Origin: Cytidiella melzeri | Lineage: Eukaryota > Basidiomycota > Agaricomycetes > Polyporales > Irpicaceae | Assembly: GCA_022592445.1 (NCBI GenBank) | Contig: JABYQR010000081.1 | Coordinates: 78,028-142,027 of the forward strand | DNA length: 64,000 bases | Direction: 5' to 3' | Shown here: positions 1-64,000 of the stretch, one piece after another | Layout: every line of letters begins with the position of its first letter | Numbering within the stretch: position 1 is the first letter of the stretch | Notes under the pieces: model-generated | The model's database searches: none | Told to the model about the DNA's origin: nothing | Seen by the model: the letters and a program-made list of their open reading frames with translations, nothing else | Translations under genes and position numbers: made by a program

Positions 1-62
1 ACCTCCGCCTCGTCATCCACATTGTGTCCCTGTCTGGCACATCGAGCCCCGTCTCCGTGTCA
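1..62 (+). repeat. 3' tail of an LTR (Gypsy family of this window)
   Basis: The first 62 bases match the last part of the solo LTR at 911-2167 and, in reverse, the start of the LTR at 60851-61608: the shared blocks around GTGTCCCTGTCT and GTCTCCGTGTCA end in TGTCA. The rest of this copy lies outside the window, so it could be a solo LTR or the end of a full element. Confidence 0.75.
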
Positions 63-905
63 GTATCCTTCAAAGCTATAATGGTGTCTGCCGATAGGTA
101 TGGAGGCGGGTAGGGAAGACAACAAGCCGCCAAGCATGTAAAGCTTGGTATGGACTTTGTCTGAGCTGGCTATCCCATTCATAGATGACAGGGGTGGATT
201 GTGCTGCACAGCACAACTTGGGCGGTGGGTGGTGGGTGGTGGTACAGGTAAAAGCAAAGCCTTAGCATTAATCAATTCTCTTACTGTATGACTATGGATT
301 GTATATTACTGCATAAAAATGGAACTGCTATGTATGACCATGCATTCATGTTGTTATTCTAGGTTTTCCGCCTCATTTTTGTTTGTATCCATTTGTTCCT
401 GCCGCCCACCTTTTGTCATTCCATGCAGATTATGTCGCAGAGCAACTGCTGCTATGCTGATTACCCTAACAAGGCCTAACAAGGGAGTGAAGTAGATATC
501 AAAGGGGGGTAGATCTCCAATGACGACAACAAGGTGAAAGTCAATGATGAGCAGGCAAAGCAGGTACTGAGACCGGATACTAGCAGTGCAAATGATAGAG
601 TTAATAAGGTGTGATACTAAGTTACATGCAGTAACTCACCTAGCAGTGCAAATGACAGAGAGGTCAAGATGCAGAGCTAGGAAGAGTAAGGTCTACTATA
701 TATACTGTGTCTGGATGGTCTGTGTGCAAGTTCCCACACTAGGGACTGGAGTAACAATATAACAATAACGGACCAGGATAACAATCAGGGATCAGGGTAC
801 ATAGAACAATAGAACAATAGAACAATAGAACAAGAACAATAGAGCAATAGAAACTAGGGGAATCTGTTAAGACTGACTATCGTCAAAGGACAAGTTGTCA
901 GGTCA
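63..905. other. no gene seen; LTR-flanking repeat debris and an (AGAACAAT)n run
   Basis: No coding signal was found. A short tandem array based on AGAACAAT lies at about 802-851, and similar ACAATAG-rich stretches recur at about 2880-3000, suggesting that both stretches derive from the same older element. The small ORF on the minus strand at 60-275 has no recognisable product. Confidence 0.5.
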
Positions 906-1117
906 GAACCTGTCATGGATGGCCTGACTAGCCCTTAATTTTCGCAATTTACCTCTTGTTTTTATCTATAAAACTCCGGGCTGCAGCTTAGTTGCAACCT
1001 TTCCTGCATAAACTCCTTTGCACGTCTATTAAGCGCCCGTATCATGTGGCTTAGACGCTCCACACGGTCACATTACTTGCTACTACGTCACACTGGCATG
1101 TGACTTAGCTTAAGTAA

Positions 1118-1674
1118 CAAAGTGGAATATGTGTGCGAGGGGTAGAGGCTGTTAAGCTTCGAAGATGAGTCTTATTATTCTTGCTGCTTCAGCAGCTCTG
1201 CTTATATACATGTCTGTATCTACTTATGTAAGCGACTACTATGCATGTCTACTTCAGCTATTCTACTGTACTACTAAGTGCATGACTCATGCATGACTCA
1301 TGCTATGAGTGCATGACTCATGCATGACTCATTGTATGACTAGACTCAGCACTTGTACCAGAGGTGTACATAATGAGTAAATGACTCATGCTAGTACTTG
1401 TCCTCAGATGTATGCTTTAGGCATCCTCTGGAGTCATACGTGCTTTCCATGTCATTTCCTATGCTACTAGAACACAGGTGTACATATATGTATAGTATTA
1501 CTACAACCCATATCTGTACGTCTCAGCTAATGTGATGGTTACTACTAGAGTTTCCATATACGGCTGCATAATTCCCATACTAAGACTGTGGGAACTCTGC
1601 TACCTAAAGTGTCCTTGTAATAAGGCGTGGGTAACTACATATCATATCATATTATATTATATATAGTTTTAACA
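1118..1674. mobile_element. 557-bp insertion inside the solo LTR (unclassified)
   Basis: Compared with the LTR at 60851-61608, the sequence between TTAAGTAA (1110-1117) and TTAAGTGA (1675-1682) is extra. The two 8-bp flanks look like a target duplication with one change. No terminal inverted repeat and no coding frame are visible. A hAT-type MITE (8-bp duplications) or an LTR fragment are both possible. Confidence 0.55.
1283..1388. promoter_or_regulatory. cluster of five TGACTCA (bZIP/AP-1/Gcn4-like) sites
   Basis: TGACTCA occurs at 1283-1289, 1294-1300, 1314-1320, 1325-1331 and 1382-1388, mostly within repeats of GCATGACTCAT. TGACTCA is the classical target of Gcn4/AP-1 bZIP factors. The cluster sits in the insertion within the LTR, so it may be a regulatory segment brought in by that insertion. 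Binding is inferred. Confidence 0.45.
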
Positions 1675-2178
1675 TTAAGTGAAACCACATGGCTACAGAA
1701 CACATGGCTCAGCCCATAGGTAGGGTTTGACGTCATAGATACCATCCACATGGGCTCCTTATTGTTCTTTCCCTATTGTTCTCTTTATGGAAGGATGTTC
1801 TCACAGGTGTGGGAATGGAATACAATAGTTGGTCTGCTTTTAGATAGATTCTCTCACGAGTAGAGTTCTTGGCAAGGACTAGACAATAGCTATTGTTCTC
1901 CTTTAGGTAGTTCTTTTGTTCTTCGTTCACACGGCTTCTTGCAAAGCCTGCCCTCAACATGGTCTGTGCACAGGTCCCTGAAGTCTATATATACTGCTGC
2001 ATGTACGCTCCTAGCCCCGATCTCGACCTCTTGGTCTTTACTGGGCTAGATAACTTGTATAAAGTCTGATAGCTGGTGAGAGCACTGTGCTACACGCCTG
2101 CCACCACCTCCTCGTTGATATTCACTTCGTGTCCCTGTCTGTCACGTTGAGCCTTGTCTCCGTGTCAGAACCCCTTGG

Positions 2179-3102
2179 TGTAACTACACACAAGGTCGTA
2201 TGATGGTCTAGGCCACGTAGTCGCTGTCAAGCACAGTGGCAGACAGATGGTGGATTGCTAGAAGGAATATTGATACGAAGTGGATAGACTGAGGTTCTAG
2301 CCCCATGTCTAGCGGCTATTTATACATGTTGACCTGACTACTTTTGGACCAGTCTGAAGTAATGGTAGCAAATCGGAGGAATAGAAAGGAGGAACAATAC
2401 ACAGAGAACAATCACTGCTTTGGAAAGCCAATGGGAGAAAAGACCATCAAGGTGCGGCAATCAGGGACAATAGAAAAGTGAGCCATGAGGCGAAGATCAA
2501 TAGAGAAGGGTTTGAACCCAAAACAGGAGATGAACAGGGTTGGACCCAAACCAGGGGATAGACGGGGTTGGACCCAAACCAGGGGATAGACGGGGTTGGA
2601 CCCAATGGAATGGTAACAGAGGTATGGAAAGTTTGAGGGTTGAACCAAGGCAATGGTAACCAATTGGAGTTAGGTCCGAGGTTTGAATGGACACAGGGAG
2701 ACAACCAATGACATAATAGCCATGTTGGACGGAGGCAATGTGGATCAGGGAATGGGGGAGGAAGGACGAGTTGGATCGTCATGGCAAATGTAAAGAAGAT
2801 AACTAGTTATCAGGACAATCAAAGAAGTGAAGAAAAATAATAGGGTGTGAAGACCGTTTGTAACAGAATCCCTGGGGAATCCCTGACAATAGACGAGAGA
2901 CAATAGACAGGAAACAATAGGACAATAGGACAATAGGAACTGGGGGAATCCCTGGGGAACACCTAACAATGGAAGAAGAACAATAGAACAATAGCCTAGG
3001 TTGATCTGGAACCACTCCAGGTTGAGTCCAATGTTTGGGTCTGGACTATTGATAAACAAGGCAGGATGTCATGTGACCTGGGTTAGGGTTAGGTCCGTTA
3101 CA
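2179..3102 (-). mobile_element. LTR-like block, TGTAAC...GTTACA, minus orientation
   Basis: Read on the minus strand the block begins TGTAACGGACC and ends GTAGTTACA, giving short inverted TG/CA ends, with a TATA-like TATAAATAG near 2320. It contains GACAATAG-type microsatellite DNA and a 28-bp tandem repeat. No matching target duplication was found at its ends and no second copy is in the window, so the LTR call is tentative. It abuts the solo LTR. Confidence 0.4.
2508..2605. repeat. tandem repeat, 28-bp unit, about 3.5 copies
   Basis: The unit begins GGGTTGGACCCAAACCAGGG and repeats every 28 bases; the two central copies are identical and the first is diverged. The overlapping open frames rich in proline are products of this repeat, not genes. 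Confidence 0.8.
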
Positions 3103-4201
3103 ATTTCTAGCCGGAAAATAAGCGCTCTAGATAAGTGCCTGATACTGTAAACTTTTGACTGTGATGGAAAAATCTGGTCTCTGTTGGACTATCCATGTCA
3201 GATTACTCGTTTTGTATTTCTCTTCTAATCTTATCCACCTTTGTAAAGTAATATAAAAACCATGTAACTTTTGTATCTATTCTATTGAATAACATTGTGT
3301 TCCTCTAATCTGAGTCCCCTCCCGTGCGCACATCAAAACCCTGCAATTACAACAATTCATTTTTGAGCCTGAACTTCAGCAATTTTCGCGGGCCGCATGT
3401 ATTTTACCACTGACGGCGGGAGGCGCTTTCATGGTTATTAACCTGACCTCCACTGACCATCCATTTAATAACACATTATTTACCTGAGGTTATAACCCTG
3501 GGTTATGAACCTACCCCAGAGCTGTAATATTGTTCTTAAAAAATTGCGCAAGCTGTGACACTGCGCTTGATGACAGCACTTTGGAACGTGCCGAACAAAG
3601 TCTGAATACGCCGATGTGACGATCTCACCAATCTGTACAAAAAAGGGGACCCATTTTGCAACATGTCTCGATGCCGGCAACGTTCCGCTCGTTGTGAAGC
3701 CCGTACAATTCTCTCCGGAAAGCATCAATCAGAGGATAATCTAATTTCTCATAAAAGTCCGATTCAAAGTGACGAGATGTGCATTTAATACTCATAACTG
3801 TTTGCTAAAGGGGTCCAACGACAGTACGACAGTGAACACAAAGTGGTCGTGATCATGAGATGAATTGAACTGGTTGAAGGAGTTGAACCGCCAGAATAAG
3901 CGCCATATTACAGCTTGCGCTTTCACCACCTCTGCTGTGACACAGTCGTCTGTTTCTGCACCTCAATACCACTTGGTATTACCGAGGCAATCTCCTCCAA
4001 TATCCTAGCTCAAGTATATGACCACACAGCTGAGCCAACATTTTATTTGGCTCGCGGAACGGACCACGCAAGCTCAACGACCTTCTGGACGGCGCAAGGT
4101 TTGCAAAGAGCTGTAAAGGCTGTATAGAACCCCAGGAGTTGGTATATCTGTGCGTTACCTCTGGCTGTCATCTACATACACTGTTGACTCTTCAGTAGAA
4201 C
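3103..4201. other. intergenic; upstream region of the AUR1 homologue
   Basis: No coding signal is recognisable. The ORF at 3480-3728 (minus) and the one at 3915-4127 (plus) are short and match nothing known. The segment next to 4202 presumably holds the AUR1 promoter, but no clear TATA box is seen. Confidence 0.4.
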
Positions 4202-5560
4202 ATGAGTAGTCTCCCAGGGCTTCTGCGCAGAGTATGGACGGCTTTCGTAGCAGCAGTAGGGCGGCTGGACAAGTCCCTGTCACCAAGCGACACATACAAA
4301 AAGTTCAGAAAACATAATTTCACTCTTTCAGACAGTATCTACCTCTTCCAAATATTCCTGGCTACTTTCTGGTTGGCGATCATGCAAGTTCCCGGCTACC
4401 CTTTCAAACTGCTGATACCCCTTCTATTTACCATTGCCCTCATTATCCCGTTCACCTCGCAGTTCTTCGTACCCGCCAGCCCTATATTCTCCTATCTGCT
4501 GGCCTTTTACAGCAATCGTTTCATACCTGCGTCATTCCGTCCAGGTGTGTCGGTCGTAGTCCTACCTACCCTCGAATCCGTGCTATACGGTGCGAACATC
4601 TCGTCTATCCTCACCCGCTTTACACACCCCATCTTGGACATCATGGCTTGGATACCCTACGGCGTAGGCCACTACATCATTCCCTTCGTCGTCGCGGCCT
4701 TTCTATGGCTTTTCCGTCCCAAGGAGGCACTTCATCAATGGGCTCGTATCTTTGGGTACGTCAACATGATCGGCGTCCTCACCCAAATCCTCCTTCCTAC
4801 TGCTCCGCCATGGTACGAAGTCGTTCACGGGCTCACGCCAGCCAACTACGGTATGCATGGTTCCCCAGGAGGACTATTGCGCATTGACAGGCTCTTTGGG
4901 GGCAACGGCTACACCGCCGCCTTCACCAACTCTCCCCTTCCATTCGGCGCTTTCCCCTCTCTGCACGCAGGCTGTGGTACACTCGAGGCCCTATTCATCT
5001 CCCACTTCTTTCCGTCTATGACTCATTATGCCTGGACATACGTTGCGGTGTTATTTTGGGCAACCATGTACATGACACACCACTACCTCATCGACGTCGT
5101 TGGCGGGGCCTGCCTTGCTGTAGCATGTTTCTACTTGTTGCTACCGGACGAACTCAAGGGGCCGATGGCGACTGCGCCTCCAGGTGGATCGGGAGCCAAC
5201 GGATACGGCGGACGTCGATCCAAGTACGAAGTATATGACTTGGAGGACCCGTTACGGTCCGGCGGCGGTCGGGGAAATGGGCATCTGATGCGCGATGCGG
5301 ATTACGAGTTGGAAGAGGGGTCTGAGAGGGAGTCGGACGACGAGGAAATGGACATCACGTATCGTTCCCCAATCCCTAATGGCCCTAACTCTGCCACGCC
5401 CCTTGTCAGACCAGGAGGAACTGCAGATCCGAAGAAAAGTCATCGGCATACGGCAAGCATTGCTAGCTTGATTAGATCAGAGGAGAGGGCTGAGGAAGGG
5501 TGGAGTCCTATCACCAGCTCGTTCAACTTCCCACCGACGCCTACTCGCGGAGAGCGCTAG
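4202..5560 (+). CDS. AUR1: inositol phosphorylceramide synthase catalytic subunit
   Basis: A single-exon gene of 452 codons. AUR1 transfers phosphoinositol from phosphatidylinositol to ceramide in the Golgi, the committed step of fungal complex sphingolipid synthesis and the target of aureobasidin A. The protein has several hydrophobic membrane spans in residues 45-180 and two PAP2-superfamily motifs: PSLHAG with His255, and HHYLIDVVGG with His294 and Asp298. These fall at the same residue numbers as the catalytic triad reported for yeast Aur1. The block around GMHGSPGGLLRID (about 219-231) is also typical of the family. After the last span there is a hydrophilic, acidic cytoplasmic tail (about 320-452), longer than in the 401-residue yeast protein. 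The start codon gives a full N-terminus. It is convergent with the exchanger gene downstream. Confidence 0.95.
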   Translation: MSSLPGLLRRVWTAFVAAVGRLDKSLSPSDTYKKFRKHNFTLSDSIYLFQIFLATFWLAIMQVPGYPFKLLIPLLFTIALIIPFTSQFFVPASPIFSYLLAFYSNRFIPASFRPGVSVVVLPTLESVLYGANISSILTRFTHPILDIMAWIPYGVGHYIIPFVVAAFLWLFRPKEALHQWARIFGYVNMIGVLTQILLPTAPPWYEVVHGLTPANYGMHGSPGGLLRIDRLFGGNGYTAAFTNSPLPFGAFPSLHAGCGTLEALFISHFFPSMTHYAWTYVAVLFWATMYMTHHYLIDVVGGACLAVACFYLLLPDELKGPMATAPPGGSGANGYGGRRSKYEVYDLEDPLRSGGGRGNGHLMRDADYELEEGSERESDDEEMDITYRSPIPNGPNSATPLVRPGGTADPKKSHRHTASIASLIRSEERAEEGWSPITSSFNFPPTPTRGER

Positions 5561-5803
5561 AGCGCTTGAACACGTGTTGCTTGTATGTTATAGTAGACTC
5601 TGGCGTGAGGACATAGCTAGCAACAGTGTTGGTGGTTTGGGTGAAATTTGACTCTAGACTGCACAAGTACAATATCAACAATGAGGGGGAGCGCAGCGTT
5701 ACAGAAAACATGAGCAATAGGATACATATGTAACAACAAATGAAGAATGAATGAGAATGTGAGCTAGAGTTCCATGTTAACAACAAGATAAACCCCGTCG
5801 ACC

Positions 5804-8178
5804 TCAAAGCGAGCGCTGAAAGAATCGTGCAGCCTGCGGCAAGGCCTCGCCACCGCCTTCACCAGCTCCCTCGCCTGCAAGGGCTTCTGCAACGCTTCCA
5901 GGACAGTTTAACATCAGTTGGAGTTCTGGCTGCCCCACGTAGAACCATGCACAAATTGCCTGCATCCACACTGGCGCATTAGCCCACAATATCACTTAAA
6001 ATAGAGCTTACGTACGATCATAATGTAGAAGCAAACCAGAATCATGCCCTGGAGGTGAACAAATGTCAGTTACACTGCAAATTGTACATGATCCTCAAGC
6101 GTAGCGTAGACGAACCTCGACCCAGTTGGTCTTAGAGTCGGCGGTGACATAGTTGACAAGGAAGCACGAGCCAAAGACGATTGCGAGCTCGAAGTAGTCT
6201 ACAGCGCAATTCACCCATGGTCAGTTCGCTTTACTCTTTGTCAATGCCAACCACAGCCACTCACCAAACAAAAAATGCATCGGCTTGTCAACCCACCAAC
6301 CAAGCAGTACAAGAAACGGCATCCAGAACAACGTGAATTGGATACTAAGGTCGATGGCGCGGCCTTTGGCAAGGGATGACGGGACCATGGTTTTCTTTCC
6401 GCGAACGTGATTGATGAGCGACAGGGCAAAGAACGCGATGGCCACGACGCCGTCGGCAGAGAAGGAAACAACAGGGAGTAAGATGAGGCCGAACCACCTA
6501 TGCACGACACGACAAACGTCAGAAGAATATATTGAAAGTAAGTCGACGACGTTTGTACGCACTCCTCTTCTATGTTCCCGGATTCCCGAACACTCTCGAT
6601 GCTTTCGACGAGCTGCGTAATTCACCACTTCAGTCATGGACTGATTCTGCTCTTGAAGGATACTCACAAATTCTGCAGTGGTGGACATGATTGCAACAGT
6701 CACTACCAGCAAGACAATGCACGCCCACGGATTGATCTCGGGCTCCTCAACGTTCGATTGGTGTTCTTTAAATTTCACCTCTTGCGGGGCGTTCGGTGCA
6801 AGCTTGAGTGCGTTTCCTTGGCCTGGCGGGTTATGCAGGTAGACTCTAGATAGAATGTATCTGGACCGTCACTTTGATCACTATGCTGACTTCTGCGATT
6901 ATGACAAGCATTGAGACACACACACTAGGAGAAGCACAACAGCCAAGCCACGGCTCATCTGGAGGATTTGTTGTCTGGTACTGTCTGTAAGCAGTTCGCC
7001 GGAATAATCTGCGACGCCGTTGGTTGCGACGGATTGAGCACCGCGATCCAAAGAAGCAAAGAATGCGGTAGGGAGGAGAATCGTCAGGACACTTTGTGGA
7101 CCAAGGTCAGCCGGACATAGCAAGACGGGAACGGATGAGACCAACCCAACAGCTAATAGTGAATGATTTAGTTCGGTATGGTGGGGATGCAGGCTTTGTT
7201 CCAGTATCTGAGCTCCTCCAGCGAGAAAGGCGGTCCCGGGTATGAGCAGCAAGTGGAGGATGACGACTCCTGCGGTTTATGAGCGAACTATACAAGCTAT
7301 TGGTACTATCACCTCAATACATACCAATGATTGTCGCTTGCAGCAGACGAAGTCTGCATCATCCATTAGTTAGTCTAGATCGGAAGAGGTGCTCTTAAGC
7401 TGGATTTGCTACTCACTCGCACTTTAACAGCAGCGCGATGGCCAAGGCGGCTTCCACTGCACTGTGTCGATATTCAGTGATGTTGGGGTACAGCAGTTCG
7501 TCAGCAAAGGGCGCACTTGTTCAAGGTGATGATGACCAGATCGCCAAGGGATACTCCGAGGTACAAGGCCATCTGCTCGCCATTCCAGTCGAACAATTGT
7601 TCCAGTGGGATAATGGATACGAAGCAAACTATATTGTTTTGAGTTCAGGGCTCGAAGACTCGCGAACCATGATGCTCACGTGCAAATGTTAGTTCAGTAG
7701 GCCAATTGCCACGGAGGCTCATGAAATGAGACACCCATGCAATAGGTATAACCAGGAGAAGGATGTTAAGCCCTGCATGTCGAATAAGATGATTCGCCAT
7801 GACTTCAGGCGCACAACACTCACACGACGATAACAGGACATTCTTTCCACTCTCTGCCCAGCCAGGTACCCGTCTGCCTTTCCCTGTCAACCGATGCCAG
7901 AATAGCTGCTCACGTTTCACGAGTTCTGCATACAGCGTGTCCTGGTGGTGTGAACTTCTGGTCGTACTTCGGGTTGCATCGGCATCAGCATGAGCGTCCT
8001 GAGTGTTTCTGTAGTCAGCCATGTTGGGTGATGAATGTTCCAGTTTGAGGCTGTCATGCGAATCAGTGGTTGCAGCTTGCATGTTTCTATGTCCACGCTC
8101 GATGTCGCTCATGGAGGTCCTACGATCGGCCGCCTTTGTTTCGACGTTGTTTGCACCTTGAACTGGCTTTTCTGACAT
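5804..8178 (-). CDS. Ca2+/H+ exchanger (CAX/VCX1 family), vacuolar
   Basis: Spliced gene read on the minus strand: exons 8178-7824, 7772-7680, 7628-7517, 7461-7417, 7353-7325, 7269-6924, 6845-6668, 6612-6563, 6497-6265, 6198-6116, 6048-6016 and 5959-5804 (570 residues). CAX proteins use the vacuolar proton gradient to move Ca2+ into the vacuole. The product has a hydrophilic N-terminus of about 115 residues, then the CAX core. The first half keeps N187-A-V-E190 (normally GNAVE) and AFLAGG; the second half keeps ESIE at 389-392, GLILLPVV and WWVDKPMHFLF, and ends in a normal last span. In the second repeat the usual GNAAEH is replaced by SFSADG, so one of the two conserved acidic motifs is changed from Glu to Asp. 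I chose Met at 8178 because the in-frame codons upstream lie in a pyrimidine-rich leader. Confidence 0.88.
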
Positions 8179-8715
8179 CGAAATGCGCAAGATGAAGAGA
8201 GCAGCGGCAGAGAAAGAGGACAGGGAGAGAAAGAGGAGGCAGGGAGAGAGATAGGGACTTGCCAACGTGTCCAAGTCAATTGCTTGCTAAGTCCCCGTCG
8301 CGTGCCGCCAAGATGCCAAGCCAGTTTTTGTGAAGAATGAGGGACGTGCTGTTCCAGACCCTGGGTACTTATCATATTATAACTTTGCCACTGCGAACGC
8401 CTTGTCATGAGCAGGGAAGACCGGCAACATGCTGTCACGGCGCAAGTAAAGCTCTCATCGTGAACGGTGGCTGGCGGTGAGCGGCGAGATGAATCGAAAT
8501 CGTGGATAGCAACTTGGGGTGCGCGGGTGTGCTTAAAGTGAGTGACACAATCTCATGACTTTGGATTGAAGAAGTGTTGGCGAGTGTAGTTCACAGGTTG
8601 GCCATTCGCGCAGTGACTGAGTGAGCGCGTAGTGGATTCGAACTCAGTCTAAACCTCATGCAGGGCTCATTCAGTTTCCGCACCACCCCGCAGTGCGCAT
8701 CCAAAAAAGGCTCAG
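8179..8715. other. intergenic region between the exchanger and the broken methyltransferase
   Basis: It contains the CT-rich leader of the exchanger gene (about 8180-8275, pyrimidine-rich on the minus strand). No other gene or repeat is seen. Confidence 0.45.
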
Positions 8716-9442
8716 ATGAACCATCAAGCCACAGTGTTAGAAACATTCCCCCGGTCCAAGGTCCCGCTCCTCTTATCTCCCATCATCCAACATGAGCTGA
8801 GCAACGCATTCGGCTTACTCCGCGATATGATCTTTGTCGTTCGCCTTGCATTTCTTCTTACATTACGCGAAGTCATTCGCGCACCGTGGCGGCTCGTCCA
8901 ACCAATTCAATTATCTCGACTGTTCAAGCTCTACGTGTGGGCAGTCTTCGGCAACGTGTTGACGAGAATTGTAGAGAGGTGAAAACCTCGCTCATAACAC
9001 CACATGCGTGTGGTGTAGTCCTTGATGTGGGCGCAGGTGAGTTCTGCTTCTAATTCAAGTTCTGTGGCACAGGGTCGTTATGTATACTGTCTCCTAATAC
9101 ATGACACGGCCATACCGTGAGCTACCTCGACAAAGCCAAAGTCACGAAATACGTCGCCCTCGAGCCCAACATCCACATGAACTCAAAGATACGCAAGGTT
9201 GCAGACGCAGCAGGGTTCATCAAGGACGTACAATGCTGTTCTATGAGCATGTTCGACATCGCCGCCAGGATGTCTTGTGGTGACAACGCTTCTGGACACC
9301 CATCTGGAGAAGAGTGTTTGATGGTCGCTGTCTAGATCATCCAACGGACATGATAATCGACGCGCTGGACATTTGGGACCAGAAAGAGATAGTTGGAGAG
9401 GAAGGAGAGGAATCTCTTTACACACAGTATTGGGCGACTTAA
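8716..9442 (+). pseudogene. broken SAM-dependent methyltransferase
   Basis: The start reads as a small fungal class I methyltransferase: a hydrophobic N-terminal segment, then the motif I stretch VVLDVGA, and after an intron GHTVSYLDK and KYVALEPN (the acidic loop binding the cofactor). Four lesions are visible. A one-base frame slip occurs near 8975. The intron starting at about 9035 has no AG where the next exon should begin (about 9110). Roughly 80 residues normally found between GFIKD and FYEHV are missing (near 9225). An in-frame TGA falls in the conserved LWWQRFWTP region (9281-9283). The C-terminal part then stays open to a TAA at 9440-9442. The original frame is recognisable, so inactivation is fairly recent. 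Confidence 0.78.
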
Positions 9443-10411
9443 GAGAGCTTCCGTGGTAGTCGCGTAAGCACTCTGGGCACTGTCTAGCCATCGCAACCAG
9501 ATACATTGCTCTTGCTAGCAACGACCGTACTGGTAAAGAGCCGCAGTGGATAACCAAAGGGCTTGGTCTATTGGGCAGGGCTCGATAACCTGCTGCCGTT
9601 ATGCATGAAGACTTGTTTTAATGGAGACAGTACATCCTTCCACGTGTACAATAGAGCAGTCATCAGTAGCATATTCAAGTTATCTACTTTTCCAAGCAAC
9701 TTGAATATGCTGCTGATGGAAGACATGCGTCGTTAGCTGACCCCGCGGCGCCGTAGGGATTCCTCAAGCCTCGAAGATGCCCGAGTGCACCTGTGTCCTA
9801 TTTTGCCAAAACTGCCGGCTTCGGAAGATTGAGGCAGTGGTTCAAGTCTGTAACATCTGCCAGATGCCCCGACAACCACGCTTGCGCCTCGTGCCTGTTT
9901 TTGACAGTTGCGGTGATGTAACTTACTGTACCAAATCCCGCAGGCACCCCTCCAAGGCATATAACGCCCCACAAAGAGATCCCTTGTCATTTGACAACCG
10001 TATAGGCAGCAACCCCAAAACGAGCTGTAACGTTCGTGCAACGTGTTCATGGTGACGAATACTAGGTAAAGAGAGCGACCTCAAAAAGGTCAATCGAATG
10101 CGCTCAGTGTTCACCCTGAATCATACCAAAGCATACCCAGAGACAACTGAGGTGGCCCGTTTGAGCTGATCTTCGGCACTAGTCACCAGGATGGCGAGAC
10201 GAGGTCAATCCTGGCTGGCAGATCTCCGCAGCGACTCGAGTCATGCCTTGTGACGCCTGCGTAACAGCGTCAGCCAACGTTAGGGATCACGGTCACAGTC
10301 ACAACCTTATATATATAATTGAGGCTCGCTGGCCTTATCGCGACTCTCGTTCTCCCTTCATCTTCTACGGAGGGCGAACAACACTTGTCTACCAATTACA
10401 CTCTCACAAAC
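9443..10411. other. intergenic; contains a hairpin and the fungalysin promoter
   Basis: No convincing gene. The ORFs at 9777-10055 (plus) and 9733-10050 (minus) overlap each other and resemble nothing known. A TATATATA stretch at about 10309-10316 lies some 100 bases before the fungalysin ATG and is a plausible TATA element. Confidence 0.45.
9661..9718. repeat. 21-bp imperfect inverted repeat (hairpin)
   Basis: The arms at 9661-9681 and 9698-9718 are reverse complements with one mismatch, separated by 16 bases. The stem is AT-rich and has no T-run, so it is not a typical terminator. It may be the remnant of a small foldback element or a structured RNA. Confidence 0.6.
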
Positions 10412-13082
10412 ATGACCGGACTGCGTCGTTTGCTCGTCGCTTCCGTTGCCGCTGCTGGCCTCGCCGGTGCTTTCGCTCACAGCAGTACTCCTGAGCTGCG
10501 CCGCCGCAAGACCATGGGCTTCGGACCAACACTTCCCCATTCCGTGTTCACCACTGGCCACAGGTCGCCGATGCTCGCCTTCCGCTCGATTTCCGACCGA
10601 GATCCCCTCGAAGTTGCCAAGGAGGTCGCCGAGACGCTGACGTCTGGCGTCGTGGCGGCAGGAAGCTCGTTCTATATCAGGGATGACTCCTACACCGACA
10701 AGAATACAGGGGTTACACACGTGTATCTTCGCCAGACCCTATACGGCATCGAAATAGCAGACGGTGATCTTAACGTCAATGTGAAGGACGGCCATGTATT
10801 GTCGTACGGTGACTCAGTGAGTGATGGCGTATGTCGTGTGATGTCGTGTGCTGACCGTAAACTAGTTCTTCCGTGGCACGAATGTCGAACCACAGGGTGT
10901 GGATGTTCATGCGGAACACTGCAACAGCCTACGCTCGCAGTTTGAACATGCAATTGACTTACAGCGACAGTTGCTAGCTGCGCAAGGTCAGCAGACTGTC
11001 ATGGGCTCAGAACGCAGTATCCATGTCCCCGGAGAAGTCCCGGTTCTGTTCTCTTGGAATTGCGAACATGTCGCTACACCGTACATGATGCTCGAGCAGG
11101 CGAAGTTCAATGGACAGTCATCCCTTGAAGACCCGTCGCAGGCGCTCCTGCAGTTCATGATCGCAGCTACTCCTGAACAGTCGTTGGCTGCAGATATTGT
11201 TCGCAACCCGCAGCGATATTTGGAGAAGATGACAGTCGTACCCCAAGACCATCTCGTTGGGGATGACCGCGTAACACACACGAGTTTCATTCACAATGTA
11301 CCCGATACCGTCAACCCCGTCAAGGCCCACATTGCCTTCGTCCAGGTTCCACATGGCGATACGACTGCACTCGAGCTTGTCTGGAAGTTCGAAGTCGAAA
11401 TGGAGGACAACTGGTATGAGGCTGCTGTCACCAGCGCTGCGCCTCATCGCATCGTGTCTGTCGTGGACTGGGCGTCTGACTCACCGATGCCCGTGCAGGC
11501 GCCTGTCCCAAAGGAGCCGCACGGTGCCACATACAACGTCTTTCCCTGGGGTATCAACGATCCTCAAGAAGGTAATCGTACAATAGCCAAGGAAGTTTTC
11601 GACCATCTCGCTAGCCCCGTTGGTTGGCACTCGTTACCTTACGCCAACGATCCACAAAGCACGGGCGCGTTGAAGGCTAAGGAGGGTCTCAGGAACACAA
11701 CTGTCACATGGGGCAACAACGTTTTCGCTCATGAGAACTGGCAGGGCGAAAACGCCTGGATCAATAACTACCGTCCTGATGGTGGTTCAGACCTCGAATT
11801 CGACTACCCTTACGATCCTCAGGTCACCGAGAAGCAGGATGCTTTGAAGGAGGCAAAGAAATTCATTGACATCGCAGTCACTCAGCTCTTCTATACCTCC
11901 AACATGGTGCACGACTTGTACTACAGGTACGGCTTCGACGAGGTGGCGGGCAACTTTCAGCAACACAATTTCGGCCGCGGTGGTCGCGAGAACGATGCCG
12001 TCATTGCTAACGCCCAAGATGGTAGCGGATACAACAATGCAAACTTCATGACGCCACCTGGTAAGTCGTGAGTTTCTTCTAGATTGTTCCATGTTGATCT
12101 CCTCGCAGATGGTCAGAATGGACGTTGCCGCATGTATCTCTGGAACACGGCGACTCCATATCGCGATGGTGATCTTGAGGCTGGTATCGTCATCCACGAG
12201 CTTAGTCACGGATTGAGCACGCGTCTCACTGGTGGACCCGCTAATTCCGGATGCCTCGGCTGGGGTGAGTCTGGTGGAATGGGTGAAGGCTGGGGAGACT
12301 TCTTGGCCACTACCATTCGCAGCACGAAGAACTACTCTGACTACCCTATGGGTGCTTGGGCTGCTAATCGTGAGGGTGGCATCCGTAACTACCCTTACTC
12401 CTTGGTATGTCTATTCATCGTCATGATACACAACATGTATTGAAGTCTTGACGACCCGTTATTTAGAATGACACCATTAACCCATCTACGTACAAGACGC
12501 TGGATAAGCCTGGTTACTGGGGTGTGCACGCCATCGGTGAAGTTTGGGCTCAAATCCTCTGGATTGTCTCCCAGCGTCTCATTGCCAAGCACGGGTTCTC
12601 CGACACCCTCTTCCCTCCTGCTCCATTTGCCAATGGTACTGTTCCTGAAGGTGATTTCTACCGTCCCCAGGCATATGACGCCTTTGGCAAGAAGAAACCC
12701 CTTGTTCCCATCCATGGCAATTCGCTCATTGTTCAGCTTGTTCTCAGTGGCATGAAGCTTCAGCCATGTCGCCCGTCGTTCTTTGATGCCCGTGACGCCA
12801 TCATTCAGGCTGACCAGGTATTGACTGGCGGTGAGAACTACTGTGAGTTGTGGAGCGGATTTGCTGCAGGCGGTTTGGGTCCAGATGCTCGCGTCGATGG
12901 GCGTACCCCTTGGGGAGGAGGAGTCCGCACTGATGTAAGCATATCGTCGCTGATTTCAGTAGCGAAATTCGTACTAACTGGCATTGATCCAGGATTATGC
13001 CGTTCCTTCGCGTTGCGGAAGTAAGGCTCCTGTTTCCAAACCCGGCGATGAAGACGAGGAGTTCGCTGCTTGGGCTCTCTAA
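10412..13082 (+). CDS. secreted M36 metallopeptidase (fungalysin)
   Basis: Exons 10412-10816, 10866-12060, 12109-12404, 12467-12934 and 12993-13082 give 817 residues. Fungalysins are secreted zinc endopeptidases made as zymogens. The product starts with a signal peptide (about residues 1-25), followed by a long propeptide region that ends near the segment [16 protein letters not shown]. The catalytic part follows: HELSH at 563-567 gives the two zinc His and the catalytic Glu564, and GGMGEGW supplies the third ligand at Glu593, 30 residues on, as in known fungalysins. It is longer than the roughly 630 residues of Aspergillus fungalysin, mainly in the propeptide and C-terminus. All introns have GT-AG ends. 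A TATA-like element lies about 100 bases upstream. No lesion was seen. Confidence 0.92.
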
Positions 13083-13426
13083 TTACATCTTTTCTATCTA
13101 GGACTCTCTTACCATGGCTGCTCTGTGTACTTTTGTGATATACCAACAACTTGCGTCCGCTCTTGTTTAGAATATACATATCCGCATTTATTCCTTGCAG
13201 TTACGCATAGTCTGGTGGTTTTTGCCGTGTGCTAGTTTCTTCACCCTTAGGTTTACCTCTTTCACCTAGCTTTGCGTTTCCGCTACAATACTTCCGAGTA
13301 GACATCGAGCGTCAGCGGAGAGTCACCATGCCGCATGCGCATGCCTAACATACGTCAATAGCAGCCCCCATTCTCGCCACGGCGGGGAGCTGCCATTTCT
13401 ATTATCCTCCTACCTCGACTACCACC
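13083..13426. other. intergenic region between fungalysin and RAB18
   Basis: Holds the fungalysin 3' end and the leader of the GTPase gene, which is pyrimidine-rich just before 13427. Nothing else was recognised. Confidence 0.4.
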
Positions 13427-14332
13427 ATGAGCTCGCCACCCATCAATGTCAAGCTGCTGCTCATAGGCAACTCCTCGGTTGGCAAGAGTAGTCTCCTTTT
13501 ACGATTCTCGGACGAACAATGGCTACCAGAAGATGAGGCCACTGCTACGATTGGGGTGGATTTCAGAGTATGTGCGACTTGTGCGGTTCGAAACCGACAG
13601 CATGCTGAGACGAGTGGTCGTGGCCTGTAGGTGCATAAGATGGACGTGAATGGGAAGAAAGTAAAGTTGAGCATATGGGTGAGTTGTGTGAGATGCAGCG
13701 CATTTTATCGCGAGTTGTCAATCGGGGTCGCGTGCTGACGGCACTATACAGGATACTGCAGGACAAGAACGGTTCCGGACAATCACATCTTCGTACTATC
13801 GCGGTGCACAAGGCATTGTCCTCGTTTATGATGTCGCGAACCGAGAGTCGTTTGACGGGCTGCCAAAATGGTTCTCCGAGTTGGAAACATATGTCTCTCC
13901 TGCAGTTGTGAAGATTGTCGTTGGCAACAAGGTGGACAAAGTGAGCGGAATCTTTCTCAATTTGGATTCGAGTCTCAGGCTATATACCCTATCTCCTCTA
14001 CTTATCGTACTGACGGCCGTCATCTCGATTTGCAGGAATTCTCGCGACAAGTCTCATACGCGGAGGGCGAACAATTTGCGAAACGCATGAACTGTCTTTT
14101 CATCGAAGCTTCTGCCAAGACGGCTGTGGGCGTGGGCGAAGCTTTCCGCGAGGTGGTCAACAAGATTATCGACACGCCAGAGCTCTGGTCTACGGTAACC
14201 GACAAGTCGCGGACTGGTGGAGCTCGACCTGCTCCGTCGCGTGCTGCCAATGCTGCATCGCCGGCCATGCCTGGCACAATCAACCTCTACGAGGCTCCAG
14301 GCAGCACGAGTGGCGGGGGTTGTTCATGCTGA
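13427..14332 (+). CDS. RAB18: RAB18-type small GTPase
   Basis: Exons 13427-13567, 13631-13678, 13752-13940 and 14036-14332 give 224 residues. Rab GTPases cycle between GTP and GDP forms to direct vesicle traffic; RAB18 members act at the ER, Golgi and lipid droplets. The G1 loop GNSSVGKS is at 14-21, then the effector stretch ATIGVDF, G3 DTAGQE at 64-69, G4 NKVDK at 122-126 and G5 EASAK at 150-154. The protein ends CSC, a double-cysteine signal for geranylgeranylation. The text around IDTPELW and the NVKLLLIG start fit RAB18 better than RAB1 or RAB5. The intron positions, one directly before DTAGQE, are clean GT-AG. Confidence 0.9.
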
Positions 14333-15058
14333 GCGTACGCGTTTGAGAGCCACTGAACTGCAGTGGTGAGTACATATCCGTAAGATGTCGGGGAGCTTGT
14401 GTTTCTGACGGATGTTTGGCGTAGATTGACGATTTCATGACTTCATGACGATTATATCTCCGCCTCAGCCATTATATGCGTAGATGTCTCTGTAATTATA
14501 ATTTTGACATCATATTCCTCCGTTGGAGTGATTGGTACTGACCAGTGCTGCATCTCTCCCAGAGTTCCACATTTGAGGGAGCCGTGACGTACAGAAATTT
14601 TCAACGCGTGTGGCGAGACTCGGTCTCATAGCCTTTGCAAACCTCTCCAACGTCATCTTGAAAATTCAGTCTACACAGCCCGGATTCAGCGGGAGTCTAC
14701 GTACTGACCAACATGATAGTAACATAGTCGACCTGTATGTCAAGGTAATTGCTATATTGCCCATAATCCTGACGATACTACTGATTGCTCAGGCTTGAAG
14801 ATATTCAACGGCCTTCGCAGCGCTCCGATGCGGAACTATGATGGTGCAGTCAACGGTGTTGACCATCCTGTTGTTGGATTGCGAATATGGGTCAACCGAT
14901 GTGTGCGGTGAAAGTGGCTGATAAACGCACAGACATGATGGTACCAACTTCCCGCAGGTGCATGATGGTAACAGTGCTGCGGGCACTCGTGGGCCAAGTT
15001 CTGTTGGGTAGGCTTTTGTATAAGTAGATCTCCCTTGCTCGTATCGGTCGTTGTTACA
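14333..15058. other. intergenic region upstream of the DUF3433 gene
   Basis: No gene or repeat was recognised. The short ORF at 14610-14798 has no support. Confidence 0.4.
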
Positions 15059-17751
15059 ATGCATCTCCTACGTCTGGTACAGAGGGTCGCAAATTCGGAC
15101 AGCAAACAGCCTTCGCGACCTGAAACGCGCGAGGACGATACAAGCACGCTCATGCAAGCCGACTCGGAGAGCCCAAATTCCACAGCAAAAGACGAGACGA
15201 CGATGAAACGTCCTCAATACGTGCGGCAGCGTTCCACCTTCTTGGACCTTGCATTGACTACTAAGCTGCTCTGGTAGACTCCTTGGTTGCTGACATCGAA
15301 AAGAATCTACGGGCTTATGTCTATCATGATCGGCATGGGCGTCGCTGTCGAAGTAGCTCTGGCACTGTGCAATAAAAACAACGGTTCTTCCATAGCTATC
15401 TCTCTCATCCATGACGAGGCTGACAAGAGTTTCTATGAGGGTTTCCCGCTCCTTCTTGGGGCCAGCTGTACGTAGGCCGCATATCTTTGCCAGTTTCGTT
15501 CCTTTTGGTACGTAACTTTATCAACACTCCTGCCCTTCGAAATAAAAGAATGAATGACTGCGCCGCGTCTCTAGACATTTGGTCCCACATTGCTAGCACT
15601 GGCTGTTGCATTTGCTTGGAGCTCGACAGATACTACAATCCGCTGGTATCAGGTAAACGATAGGCTCAGCTTTTTTTTGGTGCCGGCGATGAACGCATCT
15701 TGACGCAATCTTTTCGATGTCAGCCATATATCGCCTTGTCACGGGGACAAGCCCGCGCCGATGAGAGCCTTGCAGAAGATTATGTGCGTACCATAGCGTT
15801 AAGATGTCAGCTGTCCCATTGACCGGACATGCAGGTCATGTCGAAGTATGCATCTAATGAGCTCAACTGACTTTGACGATTACTGACAATTATATAGCCG
15901 ACTAATGCTACTGTATAAATCGTTGAAAAAAAGGGAATGGGTCGTTCACATTTCTCTAGTGGCGACGCTCATGTCGGGTCTCTTTCAGCCTCTTGCTGGA
16001 GCATTGCTGGAGCTCGAAACGCGGCAATTCCTCGAAGGTGTGCTTCCTGTGCAAGCCAGCCCAAACTGAACTAACGTCACTGAGCTATTTGTTCAGATAC
16101 ATTCGGAGTTTCATATTCCATCATTGCTCTCAATCCAAGCATCGATGTGGACACGTTGTCAATAGCTGCTCACGTAGGTCTTCTTCCTCTACTCTTCTGC
16201 TCTTTGCGTGACTAAAATGTCAGCATTTGAATGCTAGGGACCGCCTGCCATGGTCGGCTCCCAGAGTCTGGTCTTTGTATTGAATGACGATCAATATCCT
16301 GCATCCGTGTCCGACGAGGGCAACACATTTGTTTTTCCGACCTTCCCGAGTGAAAGAAACGTCAGTCCTGTTGTTTGACAGCGCGAGGTCAACTGGTGTT
16401 AACGGTCACTCCCAGGTGGTGGCAATTTCCATGCAAATTCCGGGTATTTCGAGCTGGAGCAACTGCACACAGATGTCAGCCAATGCTTCACCTGTCAACG
16501 GTTCCTCTGAACTCCGGGTCGCATTCTCCACGTCCGCGGGCTGTCAAGCAAATCTTACCATTGACCGCACGTTGTCCAACCAGCAACAGGGCATTGTAGG
16601 GATAAATGCCGGAAGCTGCGGTTTCGACGCAAACACTCCTACAGAATTCTTACCAGTTGTCGTGTGGCTCTTTCAGGACGAACAATCCCAGTCAGCCAAT
16701 CACAACGTTACTCAAGCAGTTATATGTCAACCTTCGATACAGCTGCTCAACCTTGGAACCGACGGTACTGTAACAACAGGCGCGAACCCAACTGTGTACT
16801 TGGATTTTACGCATTTAGGCTTTCAGGCGCCTTATACAGTGCCTAACAATATCACCGGACCCCCTGTTAATGGTCGAGCATATAACGGGCATGTACCTAT
16901 GTATCATGTATCGTAACAAGAGCGACTGACGCAGCATTGATTTCTAGACTCTTTTTCTCAAATTTCACAAACATACCCTCGGAAGCCGCTACACAAATAT
17001 CAGCCATCCCATCGCAGCTTGCTGACAGCATCTCTCAATACGCTTCTGTGTATACGCCTGGTTGTATGCACTCCACTGTATCCAAATTTTGCAATGGTCA
17101 AATCAGTGGGGACATGTGGCAATATGCAGTGGACCAAGTATACGTTAGTATTGCAAAGCTCTTCAGCTGCAATCTGGGCATATTCCCTGACTCTGTTTAT
17201 GATTCAGAGATACTACCTCGCTAGCTTTGCGAGTACTGCCTATTTGATGCAAACCTTCTTGGACGACAACGCTGTCTGGACAACAACGCCGGCAACATTG
17301 ACAATAGAACGGTCACGCGTTGTGGTGGAGTAAGTCCCTGAACCACCGCTCATTCTTTGTGACGAGAATCTTAACGATAATCTTGTCCAGTCCTTTGGCC
17401 GCTCATTCTCTGGCCGTACTTCTGATTATCGTAGGCCTTGCTGGCTTGGCCATCCACCTGCAACATGTTCGCGCTCGCCGCCACATTCACTTGACCCATC
17501 AGCCTTCAACAATAGCTTCGATTATCGCGCTCTCCGCTCGCTCCGGTCTTGCAGGGCTGTTGGATCCGGAAGACGATGAAGACACGATTCGCAGGAAACT
17601 AGCGCCGCTCAGATTCGGCCTTGACGCAGGTACTGGTGCCATTGTAGTTACGCGCGCGGACAACTCTGAAGACATCGAGAAAAACTCGTATCAATTACCG
17701 GAGCTGGAGTTTCAAGCTGGAAATGATGGAGGATTGGGGTTGAAGATGTAA
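15059..17751 (+). CDS. DUF3433 multi-pass membrane protein (possibly damaged near the start)
   Basis: A spliced gene of the fungal DUF3433 family, whose function is unknown. Recognisable blocks in order are TFGPTLLALAVAFAW, RWYQPYIALSRGQA, LYKSLKKREW, a long extracellular-looking region with several possible N-glycosylation sites (about 16420-16880), then a membrane span and the family C-terminus HQPSTIASIIALSARSGLAG. Clear introns include 16199-16252 or close to it, about 16360-16418, 16907-16950 and 17331-17390. An 11-base exon at about 15834-15844 (GTCATGTCGAA) is needed to keep the frame between AEDY and RLMLLYK. In the first exon an in-frame TAG (15275-15277) separates KLLW from TPWLLTSKRIYG, although both sides look like the same protein. 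Either a splice I cannot see removes it, the true start is later, or the allele is broken. Confidence 0.7.
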
Positions 17752-18014
17752 CAATTATTCAGGTTGAGGTCGACTAGATACTGCCAACATTGACTACTAC
17801 TTTTGTGGCTCATCCCGATGACTGCTAGACCCGATGACTGCTAGAACGTGCTGACGCAGCTCGAAGTGGTACGACGCGCACAGTTCAAGAAGCACCTCCC
17901 CCATCCGGCGCACTTCAAAAGGATATATGTAGTGAAGATGGAGACCGCAGTGATATTTTATGTACCCTATGAACCACAGTACAAACATGAATCCTCTACC
18001 AGTCTACATGCCGC

Positions 18015-19995
18015 TCACGAAGTTTTGATTCGTACATCGAACGTCAACTCTGGACCGTGGTAATGCGGAATGTAGCACTCTTTCCATTTCAAATCCGAAG
18101 GGCTGCAGGCGGATTAGAAAGCTACCTTCAGACTGACCGAGAGCACTTACGTGGCGCCATTGAGCCGTAGATCAAACCGCCTGAATACGTTCGCCATAGC
18201 AAGTATCATCTCGCACCAACCGAGGCTGTAAGTGATAGGGAAGGGTGATTCACAATCAATAGTGAGTTTTGAGAGAGGAATGTACGAACTTTACGCCTAG
18301 ACAGCTACGTGGCCCTTTACTGAAAGCGACCAACCAATGGTCTAATGAGTCATTCTCGTCGGCTTTTGCCTCAAGCCATCGCTCGGGTTTGAAAGCGTGA
18401 GGGTCGGGGAAGATCTCCGGGTTCAGATGGACGAAGAGGTTGCTAATGCCCACTATAGTCTGTTACAAAGCGCGAGTGGTTATGCGGGCTCGGCGTTCAG
18501 CGTGGATCATGAGACGCACATTAGCAGGAATGAACTGCCCGGCTATTTGAGCACCCCCGCTGGGGACGATACGGGTCATCGGAGACCACACACCGTGCAC
18601 TAAGCGAAGGGACTCCTTCAAGACGGCTTTCTGGCACAGCTCAGGTACTCAGCAGAGATAAATCAGAAGAGTGGAAACAACATACGAGATACGGAAGATT
18701 CTCGAGGTCCTCGTAACGTGGTCGGCTATGGAGATCCGGCCAAGCCTTGAGCAGTTCGTCTGTCAGACGAGCATGTACCTCGGGATTCTGTAGCACGTGA
18801 ACTGTAGCCATCGAGAGCGTGTTGCTGGACGTGTCGGTACCGGCGAAAATCATCAGGAAAGCTTCGTCCTCCAAAGCCTTCTTTGACGGCGTCTCACGAC
18901 CGTTTTCTCCACTTATGAGCTCATGAAAAATAGTGGGGTGAGGTGCGGATTGTAAAACTTCAGGATGTGCGAGAATCTCCTTTACTTGTCGCTCGAGCAT
19001 CTAAAATGTGAGGCCAGTCAGAACACACAAAGTCTTCAAGAGAAAAACGGGGTAAGCAACGCACCTTGAGAACATGTGTCAGGCCTTCCAGTTTTGGATC
19101 TATGAACGATGCGACAGCTTCAGGAATCCTCGAAGTCGCTAGCTTGAGGATTCGCCAATGCTTTAAAGCATGCACGCTACCTAGAGCAGCGGCCATCGCC
19201 TGCGTAGCGGGGGCGTTGAAGTCTTGCTCTTCGCAGGCGTTCATAGATGTGCCAAAGCAGAAGGAAGTGATGCCGTCCAGCGCGAAACATCTATATGCTT
19301 TGAAATAGTTGACAGTTCTGCCCTCCTTTGCATGGCCTTCCATATTGGCGCACATATTATCAGCCTATCAAGGTACATGATTGAGCTAAGACAGATGGTC
19401 ATGGAGGGGAGAGCGACTCACACAGTCCTGGATCAGGTGCTGTAGATTGAGAATCGCTTTGCGCGAAAACAGTGGCTGAAGGATGTCCTTGCGTTGCTTG
19501 GCTTTCGGATACTCCATCATGGTCAACAACGATTCATGTTTAGCAAAGACATGATACAGGGAAGGATCCCTAGACCATCGTTTCGTCGGGTTGTATAACT
19601 CGTGATATACGTTCGGGTTCGAGAAGTGTAGCTGCGTGCAGCTTCAGCGATGGACGCAGTAGTTATGACAGTGAGACAAGCATACCTCGTTGGGCCCAAT
19701 ACGCACGACATCACCTGTGATTACTACTCAGTATATCTTACGCACAGACTATGGGAGTATTACCGTAGATTGCATGTAGCTTGAACAGTTCGTCGGTCTG
19801 ATTCCGTCCTTCGAATACCTCGAGATTGGTCTTCCACCACGTGGTGAACGCCGCCCAGCGAGGTCCTGGAAACTTGGCAAGAGGATGGAAGTACCAGTTG
19901 TATACACCATTTGCCACGGTCCATATAACATAAGCCAGTGCTGCAGTAGTCAACGTTTGCCATGTCAGCAAAGTCGACAGCGCACCAGAGAACAT
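18015..19995 (-). CDS. cytochrome P450 monooxygenase
   Basis: Nine exons on the minus strand: 19995-19764, 19714-19686, 19631-19422, 19364-19065, 19000-18686, 18630-18520, 18459-18290, 18225-18151 and 18102-18015 (509 residues). P450s are haem-thiolate enzymes of the ER that insert one oxygen atom, taking electrons from P450 reductase. The N-terminus has one membrane anchor and a proline-rich hinge (FPGPRWA). The I helix carries AGTDTSS (310-316), the K helix ESLR (368-371), the PERW segment is at 424-427, and the haem-binding loop [10 protein letters not shown] places the axial cysteine at 452. The N-terminal style ([14 protein letters not shown]) is that of fungal secondary-metabolism P450s, but no biosynthetic cluster surrounds it, so the substrate cannot be inferred. 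It appears intact. Confidence 0.92.
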
Positions 19996-20446
19996 GATGG
20001 TTTAGTTCAAGTTCCCCACTTCTGGTGTTGGCATCTGTCAGAGACCAGGCGTCTGTACTAGCGGAGACCGAATGCTCCCCAGCAATCCGCTTGGGCTCGC
20101 ATTCCTTGATGGTGATGACCGCGTAAAAAGGGAGGCATTGTGCCATTGTAGATGGCCTGGAGCTCTACTACCAGGTGAAGCGTAATCAGCTTGAACTTCT
20201 TCGAACGCCCATCTCGGTGTTGTCGCACGGAGGGAAGTTGTGTACCTAGCCGACAAGCTTCATCGCGCAGCGACTGTTGTCTGTTGTACATAGCCATCCG
20301 GCGTGGTGCAATTGTCTCGTCTGTCCACGGTTTCAACCCTATTACTTACTTAGAGTGTTCGCGTCAGTGTACTGCGCAGCTTCACGGACTGGATGCTCAT
20401 GTCTTGACGGTCATGGCTGAGCGCCAAGGTCTGAGAGCTAAATGGC
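19996..20446. other. P450 upstream region; no gene seen
   Basis: No gene was recognised between the P450 start and the dispersed repeat. The overlapping ORFs on the minus strand are shadows or noise. Confidence 0.4.
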
Positions 20447-20765
20447 AGTAAACTGTGACAGGATTACAGGTCACGTAGCTTGGTGCCACCGTAACAAAAC
20501 GTCTCACTCCTGGGCCTCAAGAATATCATCCAAATCTCTTACTGTAAGATACTCAAACAATGGATTAACATCTGCGCTGAGCTTTGTCGTAATTACTAAA
20601 CTCACCAAGCCCGCTCTTGTGCCCCAGTAACCGTGAGGCTCTTTTTTTGAGTGAGGCCGTTCATTAACGACACAGTAAAGTACAGCAGGGATAGCATTCA
20701 CCTAAAGGGACCGGCCTAAGATTTCCTCTAGACAGTGGCCTCTGTGAAATTCCTTTGCGGGAGGG
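20447..20765 (+). repeat. dispersed repeat part A, copy 1
   Basis: It aligns with 30548-30900 in the same orientation, sharing blocks such as TTACAGGTCAC, AACTCACCAAGCCC, GAGGCC.TTCATT, AAAGTACAG.AGGGA, ACCGGCCT.A and TCCTTTGCGG, with much divergence between. No coding potential is seen. In copy 2 part A is followed within about 60 bases by part B; here 6.2 kb of Plavaka element lies between them. Confidence 0.7.
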
Positions 20766-20835
20766 AGGAGATCTAGTAGTCGCGTCAGTGAAGACCCGGG
20801 AGAGACACATACATCTGGAAACATGACGGCTGCTA

Positions 20836-21031
20836 CCGAGATCTACCGAGCTCTGGTAGTTTAGGTAGGGCAGGTAAACAAGTGCCCCTCAGGTAGCAAA
20901 GTTATTGGCGGCTGTTGGCTCGGTAGCACTCCGTAGCAAGCCCTTGAACGTGTAAGCTTCCGTAGTTTATTGAGATGGTCTTCTTTTCTACGTAGTCGGA
21001 CTTCTGTAGCAGTCTGTAGCACCCTGTAGCA
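20836..21031 (+). repeat. GTAG-rich subterminal repeats, left end
   Basis: About ten GTAG motifs occur in 200 bases, many as CGGTAGCAC, CCGTAGCA or CTGTAGCAC. The same motif appears in the opposite orientation at 26862-26960. Paired, inverted subterminal repeats are typical binding sites for transposases. Confidence 0.55.
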
Positions 21032-21131
21032 CAATAAGAGAGGAGCAATGCATGCGTGATAACATATCAGAATCTTTCAAGTAAGCATATGTGAACTAAG
21101 TATGAATTGGGTATTTCCGCGACTGCTGTAT

Positions 21132-23421
21132 CTAATCACTGCCTGCGTTTTCAGCTGTCCACCCCTCGAGGTCCTGCAATGCATTCTCCTTCGCCATGTC
21201 TGAAAGTCCTGCCAACTTCTCGTCCACCAAGCTGAATCCTCCGAGGCAGCTGTTTGCGAAGCCCAATGAGATGCGCGCGTGCACATAGAACACAGTCGAT
21301 ACTCACATCACCGTTTTATACATAGCGCTGCGAATCTTCGTGGTGACCGTACGATTAAGCTCCTGCCAGTCTTCAAGGTGTCGGAGATGTTCTGTGAAGA
21401 CACCCTTGTATGTTGTTTCGCGAAATTCGTGGGTCCTATCCTTTTGTGCTAGGCGTCCGGTCGACCAGCGCTGCAACCCGTAGCGGACCTAGTGACTCGG
21501 ACTATGCATCAATAGTTCTTGCGCACGGATTCCCAATGTGAGTACATACCATTGTGAGTAGCAGCGCGATGGTTGGTAATGGCACCGGGTCGAAGAGGCT
21601 GCGGAACTCTACACCCGGCGGAGGATGAGTAGAGCCCCCAGATCGCGAAGCGATGACGTCCTGCAGTGCATGAACAATAATGGGCACTGCCATGAGCCCG
21701 CGAGGTGGATTTTTGTCAAACTCCTTCAATCGGGGGTTACAATGGTGAGTAACTGAGAAAGGAAGCCGGCGAAGACACTGGCACCCACCTTGTAACAATA
21801 GCGGTTGGCATCACCGCGGTGCCCAACGGGCTCAAGCAACCGCTTCACCCGATCAGCGTTCACCTGTGCCATATTGTCGGTAGCTACGTCTCGTACCAAC
21901 CCGTATGTCTCCACAATTCTGTTGCAAACCTTGTCTTTGACATGACCTCGGAAAGTAGAGGCGCGATTGACAATCTGCAAGCTTGGTGAGTACCGACACA
22001 AAGGTAGATCACCAGACGTACCAAAGTATAGATCCTGGCGACTTCCTCGTTATCGCCGTATGTACGCTCGTATTCTTGACAGGATGCACGGAATACCTCG
22101 CGTGCCCATGTGTACTGTGTGTCGTGATCTGGAAATGCAGCCTCCGTAAGTACTTTCAATTCATATCGGACAATGGACCGTGCGATGATTTTCGCGGTAA
22201 CACCCGAGTAGTCTCCCTCTTTTGCCCTAGTAGAGAGAACAGGCTTGACACTGCGCTTGTAGTCAAGGTCATTTGTAGGGGGGGTAGCAGTTGACGGAGT
22301 GATACGTGGTCGCTTATGTTGACGCTGTACTTGGCTCTCTATAGACGAAGGTGCCCGCCCACGACGCCGGGGCTCCTCTCCCGGTGCAGGTACATCTTCG
22401 CCAACGTTACGAGCTCCTAGGAACATTAAGCTTGGTCAGATACAGCTCCAGCCGTGCAGATATGGAACCACTTACTGTAGAGAGCAACCTGAGTGTTGTG
22501 CGCATCTTGAAGTGGCGAGCCGGCTGTGTCTTGCAAGTCGGTCACAGCTGTTGAGTCAGGTAAAAGAAACAATGGTGATGATGCGCGGCTCGGAGAACGA
22601 CTGGCTGGAGGAGGAGAGTCACCAATACTAGACATTCGCTCACTAGCTCGTGATGAATGACGACTGTGCCGGTAATCATAGGGCTGGGGCGGTGATGACG
22701 AACGTGCATAAAACTCATCTCGCGCGGGAAGTGCACCTGGTGTGGAAGAACGCTCCTGCCTCGTGTTGGTAGCAATCACCGGTGTCTTTGGGTCGTTGAC
22801 GCGACGTGTCAGCCTCTTGAGAGGTGGCTGAGTCACTTGAATTGTTCCTTGCGACTGAAACTAAGAGAGGGTGAGCACCGACAGCTTACTGTGACTGTGT
22901 AACATACCGGAGACTGGAAGGTGTCGAAGCCAGTGTCTTCTTCCTCAGGTGAGAAATCGCCGTCGTCGTTTTCAACGTTAGCGTCTCCCGTGTCAGAGTC
23001 ATTGTCGTTGACAAGCTGCGAGGCTGCTGGAGGTGTGCGGATCCGCACAGTTGCTCGCTTACCACTGTCTATGTATATTGTCAGCTTCTGAATCACAGGC
23101 GAAGTATTACATACCTTGAGCTTGAGATCGCTTCAAGGCTTTGTTTTCCCGCTCGAGCTTTGCAGCCAATTTCTGAAGGGCTTCGAATTCTGCTAAAATC
23201 AGTCAAAATCAGGACACCAAACTCGTTAGGATCTCACCTAACTTCTCCTGTTTGGAAGACTTCTTCCGTTCTCGTCGTGTCACAGTATTTGAAGGAGCGG
23301 TGGTGCGGGGCTTCTTGCTGCTTGTTGTACTCTTCGCAGGCAGCGTTTGAGCGCTGTCATCTTCGGATATGTCATCCTCCGAAACCTGGGTCTCTTGAGC
23401 TTTCTTCTTGGCTCTAGGCAT
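21132..23421 (-). CDS. DUF6532-domain protein, transposon-associated
   Basis: Nine exons on the minus strand: 23421-23238, 23192-23115, 23068-22908, 22860-22476, 22416-22022, 21974-21789, 21723-21550, 21488-21307 and 21249-21132 (620 residues). The first third is charged and low-complexity: a basic start (MPRAKKK, KKPR, RRERKKSSK), a short coiled coil (about 62-85) and an acidic stretch. The second half matches the basidiomycete DUF6532 family: SIVRYELKVLTEAAFPD, the STFRGHVKDKV block and LFDPVPLPTIALLLTM. The function of DUF6532 is unknown. Its start lies 220 bases from the oppositely oriented Plavaka transposase, so the two probably share a promoter. Alternative acceptors 6 bases apart exist for exon 4. 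No lesion was seen. Confidence 0.78.
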
Positions 23422-23641
23422 GAGAGTCCTGAAGGCAGTCGAGTTGTAGACAACAAAAAGTAGACGTGGCAGAGAGGAGTGTGGCGGAGAGAAAAGGAGC
23501 CGACAAGCGCACAAAATCGGAGGATACTAAGCAACAAATCGCTGCCCCATAATTTGAATACCATCACTACACGTCGGAGTTCAAGGAAAAAAAATTTAAT
23601 ACGCTCACCGCCTGCTTTGTGTTGTCCGTGTCGCTCTGACC

Positions 23642-26600
23642 ATGCCTCCTCATCGGTGTTTCCATTGTGGTGCCACAAAGCCTACCGCACAAGGACTCAA
23701 AGCGCACATACAGCTGAACAATGCCTGTCGGAGATCTCGGGACTCGGCCGCAAGAATTGGTACAACAGCTGTGCAAGCAGTGTCAAACAGAGCAAGCTCC
23801 GAGTCGCCATCAGCCGCTGCCCAGAATATTGCCATACACAGCTCAGACGACGCACCTGATGGTCATGAGCCGCATACACCGCCATCGCCACTCTTGGACT
23901 TGCCGCCATCCAAGCGAACACGAGTTGAGGCTGCACCGGATGCTAGCGAAGGACACGAGGCAGGCGGCATGCCAAAAAATCCATTTCTTGATGACCACTG
24001 GTATACGTCTGGTCAAGCAGGAGCTGCGACGGGTCGAGGACGAACTCTGTTTGAAGTGATGCACGAGGAGAGAGTACAAGAAGGGGTTGAAGCGGACGCA
24101 CCGTGGGTTCCCTTCGCCAGTGAGGAGGAGTGGGGCTTGGCCCAATGGATGATGCATAGCGGACTGAGTCAATCCGAAATTGACAGGTACCTAAAACTTG
24201 ATATTGTAAGTAAGAGCATTATTTAGAATCAGTGTTCGCTCTTACCGGCCTTTACAGATCCAAAACCGCTCGCCGCTGTCGTTCAAAGATAAGCGGGCAT
24301 TTTTTAAGAAGATTGACAGTCTTCCTCGTGGGCCTGGATGGCAGTGCGAGCTTTTTGAACTGCAGTGTGAGGAGAGAAGCGAAGGAGAGAGCGGTGTCGA
24401 GGTGTTTGAACTTTGGAAGCGAAATCCTGTAGAGTGTATCCGTGAGCTGATGTCAAATCCGACATTCAAAGACAACCTACGCTACGCACCAGAACAGCGA
24501 TACGAGGACGATAGGGGAGAGAGACCTGTCCTCGGCGAGATGTGGAGTGGTGCGTGGTGGGAGAGAGTACAGGTGAGTAAACGAGTGGAGACGCGGAAAA
24601 CCAAACTGATAATCACCTGCGCAGAAACTGCTCCCAAAAGGAGCTACACTTGTTCCTGTGATACTCGCGTCTGATAAGACGCAGCTGTCAAACTTCAGCG
24701 GCGATAAGTCAGCGTGGCCTGTTTATCTCACCATAGGTAACATCTCGAAGAGCTTACGCCGGTCCCCCTCATCCCATGCGACTGTTCTACTTGGGTACCT
24801 ACCTGTGGCGAAACTGGAGTCCGTCCCGAAGGCCAAGCGTGCTGTACTGGCCTATCAACTCTTCCACGATTGCATGCGCTCGCTCCTGGAGCCACTTGTC
24901 GAGGCGGGAAGGAAAGGAGTGGAGGTTGTCTGTGCTGATGGGTACGTCCGCAGAGCCCACCCTATCGTGGCCGCGTACGTGGCTGACCATCCGGAACAAT
25001 GTCTCGTGGCCTGCTGCCAGGAGAATCACTGCCCAAAATGTCTCGTGCAGCCCAACAAACGGGGTGTGCCTGTCGACTTGCCGGTGATGCGAGACCCTGA
25101 GAAGATGCTCGCAATGATATGCAGCGCGCTCGAGGGAAACAAGGGGCCAGGATTTGCGGAGGCTGGTTTGCGTTCCATCCATCCTTTCTGGGCGAACCTC
25201 CCTCACTGCGACATCTTCACCTGCCTGACACCGGATTTGCTCCATCAACTGCACAAGGGAGTTTTCAAAGACCATACCGTGAAATGGGCGACAGCATGCA
25301 TGGACGGCAAAGAGGATGAAGTCGACAGGCGGTTCCGCACCATGCCACTGCATCCGGATCTTCGCCACTTCAAGAAGGGCATCTCGCTGGTGTCCCAGTG
25401 GACTGGTAACGAATACAAGCAGATGGAAAAGGTATTCCTCGGCGTTGTTGCGGGAGCTGCTGATCCAGACGTCGTGAAAGCGGTGCGAGCCGTTCTCGAC
25501 TTCGTCTATTACGCTCATTACGAGGCGCACACCGAGGACTCACTTTCATGCCTACAGGACGCCTGGATCCGCTTTCATTCGCACAAGCACGTTTTTGTGC
25601 GTCTGGGAGTTCGTGACGACTTCAACATCCCGAAGCTTCATTCGATGAGCCACTACATCGACTCAATCCGACTTTTTGGATCGGCGGATGGCTATAACAC
25701 CGAAGGACCTGAGCGGCTTCACATCGACTTCGCGAAGCTTGGGTATCGCGCTAGCAACCGCAAGCAGTACATCCAGCAGATGACGACCTGGATGGAGCGC
25801 CAGGATGCGGTTCGAAGGTTCGACCAGTACCTTCAGTGGCTCAAGGCCGGCCACAACTCACAGCTGCCTTCACGCTCGGGAGACAACGACACTGAAGAGG
25901 CAGAGGACGCAGAGAAGGATGGCGAGGAGGTTGAGCAAGAGACAGCACCGGAGAGCCACGCGCGGGCAGACGTCGACTCAGAGGAGTACACTATCTCAAA
26001 ACGTCCGGCGTTCCCAAGCACGTCAGTCAAGACAATCACTGAAGAGTTTGGTGCACTGGACTTTATTCGTTGTTTGGAGGACTTCGTCACGAAGACAGTA
26101 GCGTCCTCATCAGCCAGCCGGCCCAGCCTACCAATACAGGCTGCCTCGAACGCGCACTCCTTCCTCCGTGTGGTCAACATGTACACAACATTTTCAGTCT
26201 ACAAACAGTTCAAGAAGCGGCTCCCGCGTATGAGCCAGGTGTCAAAAACACTTGCTATGGACTCGATTCGCGCAATACCTGCAAAGTCCGCGGGAGGTCT
26301 TCGACCGGCGACTCCATCCCAATTTTCGACCGTTCTTGCGCGTGAGGGAGTGGTCGACAGCACCCAAGACTCAGAGAGAGAAGACGGAATATCTAGCCAC
26401 CCTCTGGACGGTGAGTATCAGTTTTCATGGTGTTGCGCGACTCGGAGTCTGTACGCTAACTTGTAATACTAGGGATGACGGTCGGACAAGTTAGGCTTCT
26501 TTTTCGACTTCCGAGCAACATGGAGCACGTTAGCAAGCATCCGCTGGCATATATCGAGTGGTACACACCGTTCCACCGATACGACGATCTCACCGGTATG

Positions 26601-26852
26601 TTTTCTGTTGCGCCGTCACAGAGGCTTCATCGTCGTCGAGCATCCATCATTCCTATCACTTCTATTGTACGCACTTGCCATCTGATTCCTGCTTGGGGAC
26701 GAGTACATGTCGCGCGAACTGACTGGACTTCGGAGAATGTACTACAACGTTGTGACCGATTTTACGTGAATGCGTACCTACGACATTCAGACTTCGTGTT
26801 ATTTCGACAGCTAGTAGATAATTGGCGAAGATCTCGGTCAATAACAGTGTAA
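23642..26852 (+). CDS. Plavaka transposase
   Basis: Exons 23642-24205, 24258-24572, 24625-26410 and 26473-26852 give 1014 residues. The N-terminus has a C2HC-like finger (Cys6, Cys9, His22, Cys29). The core holds the family blocks ASDKTQLSNFSGDKSAWP, SSHATVLLGYLPVAKLE, YQLFHDCMRSLLEPL, ADHPEQCLVACCQENHCPKC and PDLLHQLHKGVFKDH. Later come PKLHSMSHYIDSIRLFG, YNTEGPERLH and the C-terminal PLAYIEWYTPF and CHLIPAWG blocks. The enzyme has a DDE-like RNase H fold in the published family descriptions. All four exons are open and the splice sites normal, so the gene looks potentially active. It is divergent from the DUF6532 gene. Confidence 0.9.
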
Positions 26853-26861
26853 ATATTTTCG

Positions 26862-26960
26862 GTCTGCATCTACGGGCTCTACTGATATCTACGGGATTCT
26901 ACTGGTATCTACGAGGACACCTGCGCACTACCTAGAGTTAGGGTTATTAGGTAGAAAACC
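26862..26960 (-). repeat. CTAC (inverted GTAG) subterminal repeats, right end
   Basis: Six CTAC motifs in 100 bases, as TCTACGGG or TCTACTGG, mirror the GTAG motifs at 20836-21031. They support a transposon end just beyond 26960. Confidence 0.5.
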
Positions 26961-26984
26961 CCTTTTTCCTGATGTATATCGTGG

Positions 26985-27190
26985 AAAGAGATGCAGACCT
27001 AAAGCAGCTCTATGACACATGCAGCAAACAAAGTCGAAGCAATTCTGGTATATGGACGACGACCACGACGACGCGAAGATAACTCAGGCCGGCGCCGCGG
27101 CTATAAACTCGCAGCGATGCTAGTAAGTACCACGGTAAGATGTGTACACTGATCATCTGTTCGGCGTATTGAAGTTCTTCGCTCTATCAC
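26985..27190 (+). repeat. dispersed repeat part B, copy 1
   Basis: It aligns with about 30955-31135; the strongest block is ATGCTAGTA..TACCA.GGTAAG.TGTGTACACTGATCATCTGT.(C/T)GGCGTAT, written here with gaps. It completes part A at 20447-20765 across the Plavaka insertion. Confidence 0.65.
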
Positions 27191-28672
27191 AGCATCTAGT
27201 ACAGCCTGGGGTTCTGAATCTTTCACGCAGCAATACTCGGCACTCACAAAATCCGTGCACGATGATCGGACCGTGCTACCAAATGCCTTCCGCACGTTTC
27301 AAACAGTGAGATCACCTTTCAAAGTCATCAACACTGCGGGCAAAGGCCGATTTCACATGACGTGAAATGATTGTGAGAGTTATTTGATATGTTAAAAATC
27401 CCGTGAATATATAGTTATGTTTGGGGGGTTAGATTAATATACAATCAAAGACATTTTTGTGATTTTTCTACAAATTTTCAAGCCTATCTACTGGCAGCCT
27501 TTCCGCGCTCCGAAAATCTGTGTGAATATTGATTTTTCGGGCAGATTTCCGACCGACCTAAAATTGTAAAAACAATTAGATTTCCCACGTGTGTCGGGTG
27601 ATGGCAAACATAACGTGGCAAACAACTTTCACGAACTTTTCGGTAGCACGTGCATGCAACGAGGTAGGCCGCCGGAAATTCTACCCGCCCTTTCCTTTTC
27701 TTGATTTTTTCATGCCCTTTTCCCACGCCCCGCCGAATCCGTGGAAGGCATCTTTTCCACTTGGTTTTCTGAGCCTTGAAAGGTAACTTTCCTTTCATTT
27801 TTCTTTTTGATTTAACTACCACTTAAACAACAGAAATTCCTGCGCCGGAAAAGCCACAGAATTTGTATAGCATTATTTTGTATTCTCAAACATTAAGAAA
27901 CAATTCCGAGCCCAAAATTGCCTATGGATTATCTGCTGATAGTTAACATTTAAATGGGTAATCATGCAAATTTCAAGGCGTGTGAAATCGGCGTTTGCCC
28001 CTAGTGCAATGTTCTAAAATGAAGTGCAGGCTTATCACCTGTTCACCTCGAGCTACAACGTCTTCAAGCTCAAGCCAGCGTGCAGCGCAGCAGCATCAAG
28101 GCAACGACCATATGCATAATCATTCCACATGAGAAGGTAAGATTGCAGGAGTCACACTGAAGTGTCCGGTAGAAATCGTGATGCATGTGTGGGATTTTTA
28201 TTCTATCTGGCAGGGAAGATGCGTGTGTTCTGAATCCGTGGCAGTGCGTGTACAATTTACTGCTTGACGTACGCTTGTTTTGGATATTACTGAACCACTG
28301 TCTAACACACTCAAGGTTTCAACTGACACAACGTAGTCGCGCGTTTGTCGCAAATTGGCAGTCGCTAAGCCCAGAGGCATCTAACACAGCACGCATGGGT
28401 GCACCGAGCTTGTTGGTACCTCTGTCAGATTGAGACGCGGAACGGACGTCCTATCTTGGCTTGCGTCGACATATACATCACTCCGACAATCACTGGGACA
28501 GTTGAATCATCATGTAGGTCACACGTTAGTTAAGTTACGGCGTGCTCACAGCTCGCAAGTGGCCAGGTGTGCTTCACTGTTCATGTTAGGGTTCAAGACG
28601 CGATAAACAAAGCACTACAGATAGTGTACATATGCGAGCTCGTGTAGCATTCTTATCCTCTGCTCGTGGAAT
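27191..28672. other. AT-rich intergenic DNA, no gene recognised
   Basis: Markedly AT-rich around 27370-28010 with no conserved frame. ORFs at 27484-27822, 28070-28255 and 28185-28433 have no recognisable product. The end next to 28673 should hold the promoter of the 7-TM gene. Confidence 0.4.
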
Positions 28673-30499
28673 ATGACTACTCCTTCACATTCGAACCTAG
28701 ACGCTAGCGGGAATGGCGACCCGGATGCGATCCTGCTACAGTCTCTCGGGACGGACATTCTGACATCATTCATCCCCGTTGTTGTCGAAACGTGGCTGGT
28801 CGGTGGGTACACTGACTATGGTCAATGATTGAGAGCTAAATACGCTTGTCTTTGAACAGCAGTATACACGATACTCGTTTTCAAGACCAGTCAAATACTG
28901 ACGTACGCAAATCCAACTCCCTTTCCCTCCTCCTTGCACTCGTCTTAATACATGTCCCAGGTCGAAATCATCCTCGCACCGCCGCGGTATCCTTGCGATT
29001 GTTCTTGTTATGTACGCGATGGATGTCGTCCTGTGGATCATAGACGTTCGGAACGTCGTTGTCAAGCTTGACCTCACCCTCATTCGTGGGGGAAGTAAGA
29101 GCTTGAATGATCGATACACAAATGCGAACAGCGAGATACTGAGGCTTTCCATCGTCGAGGACGCGCTCTACTCTTATCTGGTAAGTACTTTCTCCCGTCA
29201 TGTAGCAAGGTCACACAAGAAATCAACCCCCCCCCCCCTGCGCGAACCGTGGTTTTCGTGCAGGTGGTACTAGGAGACTTCATCATCGTTTCTCGCGTGT
29301 TTGTATTCTGGTCGGACGGTTTGCGCGAACGGCTCGTGCTCGTTGTGCCGTGTATGGTCTACGCCGGGTCAATTGGTACGCCTGGACGTTCTGTTCTGGT
29401 AGTATTTTTCTGCACACTGATGCTCATTCACCAAAAATCCCAACAACCTGTACAAATACCTGGTGGTTTGCCCGCCCACTTTGGTGTACTCAACCCGTCC
29501 TCTCAATCCTTGTCACCTTTTGTGCCGCTCAGTCCGGGGCCGAAATCTCCCTGGGAGCGTTCACTCATCCAGCGTTTTGTTCCGACATTCAGACGACCTC
29601 GTATTGGACGCAGCTGGCTACCGCTGCGGTAGCCACAGGTTTGATTGGCATTAAGGGCTGGTGAGTTTTGACACAATGCCTCCACGACGAGAAAAACTGA
29701 ACGCTGACGTGACGGGCCATTCGTGATATACTACAATACTTCCGGGCGACATCGCAATATAGTCAGAAATTACCTTGGGACCGAGTCTGGTCAGTCACCG
29801 GTCAAGAAGATCTTCATCATTCTCGTAGACACTGGGGTGATATACGTATTGTACTTTGTAAGTCATCTCACACAAACTGTTGAAGCTTCCAATCGACGCT
29901 CAAATAATCTATTTGTCAACGACATAGGTGATTGAGGTCTTCTTCGGCTTCAACAGCATCAACAGCGCCATCTCTGCACACCATAACCTCGAGTTTGCGC
30001 TGCTAATATACCAATATACAACCAGCTCCATCGTCGTACGTCTGTTCTCCGGTTTTATCGACCAGGCTGGTATCAAGTTCACTGGCCCACTGACTTTCTG
30101 TTGTGATCTTCACAGGGCATATATCCAACCATCGTCGTCATCCTCGTACACACCCACAGCTCTCTCCTCGATTCACCCACAATCATCACCGCAGCGTCGT
30201 CCGTACAGTTCACCGCCGCACCTGGCGCTAGGACCTGGAGATCTGGTTCGGAGAAGCATGCTAACGATATGGGTGATTCGGACGCAACTGCTAGTGGAGT
30301 AGTAAGCACCAGCGGCGACGGTCAGCCGCTGTCCGACGCTACGAGGGAAGGCAGAGAGAAGGAGATTCCGTTCATTCTTCGATCTGACTTGAAAGGATCT
30401 GAGCGCACAATTATCGAATACATAAACAACTCTGAGGGGGGAGAAGCTCTGGCATCAGAGGAAGGAGGGAGAACGGTAGATGGGCCTTACGCTGTTTAG
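28673..30499 (+). CDS. predicted 7-TM mushroom membrane protein (two splice sites doubtful)
   Basis: A spliced gene of a large, uncharacterised Agaricomycete multi-pass family. Clear exons are 28673-28802, 28860-28902, 28961-29180, 29264-29375, an exon within about 29500-29660, one around 29725-29857, 29928-30035 and 30116-30499. Hydrophobic spans include GILAIVLVMYAMDVVLWI, the VVLGDFIIVSRVFVFW segment, the segment before GLIGIKGW, FIILVDTGVIYVLYF and GIYPTIVVILV. The motif TTSYWTQLATAAVATGLIG is typical of the family. The C-terminal tail is hydrophilic. Two introns lack an AG in the place the frame demands: the one after 29375 (only AG sites at about 29402 and 29532, neither in frame) and the one after 29659 (no AG before YYNTSGRH). 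The gene may therefore be decaying or use unusual splicing. Which Met is used is uncertain. Confidence 0.65.
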
Positions 30500-30547
30500 T
30501 ACGTCAGGTTGACTTACTATGACTATGCATTGGTGAACGTGTGGCCA

Positions 30548-30900
30548 ACCGTGGCAAAGTTACAGGTCACACGCGGTTTTGTGCCACTGTAAGAAAGCAT
30601 TCTACTCCTGAAGAACTTCAAGCAGTCGCTATCGAGAAGTTTGAAGATGCACCGTGACGGTCTAACAAGTGCATTTCGTAAGATAAGTGATCTTCTGCGC
30701 TGTGATTCAGTGTGGTTGTTGAACTCACCAAGCCCAGCCAAACAACCCCAATTGCGGTACTAAACACTGAGGCCATTCATTGACACGACACAGGAAAGTA
30801 CAGTAGGGACTGCTCTCACTCTGACGTACTAGAACCGGCCTGAAACTCCCTCAGGCTTTCAGTGCAGTGGCAATTTGTGGGACTCCTTTGCGGTTGAGAC
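30548..30900 (+). repeat. dispersed repeat part A, copy 2
   Basis: Aligns with 20447-20765 in the same orientation. Here it runs on to part B without interruption, so it shows the unoccupied state of the Plavaka landing site. It begins about 50 bases after the 7-TM gene stop. Confidence 0.7.
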
Positions 30901-30954
30901 TTGCATCAATGGCTGATATGCTCGAATTTGGCCTTTGAACATTATACTCGTAGC

Positions 30955-31135
30955 GTGGCAGGAGATGCAGTCATGAGATAACTCGATGACAAACACAAGG
31001 GGAGAACCTGAAGCAAATGGCAACGGCAACGCAATGTAATTTCAGGCCAGCTCCTACACCCTCGGGGATGCTAGTACATACCAGGGTAAGCTGTGTACAC
31101 TGATCATCTGTTTGGCGTATCGAATCATACACTGC
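30955..31135 (+). repeat. dispersed repeat part B, copy 2
   Basis: Aligns with about 26985-27190. No protein-coding capacity was confirmed; the antisense frames at both copies share a short stretch (TDDQCT.LT) that may be chance or part of an old exon. Downstream, up to 31287, there is only unassigned DNA. Confidence 0.6.
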
Positions 31136-31296
31136 AGAGCCAATAGCCCATGAATTTCGCCGGTCAAACGTGTTAGGGAAGTGGATTCGCACGATAAGGA
31201 GTTGAATGTCGGCGAAAGTTGATATCGATGCGAATATCGCGGGGCGGGCGTTCAAATGACCTCGTTCGACTCGGAGCGTGAAATTTGCGCGACAAG

Positions 31297-31876
31297 CAGA
31301 CTCCTACCCAGTCGCCGTCGGTCGAGAGAGCAGAGATACGCTGGGTCTCGAGGGGTGTTTGGTTGTGTTTAGTGTAATACTGTATATAGAAATTGATCAA
31401 TCCAACACGTGTTATTCCCAACCTTATTTCTGCTTCCCTCCCTCCGACGACTGGCACTTAACAACATTCACCCGTCCTGAAAAAACCGTCAGAAAGTAGC
31501 AGTTGCAGCGGGCACTCGCAGCCGCAGGCCAACATGGGGCTGGGGGTCTATGTCTCCCTTTCTGGTTCTGCCAAGTATAGGTTGTGACACTTGGGCGGTG
31601 CCTGAACACCACTGCCTCGCTGTCCGGTCCACACCACTCATCCGAGGACTGTATAAAACAACCCACAATCGGGACGGGCGCTGGCAGCCGTTTCATGGTT
31701 TCCGAATATGGTCTCACATGTAACTACGTTACGCAAGGACCTTTATAAACTCAGATTAAAAAAAAAAAAAAAAAGACTGGCACTTAACAAGTGTAAACAA
31801 TGATTGGCGCCGCGGCCGGCGCACGCGGACTTTCAAGTTAACTCAAAAAATAACTCACATTTCTGATTATTGTGAC
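31297..31876 (+). repeat. left terminal inverted repeat, split by a retroposon
   Basis: Matches the reverse complement of 37397-37650 from the outer CAGACTCC to the inner ATTATTGTGAC. The similarity is broken by the 310-bp insertion plus its duplication at 31465-31790. Confidence 0.85.
31465..31774 (+). mobile_element. SINE-like retroposon with poly-A tail
   Basis: A 310-bp segment ending in A17 (31758-31774) is flanked by a perfect 16-bp direct repeat GACTGGCACTTAACAA (31449-31464 and 31775-31790). The right-hand terminal repeat of the host element lacks it, giving the empty site. Poly-A plus a long target duplication indicates LINE-type retroposition. No clear pair of A and B boxes was identified, so it could be a SINE or a retrocopied transcript. 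Confidence 0.82.
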
Positions 31877-31908
31877 TTAGACCCATTCACTAATAACCAA
31901 CCAAAACA

Positions 31909-34759
31909 ATGGAACAACGGCCCGAATCCTCTGGCTTTACTCTACCTACGACTAGTAATACATTGCAGCAAATACCAACTATCAAAGAAATTCATTCAGC
32001 ATGCCAGGCCGTTTTTGGACTGAGAGCTTGCCAGCTGCAGTGTCTGTTTGCACAGGGTTTGCTTGGCCGGAAAGACGTACTCTTCGAGGTTGGCACTGGG
32101 GTCGGAAAGACTCTGGCATTTTGGCTGCCTCTGCTATTTCGCCCAATGGTGTTCAGATGGTCGTGGCTGCTCTGAATGTTCTCGGCGAGCAGAATGTTAC
32201 CCAGCTGGCTAAGGCTGGAATCAAAGCTGTCACGGTCAACAGTGAAACCGCAACAGCTGCGAATTTCCAGGTGAGTCATTCAATGTCTCATATTACTCTG
32301 GCTTGTATCTGATAGATTTTACGAGGCTATTGAGAATGGGATATATCGGGTGGTGATAGTCAGCCCCGAGCAGCTGATGAAGCGTGGCGGAGGTTTTGAA
32401 AGGCTATTGAAGAAGCCGGAGTTCGTCGGACGCATCATTGGCGTTGTTTTTGATGAGGCACATTGCACTAGCACATGGGGTGCTTTTTGACCAGAATACA
32501 AAGCTCTTGAGCAGCTACGGCATGTGGTACTGAGAGATATACCTATCGCTGCTGCGTCTGCCATGCTACCTCACGCCGTGAAGGAGGATGTCATGAAAAT
32601 ATTGCATTTCCATTCTGACAGATTGGTCCGAATATCTCGACCCACAGACTGGCCAAATGTGCACTTGGCTGTGCGAAAAATTCAATACCCACTCTCCAGC
32701 TACCTCGATCTTGTGTTTGTCCTCCCCTCGGATCCACACAATACTCGCTCTAAATTCATCATTTTTTCGATAGTGTGGCAGAGGCAGTTGGTGCGGAAAA
32801 AATACTACGGAGCTGCCTTCCAGCAGAACATGTTGACAAGGTTTTGTGGTTTCACTCGGAGATGTCAGAGACATTCAAGAGGGATGCAGTCAAGAGGTTG
32901 AAGAGGGGAGAGTTATGGGGCATATGCGTGACAAACGCGTTTGGCATGGTTAGTGTCCCAATCATGGATGCATCATTGTATTCTCAAGCTCATTCTGTTC
33001 TAGGGGGTGGATATACCGGATATTTGTCTCGTAGTACAATGGAGAGCTAAATGCAGCATGTGTGCGCTGTGGCAACAATTCGGGTGCGGGACACAAGGTC
33101 CAGGTACAGAGGCCGTGGCAGTGTTCTACGTGGAGGCAAAATATTTTGATGAGGAGAGACGGAAGTCAGAGGCAAGAAGGCAAGCAAGACGGGCAAAGAA
33201 AAAAAAACGTGAGAAGGTGAAAGTACTTACATCAAATCCAGCGGTCAATAACATGTCACCACAGCCTCTCTTTCCTGTGGCGGCAGCTCTTCGAGGTGAC
33301 ACTGAGGAAAATCAGGCAGTGGAGGATGATCAGCTGCAGGAAGTGACTGACAATGGGGATGACAGCCCAAGCGTGACAGTTACAGTCCACGCTGAGACGT
33401 CAAAAATTGCCGTTGATGAGGATCTCCGCGCTCGCTACAGCCAGGTCAAGCTAAGCACACCAGGTCACAGTGGTAGGAAGAGGCCCGGTACTCACCTGGA
33501 GCTTGAGAACGCCACGGACAACCTGATCAACGCCAACACACGCAAGGATGTGAATTGCCGAAGAAAACCTATAACAATATACTTTAGCGGTGGTAAAGGT
33601 GGTAAGTAATTCTTACCTGATGGTGTGTTATCCACAAGCTGAGCAGATGTCAGTCTCAAACCATCTGCTCTGCGACACAACGAGGGAACACGGTTGTTTG
33701 CGCTGTGCTATCAAGATGCCAAGACTCTGCTGCCATTTGCACGGTGCCAAAGCGCTGATCGACGCTCTGCATCCTCCCACTACTGTCGAGCGATTACCTG
33801 GCAACTCAAAACGGTCTCAACTCAAGACATACACAACGGCGCCGGCCAATATGGAGTTGAAGGAGTTGCTACACCAGTGGAGAACTGCCAAGACTATAGA
33901 GAAGTACGGGCGGGGCAGTCTGGCTGACTTTGGCCCTGGGGTTGTCATCCCCGACGCTATGCTCACGCGAATCGTCAATTGCACTCACCACGGCAAGATT
34001 GAGAGTACGGAAGACCTCGTGCGTGAGACAAAGTGGGCAGGAGGGGAGGTCTACGGTGATGAGCTTTTGCATTTAATCCAGCAAGTACACCCACCTGCTC
34101 GACCCCCTGCTTTCACCACGGTTGAGCTCCGGGATTCTCGCCCCTCCAACTCGACACCTGAGGTCATGGCATTGGCTCCAACGGCTCAATGCAAGTGCGG
34201 TGCTTGTAGGCAGCCTGGACATACCCGTAAGTTGCTATAGACATTGAACACTGACAACTACTAATATCTTGCCGCAGAACGAAGCAAGAAATGTCCCATG
34301 TGGAATACCACTACGCAGGCCAAAGCCGCAACTTTGGAAGAAAACATACCTCCTTCCCTCATGTCGTCCTGTATCAATGTCCCTCTTCGCTCGCCTGCTG
34401 AACTCGTTGTTTCAAGTAGCTCTACCGTGACCAACATTGCTCGTGACAATGCTGCGTCTGCTTCTGCTCACACCGCCAACAACCCCCTCAACTCTCTACT
34501 GGCCTCCTTAACGGTGACTCGTCCTCAATGTGTGCTGACAGCTTCCGACTCCATACATACAGGTATGTCTCAGCTGTCAACATCTAGTTATTGCGTGTCG
34601 CTCAACTACACTAGACTTGCTCACGTCCTCTATCTCATCACACCCCTATCTCCAATCTTGACGGTCACATCCGCTAGTGTGACCTCAGCATCTTCTTTGA
34701 TGGTGGTCTCATCGGCATCCATGGCTTCGGGTCCTTCAGAAGCAAGAAGCGTGAACTGA
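31909..34759 (+). pseudogene. RecQ-like helicase of the inverted-repeat element, inactivated
   Basis: The start codon lies 33 bases inside the left inverted repeat. Walker A reads GTGVGKT (about 32090-32111) and motif II is FDEAH (about 32449-32463), followed by the second helicase domain (WFHSEM and the FGMGVDIPD block, split by an intron near 32948-33004). A C-terminal extension has Cys/His clusters (LLCDTTREHGCLRC, RLCCHLHGA, and CKCGACRQPGHT with KKCP), suggesting zinc binding. Lesions: a one-base loss near 32144, an in-frame TGA at 32488-32490 inside the conserved GAF.PEYKAL region, another frame slip in a T-run near 32766, and loss of the arginines expected in helicase motif VI (33070-33099). 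RecQ-like helicases unwind DNA 3' to 5'. A role in moving this element is inferred. Confidence 0.82.
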
Positions 34760-34769
34760 CCTTCATCCA

Positions 34770-37359
34770 TCAAATACGGGATGGAGTGCTTGCTCTTGCG
34801 ACCGGGAAAATCTCGTGAGGCTGCGCCTTCTGTAGATGCTGCATCACGGCCTCAAATGTTTGGGTCATGTCGGGCTCTGCATGTTTGGTTGTGAGATGAC
34901 CAAGTGTGGGATTTCTTTTGAAGGTTAAATGGAGGTCACGGTAGATCTGTATCAACACACTGTCGTCGATGATGCGCTGTTCTGTGTAATTCACTCCCGT
35001 ACTGCCATACTTTGTCTATGAAATAGTTTAGTGCACTTTTCTTTGTGCTCGGGTCGCAAACTTACCTTTGTATATAGGTTGTTCAATTCAAGACACCAGT
35101 CCAGCACCCTGAAACACCCTGGCTTTCCAGATGGATTGATTAGAATGCTGTAGCGAACAGCCCTTCTAGATTTACAACACAGAGGAGTGTTAGTATCATC
35201 TCTGTTAACATCTATTGTGCCATCTTTTGACTTACCTCAAACCCGGTGGATAAACGAAGTGGACATTTGATAGGTATTTCATCATGTGTTTCACGTATTT
35301 ATGCTTGCCTGTGGCTTTGCAAATCCAGATCCATGGCATGAAGCAAGACTCCACACGGCCGACGTCTCCGTGGTTCATTGCAAATGCCAGCTCTTCATAG
35401 AGACAGAAGTACTCGTTGAGGAGCAATCCATTCTCGAATTGCTTATTGCAGACACTGGACGGCTTGCTTTGTAAGTCAAAAATTTGGCTCTCTTCTTTCC
35501 GAGTGGTGTAGTTCATTGCGAGATGGTTTGCTAATGCCTTCAGATAGTCTAGTGACAGTTTTGATGCTGCAAACAGCTTCAATGAGGTGTGGGTAGGCTC
35601 TTGCTTCTGTACCTCCACTCGCCAGCAGTCGAGCCAGAGACATATACCAGCATGTTGTATTATCTGATGCATCCTCTGGAACCCTAGCTTTGACGCAACA
35701 CTCCCGGTCTCTCGCGGATGCAAGACACTTACATCCTTCATCAGGCAAGTCTTGTCCTCCTGTACAGAGCGTGGCTAAATGAACACTTTCCACAGTGCAT
35801 CAACACAAGCCATCTTGAGATGGAAAAGGCCAAGCACAAAGACCGCGAACTGCAGTCAAAGCCATGGTGTTTCTTCAATTGCTCGCCTCTCGAGTAATGC
35901 GTCAATCTTTTCACCGGTCCCAAGATTGCCATAGAAAAGAACAACATGATTGGTCGCGTCAACAACTGCTTGGCTCCCACCAGAATCTGCACGCACCACA
36001 CGAGGATCTCCAACACCAACCTGGGCAAGGATATGAGTCATGGCACTGATATTCCCAGCAACTTGTGAGTTATTGTCTGTGGTTGTTCTCAATGGTATGA
36101 TTGGCATCTTTGTTAAAGGGATTTTCTTGATAGGCTCTGGCTCACCAATACTTGCGGCAAAACACCGGAACTCTTCGGGGCCATGGTGGCAAAGATCATG
36201 CAGGAATTTCCAAGCGTTGAAGCGATCTCTAGTAGTCATGTTGTTTTCATCCAGCTCTCGTGTGTGAGGATGGATGAGCATTAGGTCCTGAGAGGTTTGC
36301 TTTGGTGGAAGGAGATCTCGTAACACACGAACATTCAGCTGTGATTGTTCCCATAGATATTGAGAACAGCGTAAATCATTCGCGGTGATGCCATGCTGGA
36401 GTGGAAAGACCATGGATGTTGTGAAGTGTTTCAATGTCTCGCCTGGCTTCTCCACGGTTGGCACTGATGACTTGAACTTGATGTCTAGATTGTCGTACGC
36501 ATATGCTGCTGAAAGTGTTTGCCCAACTTCTTTTGCATCGGAAGTGATATGTACACCAAGGGAGTGCAGCAAGCGGTGGATTGCTGTTTGTGAGATAGAG
36601 ATACCCATGTGAGCCAGTGAGTTCACGAGATTCTGTGGTGCGTGTATGGCATGCAGGAATATACCACACATGCTCTGCAGCCAGTTGGCTTTCTGGCTGC
36701 GCCCTTGCATGAGAATGCTACTAATCAAAACCTTTTTCTTTACTCATAGTCAGCTATTCCAATCCGCCTTCAAATAGTGGAGAACATACACTGATGATTG
36801 TAGCACAATGTCTCCTCCGCGCAGCTGCTGTTGGTTGCTTTTGCTTTCTCGTAAATGTGACAGGCGCATCTCCAAGATTGTTTGCCATCTCCTCTTCATC
36901 ACTTTCATCTGACTCCAAATCCTCATCACCCTTTGTGCCTTTCTTGAGCCATGCATCCAACATCTCCCACAGGTTTGGTGCTGTCGAGCCCATCTCCTGT
37001 GCCATGTCTATGAGATCAAACTCCTGCAAATGATAAGGCTCGACACGTCCTGCCACAAAATGCCACCCTGTGCCCTCTGATGCCAGCTTGTCAATCTCCT
37101 CACAGATAATCCCCAATATCTTATCCCTGTTCCAGCTGTGCATGGCTGCGCAGGTCTCCTGATGCTGGGAGATGGCTGTAATAATGTCCTTCCATGCCAC
37201 ACAGATATTGCACACCAGGGGGTGGTATGAGGCCTCCTGTTGTAATGCATATAGGATCAATGAGGATATAGTGATCTGATGAGAGAGAAGTATGCCATGG
37301 ATTTCTTTGAAGATGGTATACATGGTGGTGGTTGCTCGACACAGATACTGTTGTTGCAA
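34770..37359 (-). pseudogene. DUF6589-domain protein of the inverted-repeat element, inactivated
   Basis: Read on the minus strand, recognisable DUF6589 blocks are YAYDNLDIKFKSSVPT, GETLKHFTTSMVFPLQHG, TRDRFNAWKFLHDLC, GNISAMTHILAQVGVGDP, VVLFYGNLGTGEKID, FHLKMAC, LWLDCWRVE and, near the end, LDWCLELNNLYTKV and LTTKHAEPDMTQT. Stop codons interrupt it at 35856-35858 (TGA after ETPWL) and 35775-35777 (TAG after KVFI), and the exon junction near 36728-36790 does not keep frame with normal splice sites. The start is unclear; an ATG is available at about 37323. DUF6589 is common in Agaricomycetes and has no proven function. Here its place inside a transposon, without any other candidate, makes it the likely transposase. 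Confidence 0.8.
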
Positions 37360-37396
37360 TCATATCTAATCATCTTTCTGTCTGGAATTTTACCGC

Positions 37397-37650
37397 GTCA
37401 CAATAATCAGAAATGCAAGTTATTTTTTGAGTTAACTTGAAAGTCTGCGTACGCCGGCCGCAGCACCAATCATTGTTTACACTTGTTAAGTGCTAGTCGT
37501 CGGAGGGAGGGAAGCAGAAATAAGGTTGGGAATAGCACATGTTGGATTGATCAATTTCTATATACAGTATTACACTAAACACAACTAAACACCCCTCAAG
37601 ACCCAGCATATCTCTGCTCTCCCGACCGACGGCAACTGGGTAGGAGTCTG
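37397..37650 (-). repeat. right terminal inverted repeat
   Basis: A 254-bp reverse complement of the left terminal repeat without the retroposon. Matching blocks include the AACTCAAAAAATAACT stretch, GTGTAAACAATGATTGG and the outer GCAGACTCCTACCCAGT, with only scattered differences. Confidence 0.87.
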
Positions 37651-37941
37651 CGCGACAAGGGGTATTTTCAACAACACGCTGAGTTCAGCAGGTGAATTTC
37701 ACTGCTGCTGTCATCTGCTATAGCTACGTACATATATATGTATAACTTATTGGTGAAAGTTTCTGTAAGGGGTATGTATGTAGATATAGCTGCATAGTTT
37801 TTTTGTATCCCACATGATCAAAGATTATAATTCTACTGTTGTTGTGGCTAGCATTTTGGCACTCAGACTCATTGTGGTAGTATGATGTATTGAGGCATCT
37901 CGAGGCCTACTGCAGTGTTTTCTATATCACAGAAACATGTA

Positions 37942-40900
37942 CTATTGGATAGGATAAATTTGAACTACATTACATGGTTTCTGAGCTGTCCCGCACTGCT
38001 TCATCAACATCTGAAGCATAGAAAGCACCATCAGACCCTCCACTCCGATCAACAATGACCCAAGTTTGTTTGCCTGTGCAGTCCGAGGAAGAATGAGGGC
38101 CTGGATCCTTCCAACGAGAGACTGTACACAGGTCATGTCAATCACCTGTAGAGGTGACATGCTGTCATACATGTCCACCTTCAACGGACCTAGAGTGTGA
38201 CTGTCTGCCTTGCTGGTGTGGACATCTGCAAGTACAAATTGTGTTCTCTCCTGCAGACCAATTCTTGGTGCCGGTGCAACAGTTACCACAAGGATGTGCA
38301 GCAGCTTGGCGTAGAAAGTCTTAGGCTGAGACCCAGCAGGAGCATGGCGATAACAAGCATTTTCATCCAGCAGAATATCATACTGTCAACAAAACAAAAG
38401 TTCAGCTCAGTACCCAATGCTATCATAATTATTCTTCAGACTTACTCGGACCCATGTGGCATCCCGTCTATCCTCTGTAGGAGAGACCATTGAAGAGGCC
38501 CACATTGTATCACCCCCAAGACAACGTACACGGCCGTAACCTTCAATTTGAATGTTCATAAACTCACGTCGTATAAATGTGAGGGGTAAGCCAAATCGAG
38601 TGGCAAAGTGCAGGTGGACCCTTTGAATAAGCTGCAGATCTGCAGCAGCACTGGAGGGTAGACGAGGTGGCAGAAGAACACAGGTAGGATCTACAGCCAG
38701 AAGAGGGTGTGTCAGTGCCAAAGCTCTAGTGAGCATACATGACTCACAATTTGGAGACTGGAACTGCCCTTGAACCTGTGCATTAGGTGAAGGCCTGAGC
38801 AACAACATCTGGTGGATGTTATATCGAATTCCTTGCTGCTTGAGGCATGCATCGGAAAGAACAGTTAGCGCAAGGTTGGTGAAAGGATGGTGCCAACTTT
38901 GAATGGAGCGTTGCAGAATACCACAGTACCGTTCCATGGGGAAAGCCCAGTATGCCCATACAGGTCCCATAGCCTCAATGCTGTCAGCAATATGAAGAAG
39001 GGCATGAATGGTGAGTACGCAGGTTGAGAGGTGTGAGGGAGAGTATTGATAGTAGAATCTGCCATGAAAATATGACTTGATTCAGAGGGGTTTCCTGCTA
39101 AAAAGACAATCAGCTTACCTCTCGTACATTTCCACCCATGTGATGAATCCCTCTCGGATGTTATGGATGTTCTCAGGCAAGAGCTCAAAGGAGATACAGA
39201 GATTGAGAAGTGCAACAAGCTGGAGGAAGTGGTTGTAGTACTTGGCATTTTTGAATTTGCAGTCAAGTCAGCCCAAGGTACAGTGTCCAAAATGACCACA
39301 TGTCTGCTGTCAGATAAGAACAATTGTCCTTAACATTGGGAACACGAGGCCCATATGCAGAAGGAATGGTTGAGCCTGACTCAGCAGTAGCCTTGCCAAT
39401 TGCATCCCATACTGTCCTATCCAGCTGATACTCTTCTGTATCTTCATCTAGCCCTTTAAACTCACCCGTCCACAATAGTATCAGATTTGGAATGAGGTTC
39501 TCATAGATGGGATGCATGAAGTTGTATGGAAAAGATGCTGGGAAGGATAGCGAGCAGAGGGAGCTGAGAATAGAAACTCCTTCGATGCCATATTCTTTGG
39601 AAAGCCTTTTCTCTGCCGCTTGTGTGGGACTACCCTGTGCTTTGTGTGCCTGACAAAGAAATTTGGTGTGTGTCCGCAGCGGTAACTCCCTCGGATTGTA
39701 GCGTGCAGGTTGCCAATTGCCGTTCAAAACTGCAGGATGCTGTTATCGGTCCAATGGGCAATAGTACACTGTTGACAAGCTGTTTGGTACTCCTACACCC
39801 AGGATCTTGCACATACGGCATTGTGAGTAGCCGTTGTAACCCTTAATATTCATCACCATTGAGACTGCAGGTATGTCCCCTCCACCAAGAATGAGATAGA
39901 CATGTAGTGCAAACAAAGCTCGGGTCTGCGCATCCATTGTAGGGAGCCCAACCATCAGTGACAAGATTTCTTCAATCATAGGCCACATGAAGGAGTCAGG
40001 GTTGTGAGGCTTCTTGGGCCCTGGAATAACTCCCACGCAGATAAGGTTCTCTTTGCAAAAGTGCTCTTCTGGCGGTATGTCGTAGTTGATGAGAAGCAAT
40101 GGCCAGCAGGTCTGCTTGCTTTGTTTGAAAGGTGCAAACCCATCTGTAAGAAAACCAAGGGCTACATCATTGTTTCCAGAGAAGTAGTGGAAGGGATCAG
40201 TCTTGCCACCAATCTCAACCTTGGTGTCACAAAGAGCGCAGTAGTGCTGGCCATCAAAGATGTCGTTGATCTTGCTTGGGCAGTAACATACTCCAGGACA
40301 GCCCAGGCCGCTGAGTTGGTGATATCGGGAGCAGTCGGGTAAAGGGGGATTGTGGCGTGGTGGTAAAGGCTGGAAATTTGTACGGTATTGCAGCTTCTCA
40401 GCAAACTTCTGGTCTTTGTACATTGCTGTCAGACGCGGTGCCACAGGAATGTAAGTGAAGAGCTTTCAAGGACGACCAGATGAATTAAAACGGGGTTCAT
40501 TGCAATAAGGACATGTTTGACAGTCCATGTGTGGGCCAACAAAGCAGCAACATGAGTTGATACAGCAGTGGAGTGGTTTGGGATCCAATCCTGAGAGGAA
40601 CCCTGCCCGCGATGTGATCTTGTCCTCAGAAACGCATACAGCTGGTGTGCCGTCATCTTCAGCAAAGGCAAAGGGAAGCATGGAGAATGTCTCGCGTGTC
40701 ATTTTGGTTTGCGTCTTCAGGGCAAACAAGTGCAAAATGCGCTTATCCTGAGGACTGAGTATATTCAAGTTGTCTGTTTGCATAGACTGTCAGTACATCA
40801 TGTCCACTTTGTGGAATTAAAACTCACATGCGTCAAGCAGCTCCCATTCAAAGGTCTCGGTAAGTTGTTGATAGACGTAGAGGCCATCCTCATCTGGCTC

Positions 40901-41504
40901 TGAGCTGTCCAAATTGGGCTTGAGACATTGGTCATCAACTTCCATATGCGGAATGTCAATATTCAGACCCATCCTATCATTCAAGGCGCCCTTCTCCTCA
41001 CTCTCTCCATCATCATCTTCCTCTTCATGTACACCCGTGGTGGAACACTATCTCGAATGTTGTGCTCTTGACCGGAGAGCTCGGATTGCACTGGCCAAGA
41101 CCTCCACTGTGATGTCCAAAGAAGTATCGATGTCCATTGGCGCTCCAGAAATCTGTGGTTCTGATCAAAACAAGTAAGTCTTTTGAGCACACCTCAATTT
41201 ATACCAGAAGCTTGAGCTTACCTTCAGACTCAGATTCCAGGCCCTCAACCATGCTAGAAGACCCTGAGGCCTCCTCAGTAAAAACAACATTGTTGGTGAT
41301 GCCATTGTCATTGACGGAGAGTATGTGCTCCTCCTCAAAAGCTGGCAGAGAAGCAACAGCAGAGACTTGCAGCTGATAGCTGTGTGCTCCAGCTTTTACA
41401 CTTGGGTTGCCACGAAGAAGCTTCACATGACTTCGCTTCATGTTTGGCGAGACCAGTTTGTGACAGCAAGGACAGAGTACAGTTTTTTTCCTCTGATTGT
41501 TCAT
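37942..41504 (-). pseudogene. Tnp2-type (CACTA-like, Transposase_21) transposase, inactivated
   Basis: Read on the minus strand. The N-terminus has a zinc-finger-like CPCCHKLVSPNMKRSH. The core (40444-39743) has LTDGFAPFKQSKQTCWPLLL, NLICVGVIPGPKKPHNPDSF, GDIPAVSMVMNIKGYNGYSQ and CRMCKI, all typical of basidiomycete Tnp2 transposases. Then follow YGPRVPNVKDN and, at 38970-38407, a DUF4218-like region (MGPVWAYWAFPMERYCGILQ). The coding continues to a stop at 37942. Lesions: in-frame TAG at 41048-41050, TGA at 40466-40468 (in SSGRP.KLFTYIPV), TAA at 39743-39745 and a frame slip near 39265. The element's terminal repeats were not found. The duplication-flanked element at 31288-37659 lies directly beside it. 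Confidence 0.82.
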
Positions 41505-42139
41505 TGAGATGTTGGATGCACACTAGTGATATTGGAGTGAGGAGCGGGCACAGACAAGGCGAGGTAAACCACTTGATCAATTGTGAGAGAAGACAGGTCT
41601 AAGCTTCTAGATTAGGTTCCTGATCAACTGTATAGTTTGGGAAACTCCACATAGCATGAGTCGCACTGGCGAGGTGCTCACCCATGGCCACATTGGGAAA
41701 ATAATGAAAAAGTGACATTTTACCTACCAATGTAAAGTCTGACTTGCAAGATAATGTTTGAAGGATTAAATATAAGTTTACAAATATTTATCTTGCACCT
41801 GACGATTGCGAGTTAATAATGCCCCATGCTCAAAATCACATTGCATTATAGCGCAATGTCATATGCCCGCCTGTAGATTACATTGCAAGGTCATCTCGCC
41901 GTACGTTTACATTGCAGTATCATTACATGTCACATTCTCACCAATCACTTATAATGGTAGATTTAACACTGATGCTGATATTGCCGTTTTTTGCTCTTGA
42001 GGCGGTAGCTATTACATATAACACAGCAATAACAATGTAATGAATAGCGTTGAGGACATAGAGTACATTTTCTGATTACTGAGATTTTAATGCATGTTCT
42101 CCTCTTTTGCGAACGGGGTGAGTAGGGAGAGAAACATAC
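41505..42139. other. AT-rich DNA with CATTGCA-type short repeats; no gene
   Basis: Nothing coding was recognised. The stretch 41815-41930 repeats short ACATTGCA and GCAATGT words. It may hold the undetected end of the Tnp2 element. Confidence 0.4.
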
Positions 42140-43075
42140 AGAAGAAGAGGTAGGTGACGTTTGTTTGGTCCAGTATGCAAAGATTTTGGGTGCCTGGCCT
42201 CTGAGACCTAGACCGTAGAGAACACGGGATGCAGCAAACAGGAAAGAGTTGCCGGCGGAGAATGCAGAGGTGAAGACGCAGGCATTGATGATGTGTGGGA
42301 GGACTTTGTTACCGGTGCGTTGCATGACAATGACGTACGGTGGTTCTGTAGCGGTGCCGGAGCCATTGAGTAGAGTGGGGTTGTTGTAGGGGACAAGCAT
42401 GCCGGTGATGAGGATGCAAAGAATCTGCCCGTGGGGGGTGAGTACAAGGGTAGGGAAGGGAGAGGGAGAGGGCTTACGTAGAAGATAACGATACGCCAGA
42501 AGACACGGCAAATGGCCTTGGCAATGTTGCGCCAGGGGCTCTCTGTTTCAGAGGCAGCGCTGGGTCAGCGAGGTGAGTCGTTGAAAACACATATATACAT
42601 GGAGGATAGCAAACATGTACATGGCGGTGAGCTCCATGCCCTGGAAGGAGAAATCAGCCTGAACAAAAACGGTGAGGATGCCAAGGAAATGATCGACACC
42701 AATGTGATTGGGCTCGAGACCTGCGCCAGCAACGGCGCCGGGGTTCTTCCAGTAGCGGAACCCGCGACGGTCGTGGTTAGGTCCTCCGCCGATGTCAATG
42801 ACGAGGCCGGTCAAGATGAGGCCAATAAAAAATACTCACCCAAGCGCAAAACCAAGGGCAGGGTCTACCCAACGGGCAGCAAAATGAGGAAAGGTGCCGG
42901 ATATGGGGGCGTGAGAGGTCATTTCGCTGATGGCGCAAAGGGCGGAGTAGGCGACAGAGCCAACTACGGCGTAAGAAATGAGGGCTCCGAGAGGACCTGC
43001 GCCAGACAACGCAAACTCGTGGGCATCGAAGTGGTAACGATTGTCCGCTTTGGCGATGTAGACGTCAGGGCGGGA
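42140..43075 (-). pseudogene. fragment of an amino-acid permease (fungal YAT family) with internal deletion
   Basis: Minus-strand pieces read as consecutive parts of a fungal amino-acid permease: AGPLGALISYAVVGSVAYS, SHAPISGTFPHFAARWVDP, then GGGPNHDRRGFRYWKNPGA, FSFQGMEL, ILCILITGMLVPYNNPTLLN and FTSAFSAGNSFLFAASRVLY. After GFALG (about 42840) a donor-like GTGAGT is joined directly to the segment GLILTGLVIDIGGG, so the usual WNYWY region of about 70 residues is missing. The first spans are absent upstream, and the C-terminal third is lost after TKQT (about 42150). A working permease has about 12 spans over some 550 residues. The gene lies among transposons, which may have caused the loss. 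Confidence 0.78.
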
Positions 43076-43091
43076 AGAGCGTTGTTTTGAG

Positions 43092-43735
43092 TCAGCAATG
43101 TAATACTAGGACAGAAGTGACGCATATACTCACTTGTAAGGCCCTAGTAGCTCTCCTGGGGTCTAGTTGCAAGCTCTCAGTCCTAGCAGGTCGTGGAACC
43201 CGTTGTCGTCGGGTCTGTTGCCCGGATTCAAGTGCGGCTATCTCTGCTTGCATGGACTCTTGCAGTGCGGCCTCCTGCTGCTGCATGACTTGTGCCAAGT
43301 ACGCCTGCTTACGCGTGCGGCTTGCTGCTATCATGTCTAGGTCTGGCAGCGGCGGCGTTGGTGGTTGCGGGAAGGGGGGGATCACAGGATGAAAGTCATC
43401 ATTGTCGTTGTTGTCATCCTCAATCATTTCAACATCTTGTGCTGTTGGCCAGCGCAGAGGAGGTAAGCTGGTGCGGTGTTGTGCGGTTGCAAAAGGTGTA
43501 GGTGTTTGAGGTGGGATAGGGAGAGTGGAGAATCTTGTCGAGCCAGAAGACAGGAGTGGGTGGATGAATGGCTGTGGTATCGAGGGTAGATTGTTGTACG
43601 TGTTTTAGACGAGGAGGAGAAGGAAGAAGGGTGGTTGTTGTGAAATGAGTTAAGCAGTAAGGAGCAGTGATGTGAGTTGTTGTTGAGGTTGTTGTCATTG
43701 TTGTTGAATGTGGTGGTGGTGGCGGTAGTCATGCT
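43092..43735 (-). CDS. uncharacterised low-complexity ORF pair (weak)
   Basis: Two minus-strand frames could form one product: an Asn/His/Ser-rich start (from 43732) and a frame from 43427 with an acidic, proline-rich beginning and a Gln/Glu/Arg helix (MQQQEAALQESMQAEIAAL). The join between them is uncertain. It resembles the variable N-termini of some fungal transposases but has no catalytic domain. It could equally be chance reading of repetitive DNA. Confidence 0.25.
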
Positions 43736-43982
43736 TGTTCGTGATCATTGCACGCAGTTGTAGTTTACTTTTGGGCACCCAAACGGAACTGGGCGCTTTG
43801 GACACGTTGACAAGTCGGTTGGGCATTCTATGAACAGAGAAAGGTATGTTTTCTGTGTAACGTTCTAATGGTTTAAAAGCTTTACATTGAGTGACGGGAC
43901 TCAGCAACACTTTATAATACATTACATTGCTCACGGCTCCCCTTTGCAACGTAAACACCTTCCTTATATCATCTGATACATA

Positions 43983-44547
43983 CAGTTGAACCCCTCTTAA
44001 CCGATACCCCTCAAACCCCATAACCCCTCAAAACCCGTACGTTGTAAGCTCAACCAACTTGGTTTGCAGAGAAATCGAGCTAAAAACCCATAAACCCCTC
44101 ATACTTCATAATCCATACCTTTTTGAAAGCAAAAACCCATACTTATATGGCACAATTTTGGGCTGAATATCCCAGATATGGTAGGTTTCCTCTTAAATAA
44201 GACATGATAGGTGATGTTACGTGCTGTTGGGAACAAAATCAGCTCATAATGTGGTGTTATTGTCAATAATACTTGTATTGCGAGGGGGCCCATTGAATAA
44301 CCTCGACATGACCGAGGCATAGCCCAACTCCTGTGTGCTCAACTTTACTATAGTAGAGCACTACCCATAACAATCTGTTTATGGTATCAACAAATTGTGA
44401 ATTTGGTAGTTTATAACACAATTCCACAGTTATATTCGACAAAGCCCTGGGCGCTCAATTAAGCTCCACCTCTTGTTTCCCATAACCTCTGATAACCCAT
44501 ACCTTTCTGCGTATCCCGAGGGGTATGGGTTAAGAGGGGTTCAACTG
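43983..44547. mobile_element. 565-bp MITE, Tc1/mariner-pogo type
   Basis: The ends are CAGTTGAACCCCTCTTAACC and its reverse complement; about 29 of the first 30 bases pair. Each side is bordered by TA (43981-43982 and 44548-44549), the target duplication of the Tc1/mariner superfamily. CAGTTGAAC ends are common in pogo-like elements. The inside is non-coding and has more copies of CCCATACC-type words. It must depend on a transposase encoded elsewhere. Confidence 0.85.
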
Positions 44548-44549
44548 TA

Positions 44550-45015
44550 GTTCAAATGAATTGCTGTGGATTACAGAGATAGATGGTGATATTGGTATCC
44601 AAAGGCTATTAGGTTCAGCAAATTATTCAATCTATGTCATCAGGCAAAATGGAGACAAAATGTTCTATTCTTAAGAACAGAAAACTGACAGTTAGTTTGG
44701 CAGAAAAGGTACATCAGAACAGGTCACTTTTGTGAGGCAAACAATGTAAATTCTTTCCAGAAGGTGTATATCCGAGAAAATATGTATTCTTTTTCAGTGC
44801 CTTTTTCGACAGCATAAATGTTGGTTATTACGCAGAGTATGAATACTTAGTGGTAGACGCGCGTTCAAACCATCGGGATCTTTTCCTTTTCAGGACGCAC
44901 AGCAATTCCCGTGCCGACGTTCCCCCTCATCGTCAGGAGTTCTGCCAAACTATACTGTAATTCTCGACTTGAACGTTCTACTGGTCTGCTCAACAGGCAA
45001 GGCTGCACATAACGC
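44550..45015. other. intergenic; tafazzin upstream region
   Basis: No gene seen. The minus-strand ORF at 44865-45068 overlaps the tafazzin start and has no support. Confidence 0.4.
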
Positions 45016-46200
45016 ATGTCCTCGGCTTTGTCGCGCATGACAGTTGGTGCTATTGGGTTGACCTGCAAGACATTCCTAAACCTCGGTTATTGCTCTTCAG
45101 TGAAGGTTGACGGTTTAGCGAATCTGCAGCGTGCTTTGCAGGACGCAGAGAGGGACTCTGGAAGAGGTGTCATTACCAGTAAGCTTCATTGCACGTCTGC
45201 ATTTCCGTACTCACCACCGTCAAAGTGAGCAATCATATCTCAACGTGAGCCCTTCCTCTATGCTGTGCTCTGGCTTGGTTGACGAAGCAGGAAACACATC
45301 AGCCTAGATGACCCTCTATCCTGGGGCGTTCTACCTACCAGCTGGTACCTCAGCTCTCGCATGACTCGATGGACACTTGGCGCGTCAGACATCATGTTTA
45401 CCAACCCGTAAGGCCTCATTCACTCGCTCAGCTTCAATCGACTTTTGAACGATGCGCCATGTTAGACAGTGCATTTTCCGCCTTCTTTAGGAACGGTCAA
45501 GTTCTTGAGACCTTTCGGGGGAACGGCGTCTTTCAGCCAGCCATCGACGCAGCAATATCGAAGCTGAACAATGGCGCATGGATACACCTCTTCGGCGAGG
45601 GAAAAGTGAATCAGCCAGGGCTTGAACCTGGCCAACCTCTACTGCTAAGATTCAAGTGGGGCGTGTATGTGTTCAATATTGTCATCTAACTACAGCTCCT
45701 TAACTGAGCCGTTTGAACAGCGGTAGAATCTTGATGGAGGCGCAACGCCCACCTATCATCATACCCATGTGGCTCACAGGTGTGTGGGTAGACGTGTCTT
45801 GGCTTGAGGCATCTGTCAATGTAATTTTTCAGGTTTCGACAGATTGATGCCCGAAGGGCGGTCGTTTCCGTACAAGTACCTCCCCAGACGAGGTGTCGCA
45901 TTAAGCGTCACATACGGAGAACCTGTGAAGGAGGCAGACATAAGGACTGCGTTAGAGTCTAGGGCATCGATGAAGGAGCATGAGGACGTGCTGCCACTAT
46001 CAAGTAGAAGGATAACTGACGAGCAGCATAGCAGCACTCGCACCAATGCAGGCTGGCTAGGCCGGACGTCGGCTGGTCTGAGGGAGCATCCAGATGGTCA
46101 CGAGCTTGGTGCTCGGGAGACTGCTCGTATACGCAGTGCCGTGACCGCTGTGCTGCATCGTGAGGTTGAGGCGTTAGGACGGCGGGTTCTCAAGGCTTGA
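45016..46200 (+). CDS. TAZ1: tafazzin, cardiolipin-remodelling acyltransferase
   Basis: Exons 45016-45178, 45226-45244, 45303-45407, 45470-45664, 45721-45779 and 45833-46200 give 302 residues. Tafazzin is a mitochondrial phospholipid-lysophospholipid transacylase that remodels cardiolipin. The catalytic HX4D motif is His58-I-S-T-L-Asp63, formed across two splice junctions. Other family blocks are LGASDIMFTNP, FFRNGQVLETFRGNG, WIHLFGEGKVNQP, FKWGVGR, PPIIIPMWLTGFD and the segment MPEGRSFPYKYLPRRG. The start codon gives a short but ordinary N-terminus; an upstream exon cannot be excluded. In exon 4 the stretch PGLEPGQPLLL lies where relatives usually have a longer segment, and its DNA resembles a tRNA T-arm on the opposite strand. 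Confidence 0.9.
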
Positions 46201-46876
46201 GACAGTACGCTTTACTTGTTCCAGATACCTGATCAAAACTGTGTGTTCATCCATGCTCAACACTGCGACTTCAAACCATGTATTGCTACAGATACTTACA
46301 GTATGTCTGAACACTCGCTAACGTTTGGCTAGTCTATTGGAGTCTTGTTGAATGAAATGTCCACATGAACACTTTTGTTTCGCTTCGACGGTACTGGCAC
46401 TCTAGTGTAGCTCGGTTTTTTTTTCCTCCACGAAATGGGATGAGGTTCCGATGGGATGACTATTCTTGTCGTTCACCGTAATTAGTTCTACTGAGATATT
46501 AGGTTAGACGCCAATCCCCCCTACTCGGCAGTCATTGCGACGGGCGAGCTTGGACTGGACGCGGTAAACGGCTTTGCACTCATCCACTGCTTTGTACTCA
46601 TCCTTTTGCTTGTTTGGCTGTACAATGAGCCCCGTCCCGGTCAAAGCTCGTACGGCAACAGGGCAATGCACGCATGTATCGAGTGAAGCCTATTGTGCTT
46701 ATTGTCTCAGTGCCAACTTGGACAATGGTGGGCCCAACGCGCAAGCTCAGCCATGCGACTGCGGTCTGTCTCCCTTGAAGGTTGCCTCAATGGAAACATG
46801 GGCCTTCATAAAGGGCCTTTCGTCTCTGGAAATGCGGACTATTCGCCCTCTCGTGGCCGTCCTCCCCTCCCAGGTT
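46201..46876. other. intergenic; upstream region of the AA9 gene
   Basis: No gene recognised. ORFs at 46574-46951 and 46693-46881 overlap the AA9 promoter and are considered noise. Confidence 0.4.
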
Positions 46877-46882
46877 TATAAA
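46877..46882 (+). promoter_or_regulatory. TATA box of the AA9 gene
   Basis: TATAAA lies 113 bases before the ATG and is followed by a pyrimidine-rich leader (46890-46950), the usual arrangement for strongly expressed fungal genes. Confidence 0.6.
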
Positions 46883-46994
46883 GGCACCCCTCCCAGCGAG
46901 GCTTTCTCCTGCAGTCCTTCCCCAGCATTTCCCTCTCTCTATAACTCTTGAAGAGTTGTCTATCGTTGCTTTTTGTCTTTTGCCAAACCTCACG

Positions 46995-48141
46995 ATGAGG
47001 ACTTTCACCGCAGTCGCTCTCTCCGCTCTTGCCATCCTCCCTTATGTATCTGCGCATGGTTTCTTGTCCAATCTCGTCATCGACGGAACATCCTACAAGG
47101 GAAATTTGCCCAATGCTACGCCCAGTATGCTTTACCTTCATTCTCACTGCTTGTTCAATGCTGACTTCCGAGGGCAGACCCTAGCGTCGTTCGCCAGATC
47201 TCTTCAGTTGATCCCGTCAAGGGGACCAGTAATGCCAACCTCAACTGTGGGCAGGATGCACAGAAGGCATCACTACTTGCCGACGCTCAACCAGGCAGCT
47301 CTCTCTCATTCTTTTGGATGAATGGTGACAGTGGCAACGTGAGCAACACAGGTTACTTTCTGTCCTGAATCACCGCTGACAAGTTCGGAGCACAGTGGGT
47401 TCACAACACTGGCCCGGTGATGACTTACTTGGCTTCCTGCGGCGATACCACCTGCGATCAGTTCGACTCCACGCAAGCTAAGTGGTTCAAGATCGACGAA
47501 GCAGGGCAGGACTCGAGCGGCGCTTGGGCCCAGGCTACTCTCAGTGCGTACCTTCACCGTCCTGTCTTATATCCACATTCTGACCTGAAGGACAGACACC
47601 GGCGCACCTATTAACGTGACATTACCCTCGAACCTTGCTTCTGGGAATTACCTTGTTCGCCACGAAATCATCGCCCTTCAACTCGCCATGAGCGTTGGCG
47701 GAGCCGAGTTCTACCCGTCTTGCAGCCAGCTCAAGGTCGGGGGGAGCGGAACCGGCGTCCCAGATTCTTCAGAGCTTGTGTCATTCCCTGGAGCATATTC
47801 CGACAACGACCCCGGTATCTTGGACACTGATGTACGCATACGCTCATCTTCTACTCGTGGACTAGTCCAGTTGACCTCGATGTATACAGGTTTACACCCC
47901 TGGTGCCGCTTACACGTTCCCAGGCCCCAAGGTTGCCACTTTTGCCGCTGGCAGCACTCCCTCTTCTGGCTCTCCGGTATCCACTCCTTCCTCTGCGGCC
48001 GCTTCTACTTCTGCTTCTGTGGCCGTAGCTTCGTCTACCGCGGCATCTGCGACACAATCCTCTAGCGCGGCTGCGACCAGGACCTGCAAACCAGGCCAGA
48101 AGCGGATGGTGAAACGTCACACACTCCAGTGGTCGCATTAA
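46995..48141 (+). CDS. AA9 lytic polysaccharide monooxygenase, secreted
   Basis: Exons 46995-47124, 47178-47338, 47396-47543, 47596-47831 and 47890-48141 give 308 residues. AA9 enzymes are copper-dependent and cleave cellulose and related glycans oxidatively outside the cell. The signal peptide (1-20) ends so that the mature protein starts with His21 (HGF), the N-terminal copper ligand. The second ligand is His100 in WVHNTG and the axial tyrosine is Tyr186 in EFYPSC. At the two second-sphere positions that are His and Gln in well-studied AA9 enzymes, this protein has Gln175 and Glu184. The C-terminus is a Ser/Ala/Thr-rich tail of about 50 residues, then a short basic end; there is no CBM1. 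All introns are GT-AG. Confidence 0.92.
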
Positions 48142-48702
48142 CGTTCTATCGTCATGCATCTCTAACGTATTTAACGCTGTGCTTGATGTGTAGATGGTCG
48201 GTTTGCTCGATGCCATTGACGTCCGTTCCATGAGTCGGCCACGAAACATCTTGTAGCTCTAACTTGATTCTCCCTCATTGTATAATATTCGCATGTGCCT
48301 GTTGTTTAGATTATTATCGCTATTGATAATGTCATTCCTTTGATTTTTAGATTCTGATCATATGGCCTCAAGGTTGGCAGGCGCACTCCGACGGATTCAG
48401 TCAGCTCCGGAACTGATCACCGACAACCTTGTGGCGACGAGGCGTATTATGCGCTGCAGTAATTCTAAGCTGTTGCCACATCCAACCATGACTACCTTCG
48501 TTCTCGCCTTTTCCATCAAGGCGTACGCGCATGCAAAGCCCGGTCCTTGTTGCATTGTAGTACGGTGCAGAAGCTAACAGCACTGAGAAGATAAGCAAAA
48601 ATTGGACTTTAGCGAAAGAATACAGTACGAATGCTCGAGGTGGTCTATCTTCCTCCGTTCATTCCACAAAATCCAAGGCAGTTGCCAATATCTCAACGGG
48701 GC
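48142..48702. other. intergenic between convergent AA9 and ZIP genes
   Basis: Holds the 3' ends of two convergent genes. No repeat or extra gene recognised; the ORF at 48362-48577 is unsupported. Confidence 0.4.
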
Positions 48703-50964
48703 TCACTCGATCGCACTCATCGCCGCCACACCCACTACCAAGCTGATCAACGCCGTAGCCTGCCTCCTCAATCCGCTCCGCCACATCGTAGGATCCATGA
48801 CGAAATCACCTGCGAGCATCTCGACGCATGCAGCATAGATGAGCATGCCCGCGGACATCGCCGACAGCAAGCCCTGCATTTCCTTCAGGTGTGGAGCTGA
48901 CTTGGCAGTGGAGGTAAACACTGCCAAGCCAATCCAAAGTCCCGCAGGCGTTGTCAATGCGAAGGTGAGGGTGAGCAATGGTTTGAGAATTCGGGCAGGG
49001 AGATTACTGAAGGCTCCTGGGTGTCAAGGGGTCAGTTGAAATCAGGAATGAGGCGGAACTAAGAGTCAGACATACCTTGACTCGCCTCTGAAGGCAATGC
49101 TGCTATTCGAATACCAAGTGAAAGACCTTCGAACACTTGGTGGAACATGATTGCAGTGACCAAAGTTGCTAGTTGACCTCAAAATTAGCAACGGCTGACA
49201 TAGGGAGTGAGACGAACGACTTACTGAATTCAGTGCCTGACGAGACGGACATCGTCAAGCCAATCACGAGCGAATGCAACATAATACCAATTTGGAGTAT
49301 CTATAAGTGAAAAGTCGTCAATTTCACTGGCGACAGATCGAAGCAGTGCGAGATATACCAAAATGCCGACCACCTGCCGTCTTCTTCCTATCTTCACCTC
49401 CTCTTCCAGCTCCTCGTCACCTCCGTCGTTGGAGCTGCTCTCTGCGTCGTGCCAGTTCCCCATATCAAGATGCACGTGTCCGTGGCTATGATGACTATGC
49501 GAGTGACCATGGCCATGGCCTCCGCCTGGATGCGCGTGATGATGAGGACGATGATTTGGCTCCTCTGCCTGCTGCTGTTTACTCCTCTCTTCTTCGCTAT
49601 CGTTGTCGTAGAATACCAAAGCAGCGACCTTCTTGCCCACTGCGACTCCTCCAACCCTGCTCATGGGCGGTAGAACACTGTGACTTGCATGCGAATCGCG
49701 CATTTCATGCCGGTGATGAGCACCTCCGAATATCGCCTCTTCTTCGGTGTTCGCAAAATCTTGCATTTTGGGGATGGCGGACGAGGGTAGTCTTAGTCTC
49801 GATAGCGCTGTAGGCACTTCGACAACAGGAACATCGTTTCCATTTGTAGCAGCGATCGCACAGACACTCTGAACCACCGGATGCATCGAAGGGTCCAACA
49901 GAGGTGTTTCTTCGTGCACGGAAGGACAGTCAAGCGTGGGTTCGCTTGTTCTTGACGAGGTTCGTGATCGAGAATGTGACGGGGAAGGCGGTGCGGATGG
50001 ATATGAATGTAGATGATCTACATACGCTGTTGTGAGATCTAACAAAATCATGTTTGCGATGAGTGGTCTTCGAGATGTGACAGCAATTCAGGACATACAT
50101 TCGACCAGAAATATACCCAGGAGAGATGCTAGGCTGTATTGTAGAAAACAATCGTGGTTAGAACGCTCATGCGACGGTAACACTGTGCTGCTCGACCAGT
50201 TCAATGGCTTTCGGGATCCCTCCGTCACAAACTGGTAACAGGGATAACGATCAGCCTCGTGAGCCGTGCCACATATAGGAGCACTTCGTCGTGTGCAAGT
50301 GGACTGGTTCAGGGAGAGAAGTAGCAGACATTTGAAGACTACACAGTCACCACCAATGAGAGCAGCGGTAGCTTCAGTATAGATGTACTATGCTCTGGCA
50401 CTTCCGTGGCCTTGGAACTGTTCCTCACGAATCCAGCAACTGACATTACGGGGATGAAGGCACGATCGAGCCGAGCATACCCGCCAGGAAATCCGTCGAC
50501 AGCCTTGCGCACAGTATGTAAAACTCACGTGATGAGCCCAGTCCACTTCGACTTGAGCGAATTGAACGCATCCGGCAGTAGGTGCACAAATCCCGTCGAA
50601 AGGATGACCCCCGTACCGAAGTGCTTGCCTAGAAAGAAGACCAGCGAGGGTATACGTAAATGTTTAGCTCGTCTTGATATCGCCGGGAACGACACGGCTT
50701 CAAACACGATTGAGTTTAACGTTGGATAGCGAGGGCAAAAGATAACGCACCAAAGAGAGAGACGACGAAAATTCCGATGCTTACGCTCAGTTTGAGCCAT
50801 AGATCATCTTTCTCATCGAACATGGCTTCCTCTACTAGCAGTGTCCTCGTCTTCAAGCCTTCGTTGGCGAATAAACTAGCGGGGTCGCAAGTGTACCGCC
50901 GAGTGCTGGAGATGGTGTACGGTGGTGGCGTTTCGTACAGTATGCGGGGAATTGACGGCGGCAA
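48703..50964 (-). CDS. ZIP-family zinc/iron transporter
   Basis: Exons on the minus strand: 50964-50751, 50697-50529, 50133-50099, 50038-49359, 49300-49225, 49168-49076 and 49016-48703 (526 residues). ZIP proteins bring Zn2+ and other divalent metals into the cytosol. The first spans carry HFGTGVILSTGFVHLLPDA. A long cytosolic loop between spans 3 and 4 has a His-rich cluster (HGHGHSHSHHSHGHVH), a likely metal sensor. Span 4 has MLHSLVIGL and span 5 HQVFEGLSLG, the metal-binding residues of the family. The last spans are complete (LLTLTFALTTPAGLWIGLAV to the end). Intron 2 (50528-50134) is 395 bases long, far longer than the other introns here, yet splicing across it gives the perfect family text LITLASLLGIFLVEYLTTAY. 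Confidence 0.88.
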
Positions 50965-52047
50965 CCAATGTCAGAACTCAAATTACTTCGGGCGGTGTTG
51001 GCTTGAAGGTCGTCGTTGCTGTCTAGTACGTAGGTGAAGACAGAGCCACTTTATAGGGGATTGGGCATTCGAGAACCGCATCGGTCAGGATCAAGTCTGT
51101 TCACACTGTGCCCCACAGGATGATATAGTGTCAAGTTAGGGCATTTGTTACCAGGCTGTAGGCGAATAATAACTTGAAAAGCTAACCGGATAAGTCAGAT
51201 AAGAAAGGGGCCCCTTTAATCAACTTGCTCTTGAACCTCATCACAAATTGACCGTAGTCTTCCTCGCAATCTAGTTATCGACAAATCCCTGGACGTCTAC
51301 GGTGTTTGTTGCACACTCATAACCTATGCAACCTTTGGCATTCACAGTCGAACGACTCCACTTTTCATCGTTATTTCCAGTCCGGAAAGTGAGTGTTACA
51401 GCGGCAACTGTAACTATACTGTGTCAGTGTAGATTTCCTGCAGTCCTAGTACCAGCACTGACATTTATCAGGACTAGCAGTCGAGCACAATGTTAGTGCC
51501 ACGACGCATCCCCGCACCAGAGTTCGATCCCACATGTCAAAGGTGCAAGGCTCCTGCAGTCCCTTTGAAGCGTATGAATCCATGGAGTCACCATGGAGAC
51601 TCGTAAAAAGGTGATTCTTCACTTTGCGATAGACTCCTTTGATTGACGGCCAGTGAGCTCTAGCTACCCTTCGTACCTTTGCGAAACGCGTTTTTGTTAA
51701 TGTCGGCCTGTCCCGAACTAACCATCTCCGCTGTGGCCTCAGAGGTATATAACAAAGTCACTGAAACACACACTGCAGCGCGCGGCTTGGGTCACTGCCC
51801 CTCTGGCAATGTTTCATCTTCACGAGGAACTTGCCTTTCATTCACGACACGAGTTGGATGGCCATAATGCGTCAAACGACGGTAGACTATACTTCGCTGG
51901 CCCAATGCTCAAAGATATCTTTGCCTTAGGAGACAATAGGGATCTCACCGGCAAGATATCACCAAATGAACGTGACTTGGTGTATAAATACTGCCCTCTT
52001 CAGCAGACGGATGGCTCTTCCCACCTCAATCGCTCTCCTCCCAAGTC
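50965..52047. other. intergenic; no gene recognised
   Basis: Upstream region of the ZIP gene and of the gene at 52048. ORFs at 51679-51867 and 51809-52123 have no recognisable product. Confidence 0.4.
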
Positions 52048-52709
52048 ATGTCTACTCCTACCAGTTCTGCAAATCCCGACAAAGAGAACTACGCAGCTCA
52101 CAAGCAGGAATTACGCTGTGTAACCACCCTGCCCACTCATGATGCGGATGGCCGCCTCAAGCAGCTCATGACGACTTGCTCTTCCCCTTCTCCTCTAACC
52201 CTCCCCGGACTGCGATCCCTCTCCCCGCTTGCACCTTTATCCACCGCAGTTTCTGATACGGGGAGAGCTCTCAACTCTTTCCTAGGGCTTAGCAATGTCG
52301 ACCAGCCTCAACAACCTGATGTCCTCTTTCCACCTGGCTTTCAAGCTACCGAGAGGCGCGAAGGTATGCGTTATAATTTCATCTATGTCGCAATAGTCTC
52401 ACCAGTGTCAAATTTTCAGAGACTCGCGACCCATTGAACGCGACACCTGCCCTCGAGCTCGAAGCTCTTCAATTGAGTAGCTTCATGCCCTTCCGACAGT
52501 TGGAGCTCGAAGACTTGCCATTCGCTGGCCTTCCTACATTCGAGCTGCACGAATGCAATGACAAGTCTGACGCGATGACCTGCTCTCTCAAGCGAGAGCA
52601 TGACCAATTGGCGACAGACCACGAAGGATCCTCGAAACGAGCCAGGACTAACGCCTCACCCCATGCCGACTCTCTCTCGCCATCTGCAGTCACAAGACGC
52701 AACGCGTGA
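52048..52709 (+). CDS. hypothetical protein, two exons
   Basis: Exons 52048-52363 and 52420-52709 give 201 residues. No known domain. The start is Ser/Thr/Pro-rich; the middle has repeated Leu/Glu pairs (LELEALQLSSFMPF, QLELEDLPFAGLPTFELHE); the end is charged with a basic cluster (SLKREHDQ, SSKRARTN) that could be a nuclear signal. The intron has good GT-AG borders and joins two frames of similar character, the main support for a real gene. It is followed by the TGGCCA cluster. Confidence 0.5.
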
Positions 52710-52723
52710 TGCTTGGCATTTTG

Positions 52724-53241
52724 TGGCCAGCGTGCGCTCGCTGCCCGATGGCCATTTTGTCATGTCGCGATCGGTTACTATTCAACCTGTGGCGCATCGC
52801 CTGCCGCGAATAGCAAAGGCTTTGGCCACATTCCTAATAACTAAATATGTTTCAAATGTCTGCATTTGATTGTATTCTGTTTTGTTTGGCCAATCAAAAT
52901 TGATCAGAGATAGTATTTGGCCATGGCCATTTGAGTTAGCAATGGCCAGCGCGAAAGTAGACGCCGTCTTTACGCACTCGCCACACAACGACCACCAACC
53001 ACTCCCTTAGCGAAACACAGCAGCTTCCACAGTCTCAGAGAGAGTATACCTTGGATTGGGAACATCACCACTGCCATCTCTGCGCAAAACAAGTCCTTAG
53101 CTGACGTTTGTCTTGTCGCGAATGGACAGGTTTACAGCGTGGCCACTGGAATCTGCTACCGATGGCCGAAACACGAGGGCGCAGGGTGGGTGCCATTGCT
53201 AGACCACAGCACCTCGGGCCACAGTGCAGTGCGAGTGGCCA
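52724..53241. promoter_or_regulatory. cluster of nine TGGCCA palindromes
   Basis: TGGCCA begins at 52724, 52749, 52823, 52887, 52918, 52924, 52943, 53140 and 53236. A six-base word is expected about once per 4 kb, so nine in 518 bases is far above chance. The cluster lies between two uncharacterised genes and just upstream of the second. A protein-binding array is a possibility; which protein is unknown. Apart from it, 52710-53323 has no gene. Confidence 0.45.
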
Positions 53242-53323
53242 CTGGCCTTCGCATCGTGCTATGGTCCTCGTCCAGTTGGCCTTCGCGCCACCTGACGCAT
53301 AAAAGGGCCAGCTATGCGCGAGC

Positions 53324-55391
53324 ATGTTGTTGCTCAACACGCTCAAAACAACTTCTCCCCCCGCCACTCACACTCAAGCATCACCCTTCTACCAATCAGT
53401 CAACGCTTCACGACAATATGGACCGCCTCGGTATGTCTTCGATGATGACTTCTTTTGCACATCAGACTCTTACCAGAAACCTAGTCCGCAAAGCCGTACG
53501 CAAGCTCAGGTCTAGTTTGCCTCGAAATTTTAGCCCTGCTGACTTCTCTATCTTACCCAACGGGTAGGTGGATTTTTAAACCGCGATGAGATGTGTACTG
53601 AACCACCCATTCCGAAGGCGGCGTCGATCAGGGTCACCCCTTGAGCCTCTTCTACCTCTTGTGGCTAACGGCTCTACCGAAGCGTCCCATGGTACTACTA
53701 CTACTACTCAACAGGCAGCGGTTGAAGGTATCAACCACCGCGACGACTTGCCTCAATCTGGTTCTACCGCCGGTCAATCTGCTTTCACTGCGGTCAACGG
53801 TCTGGCTCTTCGGTACCCTCCTGCGCATGGTGAACAAGACATCAATGAGGGCTCTGTTGCACGTTCAGGGACCACTCTCGCCCCCATTGGGTCGCATCAA
53901 GGTAAGCATCGCCATCCAACGCTTGATCTCCATATAATAATAGGCAATCAGACTGCCCCGTTAATGTCTATTCGCTCGCCTTACTCAACCTTCCTCCCTC
54001 TGTCAACACTAATCTGATGTCGCCGCACCTCGTACGCCCATCACTTCCGTCATCCCTCCAGGAGCACCATGATCCCCCGGTCAAGAACGAAGACAATGTA
54101 CCGGCGAAGTTCAACAATGGTGAGTCTTACGCTGAGTGTGGCATAGTTGTTTTCTTACAACATTCTGCTTCTTAGATCACCCTGGGCCAGATGACAAGTA
54201 CAAGCCTGTGGCATCGACATCGAATGGGATCACGAGACAGTCGGGGCCTGACGCCGCGTCCGCTGTGGCGTCGGGCTCTGTTACTTCTGGATCTACAGCT
54301 GACCGACCAAACCATCGCACTGACAGCGACACAAACAACGTGAGGTACCACCGGCTTCCCTTGCAGCGAAGCGCCGCACAATGGGGTTTGAGGGAGATGA
54401 ACCACTTTTCGGGGATGGATGTCGCCACCCAACGGGCCATACGGTCACAGGAAGCGTTGGTGCAACGCGCGGCACGGACTCTGGAACGCGAGACAGACAC
54501 ACTCAATCGGCTGCAGGCTCAAGTCCAAGAAGAGCGTGCCGGATGGGAGGTTGTACCGCCTCATGTAGTAGCTGCCAGTCAACCAGCGTCCATGGCTCTT
54601 CGCCAACGCCGCGATGAAGCTCGACGCGGCATGGCTCCCTTTCCGGCGACCAACCAACCCACAGCAAGACCTACCGCGGCATTTTCGACGCCCAATGTAC
54701 CGCAAACTGCCCATGCAAGTTCCTCTCGGTCTACAGGTATGTTCTATGGTCTCATCTGTCCATATGCAGGCATGTTCATCACCTTTGTTATTGTACAGGT
54801 CATCCATCGACATCTGCCGCTGCCCGCGTTAGCACCTTAGCGACCTCACCACAGCCCTCGCCTAGTAGCAGCAAGCGTGCAAGGAATGACGATGAGATAC
54901 CAGTAGCTGATGGCGCAGAGCTCACGTCAGGACGAAGGGTGCGCCCCCATGTGGCAGAAGCCTCATCTCGTGTGCGCACTGTCAGAGATGCTGCGCCGCC
55001 ACCTCAGCTTCCTCGCCGTAGCACGAGGATTGCGGGTCGACAAGTTGCAGCACCACTAGCCAACCAGCGCAGAGAGCCTGAGCGGCCGCAAGAACCAGAG
55101 ACGCAATCTTCTGCACTGAGGATCAGGATGCCTGCCCAGCGGCTGACTCCTGCGTCTCAGCCTTTGGTGCAACCAGTTGTCGGGATTCTTCGCATTCGAG
55201 GTCCGTACCCTGTCCAGCCCGAGGCATCTTCTTCGCGAGCAGATCAGGCAGAGGCACCAACATCCTCCTCGACCTTGCATAGACGCAAGCGCGCTCGGGA
55301 CAACGACGAGCACCGAAATGAACAGTCGGCGGAGAATGAGGAGCCAGTGAAAAAGCGGAAGTCGAAGCAGCCGAAGTCACGTCGACGGTAG
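53324..55391 (+). CDS. hypothetical spliced gene, basic low-complexity product
   Basis: Several plus-strand frames join through plausible introns: a donor at about 53902, an intron at 54120-54177, and one at about 54736-54799 (TCTACAG, then GTATG). The product is Ser/Thr/Pro-rich and disordered. It has a helical stretch with coiled-coil character (about 54460-54550: TLERETDTLNRLQAQVQEE) and ends in strongly basic clusters (RRSTRIAGR, KKRKSKQPKSRRR), suggesting a nuclear protein. No known domain. The 5' part (53324-53640) could not be spliced with confidence, so the start is approximate. Confidence 0.45.
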
Positions 55392-55937
55392 ATTTGAGCT
55401 ACGCAGCTATATGCCCAGCTCTGTGTTTGGTTTCTCTCTCTCTTTGCATCTCTGTAATTTCTTTTCTTTTGTCATCTCTTGTAGAGCTTGACTGGATGTT
55501 GTCACACACTAGTGTGTATCGGGTTTATCTTCCTTTCCTCTTGCAATCTCATCTTAGAAAAGCTCTTTGAGCACCCTCTCGCATAAGCGTGTTTTGTGAT
55601 TGTGCAACCTTACATCCCATATCGTGAGGGAAGCTGCTTGTGAAAAGAACGTCGACGTCCTACTCCAAATTTAGTGCAACGCCCTGGCGCTTGATAAAAC
55701 TCGGCGCATATCTATCACTCGCACAGTGCATACACTGTTAGTTCATCCACCTTCTTACGTATGACTGTACAAGCCCTCAACGCGTAGACGACTTAACGAA
55801 CTGGAACTACTGCAACTCTGCTGTTGACTATCTCCTAGACTCCTGCGATCTCTCTGCGTTGGCAAAACTTGCTTTATTGGCTCAGGACTGATTTACGACG
55901 TTCATTACCCGAGTCGATACCATAACCGGAGTTTGAG
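55392..55937. other. intergenic; YPP1 upstream region
   Basis: No gene or repeat recognised. A CT-rich stretch lies around 55430-55480. Confidence 0.4.
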
Positions 55938-58900
55938 ATGGCCAACACGAAGGACAAGCACTATTGGAGCCAACTGCGTGCTGCATTGACCTCGGGAAGC
56001 TGGGACGTCCCTTCTCCTGCGCAAGTGCCGAAGGGGACGCCTCTGTCATGGTCGGAGTTGCTACGCAAGTTCAACAAACACTGTCAAGGCTACGCGGATG
56101 TCGCAGAGCTAGCCTCTCAAACTCAAGCTCTCGCTCTTATATTGAACATGCAGGATGAAGATCAACCTTCGTCGAGTCAGTTGACACTTGGAGACGAGTG
56201 CACTCTGCCACAGGAAAGGGTAGAGGAGGCCACAGCGGGATACGCAGCGCTGAAGAGCTTGCGTACGGCAGAGAAAGATGTACGCTTTTAATTCTCGCTC
56301 TCTCGCGCATTCTGACATCGAGAAAGCCGGTTAGATTGGCTCTTGCGTACTACGCATTCGCTCTTGGCAGACCGTCAGAATGTTTGTCGATCCTGCAGAA
56401 CGTGAAAGAGCTTACAGATGTGTCCACACGCGTCCTATCGTATGACACCATGCGACACGAAGGTGCAACGCTACAGCTCCCTGGCGGAGGCACGTCGGCA
56501 TCGACATCTCGAAGCGCGAGCATTGTCTCTGCTTGGACAGCTGGGACCGTGGCTGGTGTTACAGTGGAAATTGCCGACGGAAGGACGTGGGGTATGATAG
56601 AAGCTGTGCGTAGTATAGTACTGCAAGGTATGTCTCTCAGGACATTTTGATCATCAAATCTAACACATGCATAGGCATGTCGCATGAGCATCTCTCCCCG
56701 GATGATTTTGAGCGAGCGTTTTCTGTATACGCTGCTGCTCTACCCTTAATCACCGCCGTGGTGGCTGAGCTGCAGAGTTGCTTCAGCGCGGCAAGCAACG
56801 CGCAAGTAGTGACGTTCACAAAGTACCGAGAATTGTGGAGATGGAGCGAACGCGCACTGCGAAGAGCAATCATTCTTTCTGCCCGACTTCATGATGTGAG
56901 CAAGGGCGATGACCAAGACCATTCACTTTGGACGCTTTTCGAATTGTACCGCACTTGCAGCGCACATTGGCCGTCGAGCTTTAGACCACGGCTGCGGTCC
57001 GCCATCGCCACCATCCAGTCGCATGCATTCGTGATTAGGGCCCGTGTCCTAGCACCGGACCTCCTCAAGATCAAAGCACCCCGATGGATTAGTTCAGCCC
57101 GTTCAATCTTGCAAGAAACCCGGTCTATGCTGAGCGTGTGCACGCGCTTTCCTCGCGCCGGAGAGCGTAACAATCGCGTCGAGGACTTTGTCGATCTATG
57201 CGTCGCGGTTTGGGAAGCTGACGGGGCTGTAGGGGACCAGGCGGGCTGGGTCATTGATGTCAGTATCTTTTCATCGTCGATTGATAGGTACATTATCATT
57301 GAACCTACTTTAGCTCATGTGGTGGGCCACTCGGCTTACATTCAACTCCTTGAGGATATACCGACACATGTCACGGTTATTCTCTGCGTCTGGTGATCAC
57401 GAGCTCGCCCAAAGAACGCTAAGACTGTACATACAGGTTGTCAGTAAAGCACGGCAAGCTGCGACATCGGGGAATGAAACCACAGAGACCTCGAGCGCCG
57501 ATGTCACTTCAGATTTTGACAGTGACAAACAGTGGGTGCAGACTCTAGTCCAAGGATCAAGGTTGTTCTGCCGCGTAGCGTTGGAGGAAGTAGACTACGG
57601 GGAGGCTGTGCAGCTCGCTAAGGAAGCTGGTGAAATTATCGAGAAAGCAAAAGCAAGACTAGATTTAAGGGACAAGGAATTGGTGGCGAGCGTGCATCTG
57701 GCCGAAGGAATTTGGCACTCGGTGACTGCTTATGTCGGTGTGTATGGTGACCGCTCAAACACAGCTGTGAAGCGACTGAATCTGCTTGCAGAGCAGGACC
57801 CTCGAAAACGAACAGAACGACTTACCCGATCGCTCGAGTCCTTGAGAGCCGCTGGGGCCATCTTTCCTTGTGCTTCGACTCATCATCATCTCGCTCTAGC
57901 TTTGACCAGATCTGGTATTACAAAAGATATCCGGGCTGCGATTGAGCATGCTCGGTCTGCTGTTGAGCTAGATTCAAACGAACCACGGCATTGGCATCTG
58001 CTCGGACTCTTGCTCGCCGCCACTGGTGACTGGAAGGCCGCGAAGAGTGTGCTAGACATTGCCATCGGCTTGGTGGAGACCGACCTAGTGGAAGATATTG
58101 CACCTGCAGAGCCAACCGGAGTACCCGACGCTGACGGTCTCAATATTCGCGACTTCGCGCATTCTGAAGATGTCGTTACTAATGGCCACGCTGGTCCCCT
58201 TACGAACGTCCCTGTACTGATCCTTCCCAGAGATGTTACCGATATACCGCTATCCGCGACGCTGTTGCAGCCGATGGGAGATCGTCCACAGCCAACGCAT
58301 CAGGAGCGGTTTGAGTATGCCTTGCAGATGCGTATGACGCAGCTAGCCCTCATTGAGCATGTAGAGGGGGTAGAGAATGTTAGCGATAACTGGCTAGAGG
58401 TCTTCGCCTGGTTCCGTGAGAAGCGGCCAGCCAGTCTTGATGATAGTGCGTGTAGTCTCTATCGTAAACCCGGTGCGCAATTGAAGATGATTTTCAGGAC
58501 GAAAATCAATAGACGGAAGACGCGCTTCGCTGGATACTGGACGAACTGATGCGACGTCAATACGAACCCACCTACCTCAAGGTTTGCTTGATACCCAGAG
58601 ACCAGAGGTTGTCATCAGCAGCCAAGAGTCGTCGGATGATCATTCTACTATTCCTACCCCCATTCCTATCACAATCACGCCCGCTACCCCTGGAATACCG
58701 AATTTTGACAATGGTGAATCGTCTTCTCGTGAAACAATCGGGGAGAAACGATGTGCTTCACTTGACGAGAAGGATAGAGATACCTCTCGTGGAAAGAAGG
58801 TCCGCGATGTGTTGAAAAGTGGCGTACACAAAGGCCAGGCGCGTATGGTGACCATCTCTAAAAAGATTGGACATGGGGTTGGCAGGTCCGCTAGTCTGAA

Positions 58901-59719
58901 CCTGAAAAGGACAAACTCTGCTCCCGGTATGTTATGAACCGTTTGTTCGTTCTACGTACTTACGAAACGTCTCAGACTTCCATTCCGTTCTGGGCCACAC
59001 TCCTTTCCAAGCGTCCTCGATACATCTGCGACAAACTCACAGTATACATGCGTCCCAGCAGGACCTCGGGCTATTGGAAGTACCTCCTCCGCCCAGAACA
59101 TCTTCTCCTGATCCAGCCACCAAACATCAGTCGAACGCACGTACCAGCCGCGACTCGCGACTCCTCAGCGACCTGTGGTTAATGTCTGCCGCAATTTTCC
59201 GCCGGCAAGGCAAGATAGAACAGGTCAGAGGCGCCATACAAGAGGCAGAGGTCAGGGACGAGGATAATCCGAATGTTTGGGTGCAGGTACGTCAAGACGC
59301 GTAGTCAACATAATCGAGGGTGTACGGACTTACATCTCGTTCAGCTCGGGCTGTATCATTCTGCCATGAGCGACAACTACCGCGCAGCAGAAGCATTCCG
59401 AAAAGCTCTCTTCATACGCCCAAACCACGTGTTTGCCACAGTGTACCTGTGCCAAATCTATCTCACTCCCGAAACATCGTCGGCCGTCCAAAAGAAGGAG
59501 CGCATGGACGAGCGGAACGTGGATATAGCTGCTGGTTTGCTGGCTGATCTCACACGCGGTGGAGGATGGGATGTGCCAGAGGCATGGTATTACCTTGCCA
59601 AAGCGTACAAACTCCAAGGTCGAAGAGACCGCGAACGCGAATGTCTAAACTTTGCTCTTACGCTTTCGGAGACAAGGGGTGTTCGAGACGTGACTGCTGC
59701 CATCGGCTGGTGTCTATAG
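55938..59719 (+). CDS. YPP1: YPP1/TTC7-like TPR protein of the PI4-kinase complex
   Basis: Exons 55938-56279, 56337-56637, 56675-57258, 57314-58445, 58498-58926, 58976-59286 and 59345-59719 give 1157 residues. In yeast Ypp1, with Efr3, holds the phosphatidylinositol 4-kinase Stt4 at the plasma membrane; TTC7 does the same in animals. The product is almost all helical: an N-terminal helical part, TPR-like repeats (for example AIEHARSAVELDSNEPRHWH with LLGLLLAATGDWKAAKSVLD) and a disordered, Ser/Pro- and Lys-rich insert (about 790-960). It ends in TPRs with the family text VWVQLGLYHSAMSDNYRAAE, DVPEAWYYLAKAYKLQGRRD and ERECLNFAL. Its size is like other fungal YPP1 proteins. Confidence 0.85.
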
Positions 59720-60129
59720 CGTGCATGCTGATCATATACCTCAAGAAGTATATACTTTGCCGATATCTATATCACGCCTTTATTCAAAGAGATTTTGCAA
59801 TGAGATGCTCATTCATTGTATTCAAGATTGGGGACTTAGTACACATTGAGACAGGTCAACCCAGGTGTGAAAGAAAACACAATGATAATATCAAAGGTAC
59901 CTAGTACAGGCGGAGACAGGTTGATTACACAGCATGTGAGCATAGAGCATAATGCAACAGCAATGGGGGAGACGTGCTCCAGGTGCGAAAGAAAGCACAG
60001 TGAAGGAGTAGATAACTGGGGCACTACCAAGGCTGTATCTGTGTGATGAGACAAAAGATGCAATCTTACAACAACAGATGTAGAAATGTCCAATCAGAAG
60101 AAGTCTATGAGTAGTACTGCAAAAGCCCA
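59720..60129. other. intergenic; 3' region between YPP1 and the secreted protein gene
   Basis: Two similar stretches with the shared word GTG.GAAAGAAA.CACA occur at about 59867 and 59985, suggesting a small local duplication. No gene is recognised. Confidence 0.4.
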
Positions 60130-60579
60130 TCAGCCTTGGAATACCCACTGGAGCATACCATTATGCATCTCAATTGTCCTCCAACCTTGCTCCTCAAACG
60201 CCATGGCAGAATTCTTGGCATTTTCCCACACTTTGGAAGCCTCTTTTAGTTCTTGACTGACTTTCTTTGGATCTTCTTCTATCGTGGCCATCAATTCACC
60301 ATAGGTACGAAACTGTGTGTTTGTCCGAAGTGTTTTATAGGCCCGGGAGACGTCTTGCTCCTGCCAGGGTTGTTTTGCTATTTGTGTGAGACCCTCCCAA
60401 TAGTCTGGTTCGTATTCTAATTCCATCTCCATCCGCCTTTCCAAGCTGTGGTGGTTGCCTGAGGGAATTGGATGGTGGGAGAGCCCTGTAGTGCTGTGTG
60501 GGAGAGCAGACACAGCTACCATGTGGAATGCACTAGTAAGCATGGCAGCAACCAAAATGAAAGAGGTTGAGAGCTGCAT
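60130..60579 (-). CDS. small secreted protein with a possible Kex2 site
   Basis: A single-exon gene of 149 residues. A signal peptide (1 to about 26, cleaved near VSALP) is followed by a short His/Ser-rich pro-region ending LERR (about 48-51), a dibasic site of the Kex2 type. The rest is a charged, mostly helical, cysteine-free domain with several Trp and Tyr residues (YEPDYWEGLTQIAKQPW, KVWENAKNSAMAFEEQGW). No known family was recognised. Small secreted proteins next to transposons are often lineage-specific; an effector-like or signalling role is possible but not shown. The start gives a normal signal peptide. Confidence 0.65.
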   Translation of the reverse strand: MQLSTSFILVAAMLTSAFHMVAVSALPHSTTGLSHHPIPSGNHHSLERRMEMELEYEPDYWEGLTQIAKQPWQEQDVSRAYKTLRTNTQFRTYGELMATIEEDPKKVSQELKEASKVWENAKNSAMAFEEQGWRTIEMHNGMLQWVFQG

Positions 60580-60614
60580 GATGTTGTAGGAAGGCTGGTC
60601 TTGGATGAAGAGTA

Positions 60615-60846
60615 AGATGGCAAGCTGTAACAGCTATCAGTACAGTGACCTGAGGCAAGGGCAATGGAGACAACAATGTACTTACCAACCAGTGCTGAAG
60701 CAGCAAAAAGACCTGGGGTAACAGGAAGGGTGGTTCAATAAGGGTCTGATAAGATGGTATGACAGCTAGCTGTAAGAGCAGTTTCAATGAATTGTGCAAG
60801 TACAATGTGGACAACAAAGTACTTACCGACCAGCGCTGAAGCAATG
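60615..60846. repeat. degenerate tandem duplication upstream of the secreted protein gene
   Basis: About 60615-60706 and 60773-60846 share the order of the words CAATG.A.ACAACAA.GTACTTACC.ACCAG.GCTGAAGCA (with gaps). The unit may be an untranslated exon or promoter piece that was duplicated before the LTR inserted beside it. Confidence 0.5.
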
Positions 60847-60850
60847 AAAG

Positions 60851-61608
60851 TGACACGGAGACAGGGCTCGACGTGACAAACAGGGACACGATGTGGATGT
60901 CGACGAGGAGGTGGTGGCAGGCGTGAAGCACAATGCGTTCACCAGCTATCAAACTTATTCAGAAATCTAGCCCAGTAAAGACCAAGTTAGTATTGTGACT
61001 ACCAGCTATGTAGTACAAGAGGTGGTTGCTTACCTAGCCCAGTAAAGACCAAGAGGTCGAGATGGAGGGCTAGGAGCGTACATGCAGCAGTATATATAGA
61101 CTTCAGGGACCTGCGCACAGACCATGTTGAGGGCAGGCTTTGCAAGAAGCCGTGTGAACGAAGAACAAAAGAACTACCTAAAGGAGAACAATAGCTATTG
61201 TCTAGACCTTGCCAAGAACTCTACTCGTGAGAGAATCTATCTAAAAGGGGACCAACTATTGTATTCCATTCCCACACCTGTGAGAACATCCTTCCATAAA
61301 GAGAACAATAGGGAAAGAACAATAAGGAGTCCATGTGGACGTCATTTATGACATCAAACCCTAGCTATGGGCTGAGCCATGTGTCTGGAGCCATGTGGGC
61401 TTACTTAAGCTAAGTCACATGCCAGTGTGACGTAGTAGCAAGTAATGTGACCGTGTGGAGCGTCTAAGCCACGTGATACGGGCGCTTAATAGACGTGCAA
61501 AGGAGTTTATGCAGAGAGAATTGAAACTAGGTTGTAGCCCGGAGTTTTACAGATAAAAACAAGAGGTAAATTGCGAAAATTAAGGGCTAGTCAGGGCCAT
61601 CCATGACA
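60851..61608 (-). repeat. 3' LTR of the Gypsy element
   Basis: On the minus strand it begins TGTCATGG at 61608 and ends TGTCA at 60851, 758 bp. It lies directly after the polypurine tract. It is the intact counterpart of the solo LTR at 911-2167. The 5 bases outside it are GAAAG (60846-60850); the matching duplication would be beyond the window. Confidence 0.9.
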
Positions 61609-61624
61609 TTACCCCCCTCCTAAA
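61609..61624 (-). other. polypurine tract
   Basis: On the minus strand the purine run AGGAGGGGGG followed by TAA immediately precedes the LTR, the position where plus-strand DNA synthesis is primed in LTR retrotransposons. Confidence 0.75.
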
Positions 61625-61773
61625 ATCGAGCGTCCTCGCGAAGCATCACTGTGCTGTGGTGATAGAGGTCTTCTACCCGTCTACAGGGATTCAGCAGAAT
61701 TGCCCCGATTGTCTAGTCAGAAGGATGCTAGGAAGTTTCTCCCCTTCTGGTGTCGTTGACTCGACGTTACCCG

Positions 61774-64000
61774 TCAGTGTGATGTTCTTGAGATATCCAG
61801 ACCGATGTGTTTGCCTTCATCCCAGCTAAGATCGTATGTAGATGGATAGATCGTGCGAAGGAAAGCGGGGTCGGTCTGGGTATTGAATTCCCGAAAGTGC
61901 GAGCGGAGATCCACGAAGAGTGAAGCTTTGATGACCCGGGGCGCTCCGGGGTTTGCTTTGTAGAAGTCGTCAATCGCTTCTTGACTATTCTCGAGGTTTT
62001 CTACTGGTTTCCAGCTATTGTGTCCGTCTGAATACCCTTCCCATTTGACTAGGAATTGCAGTTTCTTCCATCGTCCGTGTAGCCTGCTGTCTAACACTTT
62101 CTCGACAACGTACTGCTCTTCTCCGTCTATGACAATAGGATCAGGAGGTGGAGGTACGTCTTTGCCGTTGTCGTGCCAGGGCTTAGACGGTTGATATGGA
62201 AGACGGGGTGGATTCGGAGATAGCTGGGTAGATCGAGTTTGTAATCGAGATCGCCAATGCGTTCGATGACCTTGTACGGGCCGAGCTGTCGAGGACCGAG
62301 TTTAGGGGTAGCCTGATGAATCTGGACGTTCTTAGCATTTAGCCAGACCATGTCCCCTACTTGGAAGACGCGTGGAGAACGCTTCTCAGACTCGTAAAGT
62401 TGCTTCATCTTTTCTTTGCTTAGACGAAGAGCTGCTTCGGTCTCCTTTCGTACTCGAGCCATATTATCAAGGCGCTCATCGAGTGAAGGGATATTGCTTC
62501 GCTTGCCAACTGGTATAGTGAAGTCGGGGCGATATCCGTAGATGACTTCAAACGGTGTTTGTGAGTTACCCGCATGTACTCGCGAGTTGAGTGCAAACTC
62601 AGCCGCCGGCAGATGATCGACCCAGTCGTCTTGTCGTTGCTGACAGAATAGACGCAGATACTGTTCGATATCCTGGTTTTTGCGTTCGACTTTGCCATTT
62701 CCTTGCGGATGATAGGCTGTCGTAAAACCAGTCTCTATGCCTAGGCGGTGATAGAGCGCACGCATGAAGCGTGCTGCAAACTGGGGTCCTCGGTCAGAGA
62801 ACACCTTCTTGGGAATGCCGTGAAGTCGGAATACTTCTTTGTAGTGTAGATCGGCAATCCCCTCAGCGTTAACCTTAGTAGTAGTGGGGATGATGTGCGT
62901 TTGATCGGAGTAACGGTCGACGTAGACCGCGATCGAATCAAATCCCTTAGAAGGTGGTAGCTGAGTGATGAGATCTACTCCGACGTGTTCCCAAGGTCCG
63001 GCCGGAGTTTCCTGAGGCTGTAGTACTGCTTTAGGGTGCGGAGCTGACTTATAGCGTTGACAGCGATCACAACCTAGTACGTAAGTCTCGACGAAGGCAT
63101 TCATCTTTGGCCACCAATAGTGTCGTGAGACTAGCTCTATGGTGCCATGTTTGCCCGGATGACCAGCCGCGGGTGGTCATGGCAAGATTTGACGATTTCG
63201 TGACGGAGCTCTTTGTTGTTAGGGATGTAGAGTTTTCCCTTGTAATAGATGAGCCCGTCACTCTCTTCCCATTCGAGTAAACCGCCGACAAGTTTGCGAG
63301 GACCCTTCTTTCGAAGGGTAGCGAGAGCTTGGCGACTTCTGCTTCTTGTTCCGTGCATTCTCGGATCTTTGATTCGAGGGAGAAGCAGTGGCAAGTGCAC
63401 TGGTGCGAGGATCGGAAGTGTTCCGGTTTCAGTACCACCTGATCCTTGTTGTCTTCTTCGTCCGTGACAGCGTGAGAGTGAAGACGAGAGAGAGGATCAG
63501 CGTGTATCATGGTACTACCGGCTTGTGTACCAACACGAAGTCAAGTCAGCCAAAAGTAATGACCAACGTGCTTGACGTCGAGTGAGGTGTTGCGCAGTCT
63601 TCCAGTACTGCAGGTTTGCGTGATCTGTCCAGATCTCAAACGGTTCCTTGAGCCCCTCAAGGTAGTGGCGCCAATCTTTGAGAGCTTCGGTGATGGCTAA
63701 CATCTCCCGATCAAAGATTTTGTAGTTACGTTCTGCTTCAGTCATAGATGCGGACCGGTAGGCGATAGGGTGGTAGAATCCATCTTCCTTCGATTTCTGG
63801 GAGATGATTCCACCGGTCGCATAGCCCGAGGCATCGACTTCTAGACGTGTAGGGAGTTCAGGGTCCCAGACTGCCAAGATAGGCTTAGTGGTAAAGGCCT
63901 TCTTTAGCAGCGTGAAGGCAGTCTCTTGTGCTGGACCCCAAACAAACGGTACGTCCTTTTTAGTCAGGTCGTGTAGAGGCCGTGCGTGCTTTGAGAAGTC
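61774..64000 (-). pseudogene. pol: pol polyprotein (RNase H-integrase-chromodomain) with single-base frame slips
   Basis: From 64000 leftward: the RNase H region (LEVDASGYATGG, IAYRSASMTEAERNY, FDREMLAITEALKDWRHYL, TDHANLQYW), an HHCC zinc domain (CHDHP..., VLGCDRC), and the integrase core with Asp in VGVDLITQL, Asp in VFSDRGPQFAARF and Glu in GKVERKNQD. The GDMVWLNAKNV and LGPYKVIERIGDLDYKL segments come next, then a chromodomain (EQYVVEKVLDSRLHGRWKKL, FLVKWEGYSDGHNSWKP). The catalytic residues are present, but the frame slips by one base at about 63560, 63515, 63335, 63165 and 62190, each explained by one missing base. The copy therefore looks dead unless these are sequencing errors in short runs. 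Confidence 0.85.

Follow-up and report, generated by a model that had tools for sequence, protein, structure and literature searches.

A decayed inverted-repeat transposon of Cytidiella melzeri carrying a RecQ-like helicase gene and a DUF6589 gene, probably of the AcademH kind

What kind of mobile unit is formed by a RecQ-like helicase gene and a DUF6589 gene lying together between inverted repeats in the genome of the fungus Cytidiella melzeri? We analysed the surrounding 64,000 nucleotides of contig C712 (the window) and searched the genome to which the window belongs (49.7 Mb in 731 contigs). The unit is very likely a decayed DNA transposon of the AcademH kind, copied from an autonomous cut-and-paste element, with the RecQ-like helicase as the dedicated partner of its probable transposase, DUF6589. 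Its features are as follows.

31288..31296, unstranded: left target site duplication, CGCGACAAG (end comparison; single copy at empty sites L065-L067)
31297..31464, + strand: left terminal inverted repeat, outer block, starting CAGACTCCTACCCAG (arm matching; genome matches)
31465..31774, unstranded: nested poly-A SINE-like insert (16-bp duplication around it; genome search)
31791..31876, + strand: left terminal inverted repeat, inner block (matching to right arm)
31909..34677, + strand: gene for a RecQ-like superfamily 2 helicase that has a zinc knuckle (four introns, from homology with L041)
34770..37323, - strand: DUF6589 gene, probable transposase (three introns, from homology with L041)
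37397..37650, - strand: right terminal inverted repeat, 254 bp unbroken, final letters GGAGTCTG (arm matching)
37651..37659, unstranded: right target site duplication, CGCGACAAG (end comparison)

The element spans window positions 31297-37650 (6,354 bp), has 254-bp terminal inverted repeats with the termini CAG..CTG of its family, and is flanked on either side by the exact 9-bp duplication CGCGACAAG (31288-31296 and 37651-37659), a sequence whose only further occurrence in the window, at 14043, has different surroundings. The left arm pairs with the right in two blocks (31297-31464 and 31791-31876, 254 bp summed, 95% and 93% complementary respectively) because a 310-bp poly-A insert (31465-31774) sits inside it, bounded by a separate 16-bp duplication, GACTGGCACTTAACAA, at 31449-31464 and 31775-31790. 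This insert belongs to a SINE-like family present in at least 40 genome places, its own included, at 94-100% identity among the best 40 of 92 candidates scored. An earlier sequence-only reading had described the repeats, the duplication and a content of only two convergent genes, all of which agree with what we find (helicase on the + strand, DUF6589 on the - strand). Its spacing of about 10 bp between the genes has to be corrected: in another copy of the element, L041 (C568), the two gene predictions share 33 bp at their ends, and in the window a frameshift leaves 92 bp between the predicted ends. The same reading called the transposon complete, which is right for its structure and wrong for its genes, both of which are broken.

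The helicase gene of the window copy has an in-frame TGA just past the DEAH box, plus frame breaks, and the DUF6589 gene has two in-frame stops (TGA and TAG), a late frameshift and a GD to GN change at the probable second catalytic residue. At sites where copies C405 and C568 agree, 257 changes are private to the window copy; C to T or G to A accounts for 183, of which 141 fall in CpG. CpG sites are changed at 20%, compared with 1-2% of other C sites. The pattern looks like the decay of methylated DNA, and by its reading frames the window copy is dead.

That the unit moved as a whole, as the sequence-only reading held, is borne out by the duplication together with three empty sites. At three other genome places (L065-L067), copies of the flanking repeat lack the element and carry a single CGCGACAAG; the two flanks, joined with one 9-mer, match without a break elsewhere in the genome (genome search; three places read). 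As a control, 132 mispaired element ends were compared, and none had 5 bp or more in common. A chance origin of the flanking 9-mer is rejected because of this result (0/132) and the single CGCGACAAG at the empty sites. Copies C405 and C397 show zero differences across 6,088 bp, yet their flanks and 9-bp duplications differ; there has therefore been recent movement of this family in the genome. A genome search for empty sites of the C405 and C568 insertions returned only their own flanks.

The insertion lies in another dispersed repeat (31137-31296 and 37660-37820), whose joined flanks give 40 genome matches, the window's own two included. Other mobile-element genes occur in the window at 24658-26466 (Plavaka transposase), 39743-40444 (Transposase_21, tnp2) and 62127-63104 (integrase core), the last from an element that is probably Gypsy-like, since a Tf2-like SH3 domain accompanies the integrase core. 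Three inverted-repeat pairs of 106-318 nt (923-2167 and 60851-61595; 89-97% complementary, ∼59 kb apart) near the window ends are perhaps two opposite copies of one repeat. Pieces of a fungalysin propeptide and peptidase M36 lie in adjacent frames at 10319-12071. Rfam at gathering scores and ARAGORN found nothing over the 64-kb window.

A search of the genome with the outer repeat (31297-31470) gave 41 matches, from which 20 regions were fetched. Substantial parts of both genes are present in nine of the 20 (L039, L040, L041, L042, L043, L044, L045, L048 and L053). One of these, L042, is truncated by a contig end, and L049 (helicase only) appears to be its other half, because both flanks give the same 9-mer. 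Two 1.97-kb derivatives, L046 (C237) and L047 (C20), keep both ends and 9-bp duplications and are likely non-autonomous, and L051 is a portion of a 12.6-kb derivative. The remaining regions hold helicase pieces only (L054), DUF6589 pieces only (L055, L057 and L058) or the inverted repeat only (L050, L052 and L056).

An exact 9-bp duplication, varied in sequence, flanks 11 of the 12 testable end pairs, the exception being C177, which has none. Inverted repeats and 9-bp duplications in other copies had been proposed as a check on the unit, and within this genome the check comes out in its favour. The count leaves out C45 (right repeat cut short), C121/L002 (right end lost), the outer left end of C236 (no pairing with the right end) and all single-ended outer-repeat matches. 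In the C236 region (L043, 734-1046) two left inverted-repeat ends adjoin, of which just the inner has the same duplication as the right end. The L041 copy (insertion 728-6797) appears, from its flanking frames read by eye, to lie inside a gene resembling a fungal Zn2Cys6 transcription factor. A far-diverged DUF6589 subfamily, represented among the 12 end pairs by C151, has 16-20% identity to window-type sequences and termini TAGTCTCG, and still has a 9-bp duplication.

The pairing of the two genes was counted across the genome. A six-frame search with PF20231 (DUF6589) gave at least 120 matches at no fewer than 82 loci, and residues 1-388 of the predicted helicase gave at least 124 matches at no fewer than 69 loci; these counts are lower bounds because only the best candidates were scored in both searches. 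PF20231 gave no matches in 14 named control genomes. A helicase lies no more than 8 kb from 50 of the 82 DUF6589 loci, in convergent orientation at 48, divergent at one and on the same strand at one. The recurrence on which the sequence-only reading had made its proposal depend is thus seen within this genome; 32 of 82 DUF6589 loci and 20 of 69 helicase loci are unpaired. Some pairs are missed by this count: C168 and C636 were scored as lone helicases, yet have a DUF6589 piece nearby. Helicase and DUF6589 identities over 24 paired loci correlate (Spearman 0.83), a value read by eye with exons mixed and given little weight; within the 15 distant pairs the correlation, obtained in the same way, is weak (0.30, p 0.28).

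Both proteins were predicted from L041, where the frames are open, using gene models made without transcripts. The helicase has 868 amino acids and four introns (55, 55, 52 and 57 bp), and matches DEAD PF00270 (1.3e-18), Helicase_C PF00271 (5.4e-12) and the CCHC zinc knuckle PF15288 (E 3.4e-6). Its core (first 388 residues as query) is nearest recQ_fam at 3.8e-44, its score of 151.2 bits being below the curated cut-off of 219.8 bits, and nearest RecQ and WRN among solved structures. The initial description, a RecQ-like helicase with a zinc-binding C-terminal extension, differs in one detail: the Pfam scan of this protein reported the zinc knuckle and no RecQ zinc-binding domain.

The DUF6589 protein has 833 amino acids and three introns (58, 70 and 50 bp) and matches PF20231 at 2.2e-92; scanned over its whole length against Pfam, with matches listed up to E 1, it gave only DUF6589 and a weak Arg_repressor match. 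Two AlphaFold models of it align best, with middling scores, to the P-element and Hermes (DDE) transposases. Foldseek by itself gave no significant match, and a viral fold library gave no match at E 0.001 or better. The suggestion that DUF6589 is probably a transposase, with the helicase as its partner, gains support from the DDE-like predicted fold, the recurring pair and the 9-bp duplications. Sequence is conserved within the family, two D residues being invariant, and on all these grounds DUF6589 is very probably the transposase of the element; the catalysis assigned to it, like the choice of its E residue, is putative.

Movement would most likely be by cut-and-paste, the transposase pairing the inverted repeats, cutting, and joining the ends to target strands 9 bp apart, after which host repair would fill the 9-bp gaps and so leave the duplication. 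A probable task for the helicase is to open DNA at the ends, or else to aid in repairing or re-replicating the donor gap; its step is our guess.

The AcademH lineage of Academ DNA transposons was reportedly founded in a paper by Kojima (2020, Mob DNA 11:15). We file the element as probably AcademH because its helicase, its fungal setting and its 9-bp duplication agree with descriptions of Academ and AcademH, a match by published description and not by transposase sequence. In the sections available, AcademH elements encode a helicase and make duplications of 9 or 10 bp (PMC10045372), and a 2024 screen cites low copy numbers for them in Basidiomycota, Ascomycota and Mucoromycota (PMC10799480). 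In the present family 11 of 12 end pairs have exactly 9 bp, and the helicase matches PF00270 and PF00271. An excerpt of a mushroom genome paper describes putative non-autonomous Academ elements as widespread (PMC8290104). A new element superfamily, as had been envisaged, is therefore not called for, RecQ-family helicases in fungal Academ elements (PMC6416283) and 9- or 10-bp duplications in AcademH (PMC10045372) being already in print in the portions consulted.

A separate superfamily that only resembles AcademH, with DUF6589 as a distinct kind of transposase and an independent origin of the helicase partnership and of the duplication length, is unlikely. It would fit the diversity of the DUF6589 copies in this genome (16-22% identity between distant groups) and the open-licence papers searched: no mention was found there of DUF6589 as a term or as the AcademH transposase, nor any text tying DUF6589, PF20231 or IPR046496 to Academ, and PF20231/IPR046496 returned no relevant mention, only unrelated optics. 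The available parts of PMC10294476, PMC12210899, PMC11075540, PMC9004415, PMC12810828 and PMC4522978 contain neither an Academ transposase sequence nor a link to DUF6589. Against it, the recQ_fam type of helicase, the fungal setting and the 9-bp duplications all coincide with Academ and AcademH in the printed passages cited above. We hold equally small the chance that a DUF6589 superfamily apart from Academ has kept its RecQ-like partner through deep divergence, and that DDE transposition aided by a helicase has had more than one origin.

Mutator-like elements (MULEs) typically have long inverted repeats and 9-bp duplications. Repeat and duplication lengths would thus suit a MULE that acquired a helicase, and the structural matches of the DUF6589 models include the ISCth4 transposase, which we take to be MULE-related. 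For the full-length protein, no MULE family was among the Pfam matches listed up to E 1, and we reject this very improbable reading on that ground, a distant relation being possible. KolobokH, which belongs to the Kolobok superfamily, carries a RecQ helicase and is confined to fungi, shares helicase type and fungal distribution with our element, and one red-alga Kolobok likewise encodes its RecQ helicase on the complementary strand; Kolobok elements, however, have TTAA-specific 4-bp duplications and RR..YY termini (PMC9587614, in the part available), against 9 bp of varied sequence at 11 of 12 end pairs (none at the twelfth, and no TTAA 4-bp duplication) and CAG..CTG here. Kolobok is rejected on the duplication, and this assignment is scarcely credible. 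That the helicase drives movement with DUF6589 as an accessory, helicases being central in Helitrons (PMC12730594, in part), hardly deserves credence given the inverted repeats, fixed-length duplications and DDE-like DUF6589 fold, which point to a DDE mechanism, and the lack of any Helitron domain among the Pfam matches listed for either protein.

The element most likely belongs to a group already described, to which it adds evidence on the transposase, and it offers a likely function for DUF6589, a Pfam family listed as of unknown function. For genome annotation this is a warning that a fungal gene with a match to RecQ helicase or DUF6589 may belong to a transposon. The genome contains recently moved copies, so a test of the helicase's role in a DDE transposon is feasible.

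Among known systems, the predicted DUF6589 core fold, with a helical insertion, aligns best to the P-element and hAT (Hermes) transposases, whereas no Pfam match to either family was listed for the protein. The duplications of hAT elements are usually 8 bp (PMC12730594, in part), in contrast to the 9 bp of this family. With P elements, too, the length is 8 bp. With fungal Academ copies from a 2019 survey the element shares a helicase matching PF00270 and recQ_fam (CDD:129701), while the portion of that text available names neither DUF6589 nor a convergent arrangement (PMC6416283). From AcademH no difference was found on the features compared in the passages available: a helicase gene, occurrence in fungi and a duplication of 9 or 10 bp are common to both (PMC10045372, PMC10799480).
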